DNA of 64,000 nt, from IMG/VR virus record IMGVR_UViG_3300037258_001195, positions 1 to 64,000 of that record. One strand, given 5' to 3'. Both the position numbers and the translations under genes were made by a program. Shown here one piece after another: positions 1-64,000 of this stretch. Within the stretch, counting starts at the first letter, position 1; the number at the start of each line of letters is the position of its first letter. The stretch is from a virus. The notes under the pieces are model-generated. The model ran no database searches. It saw only the letters and a program-made list of their open reading frames with translations, and was not told the origin of the DNA.

Positions 1-231
1 TCAGCGGCAAAAACGCAGGTCGTCGCGCTCCTGTTCATAGTCGCTCATGACCTGGCGCAGGATGCTGTCGCGGGGAAGCTTGTCGAGCGCGGCCTGGACC
101 TTGTCGAGCGTCGCCTTGTCGTAATGCACGGGAATCGGGCAGCCGGTATGCCCGGTTGTGTCCTGGTCCTTGTCGCCGCAGCCCGCCATCAGCAGGCATG
201 CGGCCACGGCCAAAGCCGCCGTGACCCGCAT
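1..231 (-). CDS. small lipoprotein, spanin-like candidate
   Basis: A 76-residue lipoprotein: a short hydrophobic signal (VAACLLMAGC) ends in a lipobox with the acceptor cysteine about 16 residues from the ATG at 231. The mature part is hydrophilic, with cysteines near its start and end (GCPIP and RFCR). An in-frame ATG six codons upstream exists, but the chosen one gives a normal signal length. The gene is last in the module A lysis block, after two other lipoproteins, and its stop codon lies at the window edge. Outer-membrane spanins of phages are small lipoproteins in this position, so that role is plausible; no sequence-specific spanin motif was recognised. Confidence 0.7.
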   Translation of the reverse strand: MRVTAALAVAACLLMAGCGDKDQDTTGHTGCPIPVHYDKATLDKVQAALDKLPRDSILRQVMSDYEQERDDLRFCR

Positions 232-306
232 CGCGTTCCCCCGCCCCATTCCGCCGCACGATGCCGGGCGGGCGGCGCCGGATCAAGCGACACGGCGCCG
301 CGCCCG

Positions 307-711
307 CTAACCCTGCCGCGCGCCCGCCAGGGTCGAGATCTGCCCGATAAGCTGCCCGAGCCAGATCGCGGTCGAGAGAGAGTCGCCCGAGGGCGGGTCG
401 GTGCATGCGGCGTCGCCAAAGCTCTCGATCGACGAAATCTTCGTCTCCGCATCCGCGGTAACCAGCCCGGTCTTCACGACGGCGTCCGCCCCCGCCTTGC
501 CGGTATCGTAGGCAGCGCAGGCATCCTTGATCACCGCATCGGCGTCGGAAGCGGCCGTGTTGACGATCGTCAGCACCCCGGACGCCGCCCCCAGCGCCGA
601 GCCCGCGGCGACGAGCCCGCCGCAGCCCCCAAGCGCCAGCGCCCCGCAGAGCGCCAGCGCCGCCCCGATCCATGCCGCGCCAGTTCGCGCCGGCGCAATC
701 CGCGCCACCAT
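307..711 (-). CDS. lipoprotein of unknown function
   Basis: A 134-residue protein with a type II signal peptide: basic start, hydrophobic run, then ALGGC as lipobox. The mature part is alanine-rich, contains two more cysteines (DACAAYD and DAACTDP), and has no domain I recognise. The ATG at 711 overlaps the stop of the upstream lipoprotein gene, suggesting translational coupling. The position after endolysin and holin-like genes points to envelope disruption or a surface change during infection; that is inference. Confidence 0.65.
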   Translation of the reverse strand: MVARIAPARTGAAWIGAALALCGALALGGCGGLVAAGSALGAASGVLTIVNTAASDADAVIKDACAAYDTGKAGADAVVKTGLVTADAETKISSIESFGDAACTDPPSGDSLSTAIWLGQLIGQISTLAGARQG

Positions 712-1160
712 CAATTCGCCGCCGGCAGCGTGACGCCGGCCCCGGCCCACGCCTTTTCCAGCGCTTCATAAAGCGTCAGCATCTCGCCTGCCGCCTGCGC
801 GACATTGGCCGGCGCCGGGTTCGGCGGGCATAGCGGCTCGGCGGCGGCAAGGCTCGCGGCGATCGCCTCCTGGTTTGCGGCCGAGATCAGCTTCGGATCG
901 ATCTCTTCGATCACCGCCACGATCTCGCTTCCCATCGACACGGCGCCGCAGGCATCGGACAGCACCTTCGGCGCGTCTGTCGCGATCGCGTTGTCGGCGT
1001 CGTCGAGATAGCCGGCGATCGTCGGGTCGAGCGCGGCGACGTAGCTCAGCGTTGTCGCCGCCGCGGTCGAGCCCAACAGCGCGTTGATGTCGCTCGCTGG
1101 CTGCGAGGTGCACGCAGCGAGGCCGAGCGCGGCCGCCAGGGCCAGGCCGGCGCGCCTCAC
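711..1160 (-). CDS. lipoprotein of unknown function
   Basis: A 149-residue lipoprotein with signal MRRAGLALAAALGLAAC, where LAAC is the lipobox. The mature region is predicted helical and acidic, with cysteines at SDACGAV and EPLCPPN. It overlaps the preceding small membrane gene and the following lipoprotein gene, so three genes are packed without spacers. In layout it resembles the 189-residue Tat-like lipoprotein at the lysis end of module B (27522-28091), but I see no convincing sequence match. Confidence 0.65.
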   Translation of the reverse strand: MRRAGLALAAALGLAACTSQPASDINALLGSTAAATTLSYVAALDPTIAGYLDDADNAIATDAPKVLSDACGAVSMGSEIVAVIEEIDPKLISAANQEAIAASLAAAEPLCPPNPAPANVAQAAGEMLTLYEALEKAWAGAGVTLPAAN

Positions 1161-1336
1161 TGCATGCCTCCCGCGCGGGACGGCATCATGATCGCCGGCA
1201 GCGACCCGATCACGACGGTCGCGAACGCGCCCCAGCCGATCTGTCCGCTGAGCGCGGCGATCAGCGACCCGAAATCGGTGCTGAGCGCAAGCTGCGTCGC
1301 ATGCTCGCCGAGGCGAGCCTTGATGTACGAGATCAT
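1157..1336 (-). CDS. small membrane protein (holin-like candidate)
   Basis: A 59-residue protein with an amphipathic start and one strong hydrophobic segment (about residues 34-51, WGAFATVVIGSLPAIMM). It lies between a two-segment membrane protein and a lipoprotein gene in the lysis block and overlaps the lipoprotein gene by 4 bases. Size, topology and position fit a holin or holin accessory protein. The ATG at 1336 gives a compact gene; longer readings upstream are low-complexity translations of another frame. Confidence 0.55.
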   Translation of the reverse strand: MISYIKARLGEHATQLALSTDFGSLIAALSGQIGWGAFATVVIGSLPAIMMPSRAGGMQ

Positions 1337-1361
1337 CCGATGGTCTCCGATTGAGGGAAAA

Positions 1362-1544
1362 TCAGGCCGGTATCGGCGCGAAGGCGAAGGCGGCGAGGAG
1401 CACGCCGGCAAAGCCGTAGGCGAGCGCCAGCAGCGCCGTGTTGACGGCCTGCGGCGATTCCGGCGCGGCGCCGGTAAGGTCGGTGAGCAGCAGCACCGCG
1501 AGCGTGAGGCAGCACAGCCCCGCGCCCAAGGCGGCATGGTTCAT
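1362..1544 (-). CDS. two-segment small membrane protein, putative holin
   Basis: A 60-residue protein with two hydrophobic segments (about residues 6-24 and 38-57) joined by a short polar loop, the topology of a class II holin. Its ATG overlaps the stop codon of the GH25 endolysin gene (ATGA), so the two are probably translated together. Holins release or activate endolysin by permeabilising the inner membrane; the assignment rests on size, topology and neighbour. Confidence 0.6.
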   Translation of the reverse strand: MNHAALGAGLCCLTLAVLLLTDLTGAAPESPQAVNTALLALAYGFAGVLLAAFAFAPIPA

Positions 1545-2203
1545 TCCGCGGTCAGGGCCCCGGTGGCGTGCCAGGCGCGAAGCTGCGCCTCGGTGCCGAC
1601 CCAGACCGAGCGGTCGACGTTGCCGGTGATCCCGGCGACGATTCCTCGCTCCGTATACTGGTGGAAATCGTAGGGGCGCACGGCCGGACGGCCGGGCGGA
1701 AGCCTCGGCGCGGCGGCAACAAGGCTCGCGTAATCGCCGGTCCGGTGCCGCTGCGGGTATTCGGGCAGCATCAGCGGCCACCGCGACAAATTCGGTTCGG
1801 CCGCCGGGAGCTGCGCCCAGCCGTAATAGCCGACCGGATCCCGGCCGGTCACCGCCGCGACGGCCTCGCCGATTTCAGTCATCACCGCCACTGGCGCCGG
1901 CGTCTCCCAGTCGATCATCGCGGGGGCGCCTTCGCCGACGCCGGACACCTTCAGAAAATGCGCGGCCTGCGCGGCGCCGGCGGTCGCGGCGTCGACGAAA
2001 TGATACGGCACGACGAGCATTCCGGCTGCTTCCGCCCCGGCCCGGTTCTTCTCGAACAGCGGGTCGACATGACCGCCGCCTTCGCTCGCCTTGATCAGCA
2101 CGAGCGCGACTCCGGCCGCGGCGACCGCGGGCCAATCGATCGTGCCGTTCCAATGCGAAACATCGACCACCCCGTCGAACACGGGGTCGGGTAAAGCCGT
2201 CAC
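1541..2203 (-). CDS. GH25 muramidase endolysin
   Basis: A 220-residue glycoside hydrolase family 25 lysozyme, which cleaves the beta-1,4 bond between N-acetylmuramic acid and N-acetylglucosamine. The family signature is visible: GVVDVSHWNG near residues 11-20 and the catalytic segment MIDWE at 96-100 (D98 and E100), with KASEGG and QYTE as further landmarks. There is no signal peptide and no separate wall-binding domain, so release needs a holin; the neighbouring 60-residue membrane protein is the candidate. Module B uses an unrelated endolysin. Confidence 0.9.
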   Translation of the reverse strand: MTALPDPVFDGVVDVSHWNGTIDWPAVAAAGVALVLIKASEGGGHVDPLFEKNRAGAEAAGMLVVPYHFVDAATAGAAQAAHFLKVSGVGEGAPAMIDWETPAPVAVMTEIGEAVAAVTGRDPVGYYGWAQLPAAEPNLSRWPLMLPEYPQRHRTGDYASLVAAAPRLPPGRPAVRPYDFHQYTERGIVAGITGNVDRSVWVGTEAQLRAWHATGALTAE

Positions 2204-2219
2204 ATGCGCCTCCGTCAGA

Positions 2220-2516
2220 TTAGGGATGGCCGTCGAGCCAGCGTGCGGTCACCGCGCCGAGCACGCCCGAGGCGCCGCCCAGCAGCGCCGTCAGCGCCAT
2301 GCGCCAGCGGTGATGGACATAGTCGGCGGAATTGCGCGCCGCCGTGTCGCTGGCGAGGCGCAGCTCGACCGCCCTGACCCGCCGGTCGAGCTCGGCCAGT
2401 TCGCCCGAGCGCGAGCGCAGATCGCCGCGCAACTCGTCAATACGCTGACCGAGCGCGCGGACCTCGGCGCACAGCACGCCCAGCGCCCGGTCCATGTTCT
2501 CCGCATCCGCCGTCAT
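2220..2516 (-). CDS. coiled-coil protein with C-terminal membrane segment
   Basis: A 98-residue protein: a long charged helical region (about residues 8-60, heptad-like LGQRIDELRGDLRSRSGEL) followed by a hydrophobic segment (about 73-91) and a short tail. It sits directly upstream of the endolysin. This shape is common in phage lysis cassettes for inner-membrane spanin-like or holin-accessory proteins, although classic i-spanins carry the membrane segment at the N-terminus. Function not established. Confidence 0.6.
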   Translation of the reverse strand: MTADAENMDRALGVLCAEVRALGQRIDELRGDLRSRSGELAELDRRVRAVELRLASDTAARNSADYVHHRWRMALTALLGGASGVLGAVTARWLDGHP

Positions 2517-2568
2517 TGATCGGCCGCCAGGTTGGTGATGGGGTTGTCGTTCGCGAACGAGGGCCGCA

Positions 2569-4410
2569 TCAAAGCCCGTTGATCACCGGGGCCAGCACCG
2601 CGGCCAGGTTTGCCGCCCCCGTCGCCGTCGGGTGCGTGCCGTCGCTGTAGAGCGAGGTGTTCGAGGCTGCGCTGTCCGGCCCCATCGTCGGATCGGCGGC
2701 AAAATCGCAGATCGCGTCGGCATGGATCCCGGAAACGATCGACCCGCCCGTCGTCCAAAGCCTGATTTCGGTATTTGCCGTGGCGCGCCACGCGCTGAAC
2801 CCGCTGACCGTCGAGGGCGTCAGCGTGCAGAGCACCAATTTCCACCCCGCCTTGCGATACCCGTCGCAGAGCGCGGCGAGGTCGGTCAGATAGGTCGGAC
2901 TTCCCTGATCGTCGTGTCCGATGAGCAGCGACAGGATGAATTTCCGCGATCCTGGATTGGGCGGGATACGGCCGTTGACCGCCGCCTGACGTGCCAGGCA
3001 GTCGGCCACGCCTGAGCCGGTGACGGCATTGTCGAACCCCTGGCAGACCGGACTGAACGACGCCGCGGCCAGAAGTGGGTAGAAAGTCGAGATTGTCGGG
3101 GCGACCGTGATGCTGTCGCCCTCGGCGACGTAGATCCTCTTTGGCGCAATGCTGTTCCCCGAGGCCCCGATGCGGGCCACAAGGGCGCCATAAGCCTGCC
3201 GGTATTCAGCGTCGGAAAGCGCCCGGTTCCACAAGGCGATCGCACCGATCTTGTAGTCGCTGAAGAGCGCGGAGGCGCCGTTATTGAGGAACCCGCAGAA
3301 GAAATCCTCGACCTTTTGCGACGGCAGCGCCACGGTCCGGCTAAACATCTTGAGGTCGTCAAGCCAGGCATCGCCGCCGCCCTGGCCGGCGTCGTAACGG
3401 AGCCCAAAGGCGCTCCAGCCCAGGTTGAGGAACGTGTCGTCCCACAGGCTGGAGCTGGTCCGCGGCGTGGTCGCCCCGCCGTTGTTCTGCGTGTACATGC
3501 TGTCGCCGCCGAAATACGAGAACGGACCGGCATTCTCGAACCCGACGATGAGCGGGGAGTTGTTCCCGAACCCCCACTCGTTTCCCGTATGGGCGCCCGC
3601 CGTCTTCGCGGCCAGCACGATCATCGTGGCCGACGACCAGCTCCCGTTCGACGCCGCGAATTGTGCGATGGAATAGCGGTTGGTGGCGTATTGGAGCGCG
3701 CCGGCGGTATAGGCCGGCAGCGAACTGTCATAGGCGGTTCGGCCGAGCAGCACTGCGCCGCTCAACGTGTCCGGCCCGAGATCGAGCGAACCAGGGTAGA
3801 CGCCGAAATCGCAGACCAAAAGATCGAGGGCCGGGCTCGCCGAGTCGGCCGTCCGGATGCCCGGCTGGCGCGCGCCGCTCCAACCCGCGAACGTCTTGGC
3901 GAACACCTGCCAGCTCGTCGTCGCGGCAGCGGTGTCCATCGACCCGGCGATATCCCCGAACCGAAACGACTGCGACGCGCCGGTGTTGCTCTTGATGGCG
4001 CAGCGGACCGTATAGGTCCCCGAGGGGAGACCACCCGAAAACACGCTGTACAAGTAGCCGTCGGTGTCGGCGTTGACCTGCAGACGGGATGCTTCCGTCA
4101 AACCGTCCGGTCCCACCGCGAAATTGTCGGTCGCAGTACAGCTGGTGCGGCCCCACAGGCTCGTGGCAAAGACGCGGCGGGGCGCGGAGATCAGGTTCTG
4201 CGGCACGGCGCCGCCGGCCGCCGCATTCGGCACGTGAGGGCGCGGCGCGGCCTGATATCGATCCATGTACCAAAGACCGACGAGGCCAGGGGCGGGAAAG
4301 CCCTGGGCCTTGCCGCTCAGCAGGATGGTCTGCAGCAAACCGGCCCGCGCCGCCCCGGAAAAGGCGGCCAGGGGCGCGGCCGCAAGCGCCGCGCGTCGCG
4401 TGATCTTCAT
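2569..4410 (-). CDS. exported SGNH-type esterase with LamG-like N-terminal region
   Basis: A 613-residue protein. The start has a twin-arginine-like signal (MKITRRAALAAAPLAAF, then ARAG). The middle (about residues 60-400) is beta-rich, contains a LWYMDR-type opening seen in laminin-G/concanavalin folds, and ends in GAIALWNRALSDAEYRQAY, typical of LamG domains on phage and wall proteins. The C-terminal third is an SGNH hydrolase: GDSIT at 431-435 (nucleophile S433) and SDGTHPT with D590 and H593 as the rest of the triad. Such enzymes remove acyl groups from glycans. It lies after fibre-like genes and before the lysis cassette, so it may act on host surface polysaccharide. An export signal is unusual for a tail depolymerase. 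Confidence 0.8.
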   Translation of the reverse strand: MKITRRAALAAAPLAAFSGAARAGLLQTILLSGKAQGFPAPGLVGLWYMDRYQAAPRPHVPNAAAGGAVPQNLISAPRRVFATSLWGRTSCTATDNFAVGPDGLTEASRLQVNADTDGYLYSVFSGGLPSGTYTVRCAIKSNTGASQSFRFGDIAGSMDTAAATTSWQVFAKTFAGWSGARQPGIRTADSASPALDLLVCDFGVYPGSLDLGPDTLSGAVLLGRTAYDSSLPAYTAGALQYATNRYSIAQFAASNGSWSSATMIVLAAKTAGAHTGNEWGFGNNSPLIVGFENAGPFSYFGGDSMYTQNNGGATTPRTSSSLWDDTFLNLGWSAFGLRYDAGQGGGDAWLDDLKMFSRTVALPSQKVEDFFCGFLNNGASALFSDYKIGAIALWNRALSDAEYRQAYGALVARIGASGNSIAPKRIYVAEGDSITVAPTISTFYPLLAAASFSPVCQGFDNAVTGSGVADCLARQAAVNGRIPPNPGSRKFILSLLIGHDDQGSPTYLTDLAALCDGYRKAGWKLVLCTLTPSTVSGFSAWRATANTEIRLWTTGGSIVSGIHADAICDFAADPTMGPDSAASNTSLYSDGTHPTATGAANLAAVLAPVINGL

Positions 4411-4415
4411 CGCGC

Positions 4416-5081
4416 TCACTGGTGCTGCTGGACGGCCTGGACGCCGATACGAAGGTCGGTCGTCGAGCCGGGCGTGAAGGTGCTGCCGGAGACCATCGCG
4501 TAATAGAGCGTCGCCGTACCGGCATGCGGGATGCGGGCCAGGTTGGCGTTTTCGGCAAAGCTGACGGTTGTTCCGGTCGGCGCGGCAAGTGACACCGAAA
4601 ACGGCGCGATGATAAGCCGGTCGATATCGACGATGCCGTCGGTTCCCGGAGTCGACGCGTTGAGCGAAAAGCTGCCTTTGTCGGTAAAGGTCGAGTTCTG
4701 CGGCGCGCTGTCGAAAAGATAGACGGTCAGCGTCGGCATCTGCCCCGACAGCGACTTCACCGCCACGCTTTCGACAAGCGAGACCGGCCCCGAGCCTCGA
4801 AACGACAGGGAGTTCAGCCCGCCGACATCGTTCCCCGCCGCGTAGGCCGAGGTCGAGACCGCCGGTACCCCGACGACCCGATCGCCGAACCACAGCGTCG
4901 GTAGCGGGTTCGCGCTCGACGCCGGCACCACATGCCCGCTCTGGTCCGACGACCCGACCTCGACCGGCGCCGCCGGCACGCCTTGCACCGCGGGCTGATA
5001 GGTCGGATCGGCGGAGGCCGCGGCGGCGGGAACGATGGCCGCGGCCATCAGCAGCGCCGCTGAAACACGACGATTTCGCAT
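4416..5081 (-). CDS. exported structural-type protein
   Basis: A 221-residue protein with a clear Sec signal peptide (RNRRVSAALLMAAAIVPAAA, cleavage near AASA). The body is beta-rich and includes VYLFDSAPQNSTFTDKG, a segment typical of a widespread phage virion protein family that normally has no signal peptide. The ATG at 5081 overlaps the stop of the preceding fibre gene, and the stop lies just before the esterase start, so it is co-translated with both. Either the protein is exported, or translation starts within or after the signal and the ATG is misleading. Confidence 0.65.
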   Translation of the reverse strand: MRNRRVSAALLMAAAIVPAAAASADPTYQPAVQGVPAAPVEVGSSDQSGHVVPASSANPLPTLWFGDRVVGVPAVSTSAYAAGNDVGGLNSLSFRGSGPVSLVESVAVKSLSGQMPTLTVYLFDSAPQNSTFTDKGSFSLNASTPGTDGIVDIDRLIIAPFSVSLAAPTGTTVSFAENANLARIPHAGTATLYYAMVSGSTFTPGSTTDLRIGVQAVQQHQ

Positions 5082-5533
5082 CAAAACCTCCGATACCAGG
5101 TGTTGTTGGCCGTGCGGTAGCGCCACCCGGCGCCGGCATGGGCGCCGAGCGTCAGGCTGCCGCCGTTGACGCTTTGGCCGGATGCCGGACCGACCGTCAG
5201 CGCCGTGATGGTTTGGGTCGAGCTGAGCTCGAAGAACTGTCCGTCATTCGCCGTCGGCGGCATCACCACCGCCAGCGTCGACAGCGTCCCGGCCGGGTCG
5301 ATGACATAGGCAGCGAGATAGGCGCCCGCGGTCAGCGTCGCGCCGCTCGCGGGTTGCTGATAGGAGTAATTGCCGCCGCACGGTGCCCCCGCCTGATGGC
5401 CGCCGGCGGTGGCGCCGTCCTGGACATGCAAGGTGAAATCGTCGGTGTTGACGACGATCTCGCCGGCCGGTCCGGCATAGCTTGCGATCTCGCCCGAGTT
5501 GCCCCGCGCGAGTTGAACCTGGGTGTGTGACAT
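5081..5533 (-). CDS. tail fibre-like protein with Mtd N-terminal-type motif
   Basis: A 150-residue protein. Residues 5-45 match the pattern of the major tropism determinant N-terminal domain seen on many phage fibres: a short beta strand, GEIVVNTDD, then TLHVQDG. The rest is beta-rich and ends WRYRTANNTWYRRF, like fibre tips. It follows the tail-tip genes, a normal place for host-recognition proteins. The domain anchors fibres to the baseplate in characterised cases; here that is inference. Confidence 0.65.
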   Translation of the reverse strand: MSHTQVQLARGNSGEIASYAGPAGEIVVNTDDFTLHVQDGATAGGHQAGAPCGGNYSYQQPASGATLTAGAYLAAYVIDPAGTLSTLAVVMPPTANDGQFFELSSTQTITALTVGPASGQSVNGGSLTLGAHAGAGWRYRTANNTWYRRF

Positions 5534-6384
5534 CAGGGTGCCGTTCCGAGGTTGATGGAAACGCCGACCGCCGCGGTCGCTGTGCCGAGATCGGCCGAGC
5601 CGATCAGGCTTGTCGCAATCGTGCCCCAGTTCTCGCCGATGCCGGCCGCGAGCGTGGCGATGATCGGATTGCCGAGCGGGTTCGTGCCCGCCCCGCCCAG
5701 TGCGTAGTCATAGGCCGACACCGTGGCGAGGCTCTGCAATTCCTGGCCGACGAAATTGAACGCCGGCAGCTTCACGTAGATCGTCTGGCCGATAAAATTT
5801 GCCGGATAGCCGTAGTGGAATACCGCCGGGTCATTCGGCCCGAGCCGCCCGAACTGGGCCCCGCTCCCATGCGCGGCGATCGGCGTGCCATAGGCGCCCC
5901 GCCGCAGATAGGTAAGGCCATATTTATACGCAGCGGTCAGCGTCGCGGTCTCATAGGCCAGCAATTCGCCGTCGCAGAAGCACAGCGTCACCATGTTGTC
6001 GGCGTCCGCCACCGTGCCCGACAGCAGCTGCCCCTCGCTCTCGCTCAGGTCGACCGCGAGCGTGTGCGTCGTGTCGGGATCGGCGCCGGCGGGCAGCGCC
6101 GCCGTCAGAACGCCCTGTCGCCCGCCGCGATAGGCCGTGCCGGCGAAGGCATAGGTGTTGCCGTCGCTCGACACCCAGATCTGGCAGCCGCCCCAATTCG
6201 AACCGCCGGTCGCGAGGATCCACACCTCGTTGGCGCCGCCGGTGAGACCGGGCGGCGGCTCGAAGATGATCGGCGCGTTGGTGTCGCCCGGCGGCACGAA
6301 GGGGTCGAGCGCCGCCCCGGCGGTCGCCTGCTTCGGATAGGGCCTCGCGGTGCCGACTCCGATCGGCCTGATGGTTCCCGGCAT
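5533..6384 (-). CDS. tail tip/hub protein, C-terminal part (split gene)
   Basis: A 283-residue protein equivalent to the C-terminal part of the 787-residue module B tip protein. Shared segments include FVPPGDTNAPIIFEP, GANPDTTHTL-type and CDGELLAYETATLTA motifs. The ATG follows the stop of the N-terminal half by one base and is in a different frame, so in this module the tip protein is made as two chains. These proteins form the distal tail hub that meets the cell surface. TAACATG spacing implies tight coupling. Confidence 0.75.
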   Translation of the reverse strand: MPGTIRPIGVGTARPYPKQATAGAALDPFVPPGDTNAPIIFEPPPGLTGGANEVWILATGGSNWGGCQIWVSSDGNTYAFAGTAYRGGRQGVLTAALPAGADPDTTHTLAVDLSESEGQLLSGTVADADNMVTLCFCDGELLAYETATLTAAYKYGLTYLRRGAYGTPIAAHGSGAQFGRLGPNDPAVFHYGYPANFIGQTIYVKLPAFNFVGQELQSLATVSAYDYALGGAGTNPLGNPIIATLAAGIGENWGTIATSLIGSADLGTATAAVGVSINLGTAP

Positions 6385-6385
6385 G

Positions 6386-7741
6386 TTACGGCGTCAGCCC
6401 AGGGATCTCTTCGGCGGTGACGGTCAGCTCGCCATTCTCGTCTTCGGCGATCTGGGTCACCCGCACCGCGGCCGCGTCGAGCCCCAGCGTGGTGTCGGTG
6501 ATCAGCACGATGTCCATCGGCTCCAACAGGCAGTACCGCCAGCCCAACTTGAACTGGTAGGTGTTGCGGATGTAGATGCGGCGTTGAAGCTGCAACGTCG
6601 CCGACACGGTCGCGATGTCCGGGTTGGTGAATTCGTGCGCCTGGAGCGATGGTTCGCTGCGCAGCCCGTACTGATCGATCATCCCCTGGTCGAACACGGC
6701 GATGATCTGCGCGTTGTAGCTGTTGCCGGCGTCCATGTATTCGAGCGAGAGCCAGTTGGTCGCCTGCGCCGGATCGCTGCGGGTGAGCAGGACCGGATCG
6801 CTTCCCCCGTCTCCACCTTGCCCCCAGGGCAGGAAATCGTCATCGCCGAGGCTGTATTGCCATGTCAAATCGGGCGTCCAGCTCGTGCCGTTCGCCGACA
6901 GCGCCCGGTCCCCGTATGGGATGATCCGGAGCGTATTTCCCGACCACACCACGGCCGACACGGTCAGGTCCGTCACCTCTTCGAGCCACCGCGCCGCCGG
7001 CTGCTGCCGGTCGAGCAACAGCGACATCCCGAGCCCCGCCGCCTGGCAATAGGCGCCCCAATCGGCGGCGGCCGCGCTGTCGAGATTGGCCGCCGGAAAC
7101 CCCGCGCCGTAACGCGCATTGGTCAACAAATCGGTGACGATCAGATCCGGCCTCGCATCGTTCGGGAACGGGCTGCCGGCGGTGCCGGCGCCGACCCCGG
7201 TGATCTCGAACGAGACATTCGGCAGCGCCGGTGACGAGCCGAGCTGCATCGGCGTCCCTGTCGTGTAGGCCGTGCCGGAATAGCCGATGACCGGCTGGTT
7301 GGAATCGCCGCTCGCGAACACCGCATCGGGCGCCTGCCCGTCGCTGCCGCCGTAGCCGTTGAGCCCGACCGCGCCGAGCCCCGCCGCGATCCCGCCATTC
7401 GACCAAATGCGATTGCCCGAGCCCGAACCGTAGATCGAGCCGACGAACGAGACCGGTCCCTGGCAGATTCCCAGCGCAACATTGACGGAGTATTGCTGTT
7501 GCCCCTTCTTGCCGCCTCCGGTGCCCCCGCCGCCGCCCTTGCCGCCCTTGCCGCCCGACGACCCGGTAAAGCCCCAGAACTCGAGCAGGTTGATCGTCAC
7601 CCGCTGGGTCCCATAACAGATCGGGATCGGGCTTCCGGCCTGGCTGGTGTTATAACGGAACGAGCCGATCGTATTGTTGGTGAAGGCGTTGACGAATGGC
7701 GTCGGCCCGCCACCCTTCCCGGTATAGGTCGGATCAGTCAT
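6386..7741 (-). CDS. tail tip/hub protein, N-terminal part
   Basis: A 451-residue tail protein homologous to residues 1-460 of the module B tip protein; long shared stretches include TPFVNAF, YGTQRV, NRIWSNGGIA, GGSDGQA and NARYGAGFPAAN. A flexible Gly/Lys-rich loop (about residues 60-80) is present in both. It follows the NlpC/P60 peptidase, as tip/host-specificity proteins do in gene transfer agents and related siphophages. The ATG at 7741 matches the start of the homologue; an upstream in-frame start adds only unconserved residues. Confidence 0.8.
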   Translation of the reverse strand: MTDPTYTGKGGGPTPFVNAFTNNTIGSFRYNTSQAGSPIPICYGTQRVTINLLEFWGFTGSSGGKGGKGGGGGTGGGKKGQQQYSVNVALGICQGPVSFVGSIYGSGSGNRIWSNGGIAAGLGAVGLNGYGGSDGQAPDAVFASGDSNQPVIGYSGTAYTTGTPMQLGSSPALPNVSFEITGVGAGTAGSPFPNDARPDLIVTDLLTNARYGAGFPAANLDSAAAADWGAYCQAAGLGMSLLLDRQQPAARWLEEVTDLTVSAVVWSGNTLRIIPYGDRALSANGTSWTPDLTWQYSLGDDDFLPWGQGGDGGSDPVLLTRSDPAQATNWLSLEYMDAGNSYNAQIIAVFDQGMIDQYGLRSEPSLQAHEFTNPDIATVSATLQLQRRIYIRNTYQFKLGWRYCLLEPMDIVLITDTTLGLDAAAVRVTQIAEDENGELTVTAEEIPGLTP

Positions 7742-8171
7742 TGATGATTCCGAAAAATCTGGTGTCGCGCCCGGCGAGCGGATAGCGCGTCGCATCGCCC
7801 CACACGACCCGCCCGACAGCCCAAAAAGCGTGGATCACCATCGGCCATTCGATGACGATCGCACCATGTGAAAACGTCCGGCCAAACCGGAACACCGCGA
7901 CGTCGCCCGCCAGCGGCAACCGCTCCAGCTCATGCGCGTAATTCAGCAACCGGTCGAGATACCGCTCGGCCTCGCGATGCATGTGCCAGTCGGGCGGGTA
8001 ATAGCCGGGGTCGACATGGCTCACGACGCCGCAGCGCTCATAGGTCTCGGCGAGCAGCATCGCGCAATCCACGCCGGCGCCCTTGACCCTTCCTTGATGA
8101 TGAAACGGCGTGCCGAGCCAGCTCCGCGCCTCGGCGACGACCGCGGCGCGGATGGAATTCCCCTCGCTCAT
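7734..8171 (-). CDS. NlpC/P60 family tail peptidase
   Basis: A 145-residue peptidase of the NlpC/P60 fold, expected to cut peptidoglycan stem peptides during DNA entry. The catalytic cysteine is C36 in GAGVDC and the histidine H102 in SHGAIV, with H114 as likely third residue. Length and motif spacing match the module B copy (145 residues). Its place after DUF2163 is diagnostic for the GTA-type tail-tip operon. Confidence 0.88.
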   Translation of the reverse strand: MSEGNSIRAAVVAEARSWLGTPFHHQGRVKGAGVDCAMLLAETYERCGVVSHVDPGYYPPDWHMHREAERYLDRLLNYAHELERLPLAGDVAVFRFGRTFSHGAIVIEWPMVIHAFWAVGRVVWGDATRYPLAGRDTRFFGIIND

Positions 8172-8172
8172 C

Positions 8173-9090
8173 TCACACCGCCAGTTCGGGCGGCGGGATA
8201 TAGGGAAACCCGCCGTAATGGATCAGGTTGTCGAAGGTGTTCTTGCAAGTCGCCGTGGTGTGGTCGCAGCCGGGCAGCAGCCGGAACGTGTCGCCGACCG
8301 ACACCGGAAACAGCCATGCCTTCAGCAGCGACGCGACGCCGCCGGTGAATTGTGCGAGCGTCCGCGTCTGCCCGGCATTGAGCCCCGTAACGCCGATGAT
8401 CGTACCCTGGTCGAAAAGCGTCGCCGGGCTCGGCGCGAGGCCAGTGACGATCGCCGCCTGGGTCGATCCCGCAAGCGCCGCCTGTGTCGACGCCAGGCTC
8501 GTCCGGTCGAACGCGCACATCGCGTCGCCAAACACATGCGTGCAGGCGGCCTGGTATAGCCGGCGCGGCATCTGTTGCACCGCCAGCAAATTCATCATCG
8601 ACTTCACCTTGATCGCAATGCTGGTCCGCCCCGCATCGGTCTCGGCCACCTGGCCGCAAAACCACACGATGGCGCCCAGCGCAGTCGACAGCGCCCCGCC
8701 CCCGGCGTGCGGTGGGGCAAAAAACCGGTCGAGCTCGACGGTCGCCCCGTCGAATTCGCCAACCCGCACCGCCTCGGCGAAGCTAAGGGTGCCGATCATC
8801 TCGTCGCCCTCCGCCATCACGGTGATGTCGAGCTCGGCCGGCTCGACCCCGATCTTGGTCGTCACCATCGACCGCCCAAACCGCGGCCCGAGCGTGAAAT
8901 CGGTATAGCCGGCGGCGTTGTAATTGAGGCTTCCCGCCGGAAACGCCGTCCCCGGAATGGTCAGCGCCGTCGTCCACCCCGAATAGCGCAGCACCAATCC
9001 GCTCGGCAGGCTGAACGTGTACAGATCGACGATCACGATCCGGTCGTTCTGCGCCAGGTAATCCTGCAGCGCGGGCGATGCCGATCTCAC
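8173..9090 (-). CDS. DUF2163 tail hub protein (GTA gp13-like)
   Basis: A 305-residue protein of the DUF2163/phage_BR0599 family that forms part of the tail hub in gene transfer agents. Visible landmarks are VDLYTF, RFGRS, GVEPAELDI, GATVELDRFF and the cysteine-containing CTHVFGDAMCAFDR. The start overlaps the DUF2460 stop by 4 bases. The module B homologue (32839-33813) shares all of these motifs. Confidence 0.88.
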   Translation of the reverse strand: MRSASPALQDYLAQNDRIVIVDLYTFSLPSGLVLRYSGWTTALTIPGTAFPAGSLNYNAAGYTDFTLGPRFGRSMVTTKIGVEPAELDITVMAEGDEMIGTLSFAEAVRVGEFDGATVELDRFFAPPHAGGGALSTALGAIVWFCGQVAETDAGRTSIAIKVKSMMNLLAVQQMPRRLYQAACTHVFGDAMCAFDRTSLASTQAALAGSTQAAIVTGLAPSPATLFDQGTIIGVTGLNAGQTRTLAQFTGGVASLLKAWLFPVSVGDTFRLLPGCDHTTATCKNTFDNLIHYGGFPYIPPPELAV

Positions 9091-9683
9091 AGGAGCACCG
9101 ATTGCAGTTTCACCTGACGCAGCGACCAGAGCTGGAACATGAAATTCTCGAACTCCGCCGAGTCATCGGCAAACCGGACGCGAAAGGCATAAGTGAAATC
9201 GGCGCTGACCGCCTCGCCCGCCGGGGGCGGCGTGGCGAAGGTGACAACACCGGTATCGGCGCCGACCGAATACCCGCCCGGGCTTTGCACGACGCCGTTG
9301 ACATACACGTTCCCGACCGCGCTCGGCGCCGTGACCGGCTCGGCAAACCCGCCCATCGTGCGCACGAGCTGAAACGCCGCCACGCTCCCGTCGCCGGTCC
9401 CGAGTGCCTGCCCGGTCACACTATTGTCGCCCGGATCGACAAACAGGAACGACGCGAAAGCCCCCCGCTGATCGAGGAAAAACCCCATCAGCGTCCGCAG
9501 CTCGTCATAGCCGCCGCCGTCGCGCAGCAGCGAATACGTCAGCGTCCACGTCCAGATCGGGTTCGGCTGGTCGAGCGCGCGCAATTCCCGGCCCGACACG
9601 GCGCGCTGGATCCGCGTCGCAAAACGCGGCTGCTTGGTGACGCTCCAGGTAAGGCCGGGCAGCGTCGGAAAAATCGCGGTCAT
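9087..9683 (-). CDS. DUF2460 distal tail protein (GTA gp12-like)
   Basis: A 198-residue DUF2460 protein, the distal tail component of gene transfer agents and related siphophages. Visible features are FPTLPGLTWSVTK, GRELRA, the FFLDQRGAFASFLFVDPGDN stretch and the C-terminal WSLRQVKLQSVLL. The homologue in module B ends with an almost identical WTLQELKLQSVLL. It sits between tape measure and DUF2163, the expected order. Confidence 0.9.
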   Translation of the reverse strand: MTAIFPTLPGLTWSVTKQPRFATRIQRAVSGRELRALDQPNPIWTWTLTYSLLRDGGGYDELRTLMGFFLDQRGAFASFLFVDPGDNSVTGQALGTGDGSVAAFQLVRTMGGFAEPVTAPSAVGNVYVNGVVQSPGGYSVGADTGVVTFATPPPAGEAVSADFTYAFRVRFADDSAEFENFMFQLWSLRQVKLQSVLL

Positions 9684-9689
9684 CGCGGC

Positions 9690-10919
9690 CTACAGACTGC
9701 GCGGCGTCAGTGCGTTTGCGCGGAACAGGTCGCGCAGCGCGCCGGCATTTTGCTTGAGGTTGTCGCGGAACCAGCGGTTGACCGCCGGCGCGTCGGCCGG
9801 CCCATGAAAATGCGCGTGGAAATGCTGGGCGCCGCCGCCACTCCCGATCATTGCCTGCAACCCCTCGCTGATCGGCGCGGGCAGCACCATCTCGCGCGCA
9901 TGCAGGAGGGCCGGCTGCGCGCCGGCAAAATTGGGCAAGGCCCAGCCGCCCGCTGCGCTCGGCACGATCCCGCCCCCCGCGAACGCGAACAGCCCGCCGA
10001 GCCACGAAAAAAGCCCGCCACCCCCGGCCGCGCTGCCCGCCGCTGCCGCCCCGGCCGCCGAACCGAGCCCGCTTACGGCCGCGCCGCCGCCGCTGACTGC
10101 CGCGGCCCCGGTCAACGCCGTCGTCAAGACGGTGATCGCGGTCGTGCTGGCGGTCAGCGCCGCCGTGTTGGCCGTCATCGACGCGGCCTGCGCCGCGCCG
10201 CCGCCGGCCAAGAGCCCCGTCCCGAGCAGCCCTCCCGGCTGGTTGAGCCCCACCAGCGCCATCAGACCGGCCCCGAGCCCCGATGCCCCGGTCGCCTGAG
10301 CGCCCGACACCGCGCTCGACACCGCCCCGCCGGCAAGGCTCGCGAGCCCCGACGCCGCCCATTTCGCCGCCATGTTCTCCACTTCGGTCAGGAAAGAGCT
10401 CTCGACCTGGCGGGTCAGCTCGATCGAGCCTTTGGCCCAGGTGGTCTGCCCCGTCAGGATCTCGTTGAAGGTCCGCTGCGCCGAGCCGCCGAGCCGGTCG
10501 AACGCAGCCTCGTAAGACCGCTGCACCGCCTGCGCCTGGGTCTTCGCCTGATCGGCGATGCGGCGCTGGTCGTCGGTGACCGCGGCCGTGTACTGCGTAT
10601 CGAGCTGCGCCAAATTGTCCAGCGCCTTGGTCTTCTCCTCGATCGTCGTCGCGTCGCTGGCCATCACCGCCTGCAGCCGCTGCGCCTCCTGGTCGCGGAG
10701 CCGCGCGGTGTATTCGATGTCGAACCCCAGCGCCTGCTGCGTCGTCATCTGCTTCATGTCGACGAGCATCTGCATCTGGTCGCGGAACACGCGCAGCGAC
10801 GAGCTGCCGAACGCCGACACTGCCGGCGCCAGCATCGCCAGCGCATCCCGCAGCTCCGACACCGAGCGGACCGCCGGCATCGCGTCGGCGGTAAATTTGA
10901 TCTGGACCTCGTCGGCCAC
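9690..10919 (-). CDS. short tape measure protein
   Basis: A 409-residue tape measure protein that sets tail length. The N-terminal half is coiled coil (about residues 35-175), followed by an Ala/Gly-rich hydrophobic region (about 190-330) and a C-terminal motif shared with module B: HAREMVLP, HFHAHFHG, RWFRDNLKQNAGALRDLFRANALTPRSL-type ending. The module B protein is 1024 residues, so a particle built from this module should have a much shorter tail. Position after the frameshifted chaperones and before DUF2460 confirms the call. Confidence 0.85.
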   Translation of the reverse strand: MADEVQIKFTADAMPAVRSVSELRDALAMLAPAVSAFGSSSLRVFRDQMQMLVDMKQMTTQQALGFDIEYTARLRDQEAQRLQAVMASDATTIEEKTKALDNLAQLDTQYTAAVTDDQRRIADQAKTQAQAVQRSYEAAFDRLGGSAQRTFNEILTGQTTWAKGSIELTRQVESSFLTEVENMAAKWAASGLASLAGGAVSSAVSGAQATGASGLGAGLMALVGLNQPGGLLGTGLLAGGGAAQAASMTANTAALTASTTAITVLTTALTGAAAVSGGGAAVSGLGSAAGAAAAGSAAGGGGLFSWLGGLFAFAGGGIVPSAAGGWALPNFAGAQPALLHAREMVLPAPISEGLQAMIGSGGGAQHFHAHFHGPADAPAVNRWFRDNLKQNAGALRDLFRANALTPRSL

Positions 10920-10935
10920 GATTCACCCCCACCCG

Positions 10936-11286
10936 CTATTTGCCCGCCGCCCGCGCCCGATTGGCGGCGCGCAGCGTATCGACATCGAAAATCGGGGCCG
11001 GCATCCCGGCATCCCCCTGGACCACCGCCAGCCCCGGCGGCGGCACAGCGGCGATCTCGGCGAGCCCGTCGCTCGCCCGCGCCGCCGGCCGCTTCTTCCA
11101 GCCGAGCATCGCGGCGATCGTCTGCACCATCAGATGCATCGGCGGGTTGTCGGCCCAATACGCAAAGATCTCCTCGGCCTCGGCCAGGGTCATCGCGTCG
11201 ATCACGCGATAGGGGTACCCGCAGCCGGTCGCGAGGGCGCCGTAGATGCCGGCGAGCTGGGCGCGGCTGTCGCCGCCGGCACCGCT
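10936..11286 (-). CDS. tail assembly chaperone, frameshift (T) extension
   Basis: This -1 frame extension of 116 codons continues the chaperone gene at 11202-11579 after a shift at the slippery site 11286-11292, giving a product of about 214 residues. Evidence for a real T domain is homology with the module B extension: DSRAQLAGIYGALATGCGYP and DNPPMHLMVQT align with VQPFYSAFAAGYG and DYPPTSMLVK. The frame is open from the slippery site with no start needed. G/GT chaperones coat the tape measure protein during tail assembly in lambda-type phages. Confidence 0.75.
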   Translation of the reverse strand, partial: SGAGGDSRAQLAGIYGALATGCGYPYRVIDAMTLAEAEEIFAYWADNPPMHLMVQTIAAMLGWKKRPAARASDGLAEIAAVPPPGLAVVQGDAGMPAPIFDVDTLRAANRARAAGK

Positions 11287-11579
11287 TCCCCCGACGGGCC
11301 GAGCCCCGCCGCCTTCAGGCCCGCGGCCTGGAGGATCGCCGCGACCGCCGCGTTGACCTCGTCGAGCGAGGTCTCCATCCCCAGCACCGCGTCGAGCGTC
11401 AGCGCCGGATCATCGCGCGACACCCCGGCCTGGATGATCCGCGCCGCCGCCTCGACGAGGTCGCCGCCACCCTTCCCCGGCAACGCCGCGACGACCTCCA
11501 GCACGACCCTGAGCTGCCCCAGGGTCAGCGGGCGGATCGCGAAATCTCGGCCCGCCAGTCTCACCACCGTCCCGGTCAT
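11202..11579 (-). CDS. tail assembly chaperone (G-type)
   Basis: A 125-residue protein located between tail tube and tape measure, the position of lambda gpG-type tail chaperones. It starts with an ATG overlapping the tail tube stop. Sequence features are VRLAGRDFAIRPLTLGQLRVVLEV and an unstructured Ala/Pro/Ser-rich tail after the slippery site. The module B homologue (EVPPISLGMLRN opening) is in the same place. Most ribosomes should end here; a minority should shift to the T frame. Confidence 0.75.
   Translation of the reverse strand: MTGTVVRLAGRDFAIRPLTLGQLRVVLEVVAALPGKGGGDLVEAAARIIQAGVSRDDPALTLDAVLGMETSLDEVNAAVAAILQAAGLKAAGLGPSGEAVPAATAAPSSPASTAPSRPAAGTPIA
11286..11292 (-). promoter_or_regulatory. 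-1 ribosomal frameshift site GGGGGAA
   Basis: On the minus strand the zero frame reads ..G GGG GAA GC.. at codons 97-98 of the chaperone gene. Slipping back one base gives GGG GGA AGC and enters the open T frame. The same heptamer, in the same frame, occurs in the module B chaperone (42527-42533), although the surrounding DNA differs greatly in composition. It is not the canonical X XXY YYZ with identical Y bases, so efficiency is uncertain. Confidence 0.65.
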
Positions 11580-12340
11580 TCGTTGGTGCTCAACGTGCCG
11601 ATCGTACCGGCCGCGTCGGCAAACGCGCTGAAGTCGAATTCCTGGATCTCGTAGTCGTCGATCTTGGTCGGCAATGACAGCTTCGTCGCGGTGCACGCAT
11701 TCAGCACCAAGGAGAGGTTCGCCGGCACGCTCTGTGTCGTCTTCGACGTATAGAATGTCGCCTTGAACACCGGCGTGAAGCCCATGAACTGGTTGGACAG
11801 CACCAGCTTCTTGCCGCCCGTCGCGGTATAGAGATAGCTGATCGACACCGCCGCGGCGGCGTCCGCCGCGGCAAAGGTATAGATGCCCGTCGAGAGGTTG
11901 ACCGAATACTGCCCCACCGCCGCCGGCGTCGTCACTCGCGTAAAGCGCAGCCCGGCATTGTTGCCGTTGGCGTAGTAGACGCCAAGGTCGTCGGAATAGG
12001 TCGCGGCGTTGGCGACCGTCACCGTAAACGGCGTCGTTCCCGGAACCACCTGCGCCTCATTCTCCGACACCGTCACCTGTCCCGACGCCGGGGTCTGGCC
12101 AAAAAACAGATCGCCATAGATCGCCCCGAAAATGCGGGCAAACTTGGCCTTGCCGGTGATCTTGCCCTGCCCACGCGCGATATCGAGCGGGAACTGGTAC
12201 TGCCCCCAGAGTTCCTTGGTCTGCCAGTCCCAGTCGATCTCGACATCCTGCAGGATTGCAAACTGGTCGGGGCCGATGCCCGAGCCGGTCGTGTCGGTGC
12301 GGTTGCCCCACAGGGCCCCGGCGCCAAAAGCGAGTTGCAT
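11576..12340 (-). CDS. major tail tube protein
   Basis: A 254-residue tail tube protein. It matches the module B copy over its whole length: MQL.FG.GALWG.RTD, IGPDQFAILQD, LDIARGQGKITGKAKFARIF, and the closing GTIGTLSTNE. A central beta-rich insertion (about residues 90-180) looks like an added Ig-like domain. It is located between the tail terminator/adaptor genes and the chaperones. Tail tube subunits stack as hexameric rings to form the tail shaft. Confidence 0.85.
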   Translation of the reverse strand: MQLAFGAGALWGNRTDTTGSGIGPDQFAILQDVEIDWDWQTKELWGQYQFPLDIARGQGKITGKAKFARIFGAIYGDLFFGQTPASGQVTVSENEAQVVPGTTPFTVTVANAATYSDDLGVYYANGNNAGLRFTRVTTPAAVGQYSVNLSTGIYTFAAADAAAAVSISYLYTATGGKKLVLSNQFMGFTPVFKATFYTSKTTQSVPANLSLVLNACTATKLSLPTKIDDYEIQEFDFSAFADAAGTIGTLSTNE

Positions 12341-12341
12341 G

Positions 12342-12530
12342 TCAGGTCCCTTCCTTCAAGCGCCGCTTCAGCTCTTCCTTGGCAGCGAATGCGTGGTTCC
12401 AAATTTCGGTCACCCGGGCGACCGGCGATCCCGGGAAATGCTCGTTCCACCAGCCCTCGACGATCGCGTCGAGCGGGTGGGGCGCCGGCCTGACTTCAGG
12501 CCGCGCTGAGGTGTCGTCCATCGTCGGCAC
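12342..12530 (-). CDS. conserved small protein of the tail operon
   Basis: A 62-residue protein with a clear partner in module B (43841-44071). The shared core is D.IVE.WW.. H, then a motif with EIWNHAFAAKEELKRRL against QIWNHLMVCKDHLKEML. It sits between tail terminator and tail tube genes in both modules. Conservation of an Ile-Trp-Asn-His helix between such divergent modules argues for a real function, perhaps in tail tube assembly; that role is only inferred from position. Confidence 0.7.
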   Translation of the reverse strand: MPTMDDTSARPEVRPAPHPLDAIVEGWWNEHFPGSPVARVTEIWNHAFAAKEELKRRLKEGT

Positions 12531-12532
12531 TC

Positions 12533-12970
12533 CTATGAAACGCAGAGGATTTCGACAGGCACGATCGCGACCGCCTGGTCGCCGAGCACGCCTTCGTCGG
12601 TCGCGATCTTGCCGGCGAGATAGGCATGCTGAACCATCCCCGGCAGCCCGAGGGTCTGCACCCCCGTCACCGGATCAGGCAGCAGCGCCGCCTCGACCGC
12701 GTCGAGCAGCGGGTTCAACACCGTCGCCGGCGCCAGATACGGGTCGCTCGAATGCACATACACATAGAGGTCGACCGACAGCGTCCACACCGTCGGCGCG
12801 CCCAACGCCTGTACCGACGCGGTCTCCGATCTCTGGCTCAAGAACAGCGCCGGCTGCTCCGCCGGTGCGACATCGCTCCAATGCCGCAGCCGGCGATCCG
12901 CCGTGACGAACCCGCCCGCCCCGGCAGCCAGCGCAAACAGCGCCGCATAGATCGGCTCGCGGCTGATCAT
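12533..12970 (-). CDS. tail terminator / tail completion protein
   Basis: A 145-residue protein in the place of tail terminators (DUF3168-like), after the HK97 gp10-type gene and starting 4 bases inside it. Recognisable features are the RLRHWSDV segment and SVDLYVYVHSSDP, which align with RLRLWSDV and RIWCYARTDDP in module B. Such proteins cap the tail shaft and join it to the head. Confidence 0.75.
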   Translation of the reverse strand: MISREPIYAALFALAAGAGGFVTADRRLRHWSDVAPAEQPALFLSQRSETASVQALGAPTVWTLSVDLYVYVHSSDPYLAPATVLNPLLDAVEAALLPDPVTGVQTLGLPGMVQHAYLAGKIATDEGVLGDQAVAIVPVEILCVS

Positions 12971-13440
12971 GCCGCCACCGCCCGGCTCACCACGGCGGCC
13001 AACGCCGCCCTGATCTCGGGCGCCATCGCCGCCAGTGCCGAGCGCAGGAACGACCGCTCCGGCATCTGCACCGGCGGCAGCTCGACCCGCTTGAAGAACC
13101 GCGCGCGCCCCTGCCACGGAAAGGCCAGCGCACGGGCGCTCTGCGGCAAGACCTCGCGCGCCGGGATCATCCCGCCGTATTCATGGATCGCCGCGTAAGG
13201 CACATCGCTGCCAACCGTTGCCGAGACCGCCGCCCCATCCCGCTGGACCGCCACGTCGATGCTGCCCGCGAGCCGCCCCGACCGCTGCTGCAGTACGCCG
13301 CCGCTCAAATTGCGCTCGACCGCCGCCCGCAGTTCGTCCCCCAGCCGCGCCGCTTCCTCGCCCAGCGCCGCCGCCAGTTTCCCCGGCATCTCCTCGAGCC
13401 GCGCAGCAAGCGCCTCGAGCCCCTCGATCGTCGCGCCCAT
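12967..13440 (-). CDS. HK97 gp10-type head-tail joining protein
   Basis: A 157-residue protein of the HK97 gp10 family. Diagnostic parts are an N-terminal helix pair, AAIHEYGGMIPAR and the C-terminal PERSFLRSALAAMAPEI, nearly the same as PERSYLRSALAEMAPEI in module B. The ATG shares a base with the stop of the preceding connector gene (TAATG), so translation is coupled. It is thought to act at the neck between portal side and tail. Confidence 0.82.
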   Translation of the reverse strand: MGATIEGLEALAARLEEMPGKLAAALGEEAARLGDELRAAVERNLSGGVLQQRSGRLAGSIDVAVQRDGAAVSATVGSDVPYAAIHEYGGMIPAREVLPQSARALAFPWQGRARFFKRVELPPVQMPERSFLRSALAAMAPEIRAALAAVVSRAVAA

Positions 13441-14078
13441 TACAGCGCCGCCGCCAAGATCGCCGGGGCCGTCGCGGTCCCGGCGAGCTGCCGCGCAAAC
13501 CCCGACACCGGCACCACCGCCTGATATCGTGACAAGACCGTCTTGATGTCGTCGCTCATGTCCTTCTGCGAATAAGTCACGGTCTCGCCACTCGCCAGCG
13601 CCTTCGACACCTCGCCGGTACGCGTCCGCTCGCGGTAGCGCTGACACACCAACTCGACGCAGGCCTGCGCCAACTCGGGCGGCGGCGCCAGGTACCCGGC
13701 CGTGTAGGTCACCACCACATTCTGCGCCCGCCGCGTGAGCGCGTATCCGCGCACCACCAGCTCGGTCGGCGAGAACACGTAACCTGCGGCAAAACCCCTG
13801 CCCCCGCGCACCGGCGGGATATCGATCCCGTCGATCGTCAATGACAGCACCGCGCAGACCGGGATGTTCGCAAAGGCGAGGCGCTGCCCGCCGGTCCCGT
13901 CCCGCACCTCGACCCAGTCAGCCATCGCGATCGGCCGGCCGAGCCAAGTCTGGATGAACTGGCTCGCCGCCGTCACCAGATTGCCAAGCAGCGTGTCATC
14001 GGTATCCGGAAACGGGTTCTGACCGGTCTGCAACCAGGCTTTGACGGCCCCGAGCGTCGTCAGATCGCCAAACGCCAT
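13440..14078 (-). CDS. head-tail connector (gp6-like) protein
   Basis: A 212-residue connector. It starts MAFGDLTTLGAVKAWL, matching the GDLTTLARAENWL opening of the module B connector, has VVVTYTAGYL in its middle and a helical C-terminus with an RYRERTRTGEVSKALASGE stretch like the gp6/DnaT-type adaptors. The ATG at 14078 has a TGAGG ribosome site; an ATG seven codons upstream lacks conservation. It forms a ring below the portal. Confidence 0.8.
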   Translation of the reverse strand: MAFGDLTTLGAVKAWLQTGQNPFPDTDDTLLGNLVTAASQFIQTWLGRPIAMADWVEVRDGTGGQRLAFANIPVCAVLSLTIDGIDIPPVRGGRGFAAGYVFSPTELVVRGYALTRRAQNVVVTYTAGYLAPPPELAQACVELVCQRYRERTRTGEVSKALASGETVTYSQKDMSDDIKTVLSRYQAVVPVSGFARQLAGTATAPAILAAAL

Positions 14079-14082
14079 CGCC

Positions 14083-14268
14083 TCACCCCGCCGTCTCATC
14101 TACGAGCACGAACCCATGCCCCCGCAAGGCCTCGACCGCCTCGCGCGGCACCCTGAACACGCCGTCCCTGCCGACGGCAAAAACCTCGCCGCCAATCGAG
14201 CAAGCCCGCGCATCGTCATGCCGCATCGCGACGGTCATCGCCGTCGACGCCGAACGCTTTGCTTTCAT
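14083..14268 (-). CDS. small protein between capsid and connector genes
   Basis: A 61-residue basic protein. Its middle reads IGGEVFAVGRDGVFRVPREAVEAL, a small beta-strand plus helix, and it lies in the position of the 63-residue module B gene at 45959-46150 (also GGEVIIEQ). The pair is similar in size and place but only weakly in sequence. Function unknown. Confidence 0.55.
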   Translation of the reverse strand: MKAKRSASTAMTVAMRHDDARACSIGGEVFAVGRDGVFRVPREAVEALRGHGFVLVDETAG

Positions 14269-14285
14269 GGAAATCCTTTGAAGGG

Positions 14286-14353
14286 TTCATCACAGAGGCG
14301 ACAGAGACCACCGAGAAACGTTTTCTCTGTGCCCTCTGTGCCTCTGTGGTGAA
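14286..14353. repeat. 68-bp imperfect palindrome downstream of the capsid gene
   Basis: The two halves are near-reverse complements around AAACGTTT at 14316-14323. The outer arms are TTCATCACAGAGGC and GCCTCTGTGGTGAA. The CACAGAGGCACAGAGG theme is a common dispersed element of bacterial chromosomes. It lies between the capsid gene and the next small gene and could form a long hairpin in RNA, for example to stabilise the capsid message or reduce read-through. Confidence 0.8.
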
Positions 14354-14362
14354 ACAGCCCGA

Positions 14363-15853
14363 TCAGCCGTTGCCGATATTGGTGATGACACCCATCGCAA
14401 ACGGGGCGTACACCGCCAGCACCTCCTCGGCATAGACGCCGACCTGGCGCTGCCGCGTCACCACCGGCCAGTCGATCTGGTAGTAGTCCTGCCGCGTCTT
14501 GACCTCGGCCACGTTGGGCACTTCGCTCGACTGGTACTGGATCGGCAGGTTCTCGGCCCAGCCGATGATCGTGCCCGGCGGAACGCGCGGGTGGATGCGG
14601 ATCGGGATGCGCAGCCCGCCGTTGAGCGCGAACGGGTTGAAATAGAACGACACCGCCCCAGCCGCGGCCAGATCATAGGCATTCCCATCCGCACTCACCT
14701 CATACCGCAGCAGCGGCGCCGACGCGTTCGACAGCACCTTGTCGGTGATGTTCTTCAGCTCCTGCACGTTGACGTACAGGACGGTCGGGCTCAGCTCGAA
14801 ATTGTTCCACATCGTCTGGAACATCGTGTCGATCTCGACGACCGAGCCACGCCCCGACGCAGTCAGCGGCGTGCCGGTCCCGGCGGTGCCGCTCGCCTGG
14901 GTCGCGATATAGGCGTTGGAGCCTGCCTTGAACGCGCTCGTCAACAGCCCGTCATAGGCATAGCTCGGGTTCGCCGAATTGTCGGCGCTGACCGCCGACT
15001 GCGCCTGCATGCTGCCGGCAAGCGGCGCCGAGAGCGCGGCGCTGTTGATCGTCGTGATCGCCTGCAGCGTCTCCGCCCCGGTCGACGTCCCGACATACCA
15101 CGCATAGGCGACGGCGCCCTGCAGCGCGGTGACGGTACAAAACAAGGTCTGCCCCGACGTCACCGCCTGGCTCGCCTCGGCGCTGATATTCGACGACCCG
15201 CCGGCGAGCGTATAGGAGTGACCGTCCGCCCCCGTGATCGGCTTTGTCGTCGCGACCCCGCCAGAGAGGCTCGAATTCTGGAAGCCTTCGAGCGTCAACC
15301 CCACGACCTTCACATAATAGGTCGTCGCCGGCAGGGTCCCGCCCGACCCCGAGGCCGACAGCACCGGCGTCGCCGGGGTGCCGAGCTGGAGCGACGCGTT
15401 GCCGCCGAGGATCGCCATTTCCTCCTTCAGCATCATCTTTTGCAGGAGCCGAAACGTCATCCGCGACTGGATGTCCTCAAACCCCCGGCCGGCGCTGATC
15501 GCCTCGTAGGTCGCCGCGTCCTCCTCGCCGATCGTCACAAACGTCGCCGATTTGGTCCCGGTCGTATATGACATCTGCGCCGAGCGCTGCCCCTCCGGGA
15601 CCCACCCCATCGCGTCATAGCCCGAGCCCACCAGCGCCGTCACCTGGCGCCAGTTCGTCGCCGTGCCCGTCCCGCCGCCGACCCGCGGAATGACATTTCG
15701 GATCGGTGTGACGAACGGGTACAAATTTTTCGCCGGCGCTTGCAAATCAAACGCGACGAGCCCCGTGCCCGTCGAGATCGTCTTGGCGATCCGGTCGTCG
15801 GGCGAGCGCAGCGCACCCTTGACCAGATCAAGCGTATCTTGTGTCGGATTCAT
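14363..15853 (-). CDS. HK97-fold major capsid protein with inserted domain
   Basis: A 496-residue major capsid protein. The N-terminal region (NLYPFVTPIRNVIPRVGG, VPEGQRS) and the C-terminal region (YQIDWPVVTRQRQVGVYAEEVLAVY) align with the module B capsid protein. About residues 158-285 form a beta-rich insertion (TPATPVLSASGS, TYYVKVVGLT) that looks like an Ig/fibronectin-type surface domain. The ATG at 15853 follows AAGGGAG; the codon before it is TTG. The gene is preceded by a terminator and followed by a palindrome, so its transcript may be handled separately from its neighbours. Confidence 0.85.
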   Translation of the reverse strand: MNPTQDTLDLVKGALRSPDDRIAKTISTGTGLVAFDLQAPAKNLYPFVTPIRNVIPRVGGGTGTATNWRQVTALVGSGYDAMGWVPEGQRSAQMSYTTGTKSATFVTIGEEDAATYEAISAGRGFEDIQSRMTFRLLQKMMLKEEMAILGGNASLQLGTPATPVLSASGSGGTLPATTYYVKVVGLTLEGFQNSSLSGGVATTKPITGADGHSYTLAGGSSNISAEASQAVTSGQTLFCTVTALQGAVAYAWYVGTSTGAETLQAITTINSAALSAPLAGSMQAQSAVSADNSANPSYAYDGLLTSAFKAGSNAYIATQASGTAGTGTPLTASGRGSVVEIDTMFQTMWNNFELSPTVLYVNVQELKNITDKVLSNASAPLLRYEVSADGNAYDLAAAGAVSFYFNPFALNGGLRIPIRIHPRVPPGTIIGWAENLPIQYQSSEVPNVAEVKTRQDYYQIDWPVVTRQRQVGVYAEEVLAVYAPFAMGVITNIGNG

Positions 15854-15880
15854 CAAAAACTCCCTTTGGGAGGTGGCAAC

Positions 15881-15904
15881 AAAAAACCCGCCGGAAAGGC
15901 GGGT
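15881..15904 (-). terminator. rho-independent terminator between protease and capsid genes
   Basis: On the minus strand a 7-bp stem ACCCGCC/GGCGGGT with a 5-base loop is followed directly by six T. It lies 28 bases before the capsid start codon and after the protease gene. Read in the direction of transcription it should end or attenuate the upstream transcript, so the capsid gene would depend on read-through or processing. Confidence 0.85.
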
Positions 15905-15974
15905 GATGGGTCTCTGTCATTCATTCGGCTCTGGTCTATGCGACCATGACCGGTTTGACCGTCAGCTATCTCAA

Positions 15975-16004
15975 CCGTCATTCCGGAGAAGGCCGGGATG
16001 ACGG
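15975..16004. repeat. REP-like hairpin
   Basis: CCGTCATTCCGG and CCGGGATGACGG form a 12-bp hairpin (one wobble) around a short loop. Hairpins of this CGTCATTCC type are dispersed in many alphaproteobacterial chromosomes between genes. Here it lies between the protease stop and the terminator. Its presence suggests long residence of module A in a bacterial chromosome, though phages can pick up such elements. Confidence 0.7.
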
Positions 16005-16035
16005 ATCCGGATCACGCAAGGAACCTAACCCCGCA

Positions 16036-17247
16036 CTACCGCATCGCCGGCCGGATCGGGTTCGCATGCGCCGCCTTGATCAGCGCCAGCGTCCGTTCCT
16101 CGTCGCTCATCCGTGACAGCGCCGTGACGACATCGTCGCCGTACCCGCCGCCGTCCCCGCGCTTCGAGATCCCGGCATGCCCGCGCCCAGCGGTCAGCGG
16201 CGGTAAGGGGGTCGCGGCAATGTCCTCGACCCGCTTCGCCAGCGCGTCGAGCCGCGGCACGATCTCACCCGCCAGCGCCTTCATCAGCTCGCCCGGCCGC
16301 ACGCCTTTCGCGCCGTCGTCACGCGCAGGCCCTTCGCCCCCGTCACCGCTCATCCCGCGGAGAAACCCGCACAACCATTCGAGATCTCCGATGATCTGCC
16401 CGATCCGCGTCACCTCGCCGCCGCCGTCCTTGCGCACCCCGGCACCCGCGGCCTTGCCGCCGACGCCATCCCCCGGCGGCCCCGCCGGGTCGATCTTGTC
16501 CTGCCACGCGGCGACGATCCGTGCCTTGATATGCGCGAGCTGCGCCTCGGTATAGCGATCGGTATTGTCGGGCTGGTGTATATAAGCCCAAGCGGCGCGG
16601 ACATGCCCTTCGGTGTTGAGCGGATACCGCTTCTCGCCGTCCGGCCGATACCCGGGATCGGCGAAATCGCCGTCCGCCTCGGCGGCGCCGTCATCGCCTC
16701 CGCCGCGCTTCTCGACGCAGCGCATCGCCTCGGCCTTTATCAGGTGACGATGCGCGGCGACGCCGCAATGCCAGATCTGCACGGGCGGGTTGGCACCCGC
16801 GGCCGCTTCGGCCATGTGTTGTCCTCCTTCGGCTTTCCAGCAATCGAACACCGCCTCGGGGTTGGCCGGGCGGTCGACCAGGCTGATCTCGGTGAGCTTG
16901 AGCCCGGTGATGACGGATCGGTCGGCCGGGTCGCGTTGCGTCACCCGCCCGCCGATCGAGTACCCTTTATAGACGCCGCCCGTCACCTTCTCCCAGGCGC
17001 GCGGGTCGATGATGCGGGCGCCGACATAAAGCCCCTTGTCGTCGACCCCCGCCTCCTCGGCGACACCGACCGCCGACAATTGATGCATCTCGCGGATATT
17101 CGCGAACCGCATGTAATCGTCGAGCGCCGCCGCCAGCGCATCGCGAGTAATCGTCTCGCCCTGGTCATCCTCGGCCGCGGTCGAGGCATAACCCCAAACC
17201 ATATGCTGTGCCGCCTCGACCTTTGCGAGCGGAGCGTAAAAGCGCAT
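16036..17247 (-). CDS. prohead protease with C-terminal scaffold-like extension
   Basis: A 403-residue protein. Residues 1-135 match the phage prohead serine protease (XkdF-like) type: VWGYAS, GETITRDAL, NIREMHQ, KGYSIGGRV and ISLVDRPANPEA, all shared with module B. Residues 205-255 contain RYPLNTEGHVRAAWAYIHQ, a DUF6582-like helical piece found behind such proteases. The remainder is charged and partly coiled, suitable for a scaffold cleaved during capsid maturation. A terminator and a REP-like hairpin follow it. Confidence 0.82.
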   Translation of the reverse strand: MRFYAPLAKVEAAQHMVWGYASTAAEDDQGETITRDALAAALDDYMRFANIREMHQLSAVGVAEEAGVDDKGLYVGARIIDPRAWEKVTGGVYKGYSIGGRVTQRDPADRSVITGLKLTEISLVDRPANPEAVFDCWKAEGGQHMAEAAAGANPPVQIWHCGVAAHRHLIKAEAMRCVEKRGGGDDGAAEADGDFADPGYRPDGEKRYPLNTEGHVRAAWAYIHQPDNTDRYTEAQLAHIKARIVAAWQDKIDPAGPPGDGVGGKAAGAGVRKDGGGEVTRIGQIIGDLEWLCGFLRGMSGDGGEGPARDDGAKGVRPGELMKALAGEIVPRLDALAKRVEDIAATPLPPLTAGRGHAGISKRGDGGGYGDDVVTALSRMSDEERTLALIKAAHANPIRPAMR

Positions 17248-17326
17248 TGCGCATCACCGTCTGGTTACAGGTGGGAGTCATTGTCGGTGCGGGCGGAACC
17301 CACTGATCGGCTTGACGGAGCCAGCA

Positions 17327-17366
17327 GCGCCTCGGCAAAGGCCTGGTATTTCGATCCGCCCGGCGC
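17327..17366. repeat. 40-bp copy of internal portal sequence (copy 2)
   Basis: This block differs at one base from 18700-18739 inside the portal gene. On the minus strand it encodes GGSKYQAFAEA, the same residues as in the portal, but here it lies outside any intact gene, between the TPR gene and the protease. It is a relic of a duplication that carried part of the portal past the TPR gene. Confidence 0.9.
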
Positions 17367-17398
17367 AGGCGCCCCCGCCTGCCGATCCGGCCCCGGGC

Positions 17399-17911
17399 CT
17401 AGCGGTTGCCCTGCGCCGCGGTCGCACGACGGCGTAGTTCCTTCGCAACCTCACTTTTAGTGCCTGCCGGCGCGCCGAGGAGGCCTGGTGTCCAGTGGTC
17501 GTTGGGAAGCGTGTCACAATCGGCCAACGCGGCCGCCTCATTGCCCAGCCGGTAATGGCAGTCGGCGCGAAACAACGGACCGAAGCCGCCCTGCCATTGC
17601 GCCGGGTCCAGGCGTTCACAGTGGTCATACGCCTCAATGGCTTCTTGGTAGCGACCCAGGTCCTGAAGGAGACGGCCTCGCGCTTCGTACGGGGCAGGAC
17701 GATCCTCAAGCTCTAGCGATTTCTCGAGGTCGGCCAAAGCCAGTTCGGGCTGGCCCACCTCGGACCATGCCTGGTGCCGGACAAAATATGCTCCGGCATC
17801 TCGCGGACGCTGCTTAACGAACTCGTTGGTCAGAGTCAGAAACTTCTGCGGCTCGGTCCGCAATAGGTAAAACTGACGATCAATGTCGTCATGGGTAATT
17901 TCATCCGCCAT
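17399..17911 (-). CDS. TPR-repeat protein inserted between portal and protease
   Basis: A 170-residue protein made mostly of tetratricopeptide-type helical pairs: AYFVRHQAWSEVGQPELAL, ALADLEKSLEL and YEARGRLLQDLGRYQEAIEAYDHCERLDP. No signal or catalytic domain is visible. The ATG at 17911 (MADEITHDD) gives a clean start; longer in-frame readings upstream have poor coding character. It is placed where module B carries a TPR-glycosyltransferase. TPRs mediate protein contacts; partner unknown. Confidence 0.7.
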   Translation of the reverse strand: MADEITHDDIDRQFYLLRTEPQKFLTLTNEFVKQRPRDAGAYFVRHQAWSEVGQPELALADLEKSLELEDRPAPYEARGRLLQDLGRYQEAIEAYDHCERLDPAQWQGGFGPLFRADCHYRLGNEAAALADCDTLPNDHWTPGLLGAPAGTKSEVAKELRRRATAAQGNR

Positions 17912-18109
17912 AGCGACTGCCTGCCTCGGTTGCTGCATTAGACCTCGTTGCCGCCGCACCGTTCGGAGACCTGTCCCAGAAGGCAGCTCAGCATATCCTT
18001 CCCGGGTCCAGAATACCCAGGGCGGAACTTTCCTCATCTCTCATTCTGCTGCAATATTAGTACGCGAATGCCCACTCTCCGGCGCAGTCCGGGTGGTCTG
18101 GAAACGGGT

Positions 18110-19627
18110 TTACCGGCAGGGATGGTGGCCGCCCTGTTCCGGTCGTCCATTCCCCCCTTGAGAATTGCCAGCGGAAACCCGCGGCTCGTCCGGGTTGTAT
18201 TTGCGCATTGAAACCGAGCCCGATCGCCGTTCCGAAGCGTGGCGTTCGCAAGCCTGCCTGGATGTACCTGTCGCGAGCCGTGCCAACACTTCTGGCGCGG
18301 AACCAGCACCGCCAAGCGCCACCGCCCCCTGCGTCCCGTACACCATCGGCCGCTCGCCGCCCGGCACCGGGTCGAGCCCCAAGAGGTCCCGCGCCTCGTT
18401 GATCGCGTAGATGCCGCTGCGGACATAGGTGTCGATGATCTTGGCTTCTTGCGCCGCGTCGGCCGGCCGTCCCTCCGCCCACACGAATTCCAACTCCGGC
18501 TCGCCCAGCCGATCCTGGATCACGTGGTCGGCGAGCCGCTTGACCCACCCCATCAGCGGAGCCATGCCCTCGTCGAGCGCGGCCTGCTGCGAGGTTTCGG
18601 CGGTCGCGCGGTTGATCTGCTTTGTAAACGCGGTCGGCGGCAGCGAAAACGCGAAGCACACGATCCGCGCCAGCCACTCGTCAAACTCGTCCTTGTACGG
18701 CGCCTCGGCAAAGGCCTGGTATTTCGACCCGCCCGGCGCCCACACAAGCCGCGTCCGCGACGCCGTGTTGCCGGCGAGCACGCTGTCGAACCATTCCTGG
18801 AACTGCCGGATTTGCTCGGCATTCCACCCATCCGGCGCGCTCAGCAGCCCCGGCGGAACATTCCCCTCGGTGAAATGCTGGAGCTGCATGACCTGGCGCC
18901 GCAGCGCGATGTTGACGGTCATGATGATCTGTTCGACCGGCCCGAACCCATAGGCCTTATGCGGCCGCGGGTTGCGCGGGAGGTAGAGCAGGTCGTCGCC
19001 GGTCAGCAATTTCCACGGCCGCCCGCGGATCACCTGCTCGAAACCCGGCGCCGGCGGACGCGGCCGCCGCCCGGTATCGTCGATCAACAGCTTGATCGTC
19101 GCCCCATCCACCGCGTCGAGCCCGATCAGCTCGCCGGCCCGGTTGCGCCGCATCTCCAGCGCCGGCGCGTCGAGCACCAGCAAGTCTTCGAGCACCTCGC
19201 GCAGCCAGGTCGCGAACGGCCGCTCGCCATCCGGCCGCCGCCAGAACCCTGCGACCTTCGCCACCCGGCCCGGATCGACCCGCGCGCCCCTCACCCCCTT
19301 GATCTTCCAGCCGAGCTTTTCGATCTGGTCCTTGCGCGTCTCGATCGCGAGCCGCGTGATGTCGTGCCCGTCGGCGAGCGCCCGCAATTCCGCGAACGAC
19401 ACCGCCTCATAGGCGCGCGGCGTATAGATCGTGTTGGCGCCGACCGGAAAGTCCCAGACCCGGAGCGCCTCCTCGTCGATCGGCGCCAGCGGATAGCCCG
19501 GCGAGAAAATCCCTAGATCGGGCTGGAACACGTCCCGGAACTGTGCTTCGAGCCCCTGCTGCCCCCAGGTATAGGATGGGGTGAGGCCCGGGGTCAGTGC
19601 TGTGCGCTTACCACCTTGAGGGGGCAT
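18110..19627 (-). CDS. portal protein
   Basis: A 505-residue portal protein of the HK97/GTA type. Core features shared with module B are VWDFPVGANTIYTPR, the LDAVDGATIKLLIDDTGRRP segment, YGFGPVEQIIMTVN and the PPTAFTKQINRATAE stretch. The ATG at 19627 overlaps the stop of the fibre gene (TGATG). The C-terminus after about residue 430 is basic, disordered and unlike module B, consistent with disturbance by the duplication seen at 17327-17366. It forms the ring through which DNA is packaged. Confidence 0.85.
   Translation of the reverse strand: MPPQGGKRTALTPGLTPSYTWGQQGLEAQFRDVFQPDLGIFSPGYPLAPIDEEALRVWDFPVGANTIYTPRAYEAVSFAELRALADGHDITRLAIETRKDQIEKLGWKIKGVRGARVDPGRVAKVAGFWRRPDGERPFATWLREVLEDLLVLDAPALEMRRNRAGELIGLDAVDGATIKLLIDDTGRRPRPPAPGFEQVIRGRPWKLLTGDDLLYLPRNPRPHKAYGFGPVEQIIMTVNIALRRQVMQLQHFTEGNVPPGLLSAPDGWNAEQIRQFQEWFDSVLAGNTASRTRLVWAPGGSKYQAFAEAPYKDEFDEWLARIVCFAFSLPPTAFTKQINRATAETSQQAALDEGMAPLMGWVKRLADHVIQDRLGEPELEFVWAEGRPADAAQEAKIIDTYVRSGIYAINEARDLLGLDPVPGGERPMVYGTQGAVALGGAGSAPEVLARLATGTSRQACERHASERRSGSVSMRKYNPDEPRVSAGNSQGGNGRPEQGGHHPCR
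18700..18739. repeat. 40-bp repeat inside the portal gene (copy 1)
   Basis: The in-gene member of a direct repeat pair with 17327-17366 (39 of 40 bases identical, spacing about 1.37 kb). It encodes GGSKYQAFAEA of the portal protein. The interval between the copies holds the 3' part of the portal and the TPR gene. Confidence 0.9.
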
Positions 19628-22197
19628 CAGAAGCTGCTCCATGCCGCCCGCTTCCAACTATTAGGAGCGGTGCAGGCGTAAAGAAAGTTGCTGTCGAACT
19701 CGAGCTGCCCGGTCTGGCACGCCGCCGAACTCGTCGACGGCGTGCCGCCCGCCGGAAACATCCCGTTCGCCGACGCAGTCGCCGGCGTCACCGCTGTGAC
19801 CCGGAAATTCGCGCCATCGAAGGTCAGCCGCACATACTCGTAATTCTGCCCGTACAACGTCAGCGCGCTTTGAGCTCCACGCGAGCCGGGAACCAAGATT
19901 TGTCCGCCGCCGCTGCCGTTCACCTGCACGGTCAGGGTCTTGCCGTTATCGGTGACGAACCCCATCGACCACCCCGCGGCGATCGCGCTCGTCGCCGGCA
20001 GCGTGACGGTCAGGCTGGAGATCGGCGTGTTGTAGTCCGACATCACCGTCCCGCAATCGGCGAGCGCGGCGGCATAGGTGCTGACCGACGGGAACACCCA
20101 TCTTTCAAGGCACGTCCCGCCGGAGACGCCGATCGAGGCTGCCGTCACCGGCGTCACTTGCATGACCCGGAAATTCGACCCGTCGAACTGCAGCACTGCC
20201 TCCTCGTAATCCCCCGCAGCCAGCATCAGCGACGTCGCGCTGCCGCCGCTGCCGGGATAGACGATCTTGCCGCCATTGGTCGGATTGACCTGAAAATTGG
20301 CGGTCTTGCCGTTGTCATTGACGATCGCGATCGTCCAACCGGGGTTGATCGCACCCGTCTCCGGCAAGGTGACGCTCAGATACCCCAGCGGGCTGTTGAA
20401 GGCCGATATCGCCGTGCCATTATCGGCGACCGTCGTCGCATAGGCGCTGACCGACGGAAAACTCCACCGATCGATCCCGCCGGTCCCGGCCAGGCCGAGC
20501 TGCTGCGCCGTCGCCGGTGTCATCTGCTCGACCCGGAAATTGGCGCCGCCATCATATTGCAAGGTCACGTATTCGTACTGGTCACCGGCCAGCGTCAGCG
20601 ACGTCCGCGCCGCCGCGTTGACCTGCGGGTACAGGATATGTCCGCCATTCGTGTCGTTGACGTTGACCGTCAGGCCCTTGCCCTGGTCGGTCGCAAACCC
20701 CATTGACCACCCCGACGGCAGCGAGGTCGTCGGCGGCAAGGTCACGCTCAGCCCCGCGCTGGTGTTATAGCTCGACACCACATTCCCGTTATCGCCGAGC
20801 CGCGCCGCATACCCGCTCGTCGATGGAAACAGCCAGTTCCCCGGCCAGTCCCGGCTTTCGAGCCCATTCGTCGCCAGCGTATTGCGGGTCCCGAACACGA
20901 CCCGGAAATTATTCCCGTCCGACTCAAGCTGCATATACTCGTAATCCCCCGGCCCCAGCGTCACCGCGCTCAGCGACTTGCCGCCGGCGAGGATCGCTCC
21001 ACTCGGCGCCGTGATCGTCATCCCCTTGCCGTTATCGGTAGCGAACCCCATCCACCATCCGGCCCCGACCGCGCTCGGCGACGGCAAATTCACCGCCAGC
21101 GTCCCGCCGGTCGCGTTGTAGGACGACACCGCGGTGCCGCTATCGACCGCCGACGCGGTAAAGCTCGCCGCCGTCGGAAACTGCCACTGCGCCCAGTTGC
21201 CTGTGCCATTCACCTCGATCCCGGCCGACTGCCCGGCCCGGTTGACGACCGCGCCGCCGTAATTCGGGTTCATCAAGAGGTTGTGCGTGCTCGCCGTCGC
21301 GTTGACCGCGGTGACGCAATCGAAATACGGCGACACGAAGCTGTTCTGCCCGTCATGGGCAAAGCTGATGCCGAGGCAGATCGGCGACGCCTCCATGTCA
21401 AAGGCGAAGATCGTGTTCGAAAAATCGTATCCGTTTTCCAAGAGCAGCGCCGTCCCCCCGGTCCCATTGGCCGAACCGGCCCCCGAGATCCGCGAAAACT
21501 GCACCTGTTCGAGCGCCATCCCGGCGGCACCGCCCGCCGTGTCGGCGACCGCGAATATATCGCTGTCCAACACGTAATTGAGCTGCAACGCCCCCGCTCC
21601 AGCCGCCGTGCTCGCGTTGTTGACGATCAGGTGATCGAGCCGGATCGAGTTATGCGCGTCGGAGAAATCGGTCTTGCCCACCCTCACCGCATAACCCGGC
21701 GTGTCGGCATTGACGAACAGCGTCCCCTCCTGCCGGAAATAAAAGCACCCGGTCGGACTGAGACTCGTCCCGCCCGAGCACTCAACCTGCAACACCGGCC
21801 CCGATCCAACCGACCGCCCGTCGATCGTCGCCCCTTCGGACAACAGCCGAAACCCGTTCCCGGGCTGCGCGGCATAGTCGATCGTGACCTCGCTCGTCAC
21901 CTTGTAAGTCCCGGCCGGCACATGCACCGGCCAGTTGTGAGTGACTGCCGTCTCGATCGTCGCCTGGATCGCCGCCGTATCGTCGTGGCTGTCGTCACCG
22001 AGAGCTCCGTTGCAGCGCACGTCGATCCACGGCCGCCCCGAGCACATCAGCACGTCGCCGTTCATCGTCGCCGTGCCGCTCGTCGCCAATGTCGAGAAGT
22101 TCCCCGGCGATTGCGCGAGCGCGCCCCAGCCGGACGCGACGCACGCCGCAAACGCGGCCGGCGCGATCGCCCGATCGACCCACCGCATCGCCGCCAT
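19627..22197 (-). CDS. exported beta-helix fibre/spike-like protein with four C-terminal repeats
   Basis: An 856-residue protein. It begins with a probable Sec signal (hydrophobic AIAPAAFAACVASGWGALAQ). Residues about 55-320 show a pectate-lyase-like right-handed beta-helix opening (WIDVRCNGALGDDSHDDTAAI, VHVPAGTYKV). From about residue 340 four repeats of about 115 residues follow, each with FPS-type start, SYN, GWSMGFATDNGK and a Y-x-x-L-x-DG-x-NFRV end. It lies between TerL and portal, an unusual place for a spike gene. Beta-helix spikes bind or cut glycans; no catalytic residues could be assigned. Confidence 0.7.
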   Translation of the reverse strand: MAAMRWVDRAIAPAAFAACVASGWGALAQSPGNFSTLATSGTATMNGDVLMCSGRPWIDVRCNGALGDDSHDDTAAIQATIETAVTHNWPVHVPAGTYKVTSEVTIDYAAQPGNGFRLLSEGATIDGRSVGSGPVLQVECSGGTSLSPTGCFYFRQEGTLFVNADTPGYAVRVGKTDFSDAHNSIRLDHLIVNNASTAAGAGALQLNYVLDSDIFAVADTAGGAAGMALEQVQFSRISGAGSANGTGGTALLLENGYDFSNTIFAFDMEASPICLGISFAHDGQNSFVSPYFDCVTAVNATASTHNLLMNPNYGGAVVNRAGQSAGIEVNGTGNWAQWQFPTAASFTASAVDSGTAVSSYNATGGTLAVNLPSPSAVGAGWWMGFATDNGKGMTITAPSGAILAGGKSLSAVTLGPGDYEYMQLESDGNNFRVVFGTRNTLATNGLESRDWPGNWLFPSTSGYAARLGDNGNVVSSYNTSAGLSVTLPPTTSLPSGWSMGFATDQGKGLTVNVNDTNGGHILYPQVNAAARTSLTLAGDQYEYVTLQYDGGANFRVEQMTPATAQQLGLAGTGGIDRWSFPSVSAYATTVADNGTAISAFNSPLGYLSVTLPETGAINPGWTIAIVNDNGKTANFQVNPTNGGKIVYPGSGGSATSLMLAAGDYEEAVLQFDGSNFRVMQVTPVTAASIGVSGGTCLERWVFPSVSTYAAALADCGTVMSDYNTPISSLTVTLPATSAIAAGWSMGFVTDNGKTLTVQVNGSGGGQILVPGSRGAQSALTLYGQNYEYVRLTFDGANFRVTAVTPATASANGMFPAGGTPSTSSAACQTGQLEFDSNFLYACTAPNSWKRAAWSSF

Positions 22198-22202
22198 TTC
22201 CG

Positions 22203-22646
22203 TCACCATCGCCGCGCGGCAAAGGCCTGGCCGGTCGTCGCCCCGAAGAGGCTCACCGCCCCGGCCGGCTTATACCCCGACGGTGTCGCGAAAATCCCGC
22301 CGTTGGCCAAAACCTGGATGCTCGCGCCATCCGCCGCCGCGGTGCCGGCATCCGACACCCACAGCACCGCGGAGGAATTATTCTGCACGAGGAACCCGTT
22401 CGCCGGCGCGATCCCGCCGAAGAGGGTCTGCGCGCTGCCCCCGGTCGCGACCGTGCCGCTGCCGTCGCTCGCCGCCGCGCCGGCCACGTTGATCACCGGC
22501 AGCGGGGTCGCCGGCCCCACCGGCATCGCCACGCCCTGCGCGTTGGTCGAGGCCGGCGCGTGCACCGGCACCAGATTCCCGTTCCCGTCCACCGCGGTCG
22601 ACAGCGGCTGCACGGTCGTATTCGCGTCCTTCACCAAAAGCGTCAT
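22203..22646 (-). CDS. phage virion-associated protein of unknown role
   Basis: A 147-residue protein that begins MTLLVKDANTTVQPLS and ends GAVSLFGATTGQAFAARRW, a pattern common to phage proteins encoded near the portal. The middle (FLVQNNSSAVLWVSDAGTA) suggests a beta-sandwich, possibly a decoration or head-surface protein. Its start overlaps the TerL stop. No counterpart is obvious in module B. Confidence 0.6.
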   Translation of the reverse strand: MTLLVKDANTTVQPLSTAVDGNGNLVPVHAPASTNAQGVAMPVGPATPLPVINVAGAAASDGSGTVATGGSAQTLFGGIAPANGFLVQNNSSAVLWVSDAGTAAADGASIQVLANGGIFATPSGYKPAGAVSLFGATTGQAFAARRW

Positions 22647-23950
22647 GACTTGTCACCTCCGCTCGCCGCGTCTCGGCGATAGAGTTCGAAAATTCCGGCG
22701 CCGCTCATCGGCGACACCAAAAGCTCGCTGAGGCCCCACACCAGCGCATCGACCCGGTCGGGCGAGTACCCGGCCGCGTGGCGGTCGAAATCGCTGGTGA
22801 AGGCGCACATCTGGTCTTCGAGCAGCGGGAACGCGCCGACATGATGCACCCGCCCCTGCTCGTAGAGCGCCGCGACCGGCTCGGCCCGCGCGACCTTGCC
22901 GCGCGCCGCCCGCACCGCGGTAAAGGCGACGTTCGGGTCGACGACGCGCAAGGTCGCCTCGACCATCTCGCCGCCATTGTTCACCTCGGCGACGATCCGG
23001 TCCGCGCCATGCGTCCGCCACGCCGTCAGCGCGACTTTCGCCCATTCCGGCGGCGCATAACGGCCCGACAGATCGCCAAGCACATAGCCGTGCTCGCGCC
23101 CGTCCGGCCCCGCCGCCTTGCCGACAATGACGATCCCGGTCTCGTCCGATGCGCCGCCGCTCGTCGCGGCCGGGTCGATCGCGATGACGAGCCGATCGAG
23201 ATCGGGCTCGATGCCGATCCGCGCCGCCTCGATCATCGCATGGTTCCAGAGCGCCCCCGGCACGTCCTCGAGCAATTCGGCATCGAGCTCCTGCCGCCCC
23301 AGGCGCGTGCCCTCATACCGGCGCACGATCGCGTCGATAAAGGCCGCCGCCAAATTCGCGCGGTTCTCCCGCGTTTTACCGCGCGTCACCGCTACGGTCG
23401 GGTCGACGACGAGCGCCCTGACCAGCCTTGTCGGGCGGGGCGTCGTCGTCACCACCACGCGCGGATCATCGCCAAGCCTGAGACCGAACATCAGCATGTC
23501 CCACGCTTCCGGATACCGCCACGCCGCCAGCTCGTCGCACCAGGCCAGATCGTGCTGCGGCCCCCGAAGCCGCTGCGGCTCATCCGCCGAAAAAATCGTC
23601 GCGATCGCCCCGTTCGACCAGGTCAGTCGCCGTTTCGAGGGCTCATAGACCGGCCGGTCCTTGCGCGGCGACACCGCCAAGACCCCGCTTTCTCCCTCGA
23701 TCATCACATCGCGCGCATCGGCCGCGGTCGGTGCGACAAGGGCGACCCGCCGCGCCTTGCCCGCCGCGACCCGCGCCCGCACGAACTCGGCGCCGGTGCG
23801 CGTCTTGCCAAATCCGCGCCCGGCCAACAGCAGCCACACCCGCCAGTCGCCCGGCGGCGGCCCTTGCTCGTCGCGCCTCCAGAATTTCCAGTCAGTTACC
23901 AGCGCCTGTCTTTCCGCCAGCGTCATTTGCCGCAGCAGCCGCGTCCTCAT
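22643..23950 (-). CDS. large terminase subunit, module A
   Basis: A terminase large subunit of about 435 residues (start uncertain: ATG at 23950 or 23926). The ATPase domain has WLLLAGRGFGKTRTGAEF as Walker A, a Walker B around DLAWCDELAAW, and VVTTTPRPT as coupling motif. The nuclease domain has VIAIDPAA, IVAEVNNGG and DRVDALVWGLSEL with acidic metal ligands. It belongs to the GTA/Terminase_6 type. The beginning overlaps the small terminase gene. It drives DNA into the procapsid and cuts it. Confidence 0.9.
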   Translation of the reverse strand: MRTRLLRQMTLAERQALVTDWKFWRRDEQGPPPGDWRVWLLLAGRGFGKTRTGAEFVRARVAAGKARRVALVAPTAADARDVMIEGESGVLAVSPRKDRPVYEPSKRRLTWSNGAIATIFSADEPQRLRGPQHDLAWCDELAAWRYPEAWDMLMFGLRLGDDPRVVVTTTPRPTRLVRALVVDPTVAVTRGKTRENRANLAAAFIDAIVRRYEGTRLGRQELDAELLEDVPGALWNHAMIEAARIGIEPDLDRLVIAIDPAATSGGASDETGIVIVGKAAGPDGREHGYVLGDLSGRYAPPEWAKVALTAWRTHGADRIVAEVNNGGEMVEATLRVVDPNVAFTAVRAARGKVARAEPVAALYEQGRVHHVGAFPLLEDQMCAFTSDFDRHAAGYSPDRVDALVWGLSELLVSPMSGAGIFELYRRDAASGGDKS

Positions 23951-24299
23951 CCAGCTGGGCAGCGAGGCGAGCCAGACGGCGTTCAATTTCCTCAAGCGGG
24001 TCCTCGCCGGGATCGGGCTCCGGCTCGTCCTCGTGACGCCGCGGTGCCAGGGGAAAGAGGCCGAAATGCCGGGCCAGCGCATCGAGCGCGGCCTTTTTGT
24101 CATAGAGCTTCACGCGCACCCCGCCCTCGCCGCTTCCGGTCCTGCTGATCTCCGAGATCGCCGCGCGTTCGCTTTCGGACATCTCGGCGAGCGGCTTGAG
24201 CTGCAGCCGGCCCGTGGCGTCCCAGGTCACGATATGGGTGATATCGGCAAGGGCGATGCGCGCATATTCGTTGAATGCCCGCGGGGCATGGTATGCCAA
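23892..24299 (-). CDS. small terminase subunit, module A (C-terminal type, N-terminus short)
   Basis: A 135-residue protein whose core (EYARIALADITHIVTWD, LYDKKAALDALARHFGLF) is the C-terminal part of Terminase_2 family small subunits, followed by an acidic coiled tail. The usual N-terminal helix-turn-helix DNA-binding domain is absent. The start used is TTG at 24299; the frame stays open about 15 codons further upstream to a TGA with no ATG. A short ATG frame with a ribosome site (24304-24342, 12 codons) ends just before, so a frameshifted or truncated N-terminus is possible. Confidence 0.7.
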   Translation of the reverse strand: MAYHAPRAFNEYARIALADITHIVTWDATGRLQLKPLAEMSESERAAISEISRTGSGEGGVRVKLYDKKAALDALARHFGLFPLAPRRHEDEPEPDPGEDPLEEIERRLARLAAQLDEDAAAAANDAGGKTGAGN

Positions 24300-24352
24300 T
24301 GGCTTATGAATCGTTTTCCGTCGACTTTCCGTCGTGGTTCATCCGCACCCTT

Positions 24353-24526
24353 CTACCGGCCCCGCGCCTGTCGCACGATGTTCGCCCCGCGTTCACGGTA
24401 TCTTGGATGCGTGGCTCTCTGCATGGCGACGAGTGGAGCGCGCATTTTCGCACCGCCGGATATAACCAGCATGTGCGGCTTATCGGGTTCGACCGGCGTT
24501 CTGGGAACTGGGATAGAAGGGCCCAA
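24353..24526 (-). CDS. possible small basic protein upstream of small terminase
   Basis: A 57-codon frame starting at TTG and ending in TAG, with a plausible sequence (EPDKPHMLVISGGAKMRAPL then a basic helix ending IVRQARGR). It fills the space between the tRNA terminator and the small terminase. No family is recognised. Start codon and expression are uncertain; the region may instead be promoter or packaging-site DNA. Confidence 0.3.
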   Translation of the reverse strand: MGPSIPVPRTPVEPDKPHMLVISGGAKMRAPLVAMQRATHPRYRERGANIVRQARGR

Positions 24527-24531
24527 ACATG

Positions 24532-24566
24532 AAAAAGCCGGCCCCAGGGATTACCTGAGACCGGCT
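24532..24566 (-). terminator. strong rho-independent terminator after tRNA-Gly
   Basis: On the minus strand a 13-bp stem (AGCCGG then CTCAGG-type pairing, two wobble pairs) with a short loop is followed by five T. It lies 42 bases downstream of the tRNA-Gly CCA end and before the module A packaging genes. It should end transcription arriving from the tRNA and perhaps from module B. Confidence 0.85.
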
Positions 24567-24608
24567 CTACAATGCCGATCCCGTAGTGGGAGAGCGGCTA
24601 ACGGAGAT

Positions 24609-24683
24609 TGGAGCGTCTGGTCGGATTCGAACCGATCATCATGAGTTTGGAAGACTCAGGCCCTACCTTTGGACGACAGACGC
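24609..24683 (-). tRNA. tRNA-Gly (UCC)
   Basis: A 75-base tRNA with encoded CCA. The acceptor stem GCGTCTG/CAGACGC pairs fully; the anticodon arm TGAGT-CTTCCAA-ACTCA places TCC in the anticodon; the D stem pairs and the T arm has a single mismatch at its base. Discriminator base is T, as expected for glycine. It is the only clearly functional RNA gene and sits at the boundary between the two modules. Confidence 0.92.
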
Positions 24684-24762
24684 GGAACGACAAGATATGT
24701 TAGGAACATAGCATGAATCGCGCGCCATCACCATCGAAGACGGCCCGACCGCGACCCAGCGA

Positions 24763-24839
24763 CGGGGTGTGGCGCAGTCTGGTAGCGCGCTCGGCCTGGG
24801 ACCGAGAGGTCGTCGGTTCGAATCCCTGACGGGGTTCCA
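24763..24839 (+). pseudogene. tRNA-Pro(UGG)-like sequence with broken acceptor and T stems
   Basis: The 77-base block has a good proline-type D arm (GCGCAGTCTGGTAGCGC), a perfect anticodon stem (CTCGG/CCGAG) with TGG, a normal TTCGAAT T loop and a terminal CCA. However, position 33 is C instead of U, only two of five T-stem pairs form, and the acceptor strands do not pair at all. The 5' acceptor GACGGGGT (24761-24768) is repeated directly at 24828-24835 where its complement should be. It looks like a recombined or decayed tRNA gene. Confidence 0.7.
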
Positions 24840-24841
24840 CG

Positions 24842-25312
24842 CTATTCTGGCGGTTCACTGAACATCTTCTGATAGCCGGCAATCCAATCCCCGAGGAATA
24901 TGGCCTGCGCGTCGGCGAGCGACATCGAGTGCTTTTTGCAGACCATCCGCCACACGCGACTTTCGAGACGATCCTTGTCGTGGAAGCTCGGGTGCGTCAT
25001 TCCCTCTTGCGGCCAGAGGTTGCGCACGTCGTCGGCGCCCCCGAGGCTTAATTCGAGTCGGTGATCGATTTCAAATTCGCGGCCATCCTTCTCGATCCCG
25101 TAGCGCTTGAAGACTTCCGCCTTCATCGCCGCCGTCGTCTGCCGGTGCCGCTGGCTGTAGGTCTTCCCATCCACGACGCCGCAGACCTCGGCTTCATCGG
25201 TTGAGGCGACGACGCCCGGTGTCAGCGTGGGATCGGGCCGGATCGGTAAATCCTCGGCGAGCGCTGGGGTTGCTACGGCAAGCGCGGCGAGGGTGAGGAG
25301 AGAGGCTCGCAT
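24842..25312 (-). CDS. exported HNH-type nuclease
   Basis: A 156-residue protein with a clear Sec signal peptide (SLLTLAALAVATPALA). The mature part contains an HNH-like core: EIDHRLELSLGG, then NLWPQE, and a downstream HDKDRLE helix, the arrangement of histidine and asparagine ligands in secreted HNH nucleases. The ATG overlaps the stop of the papain-like peptidase gene (TAATG). A periplasmic nuclease could degrade competing incoming DNA or host DNA released at lysis; that role is inference. Confidence 0.7.
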   Translation of the reverse strand: MRASLLTLAALAVATPALAEDLPIRPDPTLTPGVVASTDEAEVCGVVDGKTYSQRHRQTTAAMKAEVFKRYGIEKDGREFEIDHRLELSLGGADDVRNLWPQEGMTHPSFHDKDRLESRVWRMVCKKHSMSLADAQAIFLGDWIAGYQKMFSEPPE

Positions 25313-26112
25313 TATGCCGGCTCCATCGACCGGATCATCTGGAAATCCGATGAAAGGCTCGGGTCCGCCGCGTAGTCGTAGGGCAGCCAAAATGAACCGT
25401 GCAGGCCCCAACCAGCCCCCCAGCTATTGTTGATGAGGAAATACCGGCTCGGATCGTCGTACCACACCGCGACGATCGCGTGACCGCCCAACACCGGCTC
25501 ACCCGGCTGCGGCATCGGCACGGGGGCGCCCCGCGCGCAGTCGGCGCCGTCGAGCGCGGCGAATACGGAGATGCCGAACGCGACCGGATACTTGGCGTTG
25601 AGACAGGCCCGGATGTAATTGATGTCCTGCGGGACAGCCGATCGGTCTATCGCCTGGTCTTTGAGCGCCGCCGCATAGCAGTTGTCGGCGGGCCTGACGA
25701 GCACCTTGGACGGATCGAACGGCCAGCCGTCATCACCATCCTCAAAGCACACGCCCTGCGTCGAGATCGCCTCGAATACGTCGCCGATGATGGCCCCGGA
25801 ATCGCTGCCCTGATTTCCCCGTGCCATGCGACCATCGTAATACGCCATGAGGCGAGCCGGCGTGCGGCCCGCGTCGGGAAGGTTCTGCATCGCCCGGTCA
25901 TAGGCGACACAGCGGGCCGCGGCGTGCCCCGTACAGCTCGACGTTTGTCCCTGATCCCATATCGGCGGCAGGAACCCCGTCTGACAGATGCCGCCCGACG
26001 ACGGCAACGCCCCGACCGGCTCTGCCGAGGCAAAGCGTTTCAGACGCAGATGATCGGGGCCAGCCGGGCGCCAGCCCATACCGCGCCCGTTGGGCGTGAC
26101 AAGATCAGGCAT
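25312..26112 (-). CDS. papain-like (C1 family) cysteine peptidase
   Basis: A 266-residue cysteine peptidase of the papain fold. All catalytic parts are present: Q55 and C60 in WDQGQTSSCTGHA, H211 in GGHAIVAV and N229 in INNSWGAGWG. There is no signal peptide and no long propeptide, only about 45 residues before the catalytic cysteine region. The following gene, an exported HNH nuclease, is translationally coupled. Such peptidases are rare in phage late regions; substrates could be a host surface protein, a virion protein or the partner gene product. Confidence 0.8.
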   Translation of the reverse strand: MPDLVTPNGRGMGWRPAGPDHLRLKRFASAEPVGALPSSGGICQTGFLPPIWDQGQTSSCTGHAAARCVAYDRAMQNLPDAGRTPARLMAYYDGRMARGNQGSDSGAIIGDVFEAISTQGVCFEDGDDGWPFDPSKVLVRPADNCYAAALKDQAIDRSAVPQDINYIRACLNAKYPVAFGISVFAALDGADCARGAPVPMPQPGEPVLGGHAIVAVWYDDPSRYFLINNSWGAGWGLHGSFWLPYDYAADPSLSSDFQMIRSMEPA

Positions 26113-26170
26113 CGATTTTGCCTTTCTAAAGGGAGGTGGATTTGATATGGATCAGGGGCTGCGGCAGCGC

Positions 26171-26305
26171 CTACCGCGCCGCACCCATCGCGCAATGTGC
26201 TGGCGTGGCCCCATCGACGAAAAAGCAGTCAAGGGTCGAGACACAGCCCGAAAGTGCAAGTCCGAGGATAGCGATCGCGAGGGCGCGGCCGAAAAAGCGC
26301 ATCAT
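26171..26305 (-). CDS. very small lipoprotein
   Basis: A 44-residue lipoprotein: hydrophobic signal and lipobox LALSGC, followed by about 24 mature residues with two further cysteines (LDCFFVDG, AHCAMG). Its start overlaps the stop of the small membrane protein gene. The pairing of a membrane protein with a tiny lipoprotein in a lysis region resembles an Rz/Rz1 spanin pair, but sequence support is lacking. Confidence 0.6.
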   Translation of the reverse strand: MMRFFGRALAIAILGLALSGCVSTLDCFFVDGATPAHCAMGAAR

Positions 26306-26526
26306 TGGGTTTCCCTCATGTTTCGGGCGATCAGCCCAATGATGCCCACGCCGGCTATCCACAACAGACTCGGAGACCATTCGATGAACCACGGCATTGC
26401 CGGGTATGCGCCCGACCACACCATCGCCCAGAGTCCTATCTGCCAGAAGGACGCCATGTAGTAGGCGAACACGATCCAGAACAGCACCATCTCGATCGTC
26501 GTACCGAGGCACTCGTTGTCCTGCAT
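26302..26526 (-). CDS. small membrane protein
   Basis: A 74-residue, Trp-rich protein with two hydrophobic segments (about residues 12-37 and 50-67). It begins with an ATG that overlaps the stop of the upstream gene and ends inside the start of the tiny lipoprotein gene. It may be a holin or lysis accessory; no family recognised. Confidence 0.55.
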   Translation of the reverse strand: MQDNECLGTTIEMVLFWIVFAYYMASFWQIGLWAMVWSGAYPAMPWFIEWSPSLLWIAGVGIIGLIARNMRETQ

Positions 26527-26780
26527 CACGGCAACATCTTCGGGATTGGTATGTAGTGGCTGGGCCGGTTGATCTCGGCGTCTTCCCAGCCCGTGACGAC
26601 CCACCGGTCATGCTTGTCGGACCAGCGACCCTTTGCGGCCCACCAGAGGCCGTAGTGCGTTCCGGGGCCGTCATCGTCACCCTGTAGCCGCGTGCAGCCG
26701 TCAGCGCCGATCCACCCATAGCGGATGAGGATAAGCGGCTCGCCGTCATGCCTCGGGGCATCCGCTATCGGGATCATCAT
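26526..26780 (-). CDS. conserved-looking small phage protein (Trp-rich)
   Basis: An 84-residue protein beginning with two ATG codons (26780 or 26777). It has ILIRYGWIGADG, HYGLWWAAKGRW and VTGWEDAEINRPSHYIP, a pattern often seen in small phage proteins of the query-type 'DUF551-like' kind (Trp-rich, ending in a WxP/IP motif). Membership is suspected, not proven. It belongs to a run of six overlapping small genes. Confidence 0.55.
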   Translation of the reverse strand: MMIPIADAPRHDGEPLILIRYGWIGADGCTRLQGDDDGPGTHYGLWWAAKGRWSDKHDRWVVTGWEDAEINRPSHYIPIPKMLP

Positions 26781-26784
26781 TCGA

Positions 26785-26961
26785 TCACCTTCGGCCAAGG
26801 TCTTCGATCTCAACGATGCGATGTTGCGGGTAGAAGCGGATCGCTGCCTGTTCGGCCCAGCCGCAATAGATCCAAACACCTTCGATAGTCTGTCGCCGCA
26901 ATTCTCCTCGGATCGTCTGATCAGGGTCGCGAAGTGTTGCGACAACATTGTTTCCCAACAT
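26785..26961 (-). CDS. small protein of unknown function
   Basis: A 58-residue protein, MLGNNVVATLRDPDQ at the start, then GVWIYCGWAEQAAIRFYP and IVEIEDLGRR at the end. It fits exactly between two other genes (stop of the previous one 2 bases upstream, next start 5 bases downstream) and reads as a small beta-strand protein. No family recognised. Confidence 0.6.
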   Translation of the reverse strand: MLGNNVVATLRDPDQTIRGELRRQTIEGVWIYCGWAEQAAIRFYPQHRIVEIEDLGRR

Positions 26962-26962
26962 G

Positions 26963-27259
26963 TTAGGCTCCGTGCAGGTGGGCCAGCGCCGCAGCGGACA
27001 GCCGGTCGGGTGGGGTCAGCTCGGGAGGGAGTGCCGGTTTCCACAGCAGCGCGCGCTGCTGTGGGATTGGGCCGCGCGAGGTGTGAACCGTCGTCGAACC
27101 GCGCTCGATCCACGATATCCAACGGTTCTCGGGAGGCGGATCGTCGCGCCATCCGAGAGCGATGAGCCGGGCATATCCGTCGTACAGGCACCCGATCGCT
27201 TGCCTGTCGTCAGGATAAGCTTCCGCGCGGCGGAGTTCCTGTTGGTCGAGGTAGCTCAT
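26963..27259 (-). CDS. small protein of unknown function
   Basis: A 98-residue soluble protein opening MSYLDQQELRRAEAYPDDR, with YARLIALGWRDDPPPENRW in the middle and a helical LSAAALAHLHGA end. The ATG overlaps the stop codon of the upstream lipoprotein gene. No recognised family; its packing within the lysis-end operon supports it being real. Confidence 0.55.
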   Translation of the reverse strand: MSYLDQQELRRAEAYPDDRQAIGCLYDGYARLIALGWRDDPPPENRWISWIERGSTTVHTSRGPIPQQRALLWKPALPPELTPPDRLSAAALAHLHGA

Positions 27260-27522
27260 TGGCACAAGTCCTGTACCGCGAGCCCCATGTGATTGAGGGC
27301 GTCGCGGTATTTCTGGTATTTCTCGGGCACGAGGTCGCCGAGCGGGCCGTTGACCAACGCCAGGAACTTCGGGTCGAGCGTGCACGCCTTGGGCGGAGCA
27401 CACGAATAACCGGCTGGCGGATCGGGCGGGCAGATTTGCACCATAGCGACGGGCGTCACCACGGGCTGCTGGCCCGCGCAGCCGGCCACCACGAGGCAGC
27501 CGGCCACGAGGAACGCGCGCAT
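27256..27522 (-). CDS. small lipoprotein, spanin-like candidate
   Basis: An 88-residue lipoprotein with signal MRAFLVAGCLVVAGC, LVVAGC being the lipobox. The mature part is Pro/Cys-rich at first (CPPDPPAGYSCAPPKAC) and helical afterwards. Size and position after holin and endolysin genes resemble outer-membrane spanins and the lipoprotein at 1-231. It overlaps the genes on both sides. Confidence 0.62.
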   Translation of the reverse strand: MRAFLVAGCLVVAGCAGQQPVVTPVAMVQICPPDPPAGYSCAPPKACTLDPKFLALVNGPLGDLVPEKYQKYRDALNHMGLAVQDLCQ

Positions 27523-28091
27523 TACCGACCGGCCAGGCGCAGCAGTTCGGCAAGCGCCGCGGCAGACGTGGGATTGGCCCCCGGTGCCGTAGCTGCCATC
27601 CGAGCGGCCGACGTGGGAGCCGGAGTCGGCGGTGTTGCGGCAACGGCGATCGTCTTCGCCTCGGCCGACAACAGCGATACGGCGAAATTCAGCATCGCCT
27701 CGATCGCAGGAAGCGCGGCGATCACCAAAGCGAGGATGCCGCCACCGGGGATCAGCGAGACGAACGGCAGCACATCGGGAGCGATGGCGTTGACGTAGCC
27801 CTCGATCTGGATCAGGGTCGATTGCCCCTGCGTCGCCGTAGCGGCAGCGGAGATATCATTGCCGGCTGCGGAGATCGCGGTGATTGCGGTGCTCACCGTC
27901 GTCACCGTGGCACCGCTGAGCCCCGCCTTGGTGAGCTGCGGCATCGCTAGAACGATATCTTGCCCGACCGATTGCAGAGCTGCGACGAAGGCCGGAATCG
28001 CCGCCGGTCCCGAACATCCGTCCAAGAGCATAGCGACCGGGACGATAGAGGTGGCAGTCAGCAAGCGGCGGCGAGTGATGATCATGTTCAT
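27522..28091 (-). CDS. Tat-like lipoprotein
   Basis: A 189-residue protein whose start MNMIITRRRLLTATS is twin-arginine-like and is followed by a lipobox-like LLDGC at about residues 22-26. The mature part is Ala/Thr-rich with hydrophobic stretches (FVSLIPGGGILALVIAALP). It follows the holin-like gene. Function unknown; an envelope role is likely. GC content is higher than in the endolysin gene just upstream. Confidence 0.6.
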   Translation of the reverse strand: MNMIITRRRLLTATSIVPVAMLLDGCSGPAAIPAFVAALQSVGQDIVLAMPQLTKAGLSGATVTTVSTAITAISAAGNDISAAATATQGQSTLIQIEGYVNAIAPDVLPFVSLIPGGGILALVIAALPAIEAMLNFAVSLLSAEAKTIAVAATPPTPAPTSAARMAATAPGANPTSAAALAELLRLAGR

Positions 28092-28102
28092 GGGTTTTCT
28101 CC

Positions 28103-28381
28103 TTAGACGGGTTTAACGGGCGCGCCGGCTTTCGCCGAAGCGACTGCCACCGCATGCGTAGTCGAAGCGTGCTGAAATTCAGACCAAATTCCCCAACCAA
28201 ATCCAACAAGGGTTGAGATCGCCCCCGCGACATTTGCAAGGGTACTTTGGTCGTTAAGCGCCGCGGGCAACGTCAGGCCCAAAACTCCCGCAATCAGAAC
28301 TACCCCCTGAAGGACCGACAGCACCAATTTTGTCGGTGCCGGGTTCGGCGTAGACGGAACTACAACCGTCGTATCAGTCAT
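28103..28381 (-). CDS. holin-like membrane protein
   Basis: A 92-residue protein with a hydrophilic start, two hydrophobic segments (about residues 20-43 and 50-68) and a short polar tail. It overlaps the end of the N-acetylmuramidase gene, the classic place for a holin. It should control timing of lysis by opening the inner membrane. Confidence 0.65.
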   Translation of the reverse strand: MTDTTVVVPSTPNPAPTKLVLSVLQGVVLIAGVLGLTLPAALNDQSTLANVAGAISTLVGFGWGIWSEFQHASTTHAVAVASAKAGAPVKPV

Positions 28382-29048
28382 TATCCTGTTCCTCTTCCGT
28401 CAAATGAGCACGTATTGTGTTGGGATTATCCGCGGTAGACGCGCCCGGCACCGCAAAACGACTATACGCTCGCTCCAAGAGATTAGCATAAGTACTGACC
28501 TGCCCGCTTCCATTATACAGAAGCGCCACACGACTCCAATTTCTCTCCTGCAGCGGCTCAACGATTCCGACATTTTCACAGAAAAGTCCAAATGCGCTTA
28601 GATGAAACTTCTCATCGGCGCAAAACTCATAGATCATATCATCAATAGACGAATAACCGCCCGCGCGAAAATTCAGACCCATTAACTGATATCGACCCCA
28701 AGATGCCGCTTCAAGCGCTGCGTCGTGATCTAAGGTCATTGCCTCCGCAAGCCGGTCGTATTGGTGCGCGCCGGAAGCGCCATAGTTCCGAACCCAACTT
28801 GACGTCGAGATTCCCGGATGACTTCCGTCGAACTTTCCCCGTGTCAAGACATGAAATTGATGACTTTCGAAGAGAATCTTCGGTCGATTGTCGGGAAGAA
28901 ATCCACTGCCGCCGCTCTCGACAGAATCAATCGCCCGTATCATCGCAACCTCACACTCAAGCTGTGAGGACTCCGCAGCTAGATCATCATCGGTTAACCG
29001 TATTGCCGCCCCGATAAAACCGTTGGGAATGGTATAATTGCTGGTCAT
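28374..29048 (-). CDS. N-acetylmuramidase endolysin
   Basis: A 224-residue protein of the N-acetylmuramidase family (DUF3380/pfam11860 type). Family features in order: AIDSVESGGSGFLPDNRPKI with catalytic E44, LFESHQFH, AALEAASWGRYQLMGLN and NWSRVALLYNG. No binding domain precedes the catalytic one. The holin-like gene overlaps its 3' end. It differs entirely from the GH25 endolysin of module A. Confidence 0.88.
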   Translation of the reverse strand: MTSNYTIPNGFIGAAIRLTDDDLAAESSQLECEVAMIRAIDSVESGGSGFLPDNRPKILFESHQFHVLTRGKFDGSHPGISTSSWVRNYGASGAHQYDRLAEAMTLDHDAALEAASWGRYQLMGLNFRAGGYSSIDDMIYEFCADEKFHLSAFGLFCENVGIVEPLQERNWSRVALLYNGSGQVSTYANLLERAYSRFAVPGASTADNPNTIRAHLTEEEQDND

Positions 29049-29050
29049 AT

Positions 29051-29590
29051 CTACTCTCCCTTCTCTGCTTTCTTGCGGCGCTCAATAATCTGATCGCCCT
29101 CGTCGAAGATATCCTGGAGTTTCTTCGCCAGATCAGAATCAACCGTCATTAGTTCGTCGAGTGGAAATGGCGTGATCGGCAACGCGAGCGCGGCCTTTAT
29201 ACGGACATCGGCGCCCCACACCAGGATATTGTCTATCATATGGCGCAACTTAGAATTTCCCTTCTCACTCAACCTAACCGATTCAATCAGCTTAGACACA
29301 TCATCGCGTAAATTCACGATAATCCGCTCATTCCGCTCATCAGACTCAATTCGCCATTGGCGCTGCTTGTCTGCGTCGCGTTGGAGGTTGTCGATGAGCC
29401 GTTGCGTGTCTTCCGAAAGCTGTTCGTGCTTAATATTTTCCGCTTCTTGCCTTCCAACGAAAATTCTCTGTAAAACATTCAGACGACTTAATAACAGAAA
29501 TATCGCCCCGAACACCAGTGCCCATATCCAGCCGAATTTATCGACCAAACTTCCTAGCGCGTTCCATCCCTGATCTTCCATTTCGGCCAC
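29051..29590 (-). CDS. membrane-anchored coiled-coil protein (i-spanin-like)
   Basis: A 179-residue protein with one N-terminal membrane segment (about residues 20-38, FGWIWALVFGAIFLLLS) and a long charged coiled coil (about 45-120). This is the general topology of inner-membrane spanins, although it is longer than usual. The likely start is GTG at 29590 or ATG at 29581. It lies between a membrane protein and the endolysin. Confidence 0.6.
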   Translation of the reverse strand: MAEMEDQGWNALGSLVDKFGWIWALVFGAIFLLLSRLNVLQRIFVGRQEAENIKHEQLSEDTQRLIDNLQRDADKQRQWRIESDERNERIIVNLRDDVSKLIESVRLSEKGNSKLRHMIDNILVWGADVRIKAALALPITPFPLDELMTVDSDLAKKLQDIFDEGDQIIERRKKAEKGE

Positions 29591-29593
29591 ATC

Positions 29594-30007
29594 TTAGGAC
29601 TTGAACATAGACGCAACGTAGAGATTTCCCCCGATCATAAGAACACACGGCCAAGACAGGAGTAATAGTCCCGCCGCCACAACGGACACGCCAATGTAAA
29701 TCCAGACAATTCCCGAAGCAACTGCTGCTAGACGAGCACATGGACGTGCAATCTGAGTAACAAGCGTTGATAGTTGAAATATACCGACTAGGAGAAGTGA
29801 CAAGAACCACGTCAATGGAATAGCAATAGCAGCAAAATGGGGAATCTTCAACAAATAATCTCTCATCGCCATCCCTTCGGGAAATAGCAAAAACGTAAAT
29901 GCCATCCCCAAAGAGCCAACAGTCAAAAGCCACTCAATCGAGCATCGCGACAACGCACACGGACCTAATTTATCTCGTGGCATGATTGCCTCCCCAATCG
30001 CGGTCAT
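29594..30007 (-). CDS. polytopic membrane protein
   Basis: A 137-residue protein with about four hydrophobic segments (near residues 25-45, 58-80, 88-105, 108-130). The ATG at 30007 is preceded by GGGAGG at good spacing. It comes directly after the tail-tip gene, before the lysis genes. It may be a holin, a superinfection-exclusion protein or an envelope modifier; no family recognised. Confidence 0.6.
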   Translation of the reverse strand: MTAIGEAIMPRDKLGPCALSRCSIEWLLTVGSLGMAFTFLLFPEGMAMRDYLLKIPHFAAIAIPLTWFLSLLLVGIFQLSTLVTQIARPCARLAAVASGIVWIYIGVSVVAAGLLLLSWPCVLMIGGNLYVASMFKS

Positions 30008-30024
30008 ATACATCCTCCCTCAAC

Positions 30025-32388
30025 TTACGACGTTCCAGCTAAGTTGCCGGTCAAATTTGCCAACGTAGCATCAGTTCGATTCGGGACAATCGAAAGAATA
30101 TCACCGGGAACAAAACTCTCAGCAGTTCCGGTAAAGGTGGCATCTGTATCGGTGGCAAGAATAGTCATGGTGCCGAAATTAGTCCCATTCTTATTTATAT
30201 CAAATGTTGTATCTGCCGTTGCAGCGGTTCCCGCCGTACAGACGCTTCCGGAGAGATTTAAGGGAAAATTGTCCGCTGCCCCGAAAGTATAATTTAAAAT
30301 CGGCGTTCCACTATGCGGAATTCCACCGAACGAGAACGGAATATTAACCGGATTGACTCCGCCCGCTCCCGTCAACGTGTACGTGAAGGCGGTTACTGTT
30401 GATAGGTCCTGGGTTGAATTCAAAAACTCATTGAAGCTCTGTAGTTTCACGAAAATTGTTGACCCAACAAGGTTGGAATTATAGTTATATTTCACAACGC
30501 CAATTGGATCGGTTTGAATTCCAATATAAGCAAATTGCGACCCGCTAGAGTGCGAGCCAGGAGTGGTCCCAAATAGACCCCTATACAAGGTCGTAATGTC
30601 ATATTTCGACGTAGCTGTTAAAGTTGCTGTTTCATACGAGAGCAATTCTTCATCGCAATAACACAACGTAACCCCGCTCGCAGCATCGCTAGACGAGGCA
30701 GATGTAATCACCCCGTTGCTTTCAGAGATATCAATTTTCAACGTATGTGTCGTATCAGGATTCGCGCCACTATGCGCTAGGAGCGCTGCTGTTAGGACTC
30801 CCTGCCTGAGCCCTGTATAAAGTGTCCCAATATTAGCATACGTACTGCCATCGGTCGAGACATTAACAATACAGCCACCCCAATCTGGACCACCTGAAGC
30901 ACAAATCCACGCTTGGTTCTGCCCCGACGACAGCGGCGCATTAGGCTCAAAGATAATCGGAGAGTTTGTATCCCCCGGGTCGACAAACACATTTGGCGTC
31001 TGAGAGCTTGGTGGAGACATAGAAAACACCGGCGTACTTGACACAACTGTCGGAATCTCTTCCGCCTCGAAGCTCAACTCTCCATTGTCGTTTTCACTAA
31101 TCGACGTAATTCGCACCGGTGTATTAGACAACCCCGCATTGACATCGGTTAATTCAACGATATCCATTGGGTCCAGAAGCGCGAATATCCAGCCCAATTG
31201 AAACTTATATGTGTTTCGGACGTTTTGTTTTCTTTGCACCTGGATTGTTGCCGACGCAAAAGCCGACACTAAATTCGTCATAGAATGGGCTTCTTTTGTC
31301 GCCTCATTCCTGACTCCCGGCCCACCCGTCTCCGCCGCAACGCTGTCGATGGCCCCTTGATCGAAAAAATTGGTAATATTCGCGTTATAGGAGTTACTTG
31401 AGTCCAGGTACTCAAGTGCTAACCAATTAGTCGCTAATGTTGGATCACTTCGAGTTGTAATAACCGGATCGCTATCGCCGCCCCAGTCAATAAAATCCCG
31501 ATCCGAGAGAGTATATTGAACAGTTAGATTTGGGGTCCAAGATCCTCCAAATCCACTATACGGCGACACAGCATATGGAACAACCTTTAACAATGCACTG
31601 GACCAAAATGGCGCCGCTACTGTAAGATCGCAAATCTCCTCTATCCAACGGGCGGCTGGCTGGCATCGGTCGAGAATCATCGACATTGCCAACCCGGCGG
31701 CCTGACAGTAGTTGCCAAAATCTGCCAGTGTCCCTGCACTATCGACATTCGCCGCTGGAAATCCTGCACCATACCTAGCATTCGTGCATAGATCAACTAT
31801 GATCCCAGACGGTCGGGCGTCGTCGGGAAAACTACTCCCCATCGATCCCGCAAGAGTTCCAGTTATTTCAAAACTAACATTCGGGAGCGTTGGCGCTTGA
31901 CCGAGCTGAAGCGGCGTTCCGGTTACGTAGCACGTTCCCGAATATCCAATAACAGGTTGATTGGGATCTTTTGCCACAAATGTCGAATCTGCCGCCTGCC
32001 CATCTGACCCGCCGTATGCATTTAAGCCAACCGCACCAGGTCCATAGGCAATTCCGTCATTGGCCCAAATTCGATTTTCCCCTCCAACTCCATATTGCGC
32101 GCCGGTAAAGCCGGCTGGACCTTGACAAATTCCAAACGCAGTGTAGACAGAATACGTCGCCGCCTTTTTCCCACCAGACTTTCCGATCGCTCCGCCTTTA
32201 CCGCCCTTAGACCCGGCGCCGTTGAAGTCCCAAAGTTCAAGAACATTAATTGAAACTCGTTGCGTACCATATACGATTGGAAGGGGTTGACCCTGTTGGG
32301 ACGTATTGTATCTGAGGCTGCCAATTGCCGGCTCCGCGAAAGCATTAACAAACGGCGTTGGCGCGCCACCTTTCCCGACCTCAGGCAT
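30025..32388 (-). CDS. tail tip/hub protein, full length
   Basis: A 787-residue tail-tip protein. Residues 1-460 match the module A gene at 6386-7741 and residues 475-720 match the separate gene at 5533-6384, so what is one chain here is two there. The C-terminal 70 residues form an additional beta-rich piece. Shared motifs include TPFVNAF, YGTQRVS, PGDTNSPIIFEP and CDEELLSYETATLTA. The ATG overlaps the NlpC/P60 stop. It is expected at the distal end of the tail. Confidence 0.82.
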   Translation of the reverse strand: MPEVGKGGAPTPFVNAFAEPAIGSLRYNTSQQGQPLPIVYGTQRVSINVLELWDFNGAGSKGGKGGAIGKSGGKKAATYSVYTAFGICQGPAGFTGAQYGVGGENRIWANDGIAYGPGAVGLNAYGGSDGQAADSTFVAKDPNQPVIGYSGTCYVTGTPLQLGQAPTLPNVSFEITGTLAGSMGSSFPDDARPSGIIVDLCTNARYGAGFPAANVDSAGTLADFGNYCQAAGLAMSMILDRCQPAARWIEEICDLTVAAPFWSSALLKVVPYAVSPYSGFGGSWTPNLTVQYTLSDRDFIDWGGDSDPVITTRSDPTLATNWLALEYLDSSNSYNANITNFFDQGAIDSVAAETGGPGVRNEATKEAHSMTNLVSAFASATIQVQRKQNVRNTYKFQLGWIFALLDPMDIVELTDVNAGLSNTPVRITSISENDNGELSFEAEEIPTVVSSTPVFSMSPPSSQTPNVFVDPGDTNSPIIFEPNAPLSSGQNQAWICASGGPDWGGCIVNVSTDGSTYANIGTLYTGLRQGVLTAALLAHSGANPDTTHTLKIDISESNGVITSASSSDAASGVTLCYCDEELLSYETATLTATSKYDITTLYRGLFGTTPGSHSSGSQFAYIGIQTDPIGVVKYNYNSNLVGSTIFVKLQSFNEFLNSTQDLSTVTAFTYTLTGAGGVNPVNIPFSFGGIPHSGTPILNYTFGAADNFPLNLSGSVCTAGTAATADTTFDINKNGTNFGTMTILATDTDATFTGTAESFVPGDILSIVPNRTDATLANLTGNLAGTS

Positions 32389-32825
32389 CAGGCGTCCTTA
32401 AACGGAGAGTAAAACCGCCGCTCTTTCGTCACCAACGCAGCAAGCCTCTCCGCATCGACCTCAAGAACTTGTCTAGCTCCAATCCACGCATGGACAATAT
32501 TCGGCCATTCAGTCACAATTCCCCCATGAGAGAACAATCGGCCGAACTTATATAGGACTATATCCGCCGGCCCTGGCACCTCAACGCGTTTCGCAAACGT
32601 CTCAACAATAGACAAATACCATTCCTCATCGCGATGAATGGCGAAATCGGGAGAGTAGTGTTTTAGTTTATAATCCAATGGCATATAGCCATGCGCCCCA
32701 TAGACGGCAATTAGGAGCTGACCACAATCCACGCCGGCCCCAAGGACTCGCGCCTCGTGATGAAAGCTAGTCCCAATCCACTTTCGCGCCTCAGAGATAA
32801 TTACCTGCCGTTCAAGGGAAATCAT
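32388..32825 (-). CDS. NlpC/P60 family tail peptidase
   Basis: A 145-residue homologue of the module A peptidase with the same spacing: catalytic cysteine in GAGVDC, histidine in SHGGIVTEWP and a following HAW. The ATG at 32825 matches the partner start; longer readings overlap the DUF2163 gene. Acts on peptidoglycan during genome delivery. Confidence 0.87.
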   Translation of the reverse strand: MISLERQVIISEARKWIGTSFHHEARVLGAGVDCGQLLIAVYGAHGYMPLDYKLKHYSPDFAIHRDEEWYLSIVETFAKRVEVPGPADIVLYKFGRLFSHGGIVTEWPNIVHAWIGARQVLEVDAERLAALVTKERRFYSPFKDA

Positions 32826-32838
32826 ATCTAACCTCGCA

Positions 32839-33813
32839 TTATAAAGCATATTCGGGCGGAGGGACATAATCAAAGCCGCCGTAAAAAGCTAGATTATTCA
32901 ACGTCCCTTGACAAAAGCTCGCCTGATGCGTACAGCCGGGAAGAAGCTGGAACAAGTCCCCCACCATAACCGGATACGGGAAGCCGCGAAGTAATCCAAC
33001 TATTGTTGGGATTCCCACGCTTTGAATTCCGCGCGAAATGCCGGTGTTTTGCCCCGAAAGTCCAGTGCAGGTTCCAAGGGCCATGTACGATGGAACCCCA
33101 ATGGCGTTAATAATATCCGTTTGAGACGACCCAGCAACGGCCTCTATATTAAACGCGCCAACTCCGGTCGGTGTCCCGTTGCCATTATTTCCCGTCACCC
33201 GGTCAAATTTACACATAGCATCCCCGAAGATATGCGTACAGCCGCTTTGAAACAACCTCCGTGGCATCTGCTGTTGTTGGAGCAAATTAATATACGACTT
33301 AATCTTCATCTTAATCACACTGCGGCTAATATCAATGTCCGCGACTTTGCCATAAAACCAAACAATACAACCGAGGTCGGAAACTAAAGGTCCCGCGAAC
33401 CCGTCGCCTCCGGTTGGGATAAAAAATCTATCTACCTCGACCGTTGCCCCGTCAAATCCTCCCGCCTGGGCGAATTGCTGCCAGGTTAGAGTTCCGACCA
33501 TATCCGCTGATTCAGCCGTCGTACTACCGGCAGCGTAGACGTCTAAGTCTAATTCTGCGGGCTCAATTCCCACTTTCGTGTTAACTTTTGTCCGCCCAAA
33601 TCGCGGTCCGCGTGAGAATATGACATTTCCACTCGCGGCATAATTTAAGGGCGATCCGGGAAAATTCGTGGCTGGAATTGTTAGTGTCGATAATGGATAA
33701 TCACATTGACGAAGAACAATCCCTCCCGCAAGCGCAAACGTATATAAGTCACACAACACAACCGTGTCGTTGGAATTGAGATAATTAACCAGCGCTGTCA
33801 AGGCAGGCTTCAC
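32839..33813 (-). CDS. DUF2163 tail hub protein (GTA gp13-like)
   Basis: A 324-residue DUF2163 protein. It shares LCDLYTF, RFGRTKVNTKVGIEPAELD, GATVEVDRFF and CTHIFGDAMCKFDR with the module A copy. The chosen start is GTG at 33813, overlapping the stop of the preceding small gene (GTGA); the sequence after it aligns with the module A N-terminus. Confidence 0.85.
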   Translation of the reverse strand: MKPALTALVNYLNSNDTVVLCDLYTFALAGGIVLRQCDYPLSTLTIPATNFPGSPLNYAASGNVIFSRGPRFGRTKVNTKVGIEPAELDLDVYAAGSTTAESADMVGTLTWQQFAQAGGFDGATVEVDRFFIPTGGDGFAGPLVSDLGCIVWFYGKVADIDISRSVIKMKIKSYINLLQQQQMPRRLFQSGCTHIFGDAMCKFDRVTGNNGNGTPTGVGAFNIEAVAGSSQTDIINAIGVPSYMALGTCTGLSGQNTGISRGIQSVGIPTIVGLLRGFPYPVMVGDLFQLLPGCTHQASFCQGTLNNLAFYGGFDYVPPPEYAL

Positions 33814-34100
33814 GACACGTCCCCGTCTATAATAGCTCCTGTCCAACCGCAAGGCGGCGGATGTAAGATCCAACCTTTTACGCTTAAGGTCGAGAAATCA
33901 TACCCTGATACGGAATATCTGCTTTGGGGAAACGCCAAGGCGTCGAGTCCCTCATACCAAATCACAATCATCCCACCGCATCGCGGACAATTGAACGAAA
34001 ATCCATTCGCCAAAACTGCATCAATGACACGATCATAATGCAGACTATGAGCCTGTCGACGAAATCGAAGAAATTCCGGACGAAATAATTCTAATCTCAC
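33810..34100 (-). CDS. small cysteine-containing protein between DUF2460 and DUF2163
   Basis: A 96-residue protein starting at a GTG that overlaps the DUF2460 stop (GTGA) and ending in another GTGA overlap with DUF2163. It contains FNCPRCGGMIVIW and HPPPCGWTGAIIDGD, a likely metal-binding set of three to four cysteines similar in pattern to DUF6527-type phage proteins; that match is tentative. Module A has no gene here, so it is an insertion into a conserved operon with couplings kept intact. Confidence 0.65.
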   Translation of the reverse strand: MRLELFRPEFLRFRRQAHSLHYDRVIDAVLANGFSFNCPRCGGMIVIWYEGLDALAFPQSRYSVSGYDFSTLSVKGWILHPPPCGWTGAIIDGDVS

Positions 34101-34720
34101 AGCAACACCGACTGAAGTTTCAATTCCTGCAACGTCCAAAGTTGCCGCATGAATTGTTCGAAATCCTCCGTATCATCGGCGAATCGACAGATAAAGTAGA
34201 AACTAAATGTTGCAGTAATAGATGCATTGTTCGGGGGAGCGGTTGTAAACGTGACCACGCCAGTTCCAATGTTCACGGTATAGTCGGTAACCGCCAACCC
34301 ATTTACATATATACCCTCAATGACATTTGGAGCCAAAATGGGCTCCGTGAACGACGTTCCTCCATAGTACGTCATAGTCCTGACAAGTTGAAACGCCGTG
34401 AACGTCCCATTTCCCACACCAATCGGCTGCATAGCAATATAATTGTCCGTTTCATCATTAAATAGAAACGGCGACAATGATCCTTGTTGGGCCATAAACA
34501 GGCCCATAAGGACACGTAATTCATCAAATTTATTCTTGTATAATTTTGGCCCCAATCCCCGCAGAAAGTCAAACCGCAATTTAAACAGCCAAGTTGGAAC
34601 TGGTTGATATGTCAGCCTAAGCTCCCTACCACTGACACCTTTTTGGGTCTTAGTTTTGAACTGCGGGGATTTTGTTGTACTGTACGTCAATCCGGGGAGT
34701 GTCGGAAATATTACAGCCAC
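34097..34720 (-). CDS. DUF2460 distal tail protein (GTA gp12-like)
   Basis: A 207-residue homologue of the module A DUF2460 protein: FPTLPGLTYSTTKSPQF, GRELRL, GLFMAQQGSLSPFLFNDETD and WTLQELKLQSVLL. Unlike in module A, five genes (fibre-like and exported proteins) separate it from the tape measure. Confidence 0.88.
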   Translation of the reverse strand: MAVIFPTLPGLTYSTTKSPQFKTKTQKGVSGRELRLTYQPVPTWLFKLRFDFLRGLGPKLYKNKFDELRVLMGLFMAQQGSLSPFLFNDETDNYIAMQPIGVGNGTFTAFQLVRTMTYYGGTSFTEPILAPNVIEGIYVNGLAVTDYTVNIGTGVVTFTTAPPNNASITATFSFYFICRFADDTEDFEQFMRQLWTLQELKLQSVLL

Positions 34721-34743
34721 GGGCAGAGCCTTTCAGACGTGCG

Positions 34744-35256
34744 TTACTTGGATGTCGGGCTCGGCGCAGTTCCATCGTCGAGTAGCGGCCCAAGGTCGGC
34801 GAGCGTGTCGGCGGGGATCGGGTTGTCCTTCTGAAGCTGATCCGCCGGGAGTCGAAACAGATTCATCATCTCGGCAACTCGCTTCTTCAACAGCGCCGTA
34901 GCGTCGGCCTGCGCCTTCGCGGGATCGAGTTTGGCGACACTCTGGATGTTGCTGAGCGCTGCGTCGGAATCCTCGACCGCCGGTTTCAGCGCGTTGAGAT
35001 CATGTGCGATCCACAGCGTCAGGCCAGGACCGAACTTATACGGCTCACTGACGACGTGCTCCTGCCCACCATCCTTCACCGTCCGATCCTGCTTGCCGCC
35101 GAGCGCCCGGAGTGCCTGGAACGCCGACCGCGCTTCGCCATAGGTCATCGGGATGTTCTGAGCCCCCGACGCAGGTGTGGATGCGGGTGCTACGTCATTG
35201 GCGTAGGCAGTCGTCGCCAGGAACGATAGGGCCGCCGCGAGTATAACCCGGTTCAT
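34744..35256 (-). CDS. exported helical protein of unknown function
   Basis: A 170-residue protein with a clear signal peptide (NRVILAAALSFLATTAYA). The mature part is soluble and mostly helical (YGEARSAFQALRALGGKQD, KAQADATALLKKRVAEMMNLF). The ATG overlaps the preceding gene's stop. The gene is more GC-rich than the surrounding DNA, suggesting a separate origin. No family recognised. Confidence 0.65.
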   Translation of the reverse strand: MNRVILAAALSFLATTAYANDVAPASTPASGAQNIPMTYGEARSAFQALRALGGKQDRTVKDGGQEHVVSEPYKFGPGLTLWIAHDLNALKPAVEDSDAALSNIQSVAKLDPAKAQADATALLKKRVAEMMNLFRLPADQLQKDNPIPADTLADLGPLLDDGTAPSPTSK

Positions 35257-35630
35257 CACTTCACCTCCAGATGCGTACCGGAAATAATGCACTGTCCCTG
35301 CCATTCGATGAGACAGCGTTTTCCGTTCCCGACTTTGATTATAGCAACGACAGCGGGACGGTCGGGATGTGGGTCGCTTGTAAGATCGATGACGAGTCCG
35401 TTTGGCGCGATTGCTTGAGCCTCCCCCACCTTTAGCGCAAATGACATCCCCGTATCGAAAGCGCCATTCAGCGGCTTGTCGATCATGACTGGTTTATACG
35501 CAGGAGTATTGGTGGATTCCGCGCCTACCACATTCGTCCAATCTGGCCAGCTCGGTATCTTATCGATAGATTGCGCGAACGCCAGCACCGGCACCGAACA
35601 AAGCAAACTCGCCAAGATTAACTTACGCAT
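35256..35630 (-). CDS. exported small beta-rich protein
   Basis: A 124-residue protein with Sec signal MRKLILASLLCSVPVLAFA. The mature part is beta-rich and has two cysteines near the end (RCLIEWQGQCI) that could form a disulphide in the periplasm. It is coupled to the following exported gene. Function unknown; location after the beta-helix gene suggests a link to the same surface process. Confidence 0.65.
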   Translation of the reverse strand: MRKLILASLLCSVPVLAFAQSIDKIPSWPDWTNVVGAESTNTPAYKPVMIDKPLNGAFDTGMSFALKVGEAQAIAPNGLVIDLTSDPHPDRPAVVAIIKVGNGKRCLIEWQGQCIISGTHLEVK

Positions 35631-35741
35631 GATTTTCCCCTCTCGTAGGAATGTTTCTCTCGCGCTTTGGATCGGCATGGCGCGACGCGTCGAGAGTGCC
35701 GCGTCTGGGGAATGACCCCTGCCATGCCGACTGGAATTTCA

Positions 35742-38465
35742 TCAACCGCCAACCCATCCCGACGTGTTCCGAAAGGCGAGGCACGCCACCGAGCCGCCGC
35801 CGGTGAATGTCCCACCGAAACTCGGGCACGATGTAAGTTGGTCGGTGACGTAGGCGATATCGCCAGCAGCTCCCGTGGGAAGCGATGCTACGGCAAAGCC
35901 CTTAAGCCGAGCGAGCGAACCGAAAACAATCTCTCCCGTGCCTTTGCCATTCAGTCCCAAGGCGATATTGGTGTCGCTGCCAACGGCCTCTATCTCGACC
36001 GGACTGCCTGCGTGGGAGGCAACGAATGCGGGATAATTCGCATTGGCAATTCCCCCACCGCCGCCCGCGAATTCCGCGAAATTTCCTAAACTAGTGGTAT
36101 TATCTACTGTACTATATGATGTGATAAAAAAGTTGGCACCGTTCGTCACTCCGAGAGTGGCGGTAGAATGGCCCGCGCCGACGCACAGGTTGTTGCCCTC
36201 AAGCATGCAACCACTTATCGTCAGATTACCGCCGGAAGCCAGGTCGATTCCGGTCGCGATTGTGCTGGCACTGGGTACTACAGCAGCCATTAACGAACTG
36301 GTCGTGGTTAAGGGCCATTGCTGATCTGAGCCCCCGACGAGGATTGCCTGGTTAACCGATGCCCCCGACTGGATCGAAGTGATCCATATTCCAGCACATT
36401 CGCTGTAAACGTTCGTGCAGCCGACATCGCCGTTCCACAGGGCAAGCGTGAGGCCGACCTTGTGTTGCGAGAAAACGTTCGCTTGCAGCCCGTAATCAAT
36501 CTCAAGCCCCTCGACCGAGTGAAGATAAGCGTTGCCGCTGGCTGGAGTTTTCCCAAGCTCTTGAATTCCGAGACCGTAAAAATCCCCGATCCCATTGCCG
36601 CTGCCAGAAGTTCCCCCAAGATTCACCTTGATCGTTTGACTGAAAAGCGCCTCCGGCCAGTAAGCGTTTCCGTTGACTTGCGAGCCGCCGGCATTATCGA
36701 TTGTCTGGTTAAGCGCCAAGACTGAACCAGATCCCTCCCACGAGCCACTCAACGTCATATCGATTGACAGGCAATTTACGGCATCAGGGCTGCTCACGCC
36801 GATTGTCGGCGCGCTGACGCTCGACGTACAGCGGATCGCGTTGATGGGCTGCGTGTATCCTTGCGTCAACAGGAGCGCGGTGCTGATCGTCGAATCTCCG
36901 GCGAGCGACGACACGTCGTAAAAGCCGGTGTTCGCCGCCCCGAACGCGCCCGAGATCGTAATCGCCGGCGCCATCGCAAGATTCGTCAGCGGCGTCGTCT
37001 GGCCGAGCGCCGCGTCGTCGATCGTACCACTGCTGGCCGTAAGGTTCGGCGTTTTAGTGCCAACCCCAGTCATTACCGAGACATTGCCCGTTGCAGTATT
37101 GGTGATGCTAGTCTTACTACTAAGTCCAACAATATTAAGATAGCCCCACGCTCCACCCTGAACAACTACGGCACCGCCGACTTCCACATTCGACACCGAA
37201 GCAATAGAATTCACCGCACCATCAACCGTCAACGTCCCTGAAATATACAGATTCGCGAGATTTAGTGCATCGTATTGAACAGCCGGAAGCGTGAAGGATG
37301 AGACGAAAAGGAAATCATCGTGAAAATTATCTTCAGTCATTACCGACGCTCCTATGTCAAACATAGGCAATGTCGGCGCATTTATAGTCGTATTGGCAAC
37401 ATTAAGCCTGAAAGGCGGCATGGTAGCGTCACTATGAATAATGGCAACGCCATTTCCAAGCGACATATCCACAACACTATCATCGAGAGTAATAATGCCG
37501 TCTATATATGAGGCAACATTGTAATAGTCAATAAAATAATCCGGAGACTGACTTCCCAGATTATATTGGCAATTTGTGCAGATAATTCCATTCGGATTGG
37601 TTCCGGTAATTCCCCAAAATGAAATCGAGGTTGCCTGATCGCCGCTCCCATTCAGTCCAAATCGAGCATTACTGATATATAGCTCTGGAAAACTATCATC
37701 AATAGTATGGCGACCGGTTAGGTTCCAAGTATATAAGTTATTACAATGTGCCGATACTCCATTTTCCCATTCAAATCCATTAACGGCATTATAGGCCATG
37801 AGATTGTTGCAGTGGGAATTATTTCCCTGAAACGCGATTCCGGTTGCGCTTCCGCTGGGCGTTCCAGCAAAGGAGACAAGCAAGTTTTCGACATTGCCGC
37901 CGGCAGCAGTTGCCCCCGACACCCCGAAAGTTGCACAAACGCCTGTTACTGTATCATCGCAGATAATATGCGGTCCAAGGGGAGTATTAGTCGGGGTAAT
38001 TGCTGATCCCCCGCGCACAATTGCCGACCCAAAAGCAAGTGCAAGACTAGACCGAAATGTAAGAGACGGGATAATAATCGGTGCAACATTCGCAGCAGAA
38101 TATGCAATAGCCTTGACAATACTCGCGTTCGCGTCCGTGCTTCCGCCTGGTACTGCCCCGAAATCACGAATGTCTATTCCGAGGGGATCAGGGTTAGCCT
38201 CCCACCGTCCGGTTGCAGGATTAGTTGCCGGCTTTATGCAACTACCTCCATCATCGGTGCACGACGACGCCCCCTTCCAATTAAATTGAATAGCGGGCGA
38301 ATCACCCGATGTCGCAAATCCCGTTCGAATTACTTGAGTATATTGTCCTGGAATCAGCGCGCGGAGGGCTGTATTGCTTTGAATTTGCGGAACTGAAACG
38401 GGGTCGGCATGGGCTGCGAACGCAAATAGGCCAGTAAACAAGATGCTTGCGAGTATTTTACGCAT
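35742..38465 (-). CDS. exported beta-helix fibre/spike-like protein
   Basis: A 907-residue protein. The ATG at 38465 opens a typical signal peptide (RKILASILFTGLFAFAAHA). Residues about 105-330 carry a pectate-lyase-like beta-helix start (GIDIRDFGAVPGGSTDANASI) and the remainder is repetitive beta strands with many NxT/GSxT turns; the end (FRNTSGWVGG) is fibre-like. It resembles the module A protein at 19627-22197 in architecture but has no repeat array. A signal peptide on a tail spike is unusual. Confidence 0.7.
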   Translation of the reverse strand: MRKILASILFTGLFAFAAHADPVSVPQIQSNTALRALIPGQYTQVIRTGFATSGDSPAIQFNWKGASSCTDDGGSCIKPATNPATGRWEANPDPLGIDIRDFGAVPGGSTDANASIVKAIAYSAANVAPIIIPSLTFRSSLALAFGSAIVRGGSAITPTNTPLGPHIICDDTVTGVCATFGVSGATAAGGNVENLLVSFAGTPSGSATGIAFQGNNSHCNNLMAYNAVNGFEWENGVSAHCNNLYTWNLTGRHTIDDSFPELYISNARFGLNGSGDQATSISFWGITGTNPNGIICTNCQYNLGSQSPDYFIDYYNVASYIDGIITLDDSVVDMSLGNGVAIIHSDATMPPFRLNVANTTINAPTLPMFDIGASVMTEDNFHDDFLFVSSFTLPAVQYDALNLANLYISGTLTVDGAVNSIASVSNVEVGGAVVVQGGAWGYLNIVGLSSKTSITNTATGNVSVMTGVGTKTPNLTASSGTIDDAALGQTTPLTNLAMAPAITISGAFGAANTGFYDVSSLAGDSTISTALLLTQGYTQPINAIRCTSSVSAPTIGVSSPDAVNCLSIDMTLSGSWEGSGSVLALNQTIDNAGGSQVNGNAYWPEALFSQTIKVNLGGTSGSGNGIGDFYGLGIQELGKTPASGNAYLHSVEGLEIDYGLQANVFSQHKVGLTLALWNGDVGCTNVYSECAGIWITSIQSGASVNQAILVGGSDQQWPLTTTSSLMAAVVPSASTIATGIDLASGGNLTISGCMLEGNNLCVGAGHSTATLGVTNGANFFITSYSTVDNTTSLGNFAEFAGGGGGIANANYPAFVASHAGSPVEIEAVGSDTNIALGLNGKGTGEIVFGSLARLKGFAVASLPTGAAGDIAYVTDQLTSCPSFGGTFTGGGSVACLAFRNTSGWVGG

Positions 38466-38470
38466 TTCAT

Positions 38471-39079
38471 TCACCACCAATTCGTTCCGTCAAAATTAAA
38501 CGTCTCTTTTTGCCCGCTAGTTACCAGCGCGAACGAAGCTAGACCGCGAATCGTTCCAGACGATGGAGTTATTGTGCACGGGTAAGTGCCGAAATTATTT
38601 CCTGTGTCGATGAAAGCCACATTACTATTTGTGCTGTAATCAGACTTTAAAGTTACCGTAATCGGCGCTGACGATGTATTATCCACATACACAGTCGTAT
38701 ATGGATGGTCAATAGTTTCATTCGTATGAATGGTAGTTGCAAGACCTATTGTGGTTCCGCTGGAGATGGCAACCCAAACCGCGTTGCCAGGAGTAACTCC
38801 CGCGCTTACACAAATATATAAGCTCTCGGTATCTGTATTATACCACAACGACCCCGCGCCGAAAAGCTGCGTGTAGTCGTTATCTGCGGTTGGACTAGAA
38901 TCCGAAACGTTATTTCGTTGATTTAAGACATAACAACCGATTGCAATGAGGAACGCGACATCAATTACGTTCGCGTTGTAGATTAACTGATATATATCAG
39001 AGGCATAGATATTTCCACTGGGGCAGCCTATTGTCTGCTCTGCCGATGGTGTCCAAATGAAAATGGTTGGTCCAGCCAT
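38471..39079 (-). CDS. fibre-like protein after the tape measure
   Basis: A 202-residue protein without signal peptide. The segment LWYNTDTESLYICVSAGVTPGNAVWV and the closing KETFNFDGTNWW are typical of phage fibre or receptor-binding proteins. Its ATG overlaps the tape measure stop. It probably belongs to the tail tip and host recognition set. Confidence 0.6.
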   Translation of the reverse strand: MAGPTIFIWTPSAEQTIGCPSGNIYASDIYQLIYNANVIDVAFLIAIGCYVLNQRNNVSDSSPTADNDYTQLFGAGSLWYNTDTESLYICVSAGVTPGNAVWVAISSGTTIGLATTIHTNETIDHPYTTVYVDNTSSAPITVTLKSDYSTNSNVAFIDTGNNFGTYPCTITPSSGTIRGLASFALVTSGQKETFNFDGTNWW

Positions 39080-42000
39080 CAGAATGACCTCGGAGTCAAG
39101 GCATTGTTGCGGAATAGACCTTTAATTGCACCAGGATTCGACGCAATCAGGCCGCGAAACCAACGGTCCATCGATGGGGCATCCATCGCAGCAGCGTGAA
39201 GATGAAGGTGATTGTCGCCACCGGACGCACCTCCACCGGCAACCATGTTTCGGACACCTTGGGCTAAATTCGCCGGGAGGACCATTTCACGGGGATGTAG
39301 GATGGACAAGCCACCAGCAATGTCCGCTCCGCCGCCGGCGTATGCGGGGACGTCCCAACCGCCCGAGGCGGCAGCAAGCAACGCCGAGGCCGCACCGCTA
39401 GCACCGGCGGCTGCTCCACCTGCGGCACTGGCACCACCGAACAGCCCCCCGATAAGCGGCAATCCACCGAGGAAACTAAGAAATCCACCCGCATTCCCGA
39501 CCGCGCCTGCTGCCGACCCAGCTCCACTCGCCGCCGAAGATGCCGACATGGTTGCGACAGATCCCGTGAAGGTTGCCACCGCCGAGGCGAAAGCAGTTAC
39601 GGACGTAGCGAAAGTAGCTTCGGTCGAGATACTCTTCACGGCGCCGAGGCCGGTTCCGAGAAAGCCCCCCGGAGTTCCGATCCCAAGCATCTTAGCAATT
39701 CCTTGTCCGATGCTTGCCGTGCCTTCACCAAAAAGTGACTTTCCAATTGCCGTCGTAATTGACGAGCCGAGCTGCTTTCCCAAATCTCCTAGGGCACTCA
39801 TGCCGAACTGCCCCAAGAGTTGTGTTGTCGGGTTAATCCGATGCGACTCCATCAATGGCTGGCCGTGCGGACCTTGCACACTGGACCACCAATACTCCGG
39901 TTTCATTGGCTCAAAAGCGGATTTAATTGCTGTTCCGATCGTGCTTTCGAGTTGATCTCCAATGTTGTCAAAAGCGGCGCCCCACTTCGCAACAACCTCA
40001 TTAACTGCTTGCGCGTGAGCCTCAACAACTTCCATCAATTTCTGATCGACTTGATTTTGAATTTGCTGATGTTGGATTAGGAATTCCTTATCAGCGTTGA
40101 TTTTCTCTTGAATCGCCTCTTTATACAACTTTGGGTCTTGCTTATAGATCTCTTGTGCTTTGGCAATAATGGCGTCGTACGTCGAATCAGTCTTCGACTT
40201 CAAATCATCTAGAGCCGCAATTTTCTGCACCCCAGCATCGCGAGCGGCAGAATAGTCTTGTTTCGCTCGCTGTTGCGGGGAGATTTCCTTATCGCCCTGA
40301 GAAATTCGCGCGGCGATTCTCGTGTGCTCTACTTGTGCATCTTGTTGTTCCGAAACAAGACGATAATCCTCTTTCAATCCCTGAAGGCTCTTCCTCAAGG
40401 CGTCGATATCGGACGTTGTTTCTTTATTCACTCCGGCGTGGTGCGGCTTTGGCTGATCGAATGGCTTTATTCCTGGCCGAACATCGACGGGAGGAAGCTC
40501 CATAGGTCCGCCGAATTTGTGATACATATCACTGGTCGGCTTCCATCCCCCGTCAAACCGCGGCGCGCTAGAGAAACCAGGAATTCCAATTTTATTTAAA
40601 AACAGCCCAACCGACGCCTCAGCTTGCATTCCATAACTAAAAACCGTTCCTATTGCGCTAACAACAGACTTAGCTGCCGAGATAAGCTGGTTCATGAGGT
40701 TTAATACCGACTCTAGCGCCGGTATCGCGTTCATCTTAAATGTATCCCAACTCAAGCTAAGGGCATTGGTCTCTTGAGCAAGCTGCCGACCACCGTCAAT
40801 ATTCTTATCAACTGCATTTGCATAATCTTGTGCCGAGCTAGTAAGTTTCTGGTAATTCTGAACCATAGATGCAAGGGCGGCGTCAGATCGACCAAATAAC
40901 GCCTCTTCCGCCGCGCCTTTCACCGACGATGATTTGAAAGCATTTAACGCCGATGCAACCTTCATAAACATCGCATAGGTGTCATTACCATGCGAAATAA
41001 GTTCATCTTGACTAACTCCGATGGCGTGAAGTGCTTTCGCCGCTCGTGACGCGGGGTTTGCCATTGCCTGTTCAATATGCATGGCAAATTGCCGCAAAGC
41101 AGACGTTGCCCCATCCGCCTTAGTACCCGTTAAGATCAACGCCCCCTGGAGGGTTGCAAATTGATGAATGCTTAGTCCAGATGCTTCCGCCGCCCCGGAA
41201 ATTTCCTCGCTGAGCTTCCCCATTGCCTGCGCCATATGCAGCGCACCTTCAGCGGCACCTACAACTGCAACGCCCCCCATAAGAGCGCCAACGCCAACAC
41301 CGCCCCCCATTCCCGCCGCGCGAAACCCAGCCCCGACAGTCGACATCATCTGCCCACGTTGGCCACGCATTCCTTCGTCGAACAAGGACATCCCCGTTCG
41401 GCCGCCGCGCATGAAACGAGACCAAAAACCTCGTCCAGCTACTTCGCCCGCCTCACCGGCTGCCCGTCGAATCTTCCCAAACGCCGCCTCAGCATCATTC
41501 ACAGCAGTTTGATTATACACCTGACCTTTCGAGACGTAATTAAACCCTTTGTCAATCTCCTGCTGAAGTGACATATGCTGAACCGCTGCTGCCCCAGCGG
41601 CACGAGCAGACATTTGTTGAATTCGTGCTAACTCTTGCGCATTCTTCGAGGCTACCGAAAAATTAACATTGCTCGACGTTGGAGTTGTTCCGTGCGCGAA
41701 ACTTTGGTCTAGTTGCTTCTGCCGTTCAGAGTGTTGCGTCGCAATCAATCGCGCATTGTTAAGTCCCGTCGTAGCGGCAATCGCATCGCGGACGGATTGA
41801 GTATAAAGTCTATTTCCACTTGCCCCAGCACGAGTAACGGCATCTAGTGCCGTCATCTCTCGCTCGACACCCTTAACGGCATCTGCTTGCCCGCGCATGG
41901 CAGCGATGGCGCGCGTGCTGAAGGTCGTGATATCGGAGAATGTCGCCATAGAACTGGCGCGAAGCTGAGTTAGTTTCGCCTCAGCGATGGACAGTTCGGC

Positions 42001-42153
42001 GGCTGTTTTAGCCCCAAAACCGGCAAAGCCAGCGTATTGGCTTTGCCCCAGGTTGCTTAGTTGCTCCCGAAGCGACTTGATACGGGCTTCAAGTCGCGTA
42101 ATCTCGCCGTCGCCAGAAACCCCAATGCTGATTCCGAGGCGATTGTCGCTCAT
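39079..42153 (-). CDS. tape measure protein, long
   Basis: A 1024-residue tape measure protein. It has N-terminal coiled coil (about residues 15-45), a hydrophobic/Gly-rich stretch (about 270-310), a central charged helical region (about 590-740) and a C-terminal portion related to module A: HPREMVLP, HLHLHAAAMDAPS, RWFRGLIASNPGAIKGLFRNNALTPRSF-type ending. Length compared with 409 residues in module A implies a much longer tail. Confidence 0.88.
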   Translation of the reverse strand: MSDNRLGISIGVSGDGEITRLEARIKSLREQLSNLGQSQYAGFAGFGAKTAAELSIAEAKLTQLRASSMATFSDITTFSTRAIAAMRGQADAVKGVEREMTALDAVTRAGASGNRLYTQSVRDAIAATTGLNNARLIATQHSERQKQLDQSFAHGTTPTSSNVNFSVASKNAQELARIQQMSARAAGAAAVQHMSLQQEIDKGFNYVSKGQVYNQTAVNDAEAAFGKIRRAAGEAGEVAGRGFWSRFMRGGRTGMSLFDEGMRGQRGQMMSTVGAGFRAAGMGGGVGVGALMGGVAVVGAAEGALHMAQAMGKLSEEISGAAEASGLSIHQFATLQGALILTGTKADGATSALRQFAMHIEQAMANPASRAAKALHAIGVSQDELISHGNDTYAMFMKVASALNAFKSSSVKGAAEEALFGRSDAALASMVQNYQKLTSSAQDYANAVDKNIDGGRQLAQETNALSLSWDTFKMNAIPALESVLNLMNQLISAAKSVVSAIGTVFSYGMQAEASVGLFLNKIGIPGFSSAPRFDGGWKPTSDMYHKFGGPMELPPVDVRPGIKPFDQPKPHHAGVNKETTSDIDALRKSLQGLKEDYRLVSEQQDAQVEHTRIAARISQGDKEISPQQRAKQDYSAARDAGVQKIAALDDLKSKTDSTYDAIIAKAQEIYKQDPKLYKEAIQEKINADKEFLIQHQQIQNQVDQKLMEVVEAHAQAVNEVVAKWGAAFDNIGDQLESTIGTAIKSAFEPMKPEYWWSSVQGPHGQPLMESHRINPTTQLLGQFGMSALGDLGKQLGSSITTAIGKSLFGEGTASIGQGIAKMLGIGTPGGFLGTGLGAVKSISTEATFATSVTAFASAVATFTGSVATMSASSAASGAGSAAGAVGNAGGFLSFLGGLPLIGGLFGGASAAGGAAAGASGAASALLAAASGGWDVPAYAGGGADIAGGLSILHPREMVLPANLAQGVRNMVAGGGASGGDNHLHLHAAAMDAPSMDRWFRGLIASNPGAIKGLFRNNALTPRSF

Positions 42154-42527
42154 GCGAGTCGGAGCCCTTTGCGCTTTTCGTCATTCCGCAGTCGAAGCTC
42201 TTCGAAGTCGAGAATTACCGCTGTTTTGGCCTCTTTAGGATCGGGACCGCGAATTATTGGAATTGCAAGTCCAGCCTGCTTGGCTAGCTGATTTAGCATT
42301 GCGTCGGTAATCTCCTCATCGTCGGCGACTTTTCCGCCGAGCCCCTCAAGGAGCGACTTAACCAGCATTGAAGTCGGCGGATAGTCCTTCCACCCGCGAA
42401 GAAGCGCATTGGCCTCTCCGATGGTGTATTCGTCGACTATTCGCTTGTCCCATCCGTAGCCGGCGGCGAAGGCGGAGTAGAACGGCTGGACGTCGTAACT
42501 CCCGTCTCGGTCTCCGTCGCCGCTGCT
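42150..42527 (-). CDS. tail assembly chaperone, frameshift (T) extension
   Basis: A -1 frame extension of 125 codons after the slippery site at 42527-42533, giving a product of about 225 residues. It carries FYSAFAAGYGWDKRIVDEY and DYPPTSMLVKSLLEGLGGK, homologous to the module A T region. It ends inside the tape measure start. Confidence 0.75.
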   Translation of the reverse strand, partial: SSGDGDRDGSYDVQPFYSAFAAGYGWDKRIVDEYTIGEANALLRGWKDYPPTSMLVKSLLEGLGGKVADDEEITDAMLNQLAKQAGLAIPIIRGPDPKEAKTAVILDFEELRLRNDEKRKGLRLA

Positions 42528-42826
42528 TCCCCCACCATGCCGCTCAGACCAAGAACGGCATTCCAAGCAGCATTAACGTTGGCATAGTCGAGACGATCCC
42601 AAAGATCAAAATCAGAAAATTCCACCTCGGAATAATTCCTTCGCAGCGCCGCAATGACAATTTCACCGCGAAGAATCAAAAGCGGCGTGTAGTTGTTACC
42701 CGGTTCTGTGATTAGCTTATCATGCTGAACAAGCTTTTCGCCGAGTCCGTTTCGAAGCATCCCCAGACTAATTGGGGGAACTTCGAATTCCTTGTCGCCA
42801 AGGGCGATTTTAATGCCGGGAACCAT
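42437..42826 (-). CDS. tail assembly chaperone (G-type)
   Basis: A 129-residue protein in the gpG position: MVPGIKIALGDKEFEVPPISLGMLRN, a helical middle and a Ser/Thr/Pro-rich tail after the slippery site. It corresponds to module A 11202-11579 in place, length and mode of expression. Confidence 0.75.
   Translation of the reverse strand: MVPGIKIALGDKEFEVPPISLGMLRNGLGEKLVQHDKLITEPGNNYTPLLILRGEIVIAALRRNYSEVEFSDFDLWDRLDYANVNAAWNAVLGLSGMVGEAAATETETGVTTSSRSTPPSPPATDGTSE
42527..42533 (-). promoter_or_regulatory. -1 ribosomal frameshift site GGGGGAA
   Basis: The zero frame reads GTG GGG GAA GCA at codons 98-101; slipping back by one gives GGG GGA AGC and opens the T frame. The heptamer and its frame are identical to those in module A (11286-11292), which supports selection for frameshifting. 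Confidence 0.65.
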
Positions 42827-42864
42827 GTTGGGATAGCTCCGAAATTAGAGGAAAGGGGATGAGA

Positions 42865-43629
42865 TTACTCGCTTGTCGACAAGGTTCCGATCTGATTTCC
42901 CGTATTCGAGAACGCCATGTAGTCGAAATCGGGAATACCATAATCGTCAATTCTAGACGGGAAGGTCAGATGGCTACTAACACACTCAAAAAGTCGCAGC
43001 GTAATTTGCCCTGTCGACCCTTGCGTATTTCGCTGCTGGTAAAAGCTAGCTTCGAAGGTCGGCGTGTATCCCATGAAATTATTCGTCAGGGTAATCGTCT
43101 TGCCATTCGAGTCGGTGAAGGTGTAGGAAATTGCGACTGACGCGCCCGAATCCCCAGCACTAAACACATACACGCCGGTCGTGGGATTGACATAATACGT
43201 CCCGGCGGAACTCGGTGCCGACTCTGCGGTATAGGTAAACCGATTTCCTTCGTTCAATCCGCCACTGTAATAAACCCCTAAATCGGCCACAAACGCAGTC
43301 GCCTGGGCAACAGTGACTGAAAATCCAGCTGTCGGAACCGTATTGACTTCATTCTCCGCCGTGTTGTATTCGCTCGCCGTAGCAAGCGATGATCCAAAGA
43401 ATAGATCCGCATACAGGGCGGCGAAAATTCGCGCCATCTTCGCCTTTCCGGTAATCTTGCCCTTCCCGCGAGCAATATCGACCGGAAACTGAAGTTGACT
43501 ATAAAGCTCTTTCAACTCAAAGCTGAAGTCAATCGTATTGTCTTGCAAGATGGCGAACTGATCGGGGCCGATACTAGCCACGTCCGTTCGCGTGCCCCAG
43601 AGCGCGCCGATTCCGAAAATTAGCTGCAT
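42865..43629 (-). CDS. major tail tube protein
   Basis: A 254-residue tail tube protein, the same length as in module A and alignable throughout: MQLIFGIGALWGTRTD, IGPDQFAILQD, DIARGKGKITGKAKMARIFAALYADLFFG, NNFMGYTPTFEASFYQ and GTLSTSE at the end. Confidence 0.87.
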   Translation of the reverse strand: MQLIFGIGALWGTRTDVASIGPDQFAILQDNTIDFSFELKELYSQLQFPVDIARGKGKITGKAKMARIFAALYADLFFGSSLATASEYNTAENEVNTVPTAGFSVTVAQATAFVADLGVYYSGGLNEGNRFTYTAESAPSSAGTYYVNPTTGVYVFSAGDSGASVAISYTFTDSNGKTITLTNNFMGYTPTFEASFYQQRNTQGSTGQITLRLFECVSSHLTFPSRIDDYGIPDFDYMAFSNTGNQIGTLSTSE

Positions 43630-43631
43630 AA

Positions 43632-43844
43632 CTAGTCTCCTCGAAGGTTCTTCGCCCGCAGGCGATTTCGTTCCCGAAGTTCAATTTCATTGAAACACGG
43701 CGCCGGCAACTCGATGGACTCAGTGAGAATGTCCAAACCTAGGAATTTCCACAATCCCTGACAATCGTCACGAGTAGCCTCAGAGAGAGTTGCCCTGGGG
43801 GTAATAGAGATAATCGGACCAAATAAAATCGATCCGACAATCAT
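43632..43844 (-). CDS. small protein before the tail tube gene
   Basis: A 70-residue protein, hydrophobic at first (MIVGSILFGPIISITPR) and then helical and charged (NEIELRERNRLRAKN). The ATG overlaps the stop of the upstream gene. Not present in module A. The second half, with WKFLGLDIL and FNEIELRERNRLRA, recalls short neck or chaperone-linked proteins; unassigned. Confidence 0.55.
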   Translation of the reverse strand: MIVGSILFGPIISITPRATLSEATRDDCQGLWKFLGLDILTESIELPAPCFNEIELRERNRLRAKNLRGD

Positions 43845-44071
43845 CGCCGCAACATTTCCTTCAGATGATCCTTACAGACCATGAGGTGGTTCCAAATCTG
43901 AGTGTGCTGCCCGACAACCGATCCCCGAATGTGATTGTCCCACCAATCTTCGACAATCTGGTCAATACTTCGCGGAGGGGCGGCTGTTTTATCTGCATCG
44001 ACTCCATAGTCCTTCAATGGAGTCTCGGATTCTGGCTGCTGTACGTCTGTTTTGGTTTCATCGTCGCTCAT
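43841..44071 (-). CDS. conserved small protein of the tail operon
   Basis: A 76-residue homologue of the 62-residue module A protein at 12342-12530. The shared part is IDQIVEDWWDNH and TQIWNHLMVCKDHLKEMLRR. Same position relative to tail terminator and tail tube. Confidence 0.7.
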   Translation of the reverse strand: MSDDETKTDVQQPESETPLKDYGVDADKTAAPPRSIDQIVEDWWDNHIRGSVVGQHTQIWNHLMVCKDHLKEMLRR

Positions 44072-44104
44072 TGTATGTCCTTTACACCTTGCGGCTTGTA
44101 TGCC

Positions 44105-44572
44105 CTACGGCATCTCGACAACTAACGGGACTATCAACAACGCCTGATTATCAATATCTCCGGGGTCCTTAAACACGCGACCCTCAAGGCGGCAGAAATA
44201 GACTAAATCCCCCAACGTATTCCCCCCAGTGGAGAAATTCGTTGCGGATTTCATGCCGAACATTTGGTCAAACGCTTCAAGCCAGTCGTTGATAATCGAG
44301 CCACCGACGATCGAGGGATCATCCGTCCGAGCATAGCACCAAATCCTAGGATTCAGCCTACGGCGATTAACGCCCAAGTTCCGATATTCGTCATGTTCCT
44401 CATGCTCGACCACATACGCCGCCGGCTGCGAGTCGCCGGGAACATCAGACCAAAGCCGTAGCCGCCGCCCTGTTGTGAGCCAGGTTGTTTGCCCGGCAAT
44501 GGGAGTCGAAAAGACCATTGCTTGAACAGAAGCCAGAATTGCATTCAGAACTTCTTCGCGTGTCGTGCTCAC
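44105..44572 (-). CDS. tail terminator / tail completion protein
   Basis: A 155-residue protein in the tail terminator position; RRLRLWSDVPGDSQPAAYVVEHEEHD and RIWCYARTDDPSIVGGSIINDWLEAFD match the module A counterpart. The ATG overlaps the stop of the gp10-type gene. Confidence 0.75.
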   Translation of the reverse strand: MSTTREEVLNAILASVQAMVFSTPIAGQTTWLTTGRRLRLWSDVPGDSQPAAYVVEHEEHDEYRNLGVNRRRLNPRIWCYARTDDPSIVGGSIINDWLEAFDQMFGMKSATNFSTGGNTLGDLVYFCRLEGRVFKDPGDIDNQALLIVPLVVEMP

Positions 44573-45054
44573 AGGGCATCTCTAATTGCGTCTCGCAAGG
44601 CCGCCTCGATCTCGGGCGCCATTTCGGCCAATGCAGAGCGAAGATAACTTCTCTCGGGCATGGGAGGATGATAGACGTATGGAACGAATATGATATCGCC
44701 GTTTTTCCCGACAAAACGTAGAACTCTTTTATTCACCGGAACGATCTCATACGAGCCCTTCCCACCATACTCGTGTGCCATCGCGTAGGCTTGGACTTTC
44801 TGGTCTGTCGACTCAACGGCCACGAAACCAATTAGTCCGCTTCCAATCTTCTCGACCCCAGAAACAAGCGCCTCGATTAGTGCGCCGGATTTGGAATTAA
44901 GAACTTTCCCGGAGAGATTCTCAACTACCTTTTCCCGAAGCAACGCCACCTGTTCGTCTAGTTTCGCCTCAATCGCGGCGTGGATTTTCTTTGGAATCGA
45001 TTCCAGGTTAACCAGAACTTCTTGATCGACAATCTTAACGTTGATGCCAAGCAT
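44569..45054 (-). CDS. HK97 gp10-type head-tail joining protein
   Basis: A 161-residue gp10-family protein with YAMAHEYGGKG and the diagnostic PMPERSYLRSALAEMAPEIEAAL. The ATG at 45054 overlaps the connector stop. Corresponds to 12967-13440 in module A. Confidence 0.82.
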   Translation of the reverse strand: MLGINVKIVDQEVLVNLESIPKKIHAAIEAKLDEQVALLREKVVENLSGKVLNSKSGALIEALVSGVEKIGSGLIGFVAVESTDQKVQAYAMAHEYGGKGSYEIVPVNKRVLRFVGKNGDIIFVPYVYHPPMPERSYLRSALAEMAPEIEAALRDAIRDAL

Positions 45055-45962
45055 CAGACTGGCGCCCCAATAGACGGGGGAACGACATTGACGTATGGCC
45101 AAATCATGTCAGAAATCTCTGGGGGAAGACTTGGAAATGCCGATCCACGCATTCCGCCGCGAAGAAAGCGGACTGATTCCTGACCCCCAAGGGATTTCGA
45201 TTCTTGTCCAACTCGGCCGCGATATGTCCAACGTTCGGCGACATACTGAATACAGGCTTCCTCCAGATCAGCCGGAACAAACGAGTAGGAAATTAAAAGG
45301 GCCGCCCCGGAATCGGACGACGAAAACGTGTAGAGTCCGGGAGCTGTGTCAGGTGGGGGAATGTACTGTCCAGCTCCGGGACTGCTCACAACTGGAACCA
45401 GTGCAACTCCCGAATCCGCATAAACAACCCCGTTGTCCCGACACCAAATTCCACTTGGCTGAAGAACTGTCACAACGTATGGGCCAGGGCTTGATGGAAT
45501 TATCTGGGCTTCGCTTTGGACCAAATATCCCGCCGTGTAGGAGATTTGGATATTCTGGGCTCCGGGCCACCAGACCCCATTAACAAATTCCAGAACTGCC
45601 GGCTGCGAGGGTAGCCCACCATCCCAGGGTATGATGCGATAGCCCCATCCGAGGCTGGGCGGCGGGCTAATCCCTGTTTGCGGGTTGGGCAGCGGCGAAG
45701 CCGGAATAATCCCGGCCCCCATCTGAATATTACTAATCGCCGTCACAGGATAATCATGAAGAACGATCTGATACGTTCCCGTCCCGTCGACGGTTTCGAC
45801 AAGATTTTTCGAGTAAAGCGTACTGCGATTTAATTTTGACCGAATACTCGCCGAGCATGAGGAGATTAGCTGTTGAAGAATCGTAGACGAGTTTGAGTTA
45901 GTCCCCTCAAGCCAATTCTCGGCCCGAGCAAGGGTCGTTAGATCGCCAGCCGCGAGGGTCAT
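45054..45962 (-). CDS. head-tail connector (gp6-like) protein
   Basis: A 302-residue connector, about 90 residues longer than in module A. The opening LAAGDLTTLARAENWLEG and a segment NIQISYTAGYL align with module A, and a further beta-rich insertion (about residues 165-235) precedes the C-terminal helix (LEEACIQYVAERWTYRGRVG). The longer version has two copies of an ISY/YTF-type strand motif, suggesting an inserted Ig-like domain. Confidence 0.78.
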   Translation of the reverse strand: MTLAAGDLTTLARAENWLEGTNSNSSTILQQLISSCSASIRSKLNRSTLYSKNLVETVDGTGTYQIVLHDYPVTAISNIQMGAGIIPASPLPNPQTGISPPPSLGWGYRIIPWDGGLPSQPAVLEFVNGVWWPGAQNIQISYTAGYLVQSEAQIIPSSPGPYVVTVLQPSGIWCRDNGVVYADSGVALVPVVSSPGAGQYIPPPDTAPGLYTFSSSDSGAALLISYSFVPADLEEACIQYVAERWTYRGRVGQESKSLGGQESVRFLRGGMRGSAFPSLPPEISDMIWPYVNVVPPSIGAPV

Positions 45963-46150
45963 GAGCGGACCGTTAGATCAAAACCTAGTGGATGCGAAGG
46001 GGCAACCCGATACAAAGGTTGACCTAAATGATTATAAAGTCCAATAAATCGGGGTGTGGACTTTTCTTGCTCAATAATCACTTCCCCGCCCGCAGCGTGC
46101 ATTTGGCCATAAATGTCAGGAAGTTGAACTATGGCCTTATATTCGCTCAT
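45959..46150 (-). CDS. small protein between capsid region and connector
   Basis: A 63-residue protein: MSEYKAIVQLPDIYGQMHAAGGEVIIEQ and a C-terminal LYRVAPSHPLGFD. It occupies the place of the 61-residue module A gene. Coupled at both ends by 4-base overlaps. Function unknown. Confidence 0.55.
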   Translation of the reverse strand: MSEYKAIVQLPDIYGQMHAAGGEVIIEQEKSTPRFIGLYNHLGQPLYRVAPSHPLGFDLTVRS

Positions 46151-46614
46151 TTCTTCCCCGCTTTCACGAGCGCGTCGCGAGTGTCCTGTTCAGACTCAAA
46201 TTCGTCCAATCTCGCCTTAAGGGTCGCATTTTCGGACTCAAGTCCCTTATTCGCCTGACGAAGAATCGTGCATTCACTCTCGGCTTGGCGCTGTTGAGAC
46301 TGAAGTCGCTGAATAGACTCATTGGCAAGTATCAATTCCGCCCGGAGGCTCGAAATCGTCTGGGCTTGCTCACCAATCTGCTGACTGGCCTGCCCGAAGG
46401 TCGGAAGCAAATCGTCAATCTCGCATCCCTCTGGGCGACGTCCGGGAGGAAGACTACCAAATCCAAGATTCATGTCGAGAAGTTTCGGCGCAAAATGATC
46501 CGGCGCCTGAAACCAATCTCGACCCTCGTCGTCCCGGAATTCGCTGGTGAAATTCTGCTGCTCAACCGAGCAACTTTCAGTTCCCTCAGGAAACATAAAC
46601 CACATTGTCATCAC
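46147..46614 (-). CDS. coiled-coil protein near capsid gene
   Basis: A 155-residue protein with an N-terminal segment MTMWFMFPEGTESCSVEQQ, a short DWFQAPDHFAPKLL motif, and a long coiled coil (about residues 75-150). It could be a scaffold or neck protein; no match in module A. Confidence 0.55.
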   Translation of the reverse strand: MMTMWFMFPEGTESCSVEQQNFTSEFRDDEGRDWFQAPDHFAPKLLDMNLGFGSLPPGRRPEGCEIDDLLPTFGQASQQIGEQAQTISSLRAELILANESIQRLQSQQRQAESECTILRQANKGLESENATLKARLDEFESEQDTRDALVKAGKK

Positions 46615-46651
46615 TCCTCAAACGACGAGAGAGTTGGGAATCCCCCGCCAA

Positions 46652-47119
46652 TTATGCCAACAAGAGGTTGGCGAATTCCTCTTCCGTCCCCACAACAGCC
46701 ATATCCCCCTTCATGGAGATAAGATGCTTGGAGTCCTGATACACAACAATCTTCCCCCCGCGAGCAAGGGTGCGTTGGATAAAGTCCTTGACAGGATCTT
46801 TTTTCCACGCATCGGGAAAATCGGGATATGGATAGATGTGAATCGTCTCGCGATCGACGCCCCAGGGCCAGCCGATTACGACTTTGGACCTCTCGGGAAG
46901 CATCGCCGGAGGAAGACGAAAATCTCCCCCACGACGCTCTCCATCAAGAAAAAGACAGACATAATGGCGGCACGCATCTGGCCGCTCCTCATAGATACGA
47001 CAACCGGGTCCGGAAGTTGTCGCTCCGAGATGCTTGCACGGCTGGCCGAATTCTTTCTGAACCTCGGGAACAGAAAAAACCCGGCAACAACCAGTGCAAT
47101 CCTGACACAATGCCGCCAT
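46652..47119 (-). CDS. YkgJ-family CxxCxxCC metal-cluster protein
   Basis: A 155-residue protein with the YkgJ/UPF0153 cysteine signature: C5, C8, C11 and C12 in CQDCTGCC, then C28, C40, C50 and C55, with CRIYEERPDACRHYVC as the family's second block. Family members bind zinc or an iron-sulphur cluster; the role is not well defined. It lies directly after the capsid gene in module B and has no partner in module A. Head-protein modification or metal scavenging are possible but unproven. Confidence 0.75.
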   Translation of the reverse strand: MAALCQDCTGCCRVFSVPEVQKEFGQPCKHLGATTSGPGCRIYEERPDACRHYVCLFLDGERRGGDFRLPPAMLPERSKVVIGWPWGVDRETIHIYPYPDFPDAWKKDPVKDFIQRTLARGGKIVVYQDSKHLISMKGDMAVVGTEEEFANLLLA

Positions 47120-47151
47120 TATATCCTCCGCGTTCTAGAGACCGTTAATAA

Positions 47152-48807
47152 CTAGAAGGCGAAGTTGCCGGTCGTGGGATTAACGTTATTGATGACGGCG
47201 AAGCCCGGCGTGAAGTAGCACGGAAAGACTTCATCCGCATACACGCCATACTCATATCGCCGCGACCGCCAGGGCCATTGGATCTGATAATAATCCTGCC
47301 GAACGCGAGCCTCCAATATATTCCCCACGCCGCTCAGCTCATACGGACTCCGATCCGACCAGAACAAGATCGTCCCAGGCGGAATATACGGATGCAGCTC
47401 TACGTCGAGCGTATTTCCGAAGAACTTGTTGATATAGGACGTGATCTTATAGCCCGCAACCAACTGCCCCTTTTCGTTGTTCTCGAAAAAGAGCCGGAAG
47501 ATATTCGACGTGCCCGACTGACTCATCATCGCGCCGAAGCTGTTCAGCATATCGACCGAGGAGATCAAAATCCGATCAAACCCGATCTTATACTGGTCAT
47601 ACGCGGCGCGAAGAATTGAGTCGAACTCGTTGATATTGACGCCGTTAATCGTGAGGCCCGTGTTCCCGTTGGGACACGAATACACGAGCGATCCCGAGGG
47701 GCTCAACGTGACATTCGCAGGCAACGTAGCCGCAGTTGCCATCTGAGTCCCAGGCGCCGGCCCTGTGATGTTGCCGAAGACCTGATTCAGAATGCCATCG
47801 GGAGTCAGGAAATTGATTGAATTGTCCTGATAATTCCCGCCGACCTGAAGCGATGTAACCGGCTGCGCAGTTGCGGTATTGGGGAATTTCGTAAAGACCG
47901 CCTGAGTCGAGGGCGAGATGCCCGCGAGATATTCGGCACCGGAAGCCGACCCAATAAACCATGCGTAGCCCATCGCCCCGACCACGGAAGCAACCGTAGC
48001 GGTTACGATTTGGGTTGAGGACGTGCCGACACTTGCCTCAGCGGAAGGTTGTGCCGAGCCGCCGCCATAGGTATCGGACGAGCCGTCGGCGTTGATTCGG
48101 GTGATCTGCCCAAGAACACCGCCAGTTCCAGTTGCCGCGTTGTATGGAGAATAATTCGCAATCCCCATTCCCGTAAGCGCAACGGCGCGAACGTAGACAG
48201 TTCCGCCCGAGAATGACCCGGTATTTCCGCCGCCAGCGGCTCCCGCGGAGAGCGTCGGAGTCGGCGTAATCCCCAGCGGCAGATTTGCGTCGCCATTGAT
48301 GAGAAGCTTTTCCTCATCAATCATCAACGAACGAAGACTCGACTGAACACTGATCCCAAGCGTTTCCGGCGAGAGATTTCGACCCGCAAGCCGCGCCTCG
48401 AACGTGACCGAACTCTCGTAGCCGACCGTCTTAAAGGTCGCCATCTGATCCTGTTCGGAGATCGGAATACGCCCGCCACGATTACCTTCCGAGACGCCCG
48501 AGGACATTCCGTTGGGATTAATCGCAACAATACGTTTCCAATGATAGCTGTTTCCGCCGTCCGCGGCAACGCGAGGAAGCCGAGAAATTCGCGGAATCAA
48601 TTCCCGATACGGATAGAGCATCTGGACAACCGGCGACAGATCGTACCAGAGCAGATTCGTGCTCTGGGAAATCGTATCCGCCTTCGCTAGAGCATCCGGA
48701 CCATATTCCGTGTCCAGAAATTTCCTAAAGGTCTCGTTCTGCGTCAGTGCAGAGACGAACTCATTCCCGATCCCGCCAGGGCCGGTGAAAGGAACATTAC
48801 CCGACAT
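47152..48807 (-). CDS. HK97-fold major capsid protein with inserted domain
   Basis: A 551-residue capsid protein. The ATG at 48807 follows AGGAGAA. The N- and C-terminal parts match module A (MLYPYRELIPRISRLPRV, YYQIQWPWRSRRYEYGVYADEVFPCYF). An inserted beta-rich region (about residues 180-310) containing VYVRAVALTGMGIANYSPY resembles the module A insertion and probably forms a surface knob. Main shell component. Confidence 0.85.
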   Translation of the reverse strand: MSGNVPFTGPGGIGNEFVSALTQNETFRKFLDTEYGPDALAKADTISQSTNLLWYDLSPVVQMLYPYRELIPRISRLPRVAADGGNSYHWKRIVAINPNGMSSGVSEGNRGGRIPISEQDQMATFKTVGYESSVTFEARLAGRNLSPETLGISVQSSLRSLMIDEEKLLINGDANLPLGITPTPTLSAGAAGGGNTGSFSGGTVYVRAVALTGMGIANYSPYNAATGTGGVLGQITRINADGSSDTYGGGSAQPSAEASVGTSSTQIVTATVASVVGAMGYAWFIGSASGAEYLAGISPSTQAVFTKFPNTATAQPVTSLQVGGNYQDNSINFLTPDGILNQVFGNITGPAPGTQMATAATLPANVTLSPSGSLVYSCPNGNTGLTINGVNINEFDSILRAAYDQYKIGFDRILISSVDMLNSFGAMMSQSGTSNIFRLFFENNEKGQLVAGYKITSYINKFFGNTLDVELHPYIPPGTILFWSDRSPYELSGVGNILEARVRQDYYQIQWPWRSRRYEYGVYADEVFPCYFTPGFAVINNVNPTTGNFAF

Positions 48808-48843
48808 CAACGTTCTCCTAATTCAAAATTAATAGGGTGGCAA

Positions 48844-51165
48844 TTACGCCCGCTTACCGGCGGCGGCGCCACGAAAACTCGGATCAAAGATCGACCGTCC
48901 ATTCGTGCCGTTGAGGATGTAGGTTCCGGCAACTTTTCGCCGCGCACCTTCATCATTCTCAAGCTGCATCGGAGAAACGCCCGCATCCTGGATCGCCTTC
49001 ATAAGCGGGTCGCTACCCGCTCCGTCGGCGCCATTTCCGTTTCCGATGACTTTCGTCATATCAAACGCATACGGTGCACGACTGGACGTGCTGCGGGCCA
49101 GAAGATTATTCTGGGCTTCGAGCCGCGCGTTTTCGATGAAGAGCTGAGCCGTCGCGGCATCGATTCGGCCATCCTTGCCAACCGCCTTTGCCAACTTGCC
49201 CCAATCCTTGTCAAGCGCCTGGATCGGCGGCTCGCGGCTACCACCTCGCGTCCCGGGTCCAGCAGTTGCAAGATCGCTCGGCGATAGGTCAGTGACGCCA
49301 GGGGGAACTCGATAGAATTCATTCCCGTGCGTTGGCTCCTGTTCCTTCTCACCAGATCGTCCCGCCATCTTTTTCAACTGTTCCCGGGCAGCCTTGGTAA
49401 AGGTGGAGACCTTCGACAGTTCTGAATATGCCTTATTCAGCTTATCCATCGCACCAGCCGAGTCGAATTCACCATCTTCCTCGTCGGGCTTCGCCTTACC
49501 CTTCGCCGCCTTCTCCATCTTGGAGATATAATAGGCTTTGATGAGCTTGGAGCACTCCTCGATCGCACCGGCAGCTTCCTTGCGAGCCTTCGACGCTTTC
49601 TTCATATTATCGCCCGCAGACTTCATCCGCATCGCCCGAGTTGGCTGAGCCGCCCGCTTGATTACGTCGAGAATCGCGTCCTGCAGAGGATCGCCCCCGC
49701 TAGTCTTCCTGAGATCGTCGCTCGTCGCTGCCATTTCGAAATCCTCACCTAAGAATTGCATGAGATATTGGTCATCGATGTCAGAAAGATCAACTGCCTC
49801 CTGACCTTCATGAGTTGCTTTCTGACCGATGACCGAAGCCAGAATCTGCGCCGCGGAACCTAGGTCTTTCGCCAGGCCCTTGTCCTTCATATCGCCGCCT
49901 TCACCCTTCGCCTCACGAAGAAGACTTCGTTGCGCCGAGCGAATCGAGTCGAAACAGAATGCCAACGACCCAGCAACTTCCATTCGCTTCGAAAGCGGTG
50001 CGGCGAAACTATCTTGTCCGCCTTCCTGAGACTGTCCCAACGTCAGCCACGACGGGAGTACGGGAGGCGCCGCTCCGTCGTCCCTCTCAGCGGCCTTTAG
50101 GGTCAGGAAGGACGGCACTACCGCCGAGCCCGAAGACTTAGTAAGAGATTTAAGAATTACTTTCTCATTAGCGAGTTTTGAGATTGCCGATGCGCGAGCG
50201 GCTTTCTTAGCTTCCTTTGCTGCGGCTTTCTTGCCCCATTTCTCGGGCAACATATCAGTCGCCCCGAGCGCGGCAGCGCGAGCTTTGATGTGGCTCTTTG
50301 CCTTCCCTTTGTCCTTGGCACGGCCAAAAGCCGACACAGCATCCCCGAGAGCTTCTTTGTCGGGAATCGGATAACTCCCATCGGGAAGGGCAATCCCTTT
50401 CCCCGCATATTCCTTTCGTTGATCGGACGAGTACTCCCGTTTCGAAATATCTTCGCCGCATGTCGGACAGCCCGCAACTCCATGAACGGAGCAAATTTTC
50501 GTATTCGCTGCGTCTAGCGGATTGCTAGTCTGCGCGTCAAACGGCGGCTTTCCATCTGCCTTCGCTGTTTTCTTTGGCTTTATCTTCTCTTGTACGTCAC
50601 GAACTAATTCGTCCTGACTCGGGGCCTTGGTGAGAAATTCACTGACCATCGCGAAGCTATTGGCAAGTTTCTGAACACGAGTCTTCTTGGCCTTCCGAAA
50701 CGCCACTCCCGGCTCAAACGCCAATGCTCCCGTCTTGTCCATCTTTGCCATATTAAACCGACACTCTGGATTCGCGGGCCGGTCGACAATGGAGATCTCG
50801 GTCATCGAAAGTCGGGTAATCTTATTCGGATCGTTGGGATCTTTGTCGAGTTTCCGCCCCCCGATCGAAAATCCCTTATAGACCTTATCGACAACTTTCT
50901 TCCAGGCGTCGTCGTCGGAAATCTTCGCGGTCAACCAAAGTCCCTTTCGGTCAACATGCGCCTCTTCGGCAGTTCCAACGGCTTGGAGCCGATGCATCTC
51001 CCGAATATTACCATACTGCATATAATCCGGGAGAGCTGACTTAATCGCCTCAAGTGCGATCGTTTCTCCATCTGAGTCCTTTGCCTCGGTCGAAGCGTAG
51101 CCTGAGATTGTCCTCTTAGCTTCGTCGACCTTAGTGATCGGCAAAAAGAAATTAAGGTCGCTCAT
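48844..51165 (-). CDS. prohead protease with very long C-terminal extension
   Basis: A 773-residue protein. The ATG at 51165 has GGAG at good spacing; a TTG five codons earlier is less likely. Residues 1-140 are the prohead protease domain (ISGYAST, DGETIALEAI, NIREMHRLQAVG, KGFSIGGRK, EISIVDRPANPECR). Residues about 235-325 hold a CSVHGVAGCPTC cysteine pair and a DUF6582-like helical module. The remaining 450 residues are Lys/Glu/Ala-rich, helical and likely scaffold, ending in RSIFDPSFRGAAAGKRA. It is nearly twice the module A protein, consistent with a larger scaffold or head. Confidence 0.8.
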   Translation of the reverse strand: MSDLNFFLPITKVDEAKRTISGYASTEAKDSDGETIALEAIKSALPDYMQYGNIREMHRLQAVGTAEEAHVDRKGLWLTAKISDDDAWKKVVDKVYKGFSIGGRKLDKDPNDPNKITRLSMTEISIVDRPANPECRFNMAKMDKTGALAFEPGVAFRKAKKTRVQKLANSFAMVSEFLTKAPSQDELVRDVQEKIKPKKTAKADGKPPFDAQTSNPLDAANTKICSVHGVAGCPTCGEDISKREYSSDQRKEYAGKGIALPDGSYPIPDKEALGDAVSAFGRAKDKGKAKSHIKARAAALGATDMLPEKWGKKAAAKEAKKAARASAISKLANEKVILKSLTKSSGSAVVPSFLTLKAAERDDGAAPPVLPSWLTLGQSQEGGQDSFAAPLSKRMEVAGSLAFCFDSIRSAQRSLLREAKGEGGDMKDKGLAKDLGSAAQILASVIGQKATHEGQEAVDLSDIDDQYLMQFLGEDFEMAATSDDLRKTSGGDPLQDAILDVIKRAAQPTRAMRMKSAGDNMKKASKARKEAAGAIEECSKLIKAYYISKMEKAAKGKAKPDEEDGEFDSAGAMDKLNKAYSELSKVSTFTKAAREQLKKMAGRSGEKEQEPTHGNEFYRVPPGVTDLSPSDLATAGPGTRGGSREPPIQALDKDWGKLAKAVGKDGRIDAATAQLFIENARLEAQNNLLARSTSSRAPYAFDMTKVIGNGNGADGAGSDPLMKAIQDAGVSPMQLENDEGARRKVAGTYILNGTNGRSIFDPSFRGAAAGKRA

Positions 51166-51211
51166 CTTAGTCTCCGACAAATTAATCTCAGACTACGCAA
51201 CGCGCGGCGAC

Positions 51212-51454
51212 CTAATTCGTAAAGCTCGCTTGTGAGCCAACCTGGACATTCGGTCGGAGACCCGTAACAAGCATGGTCATCAAGGTGTTGAGAAGAATCT
51301 GCCCATCCGCGCGAAGCGCCCCCGAGGACGTAAAAGTCAAACCGCCCCCAGCAATTTGCGGGGCCGCAGCGGCGACCGTAAGCGTATCGCCCGCCTGATC
51401 GGTAATAACATAGGTCGTAACGTTGTTCGAATAGGTCGACGTGATCGCAGCCAT
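51212..51454 (-). CDS. small virion-type protein
   Basis: An 80-residue Thr/Ala-rich beta protein (MAAITSTYSNNVTTYVITDQ, DGQILLNTLMTMLVTGL). It starts directly after the glycosyltransferase gene with an ATTTCTCC-type (reverse) ribosome site. It could be a capsid decoration or stabilisation protein. Confidence 0.5.
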   Translation of the reverse strand: MAAITSTYSNNVTTYVITDQAGDTLTVAAAAPQIAGGGLTFTSSGALRADGQILLNTLMTMLVTGLRPNVQVGSQASFTN

Positions 51455-52849
51455 TTAAATTTCTCCTCGATTCAGCCGACTATCGGCCAGTTTACGAACG
51501 TATTTGATAACCCGAGCTACGGAATCAGTCCACGTCAAATCTCGCCCCTGCGTGAAGATCCTAAAATCTTCATACCACGGCGTTCCGACGGGTGAATCCC
51601 ACCATCGCCAGCAACGAGTGTACGGTCCGAGCATTACGACTGGCTTACCCATCGCTCCCGCGAGATGCACCACTGCGCTATCGACAGAAATAACCAGGTC
51701 CAATTCCTGAATAAATCGGGCGGTGTCGTAGAAGTCCTCAATGGCGTGCATAGAGTCGAGCATAAGCGCTTCTGCGCCAAGGGCAAGGACCTCTTTAGAT
51801 TCTTCGCCTTTTTGCAGTGAAATGACCTGAACGCCAGGAATTTCCATTAATGGAAGAAACATTGAGAGCGGAATAACTCGACGCCGAAGGCTCAATGTTT
51901 TCCCGTGATCGCCAGAAGACCAGCAAAGACCAATTTTAAATTTACCAGGAATTCGGCGAATAAGGGGCTCTTTTACAGTCAAGTATGGTTCCGACGAAAT
52001 ATCCTTCGGCATAATTTCCGAATGCCGAATCATACTCAGCATGGGTGTGTGAAAGTCAAAGTTCTTCGCATTCGCCTCAGGTGGAAGACTTTCACAATCC
52101 CAGACCTGAATATCCGGAAAGTTCTCCGCGAACAAACGGACCAAAGGTGCTGCGGTAGCTAAAACGATGCTCCGGGTCCGCGTAGAGAGCTTCGCCAAAA
52201 ATCGAACGAACATCAGACTATCGCCATAGCCTTGTTCGTGATGGACTAAGATGCGTTTTTCGTCTAGATTCTCTCCCTGCCATTCAGGGATGCCAAGGTT
52301 CCAGACGGGATTCTTATACAATTCCTCCCACCGAATCTCATAAAGTGGAAGACCCTGGTCGAGGCGCCCTTGCGACATAATCGTTAAAGCGTGATCGTTC
52401 TTGGTTGCGTAGGCGTCGTAACCCAAAGCTCGCGCGCGCACCATCGCGTCTTCGGCGTCAGCGAACCTATTCTGACGATACAGCAACGTCCCGTAAGTAT
52501 GCCAAATTGCCGGATCACTTGGCTTAAGCCGCCTAGCTTCTCGCAATTGCTCCCGGGCGCCATCAATCCGACCAAGCGCAACCAAATTAATCGCCAGGTT
52601 GTTCCGCGCTTGAAAGTCCTTTGGATCAATTGCAACGGCGCGCTGCCCGACGGTAATTCCCATCTCATGCTTCTGGAGCTTGTAGAGGATTCCCGCTAGA
52701 TTCGACAAAACAACCGAATTATTCGGATCAATAAGAAGTGCTCCCATGTAATGGACGCGAGCGATTTCAAATTCGCCAGCCATTTGATGCTGGCTACCTT
52801 TGAGATTCAGCCCGTAAATTCGACGAATCGAATTATCATCCAACGGCAT
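51455..52849 (-). CDS. TPR-repeat glycosyltransferase (GT9/GT41-like)
   Basis: A 464-residue fusion. Residues 1-170 are tetratricopeptide repeats (ALLIDPNNSVVLSNLAGIL, AVAIDPKDFQARNNLAINL, ARRLKPSDPAIWHTYGTLL). Residues 190-460 form a GT-B-type transferase domain like those linked to TPRs in many bacteria: HHEQGYGDSLMFVRFL, LCWSSG, and VISVDSAVVHLAGAMGKPVVMLGP, the donor-binding signature. Located between portal and protease; module A has a TPR protein in the same slot. It may glycosylate virion proteins, with the TPR part binding the target. Confidence 0.8.
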   Translation of the reverse strand: MPLDDNSIRRIYGLNLKGSQHQMAGEFEIARVHYMGALLIDPNNSVVLSNLAGILYKLQKHEMGITVGQRAVAIDPKDFQARNNLAINLVALGRIDGAREQLREARRLKPSDPAIWHTYGTLLYRQNRFADAEDAMVRARALGYDAYATKNDHALTIMSQGRLDQGLPLYEIRWEELYKNPVWNLGIPEWQGENLDEKRILVHHEQGYGDSLMFVRFLAKLSTRTRSIVLATAAPLVRLFAENFPDIQVWDCESLPPEANAKNFDFHTPMLSMIRHSEIMPKDISSEPYLTVKEPLIRRIPGKFKIGLCWSSGDHGKTLSLRRRVIPLSMFLPLMEIPGVQVISLQKGEESKEVLALGAEALMLDSMHAIEDFYDTARFIQELDLVISVDSAVVHLAGAMGKPVVMLGPYTRCWRWWDSPVGTPWYEDFRIFTQGRDLTWTDSVARVIKYVRKLADSRLNRGEI

Positions 52850-52876
52850 AGGAGCAATTCCCTGCGAGGACTCTTC

Positions 52877-53575
52877 TTACGACCCAGTCAACGGCGCGTT
52901 GAATGAGTACATGAAGCCATAAGTATGGGAGGCGTTCGGCGCACTCGACGGCGTAATGGTTGCCAACGTTACCGCCGATGCGGTGCCAACCGTTTCATCC
53001 CCAGCATTCGTCGTCTCTTTAATAAAGACAACATCTTTTGCACCGGGATTCACTGGAACCGAAATTGCGGCAGTCGAATCGATCTGAATGCCCGGCGAGG
53101 TGCCACCGACAAGACCTGCAACGGTCGGCGCGGAGAGATGCACGATACCTTTCGAGGTAAACGTCGTTGCGGTCCCGCTTGCCGGAGCGGCAAGAGAGAA
53201 CACATCAACTTGGGACGTGCCATCATTGGCGAGATATGGAATCGAGATCGTGCCGCCTGTTACGGCAGACGTCCCCGCAGCAACAACAACGGCACCTTGC
53301 CGCGGAACGTCTGGTTGCGCCGCAACCGAAAGCGTGCCATTCGCAAGCGATGTCGAGCCGACGAATTTCCCGGCCGCCGCAGCAACAACTACGGGAGTCA
53401 TGCCGTAGTTGAAGACTTGTGCAACGAGAAGTTCCGCCCCAGCAGCTAAGAGCGCAGAAATATCTCGCGAATCAACATTCGCCGTCCCGTCGGCCCCAGC
53501 AACATACGTCCCGTAATTGCCGACAATTTGACCGCCCAAGCTCCCAATAAACATTTTCACAGTCGACGAAGCCAT
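52877..53575 (-). CDS. virion-type beta protein (putative decoration protein)
   Basis: A 232-residue Ala/Thr/Val-rich protein with repeating beta-strand patterns (VVVAAAAGKFVGSTSLANG, VVVAAGTSAVTGGTISIPYL). It sits downstream of the portal among head genes. A decoration or head-fibre role is likely from composition and place only. Confidence 0.5.
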   Translation of the reverse strand: MASSTVKMFIGSLGGQIVGNYGTYVAGADGTANVDSRDISALLAAGAELLVAQVFNYGMTPVVVAAAAGKFVGSTSLANGTLSVAAQPDVPRQGAVVVAAGTSAVTGGTISIPYLANDGTSQVDVFSLAAPASGTATTFTSKGIVHLSAPTVAGLVGGTSPGIQIDSTAAISVPVNPGAKDVVFIKETTNAGDETVGTASAVTLATITPSSAPNASHTYGFMYSFNAPLTGS

Positions 53576-53589
53576 AACGTTCTCCTAAT

Positions 53590-56073
53590 TCAAGCGTTAA
53601 GTTGTAACCAACGGGGGCCGGAAGAAAGCCTCTTCTTAGTCTTCTTCATTCTCTTCTTCCGTTGCGGGCCTAAGTCCCTAGAAACAAGATTCGTTCCGGT
53701 CGAAATGGTATCCATCTTCTGGACCAACGCACCTCGACGTGCAACGATAGTTCCAAAGCCTTGCCTAGCAATCGCATGTTTGTGGTCGCCAGTCTTGAGC
53801 CATCGCTTAAACTCGTCCATCGACATCGCGACCATCGCGCCGAGACGTTCTGGACCAAGTCCATCTCCGTTCGAAGCGAAATAATCGTCCATCACGGCTT
53901 TGGATTTACGATATCCAAGAAAGACCTTGTGTTCGTCGAATAATCCGGTCTGCGCGTCAAACTGATCCACCACGAAGACAAACGGGCTTTTAGGATGTCG
54001 GCCGATGCAGACATCAATCTGATCTCCATCGGCGCCCAAGGTTCCGCGGAGATATCCGTAATCTCCGGCCATTTTAGATGACCATTTCGTCCCGTCATCT
54101 TCATGCCCATGGCGTTTCTTCCCCTTCGGGGTTTCAATCGAAATGCTTAACCCTTGAAGCCAAACATGGGCTTTTTTGTAATTTCCGGCTTTCTTCTGGT
54201 GCTTTGAGGGTTTCTGGACATCTTTGGTCGCGGCGCGCAGGACGGAGTACGCGAGCTTGTGGATTGTGGTTGGAGTTCCTGAAGGCTCCCCATGAGGCCG
54301 TGGCGAGCCGCGCTGCGCGGTGTTCTCACCTTTTGGCTGCGGGCTTCCATCCCCCTTCGGCTTACTACCCGACAATTTCGGCTTACCGCTCGCGTCGTCG
54401 CCTAGACTTCCACTACCCGGCGCGAACTGTTGCCCCTCAACTGCCATGTGAAGAGGGACAATTCCCGCCCCCGTCGTAACAGTTGCAATATCCCCATCGT
54501 CGGCAAACGGTTCTTCACCAAGCTCGGCGCGAATTTCATTCCGAGTCCGGACTCCTTCGTTGATCTGAATTTGCTGAATCTGAGCTTGTTTTAGCAAATC
54601 AACTTCGGGCCGTGGAAGATAGACAAATTCGACATCGTCATAGCCAAAGGCATTTATGATCGGGTCAATTACGTCGTCTTTCCACCAAGTCATAAGGGGG
54701 TAGAGACCCTCTTCCTCGGCAGTCTGTTGTGCGTTTTGCGCCGTCGAGCGATTGGTCTGTTTGATGAATGGAGTTGGACTAACCGAGAACGCATAACATG
54801 CTAGGCGGATTAGCATTTCATCTCTATTGGACCAGAGACTCTCACCCGAAGCGTTTTTAATGTCGAAAGGTTTCATCCCACCAGGAACGAAACGGACCTT
54901 CGATTTGAGAGTCAGATTCCCCGAGAGAACTGCATCGAAATGGGCTTGAAAGGATGCAATCTGGCGTGGCGTCCATTGATCTGGAACAGTCACGATTAAC
55001 TCGGGCATCGAGCCATTACGCCAAAATTCAGCCTGATAAAGGGTTTTTCGAATCGCCTCGGTCGTTTCGATAAGCATTTGTTCAATAGGCGAATAGCCGA
55101 ACATCGGAAGTTCGGGTCGGGGTCGCATAATCGGATAATGAAGCTCATCTTCCGACAAATTAATCATCGGAAGCCCGTAGATGATCTGTTGAAAGGCTGG
55201 CTGGCGACGGATGTAGGTTAGCCCGTCGGGACCAACTTCAACCGTCGTATCGGGACGCCGGCCCGTGTCGTCGATCAGGGGAAAGATCGTCGCGCCATCA
55301 AGAACTTGGGCATATTGAACTTGGTCCGTTCGATCGCGACTAATGTAGATACTGGGAGCGTCGATGTCGAAGAGATCGAAAAGCAGCTTTCGCGACCATT
55401 GGGAATAGCTCATCTTCCCGTCGGGCTTGCGAAAAACCTTCTTCATGTGCTCGACGCCAATAGAAGTCTGGCGTGGTTTGTCTTTACGTTGAATCGTCCA
55501 GGGAATCCGAAGCAACTGGTCCATGCGGGTTGATTCGACCGTCGCCAGAACGCCCCAAGAACTCCGCATCGCGCGAAGCATTCCATAAAGGGCCATACGC
55601 TTGGGGACGTAATTTAGATTATATCCAACCGGAAAGTCCCATTCCCGGGGAACGTTGTAATAGGGCGGACCAAAGGGCCAAACTGGCTCCATTGGGCTAT
55701 ACCAGACATTCGCCATATCAACGTCGTCAATCCACGGCGGCGGCTGAGATAGACGCTCGTCGGCGTATTTGGATCGACTAGGGTAGTTCTCATTTCCCCC
55801 AGGAACACCGAACTGTTGCGGAAATTGCTTCAGTCCGGTTCCTTGGTTTCCAGACGGGCGATTTCGGGGGCCGGTGGGGGCAAATGACGATGTGTTCTGA
55901 TACGCCCGCCCCACCATTCCAACACCAGGGTTGTAGCCGGGGGAGACGGGAATTCCGCGCGACTTAGCGAAATTGTCTTTATCTTGCGACCATTCCGAGA
56001 AGCTCTGACGCGGACGTGGCGAGAATTGATCTGCCTGAAGGTCGCGGAGCTTCGTTAGGAATTCATCATTCAT
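53590..56073 (-). CDS. portal protein fused to an InPase-like (polyvalent protein) domain
   Basis: An 827-residue protein. Residues about 130-530 form the portal (REWDFPVGYNLNYVPKR, LDGATIFPLIDDTGRRPD, FGYSPIEQMLIETTEAI, TPFIKQTNRSTAQ). After a basic Pro/Gly-rich linker, residues about 635-757 match the InPase-like domain of phage polyvalent proteins: GDYGYLRGTLGADGDQIDV, FVFVVDQFDAQTGLFDEHKV, SMDEFKRWLKT. The ATG at 56073 is preferred over an earlier one. The final 50 residues are basic. The fusion could place the domain inside the head for injection. Confidence 0.85.
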   Translation of the reverse strand: MNDEFLTKLRDLQADQFSPRPRQSFSEWSQDKDNFAKSRGIPVSPGYNPGVGMVGRAYQNTSSFAPTGPRNRPSGNQGTGLKQFPQQFGVPGGNENYPSRSKYADERLSQPPPWIDDVDMANVWYSPMEPVWPFGPPYYNVPREWDFPVGYNLNYVPKRMALYGMLRAMRSSWGVLATVESTRMDQLLRIPWTIQRKDKPRQTSIGVEHMKKVFRKPDGKMSYSQWSRKLLFDLFDIDAPSIYISRDRTDQVQYAQVLDGATIFPLIDDTGRRPDTTVEVGPDGLTYIRRQPAFQQIIYGLPMINLSEDELHYPIMRPRPELPMFGYSPIEQMLIETTEAIRKTLYQAEFWRNGSMPELIVTVPDQWTPRQIASFQAHFDAVLSGNLTLKSKVRFVPGGMKPFDIKNASGESLWSNRDEMLIRLACYAFSVSPTPFIKQTNRSTAQNAQQTAEEEGLYPLMTWWKDDVIDPIINAFGYDDVEFVYLPRPEVDLLKQAQIQQIQINEGVRTRNEIRAELGEEPFADDGDIATVTTGAGIVPLHMAVEGQQFAPGSGSLGDDASGKPKLSGSKPKGDGSPQPKGENTAQRGSPRPHGEPSGTPTTIHKLAYSVLRAATKDVQKPSKHQKKAGNYKKAHVWLQGLSISIETPKGKKRHGHEDDGTKWSSKMAGDYGYLRGTLGADGDQIDVCIGRHPKSPFVFVVDQFDAQTGLFDEHKVFLGYRKSKAVMDDYFASNGDGLGPERLGAMVAMSMDEFKRWLKTGDHKHAIARQGFGTIVARRGALVQKMDTISTGTNLVSRDLGPQRKKRMKKTKKRLSSGPRWLQLNA

Positions 56074-56109
56074 AGCAGGCCTTGCACAACGCCAAGCCAT
56101 TCTGGACAA

Positions 56110-56477
56110 TTAAGGGTCTTAAAGCATCGTTTCTCAAGTACGTAACACAAGTAACACTTTGGATGAATCCAACCTTTTAATTTTGTATTGATTATATATG
56201 GAATTTGGTCTGGGTGTTGCCCCGCAGTTTGGATTTCTGCGGGGCACCCATCACGTAAATGGTCCAAGCGTTGCTCGCTCTCCACACGCGGCCGGCGACG
56301 GTTTTGGTCCGCTGCTCGGTGTGAGGCCCCAGGAATCGACAGATGATGGCCAGTCCCAGTCAAGGGAGCCTCCAAGCCTCGTTCAGTCTTGGAGCGCTAC
56401 CAAACATCCCGTATCTCCTCGTGGTTAGACCTCGGGGTTGCGTCGTGCTTACGCATCGCAGGCACCCGCAAGCGGGC
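56110..56477. other. gene-poor interval before the portal with a strong stem-loop
   Basis: No convincing gene. A 9-bp perfect stem GCCCCGCAG/CTGCGGGGC with a 9-base loop lies at 56219-56245, extended by a 3-bp outer helix, without a T run on either strand. A 15-codon frame with AGGAG-type site and a -10-like TATAAT (minus strand, 56191-56196) are present nearby. The TATAAT would lie about 118 bases before the portal start. Possible leader, promoter or packaging-site DNA. Confidence 0.5.
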
Positions 56478-56708
56478 TCAGTGAAAGACAAGATCGCTTC
56501 CATTCTCGGGCGAAATCATTTGGTCCGGTTCTGTTTCGCCCCGTTTGGCTTGGATTTTTGCGTAACCGACAATCTCAAGATTCCGCAATTTCACGGCGCG
56601 GAGCTTGTTCTCGACCGCGATGATTGCCAGGGGCGAACCTTTTCGTCCGGGTGCGTAGCCTACGACCATACCCTCTTCGCCGGACTTGAGCTTGACCAAG
56701 AGCTTCAT
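56478..56708 (-). CDS. small beta-barrel-like protein after large terminase
   Basis: A 76-residue protein: MKLLVKLKSGEEGMVVGYAPGRK and AIIAVENKLRAVKLRNLEIVGY, reading like a small SH3/KOW-type barrel. It overlaps the terminase stop. Possibly a nucleic acid-binding or packaging accessory protein; unassigned. Confidence 0.55.
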   Translation of the reverse strand: MKLLVKLKSGEEGMVVGYAPGRKGSPLAIIAVENKLRAVKLRNLEIVGYAKIQAKRGETEPDQMISPENGSDLVFH

Positions 56709-58195
56709 GCCGCGTCCCTCGCATGTCCATAACCAGCGCAGCCTGGATGCCAGACAAATTCCCCGTCCGACACGCGATCCCCGGCCGAAACTGGGTCACC
56801 GCAGCGATGACATGTCCGCTCGCGGCGCGGCGTGAGGGCTTCGACGGTGGATTGATAGATTTTCGTCAGTTCGTTCTCGAAATCGACACCGAGATTCTCA
56901 TCTTCGTGATTCCACGGGAGCCGCGGCTTCGGATCGTCAGAGACATTCTCGATTGTCCGCTTGGCTTCGCCGGCGTAGTAGGACATAAGGCTCGCCCCGG
57001 GCGCGACTTCGGTCAGCATTTGGCGCGCGAGAGCCAGGGAACACACGCAATCGTCGTTATGTCCCTCTGGGGCAGAATATCTAACGCCAGTACGGGTGGT
57101 CTCGTATTCGAAAATTTCCAATTCTTGGGAAATCGGCCCCTCGGGATAACCGATGTCGTGGCCTTGAATAGAGACGGAAAGCCCCTCCATCAGACGCTGC
57201 TTCGAGAGTTGGGTGAAATTATAGCCTGTGAAATTTCCATGCTCGACCTGGAGTTCTTCCAGTACTGGGTCGCCAACTCCGGTTGAGTCCACCAGGGCCG
57301 GCGTGTCTTCCCCGACAATCGCGTGGATGCGCCGAATTGATTCGGTCCAGGGAACTCCGCGCCACCGCTCGAAAACAGCCGTTTGACCATCCTCATCGAG
57401 GCCAATGACCACGAGATAGTCTTGTTTTTTCGCGAGGTCGACGCCGAAGGCAACTGCGGGCTTGAGGCTTAGACCGTTTTGGATGCACGCGGAGATATGG
57501 GCAAAGCCGAATGGGTTTCCGCCGTCGTCACTGGCCGCCGCCTCATACAGCTCCAGGAAGACTTGTTCGGGAAGATTTCGCCGAGCGTCTTCGATTTCCT
57601 CGATGTCCAGGACGCCCGCATCGACCGCGTCGCGCCAAGTGATCCGCTCGAAATGTGCGTTGGGGTCTTTGCCTGCCTCGACTCGGCGCGCCCACTCGTA
57701 GAACCAATTCCTTCGGCCCTTGACGTTGCCGATGATAACCGCCCAGCCGCGCGTTGCGGTCAAGGTTGATCGGACGGCATACCATGCTTCCGGGCGGGCG
57801 CGGCTAGCTTCATCGATAACAGCGCCGAAGACGTCTTCGCCATAGAGACTGTCGGGATTGTCCGCCGACTTAAACCAGAGGACTGCGCCGGTAATTAAGG
57901 TGATTGATGGAGTCGGGCTTTCGCGCGCCGTGAAAGATCCCGCCGTTAGGTTTTGCTTGACGCGGGCGAAGGCGATCCGAGCTTGGTCGGAAACCGGCGC
58001 GACCCACCAGAAGTTCTGGCCGAAAGTCCCATTCAGGCCGGCCTCGATGAGCCGCACGATCGCCCCGACAGTTTTGCCTGATTTGGTTGAGGCTTCGCAA
58101 AGAGCCCAACGTTTGGACGGGAATATGGCGCGTTCTTGCTTTGGATATAAATACGGGCGCTCGTAAACGGTTATGGGTGAACCAGTTTCGTCCAA
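56705..58195 (-). CDS. large terminase subunit, module B, with C-terminal zinc knuckle
   Basis: A 496-residue terminase. ATPase: Walker A CEASTKSGKTVGAI, Walker B region VFGAVIDEASRARPEAW, and the nearby IIGNVKGRRNWFYEW. Nuclease: FGVDLAKKQDYLVVIGLD, LVDSTGVGDPVLEEL and GHNDDCVCSLALAR. Residues 462-486 add CHRC-x17-HPGC (C462, C465, H483, C486), a likely zinc site absent from module A. The start is TTG at 58195 with GGGAGA upstream. The ATPase pattern differs from the GTA-type terminase of module A, so the packaging engines are not recent copies. Confidence 0.88.
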   Translation of the reverse strand: MDETGSPITVYERPYLYPKQERAIFPSKRWALCEASTKSGKTVGAIVRLIEAGLNGTFGQNFWWVAPVSDQARIAFARVKQNLTAGSFTARESPTPSITLITGAVLWFKSADNPDSLYGEDVFGAVIDEASRARPEAWYAVRSTLTATRGWAVIIGNVKGRRNWFYEWARRVEAGKDPNAHFERITWRDAVDAGVLDIEEIEDARRNLPEQVFLELYEAAASDDGGNPFGFAHISACIQNGLSLKPAVAFGVDLAKKQDYLVVIGLDEDGQTAVFERWRGVPWTESIRRIHAIVGEDTPALVDSTGVGDPVLEELQVEHGNFTGYNFTQLSKQRLMEGLSVSIQGHDIGYPEGPISQELEIFEYETTRTGVRYSAPEGHNDDCVCSLALARQMLTEVAPGASLMSYYAGEAKRTIENVSDDPKPRLPWNHEDENLGVDFENELTKIYQSTVEALTPRRERTCHRCGDPVSAGDRVSDGEFVWHPGCAGYGHARDAA

Positions 58196-58219
58196 AACTT
58201 TCGCCCGTCTCCCAGGAGC

Positions 58220-58254
58220 AAAAATGGACCGCTCAACCTCGAAAGGGAGCGGTC
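58220..58254 (-). terminator. terminator-like hairpin before large terminase
   Basis: On the minus strand GACCGCTC and GAGCGGTC (8-bp stem, 12-base loop) are followed after two bases by TTTTT. It closes the upstream operon (62.5-58.4 kb) and lies only 25 bases before the TerL start, so it could act as an attenuator of packaging gene expression. Confidence 0.6.
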
Positions 58255-58406
58255 CTAGTTCCTGCCCAAGTCCTCAAAGCTGCCAGCGCAATGCACCAGC
58301 ATGATTTATAATGAGTGACTGGGAGGGGGAAACGCAAGCGGAATTTTCGTTAAACTAAGAATTCTTGAGTTGGTATCCTCTAATGAGCATACAACCATCT
58401 TCCATC

Positions 58407-58883
58407 TTACGTCAGCACTTTGGTTGCGAAGTCTCGACGTATCCTATTCGTCACGACCCACGGAGCGGTAGTGCAGATGCGTTCGATTCCCCGAGTGTAA
58501 TATCTCTTAACTTGATACCCACTGGTTTCCAATTCGTCTGCTATTCGGCGCCAATTGTATAATCGCCGCCCAGTTATAGGATGTAGGAGGGTCCGCTTTC
58601 TTACCGTCTTACGCATCCGCCGAGTATAGACTTCATCGGTAACTAGGATGTAATTCGGAAGGAGGAGAATGTCTTCCATTAGTCCGATTTCGTTCGGCCC
58701 AGGCGCGGCGATACGGAGGCCGATTCTAGCACGAAATTGGACTACTTCGAAAATGTCTTGAGAGAAATCGGGCCACCATCCGGCGCCCTCAGATGGTCCA
58801 ACTCTTCGGCCCGGCATCGCGATGAGGCGTTGTCCGGCCCATTCGAGCCAACTTTCCAATTCGCTTGGCTCGACCGTTGCCAT
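58407..58883 (-). CDS. DUF6362-type phage protein
   Basis: A 158-residue protein matching the pattern of DUF6362: an N-terminal LEWAGQRLIAMPG helix, a middle VVQFRARIGLRIAAPGPNEIG, and a helical C-terminal part with RRLYNWRRIADELETS. The last segment resembles sigma-like or homeodomain-type DNA-binding helices, and such genes usually sit just before the terminase. A role in transcription or packaging is inferred. Confidence 0.6.
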   Translation of the reverse strand: MATVEPSELESWLEWAGQRLIAMPGRRVGPSEGAGWWPDFSQDIFEVVQFRARIGLRIAAPGPNEIGLMEDILLLPNYILVTDEVYTRRMRKTVRKRTLLHPITGRRLYNWRRIADELETSGYQVKRYYTRGIERICTTAPWVVTNRIRRDFATKVLT

Positions 58884-58884
58884 A

Positions 58885-59085
58885 TCAATGCAGCCTCGAC
58901 TCTTCTAATTCATGAACAGGACAACACGAACCAAATGCAAGGTGCCCCGGCCAAGGTTGAGTTTTTGGGCACGTACATCCTTGCATTTGGGCTGACTCAC
59001 TGCCGGGAAACGGATCTGGACGAAATCTCTCATGTCCGGCGGGTAATGTGACTGTTATTATGTCCTGATTATTATCGTTTGCCAT
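58885..59085 (-). CDS. small cysteine/histidine protein
   Basis: A 66-residue protein with a C-terminal QGCTCPKTQPW, then SCCPVHEL, a Cys4/His arrangement that could bind a metal. It begins one base after the upstream methyltransferase stop and ends one base before the DUF6362 start. Unassigned. Confidence 0.6.
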   Translation of the reverse strand: MANDNNQDIITVTLPAGHERFRPDPFPGSESAQMQGCTCPKTQPWPGHLAFGSCCPVHELEESRLH

Positions 59086-59086
59086 C

Positions 59087-59755
59087 TCATCCGTTCCAAT
59101 CGACGATTCCGGTTCCGGTAAAATGGCCGAGAGATGTCAGATCCATTTTCGGGTGCGCGATGTCCCGCCAAAGATAGATCATATTGGGCTCGCGTATGTC
59201 GTCGAAAATCACAATTGGATTATTGTCGAATTCAGCATTATCCAGAAGTCGTATGAATTTATGTTCTGTTTTTCCATCCTTGGGTCCGTCAACGAAAATT
59301 AGATTTGCTGCTTTGAATACGGGAAGCTTGAATAATGTAGGGTCTATCATATCTCCAGTTAATTGGAGAATTCGACCATTGGCGAAATCGGAATCCTCAA
59401 ACCAATTTTCCTTGTATTTAGTATTATCGACCGTGATGATATTGCAATTTGCAGGAGCACCTTCTGCCAGGGCGATGGTTCCCATTCCGGTGTAAGTGCA
59501 AAATTCCCAGATTATTTTCGGCTGGAATAGCTTTGCGGCACAGGTCAATAGGTTGTAATGTTCTCCAGGCCAATGCTTAAACCAAGGGTATAAGCCGTCT
59601 CGATTTCGATTTGCTAACAAAGGGTGCTCAACGGTCGAGATATGTTCACCAAGGTATTCGACGAAATTCAAGATTCTTCCACTTGGACCTGAGCTAGGAT
59701 CATCGTCGAGAGAGATGAGCCGGCTTGGATAGTCCCAACGGGGTTTTGTGCTCAT
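59087..59755 (-). CDS. class I SAM-dependent methyltransferase (Methyltransf_24-like)
   Basis: A 222-residue methyltransferase. The SAM-binding region is around WEFCTYTGMGTIALAEGAP, followed by an acidic strand end ITVDN, and NLIFVDGPKDGK and VIFDDI as later landmarks. Members of this group methylate small molecules and sugars. It overlaps the next methyltransferase gene by 4 bases and belongs to the glycan cassette. Confidence 0.72.
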   Translation of the reverse strand: MSTKPRWDYPSRLISLDDDPSSGPSGRILNFVEYLGEHISTVEHPLLANRNRDGLYPWFKHWPGEHYNLLTCAAKLFQPKIIWEFCTYTGMGTIALAEGAPANCNIITVDNTKYKENWFEDSDFANGRILQLTGDMIDPTLFKLPVFKAANLIFVDGPKDGKTEHKFIRLLDNAEFDNNPIVIFDDIREPNMIYLWRDIAHPKMDLTSLGHFTGTGIVDWNG

Positions 59756-60339
59756 AATGGTTTCTCCGCTTCAAAGGTCATAGTTTCGAGTTGGAGGAAT
59801 CCGGGCGGCATTCGGGAATCGTTCTCAAGGTTCTGGAAGGTTTCATCCTCGCTCTTTCCGATCGCGCACCGTTTGAAGTCTCTAAATCCGACTGAATTCA
59901 TTGTCAGACACAAGGCTTCTTGGGTATATATGAATTGATGTCCCCATGCCCGAACGAAATTATTTACGACGTATGCTACCGAAAAGGATGAGTGGCCCTG
60001 GGGAAGTCGAAACTCCCGCGCTGCCCAATTTATGTAATTATGTCGTTCTAGGCCAGCGGGGTCGGACAAGAGGGCGGCGAGGAACATGAGGTCGGGGGTT
60101 GAGATTCGAATGCGCCCGCCGGGCTGGAGGACTCGATAGCATTCCGCGAGCATGTGTAGTCCATCTTTCGCACTTATGTGCTCGATCATGTGCTCGGAAA
60201 AGATTCTGTCGATCGAATTGTCGTTGAAAGGAAATCGCTTTGTTGCATCAAGGAATGTTGTGTTTTCGCGGCGACAGATGTCGGCATTGATCCAGCCGTC
60301 TAGCGGATGATCGCCGCAGCCGATGTTGAGCTTCTTCAT
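59752..60339 (-). CDS. SAM-dependent methyltransferase (Methyltransf_11-like)
   Basis: A 195-residue methyltransferase. MKKLNIGCGDHPLDGWINAD is motif I, FSEHMIEHI and VLQPGGRIRISTPDL are the post-motif signatures common in methyltransferases of polysaccharide and O-antigen clusters. Placed between a glycosyltransferase and another methyltransferase. Confidence 0.8.
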   Translation of the reverse strand: MKKLNIGCGDHPLDGWINADICRRENTTFLDATKRFPFNDNSIDRIFSEHMIEHISAKDGLHMLAECYRVLQPGGRIRISTPDLMFLAALLSDPAGLERHNYINWAAREFRLPQGHSSFSVAYVVNNFVRAWGHQFIYTQEALCLTMNSVGFRDFKRCAIGKSEDETFQNLENDSRMPPGFLQLETMTFEAEKPL

Positions 60340-60340
60340 C

Positions 60341-61192
60341 TTACGGCCTCGCTAGGACAGAATCGCAAAACTTGTCGAAAACTTCAGCGCCCGATGGCTC
60401 GGTTTCTTCCCATCGCTTCAGGCCGTCGATAATCTCATACAGGGCGTGGAGGATGTCGTTCGTTGCGAGATATTGATCTTTTCCGGGGCCATGCTGAGCA
60501 TTTTGCAGTCTCTCGAATGCAAATTCCCAGACGTCTTTCGGTGCCCGCATTCCGCTGCGATCTTTCTGGTCCGTATAGCGATTGGTTTTTTCGAGCCACG
60601 CCGAGATGTCTTCGTGGGAGAGATGGTCGATATAGACGGGAAAATCTGGACCTGATGGTGCAATATTTCCGACAATCTTTGCCCCCGCATGTACGGTGTC
60701 AGTTCGTTGTATTGCACCTTTTCGGTACAACGTTGGGCGATATTCTGGCCAATATCTAGCACGCGGATCATGACGACCGAGAATCCAATGTTTGATCGGG
60801 ATCATTAATACGTCAAAATTGGGGGCGCCTGGTATACTGTCGTTGTTAACAAAGTTTCGCAGGAAATATTCTGCCCCTTCCGAGAGGATCTCGTCGTCGT
60901 CGAGGCAAATTCTCCAGTCGTGTGTGCAGAGGATGTCAGCAAAAGCGCGAGTTGGCTCGACGGTTGGGGACCAATCTGTTCGCTGATATTTGATATTATA
61001 TTCACGCAATATATCTACATTCACTAATTTGGGAAATAGGAATGCGCTATCACGTAATATCTGTCGTTTATCAACTAGAATAAGTTCATCAACCCAACTA
61101 GCAGCTTTAAGGGTTGCGGCCAAAATCTTGTCGCTTCTGGTTCCCGCTGTTATGATGAAGGCGCTGATTGGGGTCTGTTTGATTTTGCTCAT
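60341..61192 (-). CDS. GT2-family glycosyltransferase
   Basis: A 283-residue GT-A-fold transferase: ISAFIITAGTRSDKILAATLKAA opening, WVDELILVDK, and the metal-binding DDDE in ICLDDDEILSEGAEYF. Later motifs include RPTLYRKGAI and IDHLSHEDISAW, frequent in polysaccharide GT2 enzymes. It overlaps the oxygenase gene (ATGA). Expected to transfer a sugar from a nucleotide donor in the cytoplasm. Confidence 0.82.
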   Translation of the reverse strand: MSKIKQTPISAFIITAGTRSDKILAATLKAASWVDELILVDKRQILRDSAFLFPKLVNVDILREYNIKYQRTDWSPTVEPTRAFADILCTHDWRICLDDDEILSEGAEYFLRNFVNNDSIPGAPNFDVLMIPIKHWILGRHDPRARYWPEYRPTLYRKGAIQRTDTVHAGAKIVGNIAPSGPDFPVYIDHLSHEDISAWLEKTNRYTDQKDRSGMRAPKDVWEFAFERLQNAQHGPGKDQYLATNDILHALYEIIDGLKRWEETEPSGAEVFDKFCDSVLARP

Positions 61193-61833
61193 GGCTCGAT
61201 TGCCTCTTGCAGATAGTATTCTCCGGGGACAAACTTCAGTCCCTGATTGACGCTTTTGCCTGCGTGAGTTGGGTCAAACAGGCGAACGGGAAGGACTCGA
61301 AAATCAAAGCTGACTCGAGTGGTCTTTGTGTCGTTGATCAAGTTTCCATGTCGAACGCGATTAGCGTCGAACATGATTGCTTGGCCGAAATGCGTGTTAA
61401 TTGGAATTGCTTTATGGCTTTCATCTTCGATCCAAATCGAATTGGATCTTCGGGCGTCGGTTAGGGGAAGCCAAAAGTTCACCTCTCCCTCCGGGTGGCC
61501 GTACTTGAGGTCCGTGTGAAATTCGCCGACGGCTTTGTTGCCAATTAGGCTAATTCGAAATGTCGGGATTGCCTGAACATAAAAGGGTTCGGTGATTATA
61601 GGGCCTACAAACTCACGTATGAATGCGGTGTAGAGGGTTTTCCAGGTTGAAAACCCGGCATAAAGTTTTTTGTGAAATTCTGTCTGTTGGTCGTCCTCGC
61701 GTTTGCGGACGCTAATTCCATAGCTGTAAAGTTTTGATAAGTCTGCTGTTTCTAGCGTCTTTGCTGTTCGCGTTGCGAAAGGAAATTCTTCGGTCGAGTA
61801 TTGAAGGACTCGATATAGCTCGGGAGTGGTCAT
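61189..61833 (-). CDS. 2-oxoglutarate/Fe(II) dioxygenase
   Basis: A 214-residue double-stranded beta-helix oxygenase. Iron ligands are H106 and D108 in FHTDLKYG and H162 in RVRHGN; R173 in TTRVSF should bind 2-oxoglutarate. The pattern GNKAVGEFHTD and SIWIEDE resembles oxygenases of antibiotic (StrG) and sporadic carbohydrate clusters, which hydroxylate or oxidise sugars. Lying between two glycosyltransferase genes, coupled to both, it probably modifies a sugar; a nucleobase target cannot be excluded. Confidence 0.8.
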   Translation of the reverse strand: MTTPELYRVLQYSTEEFPFATRTAKTLETADLSKLYSYGISVRKREDDQQTEFHKKLYAGFSTWKTLYTAFIREFVGPIITEPFYVQAIPTFRISLIGNKAVGEFHTDLKYGHPEGEVNFWLPLTDARRSNSIWIEDESHKAIPINTHFGQAIMFDANRVRHGNLINDTKTTRVSFDFRVLPVRLFDPTHAGKSVNQGLKFVPGEYYLQEAIEP

Positions 61834-62501
61834 GGGAGTTCCTTCCACTCGATCTTAGACCGCACATAGTTGTTAGCGAGTGATTTCCAGTCCAGATATT
61901 CGGCCGAGGGGAGGACTTTCGGAACGTTGAAGATTCCGTGGAAGCCGAAAGTCGACCTCGGTGCCTCGCGCTCGAAGGAGAATTCGCTCGCTACGTCCAA
62001 TGGTGCCCACTGAAATCCTTCGGCCTCTAGGGCGGGTCGATATTCTCGGCAGAGGGTTTCGTCTTCGGGAATGATTGGGGGAAATTTAGTTGGGTTGTTG
62101 GCAAGAAATCGCATCAACTTCGTTGAGCGGAGGCTGAATCCGCCGTTTCCGACATTATGGCTGGTATGCCACGGCCAGGGTGCTCCGATATAGTCGTATT
62201 GAATCCAACTGGGATTCCAGCGGGTTCCGTCGAGAACGAAGCCGTCGTATTGGATGTGAAGGACGTGGGAAGCTAGCACCCCAATACCTGCTGGAGAACT
62301 CCATCTAGCACGTTCGACTTCCTCCATTGATCGAATACAATGATAAAAGTTTGTAGTTTCTCCGGTAAAATTTCTGTCAGAGATGCAAATAATGTCTGCG
62401 GGGGTGATTTCCTCTAGTGTTTTATTGATTGCTAATTGGGTTAGCTCGTGCGCCACGCAATCGATGACGAGGACCGCAACATTGGGAAGGTTCGTCGGCA
62501 T
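61830..62501 (-). CDS. DUF5672-type putative glycosyltransferase
   Basis: A 223-residue protein of the DUF5672 type, found with sugar transferases. The family's features are present: HIQYDGFVLDG, QYDYIGAPWPWHTS, VGNGGFSLRSTKLM, the acidic PEDETLC and the FGFHG closing motif. It opens the coupled cassette; its stop overlaps the oxygenase start. Confidence 0.8.
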   Translation of the reverse strand: MPTNLPNVAVLVIDCVAHELTQLAINKTLEEITPADIICISDRNFTGETTNFYHCIRSMEEVERARWSSPAGIGVLASHVLHIQYDGFVLDGTRWNPSWIQYDYIGAPWPWHTSHNVGNGGFSLRSTKLMRFLANNPTKFPPIIPEDETLCREYRPALEAEGFQWAPLDVASEFSFEREAPRSTFGFHGIFNVPKVLPSAEYLDWKSLANNYVRSKIEWKELP

Positions 62502-62523
62502 GTTGGGACTCCGACTGAGGTTG

Positions 62524-62994
62524 TTAGAGGATGATTGGACCCTCGCCGCGCCAAACGTAAAGGGGGTCGGCTGCTAGGAGGGCGAAACTGAGCCGAAGGT
62601 CTGCTTGTGGCGCGCCAGGCCGTAGGTTCTTGGCGATTACAAGGGCTTTGGTCGGGACATTCAGCGCCTTACGCACGACGGGCTCGTAGAGATTGCGGAT
62701 CTTGTCTAGGATTGTGGGAATCCAGGTGAGCTTGACATCGACGACGATCGTATAGGCTTCTTCAATGTCGTGGATGAGGATGTCCGGGCAACAGGTGCGG
62801 GGGATTCCGTCGAAACCTTGATACTCGAACCAAGGGTTGTGTTCGATGGTTAGTCCGCTTTTGATTCCGAACAGGGCCTTGACGACCTTGCGCTCGTACC
62901 GAAGACCGTCCAGAGCCGCAATTTGTCCAACAGGGCGGCTGACTGCCCGATTGGGAATTCGAGTTGCGCTCTGGACGATCATTGGTTGGACCAT
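62524..62994 (-). CDS. PD-(D/E)XK-fold nuclease-like protein
   Basis: A 156-residue protein with a PD..-(VDVK) core: P70-D71 in CCPDILIHD and D86-V-K88 in IVVDVKLTW, preceded by a helix (ALDGLRYERKVVKALFG). This is the catalytic pattern of the restriction endonuclease-like fold. It lies between the small terminase and the glycan cassette, so it may be a Holliday-junction or packaging-linked nuclease, or a defence factor. No specific family assigned. Confidence 0.68.
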   Translation of the reverse strand: MVQPMIVQSATRIPNRAVSRPVGQIAALDGLRYERKVVKALFGIKSGLTIEHNPWFEYQGFDGIPRTCCPDILIHDIEEAYTIVVDVKLTWIPTILDKIRNLYEPVVRKALNVPTKALVIAKNLRPGAPQADLRLSFALLAADPLYVWRGEGPIIL

Positions 62995-63024
62995 AACTGA
63001 TTTCCCCCGAAAATAAAATGTCCT

Positions 63025-63216
63025 TTAGGCAGCTAGACGATGAATTGGGTGGGAGCTAGATTTGTCGTCTGTCTCCCGCCCAGCACGGACTTGGACCACC
63101 TTGGGTTGGGGCACCCTAGGGGCTTTGACGATCTTGTCCTCAATTCGCTCCACGAGCCAAACGGTTGGACGCCGTTCGGTTCGGCCCCAAGGACCAGGAA
63201 GTTTAATTTCAGTCAT
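63025..63216 (-). CDS. small basic protein after small terminase
   Basis: A 63-residue basic protein (GPWGRTERRPTVWLVERIEDKIVKAPR) that overlaps the small terminase end by 8 bases. Function unknown. Confidence 0.5.
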   Translation of the reverse strand: MTEIKLPGPWGRTERRPTVWLVERIEDKIVKAPRVPQPKVVQVRAGRETDDKSSSHPIHRLAA

Positions 63217-63814
63217 CGTCTGGTTCCTTTCTATCTGGGGTTACGTCGATGATTTCCTTCGGGCGAAGGTCCCGAGTTCCAATGTTGAAGGTGATTTTGG
63301 TCGGGATATTCGCGGCGGGCGTTGCGGTTTTCGGCGGCGCGACGGTTCGGTCGAGCGCCATTTGGCTAATCTGGCGCAGCTCTCCTAGGGGGATTTGCTT
63401 TCGCTGTTCGTCATCCTCTAGTCGGTCTCTAATTTCGGCCGACGCGGTTTTTGCGATGTCGATTAGCATGGCGTCGACTTCGACTTTGGCGTCGATGTTT
63501 GCGTCGGCCATCGAGGCTTGGTAGGTGGCTACCAGTTCCGAAAAGGCTGGGTCTTTGCAGAGGTCCGAAACTCGTTGGGGCGTGTAGCCGGTCAGGAGGG
63601 CGACTTCGCGCATCGACTTTCCCGCCGCAACGCCCTGCGCCGCGCGGTGATGTCGACTGTGAAGTCGCTGGATCATCTGGGGTCCGATTAATTTTCCGCC
63701 GCCGCTCATGGCGAGCGCTGCGAAATCGCCGGGGGTTAGCTCCCGCTCGACCTCCATCATAATCAGACTTCCGGGGCGGCCGCGTTTGGGAAGGAGATTG
63801 GTTGCATTGGACAT
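63209..63814 (-). CDS. small terminase subunit-like DNA-binding protein, module B
   Basis: A 201-residue protein. After an unstructured start, residues about 70-100 form a helix-turn-helix (GKSMREVALLTGYTPQRVSDL) followed by DPAFSELVATY, the arrangement of many phage small terminases. The C-terminal part is helical and charged. The ATG at 63814 follows AGGAGAG. It shows no resemblance to the module A small terminase. Expected to recognise the packaging site. Confidence 0.68.
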   Translation of the reverse strand: MSNATNLLPKRGRPGSLIMMEVERELTPGDFAALAMSGGGKLIGPQMIQRLHSRHHRAAQGVAAGKSMREVALLTGYTPQRVSDLCKDPAFSELVATYQASMADANIDAKVEVDAMLIDIAKTASAEIRDRLEDDEQRKQIPLGELRQISQMALDRTVAPPKTATPAANIPTKITFNIGTRDLRPKEIIDVTPDRKEPDDD

Positions 63815-63849
63815 TTTTACTCTCCTTTCTAAATGCGGGATGAGGAGGT

Positions 63850-63885
63850 CTAGATTTTTCGCCGGAGATTGGTTGCATTTGTCAT
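63850..63885 (-). CDS. leader-like 11-codon frame duplicating the small terminase start
   Basis: Starts ATG at 63885 after AGAAGGAGA and encodes MTNATNLRRKI. The next gene, 35 bases downstream, begins MSNATNL after its own AGGAGAG. The start region has thus been duplicated, leaving a short reading frame in front of the small terminase. It may be a translational leader or a recombination scar. Confidence 0.45.
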   Translation of the reverse strand: MTNATNLRRKI

Positions 63886-64000
63886 CTTCGTTCTCCTTCT
63901 CAAAAGGGGTTGGTTGGACCGAAGGAACATAAAAGTTGGGAATTTTCTGTGAACGCCTACTACGTTCTCTCACCGGTCCAGGCTTAGAGGGGACCCTATG

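Follow-up and report, generated by a model that had tools for sequence, protein, structure and literature searches.

An inorganic pyrophosphatase-type domain on the C-terminus of a viral portal protein

What is a pyrophosphatase-like domain doing at the end of a portal protein, and where would it act? The question is raised by a single gene in a stretch of 64,000 nucleotides (positions 1 to 64,000 of the IMG/VR virus record IMGVR_UViG_3300037258_001195), hereafter called the window. An earlier note, made from the sequence alone, had read this gene as a portal fused to an inorganic pyrophosphatase (InPase)-like domain of the polyvalent-protein type. We found one uninterrupted frame on the minus strand, which runs from an ATG at 56073 to a stop codon at 53590–53592 with zero internal stops, and the coordinates given for the fusion proved exact (Table 1). 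The domain identities read by the note were right as well, and both parts match their Pfam models above the curated cut-offs: Phage_portal (PF04860) with E 2.5e-15 and 56.9 bits (cut-off 39.1) and InPase (PF18823), in the profile search that the note had suggested as a check, with E 1.4e-43 and 148.4 bits (cut-off 26.8) over model positions 2–135 of 135. In PHROGs, aa 165–627 match the portal family phrog_2662 (E 1.5e-53). A full-length model of the protein (mean pLDDT 66) consists of a portal domain at about aa 155–541, a linker disordered at about aa 551–606, the InPase domain and a tail disordered at aa 783–827. Fold searches with this model ranked portal and neck chains top (E 7.5e-16), the best matches being the portals of phage 812, HFTV1, HK97 and T5; by profile and predicted fold the protein is an HK97-type (PF04860) portal. 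With an effector-type domain joined to a portal and encoded among virion genes in a head module, it has the domain make-up of the polyvalent proteins of Iyer et al. The idea of a portal–InPase fusion has been in print since 2017, when Iyer et al. described InPase domains fused to portals with Burkholderia phage BcepF1.124 as the example (PMC5512222). These authors took the portal fusion to suggest injection and proposed that InPase may act on nucleotides or clear pyrophosphate (PPi) (PMC5512222).

The fusion gene lies within a normal head module made up of the terminase large subunit, portal–InPase, an S78 protease, a probable capsid protein and connectors. It holds the only InPase domain of the whole record, and the MuF profile (PF04233, Pfam) had no match anywhere in its 92,987 bases. 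Between portal and protease a TPR protein is encoded (51455–52849) whose C-terminus resembles family 9 glycosyltransferases, and more glycosyltransferase- or methyltransferase-like frames were recognized by eye at 59087–62501. A second portal of the same family, without InPase, is found in the same record and is 35% identical to the portal of the fusion over aa 129–541. It is part of another head module of a related phage in the same orientation (terminase 22643–24103, portal 18110–19657, protease 16036–17247 and capsid-like protein 14363–15856, versus terminase 56705–58195 onward for the first module). Also, the GC content of the window drops from ~0.66 to 0.51 at ~28.2 kb (1–28200 versus 28200–64000). 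The two head modules and the GC step point to two prophages side by side or to a contig that is chimeric. A record that looks composite in this way could suggest that a frameshift or an assembly error merged two genes into one; however, ~26 kb separate the fusion from the GC step, and the same fused frame is repeated in ~20 independent contigs. These contigs rule out a chance frame and such an artefact, the latter's probability being practically nil in our view, and with it the frameshift that the note had named as a finding that would overturn its reading.

Table 1. Positions of the portal–InPase gene, its parts and selected neighboring genes in the window
Feature	Position	Strand	Description
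Portal–InPase fusion gene	53590..56073	(-)	827 aa, coordinates including stop codon; open frame and translation, Pfam and PHROGs matches
Portal core	54517..55506	(-)	aa 190–519, PF04860 match
Variable linker	54208..54450	(-)	aa 542–622; predicted disordered at about aa 551–606, pLDDT 31–45
Conserved linker island	54280..54324	(-)	aa 584–598, family consensus NxPxRG(P/A)x(R/K)Pxxx(S/T)P
InPase domain PF18823	53794..54201	(-)	aa 625–760, Pfam match and predicted family I inorganic pyrophosphatase fold
Metal-site motif D682-G-D684-Q-I-D687	54013..54030	(-)	Equivalent to E. coli PPase D65/D67/D70; alignment and residue tally
C-terminal tail	53593..53763	(-)	aa 771–827; DTIS motif, Lys/Arg cluster, terminal GPRWLQLNA
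Terminase large subunit	56705..58195	(-)	Upstream of portal; phrog_2, E 5.3e-31
S78 prohead protease	48844..51180	(-)	778 aa, long C-terminal extension; PF04586 E 1.1e-7; head maturation protease phrog_80 E 2.6e-21
Probable major capsid protein	47152..48810	(-)	phrog_13692 (unnamed) E 1.5e-82; role from gene order, downstream of protease
Second portal without InPase	18110..19657	(-)	515 aa, same family; PF04860 E 7.4e-25

A scan of IMG/VR yielded 39 relatives. About 20 of them have portal and InPase fused in a single frame, mostly at 52–61% identity to the window protein; the portal relatives found in a scan of the genome collection were InPase-free ones only. InPase is located C-terminal to portals of three Pfam families: PF04860 (the window's clade and L129), PF06381 (the E217 group, L135 and L139) and PF06074 (L118). 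Other members of the window's own portal family bear MuF (L033, L036 and Brevundimonas phage Polewnik) or no extra domain (several, including the second portal of the same record). The portal–MuF fusions are comparable to the window protein in that a PF04860 portal is extended at the same C-terminal place, but they carry MuF where the window protein has InPase. A MuF match was found in none of the eight checked records having a window-group portal with InPase, the window's own included; E217, XcP1, L135 and L139 combine InPase on the portal with a separate MuF gene. In the InPase tree the window clade stands apart from the E217/Pbunavirus-type clade (67-row branch 97/95; E217 group 100/99), but a tree in which both were forced together was not rejected (AU p = 0.163). 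We consider multiple origins of the fusion likely, mainly because the portal families differ and sister portals are InPase-free, although the InPase tree does not prove them. The 'putative portal' of Achromobacter phage CF418P1 (2,684 aa) was discarded as a further portal fusion since it had no match to either of two portal profiles constructed for this analysis. A frame of 1057 aa in L135 (2159–5329) combines Phage_portal_3, DUF5661, InPase and a eukaryotic-type topoisomerase I catalytic domain, which by its domain matches is a portal with several cargo domains. In L038 (29–3037) and L039 (3–1643) the portal relative is split by an intein-like insert of ~375 aa (about aa 314–689) with a LAGLIDADG-like domain inside.

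The InPase domain was modeled separately with AlphaFold2 on the InPase alignment (pLDDT 86.9). The best 50 Foldseek rows against the PDB were all inorganic pyrophosphatase entries, several of them site-directed mutants, with modest scores (E from 4.2e-4, TM ~0.45); VIA-align 2 gave a middling Z of ~7.4 with 3.6 Å over 114 residues. The predicted structure, a check that the note had likewise suggested, is that of a pyrophosphatase-type OB fold and matches family I pyrophosphatases. Cellular members of this family (PF00719) share fold and active-site residues with the window InPase, which matches their Pfam model with an E of only 0.02; according to Iyer et al. phage InPases are without a beta-hairpin found in the cellular enzymes (PMC5512222). 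All five aspartates (D682, D684, D687, D703 and D713) as well as K716 are kept in the window InPase. For comparison we use E. coli PPase residue numbers, which we take to correspond on the basis of the DGDxxD and FDEHK motifs and general knowledge rather than a residue-level superposition. In the window's clade the equivalents of E20, an active-site Arg, Y55, D65, D70, D97, D102 and K104 do not vary. Position D67, the proposed general base of E. coli PPase, varies: among 22 family members it is Asp in the window and 8 relatives, and it is replaced in the other 13 (Met 10, Gln 1, Ser 1, Glu 1). In 82 other InPase domains, mostly not portal-fused but still containing the later recognized portal fusions L118 and L129, the same position holds Asp (68) or Glu (14) and nothing else. 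The close pair L003/L004, in which the position is Met, has a dN/dS of 0.048 in InPase versus 0.034 in the portal part; it is the one pair for which dN/dS was usable, as the remaining pairs were saturated. The value indicates that purifying selection keeps InPase even in domains that lack the proposed general base. The window InPase itself is likely to be enzymatically active, because its metal ligands are complete. The conserved function may be something other than ordinary PPi hydrolysis, because D67 is replaced in about half of the close relatives and the D97 equivalent is Asn in Pbunavirus-type portals. Apart from Iyer et al. and two related reviews, literature searches on D67 in family I PPases and on portals together with pyrophosphatase yielded no further result.

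The InPase domain is followed by a strongly basic tail (14 Lys/Arg versus 2 Asp/Glu in 57 residues), and the alignment shows the pattern DTIS, a Lys/Arg-rich stretch and GPRWLxL to be kept in most members of the portal–InPase family. In L011 (2698–6633) the frame continues beyond GPRWLSL into the next protein, 1312 aa in total, as if the stop had been lost. The conserved basic tail, the MuF domain at the same place in relatives, the replacement of D67 in 13 of 22 family members against Asp or Glu only in the 82 other domains and the purifying selection on a Met-type domain (L003/L004, dN/dS 0.048) would all suit a domain whose enzymatic role is lost or secondary and which, close to the portal, binds metal, phosphate or DNA to aid packaging, a pressure signal or DNA retention. 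We consider this unlikely: the remaining catalytic residues are invariant, the window copy has all five aspartates, and a module for binding alone would hardly be expected to retain this set of one Glu, Arg, Tyr, four Asp and Lys. Less probable still, in our view, is that InPase is a portal-resident module with altered chemistry in this clade. It has lost D67 in about half of the lineages while staying under selection, and it occupies the place of MuF at the inner end of sister portals. In this view it would not be a delivered pyrophosphatase; together with the conserved, basic GPRWL tail it would form a portal component that responds to nucleotides, phosphate or DNA.

Where the domain is located in the virion can be judged from known systems. 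BcepF1.124, when re-examined, matched a portal profile with its N-terminus and carries InPase at aa 691–831 of the open frame. It has an InPase of the same family (PF18823) C-terminal on the portal as in the window protein but is annotated 'minor head protein', and its portal is of the gp19/PF06381 type instead of PF04860. In the phage collection 457 records match this InPase, 292 of them from Pseudomonas; the Pbunavirus records among the matches listed are mostly annotated 'minor head protein', with the InPase mostly unannotated. The gp19 of E217 (L045:4096–6393) bears this name and is the portal itself, with InPase, so that the name appears to be wrong. A sequence search of the PDB furthermore identified the same InPase at residues 637–758 of the gp19 'Portal' of Pseudomonas phage Pa193 (PDB 9b41, 765 aa). 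These Pbunavirus proteins resemble the window protein as portals with a C-terminal InPase (PF06381 plus PF18823), but differ in the portal Pfam family, the Asn at the D97 equivalent, a separate MuF gene that follows and the lack of the basic GPRWL tail. Cryo-EM of E217 gp19 revealed a dodecamer, modeled for residues 97–528 of 765, with a C-terminal barrel that extends into the head. For the Pa193 portal, density of residues 529–765, which include InPase, was not discernible, and the N-terminal 93 residues were undetected by LC-MS and may be cleaved. The word 'pyrophosphatase' is absent from the virion papers of both phages. By homology with gp19 of E217 and Pa193, which has the same domain, a 12-copy portal with an inward-pointing C-terminus is supported for the window protein too, and InPase would lie inside the head. 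The 12-copy location within the head that the note had proposed thus gains support through homology. The missing Pa193 density agrees with a domain that is tethered or has been removed. Other carriers of InPase are a Clp-type protease fusion, an 'internal head protein' and giant DarB-like proteins; the Clp-type fusion of Cellulophaga phage phi13:1 (L058:3929–6040) is annotated as virion-structural by MS/MS. Location inside the virion is the common trait of these carriers.

The linker between portal and InPase is the least conserved part of the protein, with a mean pairwise identity of 31% compared to 70% for the portal and 55% for InPase. The note had called it basic, but with 11 Lys/Arg and 7 Asp/Glu in 81 aa it is only mildly so. 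Within it a short island is conserved, with G589 in 22/22 family members, Pro at position 586 in 21/22 (Ala in the window), Arg or Lys at 588 in 19/22 and P593 in 19/22. It is our guess that this PxRG island could be a processing, cleavage or docking site. The S78 protease of the head module is a candidate processing enzyme; we know of no cleavage motif for it. In-frame starts near the domain, from which a free InPase could be translated, were rejected as they were without a good Shine-Dalgarno sequence (best 3/6).

We propose that InPase is an enzyme cargo domain on the inward C-terminus of the portal, present 12-fold in the head, freed by cleavage and acting early in the next infection; taken as a whole, we give this reading an even chance. 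Twelve fusion polypeptides would form the portal ring at one capsid vertex, the dodecamer being assumed from homologues, and 12 InPase domains on flexible tethers would be placed close to the packaged DNA within the head. The domain would most likely hydrolyze a phosphoanhydride, either PPi itself or a similar bond within a nucleotide. As long as InPase is covalently joined to the portal it cannot leave with the DNA, and on an uncut tether it stays at the portal; delivery into the host, which we infer from the virion-internal nature of the other InPase carriers, would require cleavage. A cut in the linker, possibly by the S78 protease encoded in the head module, would free InPase to leave with the DNA. 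At an early stage of the following infection it would then clear PPi or a defence nucleotide.

Rather doubtful, in our estimate, is the alternative that InPase is never released but stays attached to the portal, removes PPi close to the complexes of replication or packaging, either within the procapsid or in the cell producing the phage, and later is inert cargo. The fusion is covalent and linker cleavage is a proposal, no convincing internal start for a free InPase was seen, the absent Pa193 density is equally explained by flexibility, and portal subunits are made in the cell in which replication yields PPi. However, packaging motors set free ADP and Pi rather than PPi, and the repeated joining of InPase to virion-internal proteins thought to be injected would be odd if the domain acted only in the producing cell. 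PPi clearing is nevertheless one of the alternatives listed by Iyer et al. (PMC5512222). Data on activity, cleavage or injection of any portal-fused InPase were not found.

Beyond prior reports, the present analysis adds the occurrence of InPase on three portal families, the D67 variation, with purifying selection in the one measurable pair, the PxRG linker island and the conserved basic tail. Portal-fused InPase is widespread: the domain is present in ~290 Pseudomonas phage records, and E217-type members lie within solved virions in which it has gone unremarked. Lineages that have lost D67 are natural variants for probing InPase function. At stake is whether enzymes destined for the next host use portals as docking points, a question that bears directly on the 2017 proposal of polyvalent-protein delivery.

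Follow-up and report, generated by a model that had tools for sequence, protein, structure and literature searches.

To our knowledge, chemical proof of virion glycosylation exists for only a small number of cultured phages, most of them actinobacteriophages. A bacterial enzyme to which one of the proteins discussed below is related, GmaR of Listeria, is a flagellin O-GlcNAc transferase. In some mycobacteriophages and other actinobacteriophages, among them Che8, Corndog and Myrna, phage-encoded enzymes are reported to glycosylate capsid and tail-tube proteins (Freeman et al., 2023, cited by PMC12363180, PMC12619734 and PMC13313380), and the presence of a glycosyltransferase and methyltransferase pair prompted the same suggestion for Rhodococcus cluster CB phages (PMC13313380). 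The window analyzed here, which comprises the first 64,000 nucleotides of the virus record IMGVR_UViG_3300037258_001195, contains a cassette of five enzyme genes that, together with related sets in other uncultured phages, suggests that a methylated, oxidised sugar probably covers the particles of these phages.

Seven ORFs of the cassette region were verified in the sequence, all of them on the minus strand. In their reading direction, they encode a DUF5672 protein with the GT-A fold of glycosyltransferases (61830–62501), a PhyH-like 2OG-Fe(II) oxygenase related to TIGR04324 (61189–61833), a GmaR-like GT2-family glycosyltransferase (60341–61192), a class I SAM methyltransferase of the Methyltransf_11 type (MT11; 59752–60339), a second, class I O-methyltransferase-like protein of the Methyltransf_24 type (59087–59755), a 66-aa product (58885–59085) and a 158-aa product (58407–58883). 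As described in the initial annotation, each of the five enzyme genes connects to the next through an ATGA overlap or a 1-nt gap, the junctions from the DUF5672 gene through the 158-aa ORF measuring -4, -4, +1, -4, +1 and +1 nt. The oxygenase gene starts at an ATG (61833) within a listed GTG ORF, and it is this ATG that creates the ATGA overlap with the DUF5672 gene. The count of six enzymes, which includes a TPR protein whose C-terminal glycosyltransferase domain is GT9-like (TPR-GT; 51455–52849, minus strand), was likewise right. The cassette had also been placed between the genes for the small and large terminase. It does lie upstream of TerL, but its immediate flanks are a nuclease-like gene and the conserved 158-aa gene, with TerL further downstream; the nuclease-like gene separates it from the terS-like gene (63209–63973), and this gene called small terminase has no significant Pfam or PHROG family. 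Similarly, two small genes and a terminator do follow the enzymes as claimed, but only the first of these genes, the 66-aa ORF, forms the end of the cassette; it has 1-nt gaps on either side and no family match in Pfam, PHROG or NCBIfam searches. The 158-aa gene matches phrog_6836 (PHROG, 6.5e-7), and relatives, whether or not they carry cargo, have 27–47% identical copies immediately before TerL. Between this gene and TerL lies an intrinsic terminator on the minus strand (58255–58226), a strong hairpin in which a 52-nt stretch folds at about -26 kcal/mol. It is the sole perfect-stem terminator in 36 kb, shuffled sequences gave none, and a terminator-like site occupies the corresponding gap in two relatives (L142 and L156). 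The 158-aa gene and the terminator that closes it belong to a conserved packaging backbone; the cassette itself does not end in one.

The DUF5672 protein matches Pfam PF18922 (1.5e-16; 61 bits, above the gathering cut-off of 24.4). Its AlphaFold model (pLDDT 91.9, pTM 0.90) shows a GT-A fold, with glycosyltransferases making up all fold matches listed from the PDB, and the Asp of its Q(W/Y)D motif as well as its VGxxGF motif are invariant across 15 homologues. The oxygenase combines the HxD...H motif and distal Arg (metal ligands and arginine), which are invariant in its homologues, with the fold of 2OG-Fe(II) oxygenases, its model (pLDDT 70.8, pTM 0.74) matching PtlH, phytanoyl-CoA hydroxylase and EctD. 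Its score against NCBIfam TIGR04324 ('sporadic carbohydrate cluster'; E 5.1e-14) is 52.4 bits, below the curated cut-off of 150 bits, and it is best classed as a relative rather than a member of this family; its bacterial relatives are housed in sugar-gene clusters. Literature searches on DUF5672 or 'sporadic carbohydrate cluster' returned nothing relevant. MT11 matches Pfam PF08241 (Methyltransf_11) at 4.9e-10. The second methyltransferase has no Pfam match of its own; its homologues match PF13578 at 2.8e-6 and 7e-5, and its profile gives weak matches to COMT-type proteins in the PDB. Residues D156 and D185-D186 are invariant, acidic positions that we take to resemble those of metal-dependent sugar O-methyltransferases, and the protein may, on this indirect basis, catalyze a reaction akin to sugar O-methylation.

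Single-sequence PDB searches with the oxygenase, the second methyltransferase and the GT2 enzyme yielded nothing useful; profile searches were weak for the first two and useful for GT2. The GT2 protein is itself silent in Pfam, but its homologues match PF00535 at 1.6e-14, and the DDDE motif is invariant among them. Its profile has one convincing relative in the PDB, GmaR (22ao, 1.2e-15), with the match limited to the GT2 domain of GmaR, and its homologue in contig L118 weakly matches the peptide S-glycosyltransferase SunS (1.1e-4). TPR-GT matches the Pfam families TPR_2 (1.2e-15) and Glyco_transf_9 (3.4e-6). It is found in nearly all close relatives whose contig spans its site and is missing from a more distant one (L157). 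Directly upstream of it, on the same strand, lies the gene for an S/T-rich protein (52877–53575; hereafter the 52877 protein). In an isolated cyanophage, TPR-GT-like and MT11-like parts are fused in one protein, encoded downstream of tail-fibre and BNR genes, and the genome of an uncultured podovirus has genes for a TPR protein, a methyltransferase and a GT8 enzyme after the capsid gene.

Homologues of all five cassette enzymes occur in one block, at 36–49% identity, in the contigs L118, L119 and L120; L121 and L123 give matches as L120 does, and the full set is thus counted for at least three separate phage contigs, whose structural backbone differs from that of the window phage. There, the block occupies another late-gene position, flanked by a gp10-like gene and a tail gene and away from the terminase, and does not adjoin any protein of the 52877 type. 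TPR-GT is also found in L118 and L120, the L118 block holds an extra gene of the rhamnosyl-O-methyltransferase/CmcI type (1.6e-21), and the 7.8-kb contig L119 terminates just after MT11. In L117, TPR-GT, DUF5672, GT2 and MT11 lie beside a homologue of the 52877 protein. The relatives of the oxygenase, GT2 and the second methyltransferase were recovered via MT11 homologues; exact-peptide scans of viral contigs found none for these three proteins, and tblastn against 50,697 phage records gave no match for the oxygenase or GT2. Since homologues of the five enzymes are gathered again in phages of different backbone, the cassette can be regarded as a functional module, and a chance run of ORFs can be excluded. 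Together with the enzyme classes, this conserved membership supports the earlier view of a glycan-building, methylating and oxidising cassette.

In the lineage of the window phage, the conserved gene order is terS-like gene, nuclease-like gene, 158-aa gene, TerL, portal, 52877, TPR-GT, small gene, protease and capsid. Among the contigs recovered from this lineage, the full five-gene set is found in the window only. The decorating genes of its relatives vary but again concern sugar chemistry: one relative (L016) carries DUF5672 and GT9 as cargo at the corresponding site, others have DUF5672 directly after TPR-GT (L142 and L147) or between TerL and portal (L146), and three contain TylF methyltransferases beside the portal gene (L015, L145 and L156). 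The cargo of relatives also includes exported proteins of the PEP-CTERM type, and in G008 a DUF5672 gene is located in the early region. Scanning bacterial genomes with a TerL profile retrieved distant prophage-like relatives, several of them in Alphaproteobacteria and others in further phyla, all without the cassette.

The full record measures 92,987 bp and comprises two parts, termed modules A and B in the initial annotation, with the cassette in module B. Its base composition falls near 28.1 kb, and its last 0.5 kb resembles the region at 26.5–27.2 kb at 90–94%, with 125 bp exact. G008 and G009, at ~71 kb each, have a single structural set and an early set, both of the B type, and the capsid gene of G009 wraps the contig ends. 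The capsid protein of module A shares 76–81% identity with its counterpart in the L118/L120 phages, where a homologous cassette is present. Based on the composition, the end repeat, the ~71-kb B-type relatives and the cassette-bearing relatives of module A, the two modules most likely represent different phages that were joined in assembly, making the record chimeric, and the cassette appears to be variable cargo in both lineages. The remark that module A has none of these enzymes is literally true but cannot bear the weight placed on it, as it very probably concerns a different phage, with close relatives that do possess them.

Which molecule might be modified? The 52877 protein contains 22% S+T and has no family match in profile searches and no match in phage records. 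In most relatives, the gene just upstream of TPR-GT encodes a protein of this type, with 18–26% S+T. In L015 and L143, a short protein of 109 aa takes its position; in L149 and L151, a collagen-like tail fibre does, and the stop codon of the fibre gene abuts the start of TPR-GT. Its position and the fibres found in the same place point to the 52877 protein as a virion component, and we infer by association that the acceptor may be a virion surface protein, most simply the 52877 product. The glycosyltransferase genes are found inside the region of virion genes or next to it. Because the cassette recurs in different phages and TPR-GT lies beside surface-fibre genes, we favor, as a reasonably probable reading, a pathway expressed late that attaches an O-methylated, hydroxylated glycan to a surface protein of the virion. 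It builds on the enzyme classes, the catalytic motifs, the tight coupling, the conserved module membership and the linkage to virion genes, all of which were computed. TPR-GT would recognize the virion surface protein, most likely the 52877 product, and add the first sugar, from a donor that we can only presume, after which the DUF5672 enzyme and the GmaR-like GT2 would extend the glycan. The oxygenase might then hydroxylate or oxidise a sugar, and the two methyltransferases would O-methylate it; the order of these steps and the structure of the glycan are conjectural. Such a coat could act as a shield or alter adsorption. More tentatively, there may be a modular glycan-writing system across divergent phages, in which the conserved TPR-GT initiates a glycan on a surface fibre of the virion while an exchangeable cassette determines how it is decorated. 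The exchangeable part would consist of DUF5672, the oxygenase, GT2 and the methyltransferases, or of GT9 or TylF alternatives, and move between lineages.

The initial annotation had left the target as either the virion or the host surface; of these, the virion now appears better supported, also in comparison with DNA. It is nevertheless conceivable, albeit unlikely, that in infected cells the enzymes remodel LPS or exopolysaccharide, for instance to block superinfection or aid the detachment of progeny. GT9- and GT2-type enzymes and O-methyltransferases are also found in bacterial envelope-glycan clusters, as are the bacterial relatives of the oxygenase; the phage encodes an EPS-depolymerase-like tail protein, and the PEP-CTERM cargo of its relatives is exported. 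However, the cassette lacks a membrane protein, a flippase and a bactoprenol-linked enzyme, with no clear TM segment in any of its proteins, and its genes lie among late structural genes, with TPR-GT coupled to fibre genes. Gtr-type O-antigen conversion was rejected, as the membrane flippase and membrane glycosyltransferase that it needs are absent and no TM-like segments are present. Hypermodification of DNA through base methylation, 2OG-dependent oxidation and glycosylation is highly improbable. The gene classes superficially resemble methyltransferase-TET-GT systems, and genes for a deoxynucleotide monophosphate kinase (PF21448, 3.8e-15), a dCTP deaminase-like protein and a UDG-family protein are present in the phage, but G009 retains these nucleotide genes while having no homologue of the oxygenase. 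Moreover, the fold of the oxygenase is that of PhyH-type small-molecule hydroxylases, and the whole record contains no match to the C5-cytosine methyltransferase (PF00145) or thymidylate-synthase families, with positive controls; a Tet_JBP search also found no match, but with its control silent this result carries no weight. DNA modification was dropped as the main reading on account of the missing C5-methyltransferase or thymidylate synthase and the PhyH-like oxygenase. Least probable of all is an involvement in the metabolism of small molecules or nucleotide sugars, independent of virion and envelope. Such a role would fit the occurrence of oxygenase and methyltransferase relatives in natural-product and sugar clusters but not the lack of nucleotide-sugar synthesis genes in the cassette, and it leaves the late placement and the TPR-GT/fibre linkage unexplained.

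The cassette can be compared with several described systems. Like virion glycosylation in actinobacteriophages, the proposed pathway would rely on phage-encoded glycosyltransferases, but here these are a TPR-GT9, a DUF5672 GT-A enzyme and a GmaR-like GT2, accompanied by a 2OG oxygenase, and the target is a predicted one. No mycobacteriophage was among the matches listed for the six enzymes in tblastn searches of the 50,697 phage records. With GmaR, the cassette shares a homologous GT2 domain, whereas the TPR part belongs here to a second protein, one that bears a GT9-like domain. Bacterial sugar clusters such as that in L172, which was read by eye, also bring together a TIGR04324-like oxygenase, a TPR protein and a CmcI-like methyltransferase; however, they are chromosomal and include nucleotide-sugar enzymes, whereas the phage cassette consists of transferases and decorating enzymes only and would have to use host sugar donors. 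The capsid glycosyltransferase of PBCV-1 (2p6w), a viral enzyme with a GT-A fold, is found at rank 27 among the fold matches of DUF5672, but it belongs to an algal virus and shares 9% sequence identity. Compared with known virion glycosylation, the enzyme set, the sugar oxygenase and the evidence of a transferable module appear to be new. If our reading is correct, elaborate virion glycans, made by a six-enzyme set with oxidation and two methyltransferases, would be much more widespread, extending across divergent uncultured phages that keep the set together and link it to fibre genes, and the present case offers a defined set of genes together with a possible acceptor.

Modules A and B of the record are probably two phages fused during assembly. 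The end of the record (record positions 92460-92987) repeats window positions 26534-27247 with 90-94% identity, including 125 bp of exact match, and the GC content drops from about 67% to 52% near window position 28.1 kb. The capsid protein of module A (window 14363-15856) shares 76-81% identity with the capsid proteins of phages that carry the homologous cassette (L118, G006). Despite this likeness, module A itself lacks such a cassette.

In the relatives L014 (1331-1918) and L015 (8737-9324), the cassette's own site holds a gene whose product bears PPCT and IENP motifs and resembles a degenerate C5-methyltransferase; this product matched nothing in Pfam. In phage relatives, the interval between TerL and the portal gene contains unexpected cargo in the form of PEP-CTERM-like exported proteins within the structural operon, identified by eye in L014 (4089-5519), L015 (11495-12925) and L141 (544-1242) and by a Pfam match just under the cut-off (8e-4) in L151 (8451-9233).

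The early region encodes a UDG-family protein (record 81829-83127), a dCTP deaminase-like protein (83964-84497), a deoxynucleotide monophosphate kinase (88212-88859) and a B12-type ribonucleotide reductase-like protein (89302-91317). Within the window, a tail protein of 912 aa (35742-38480) weakly matches an EPS depolymerase family, and the host may therefore carry an exopolysaccharide layer. At the C-terminus of the portal protein (window 53590-56109), an extension spanning roughly residues 614-788 shows matches to large multi-domain phage proteins, among them DarB-like antirestriction and endolysin PHROGs.
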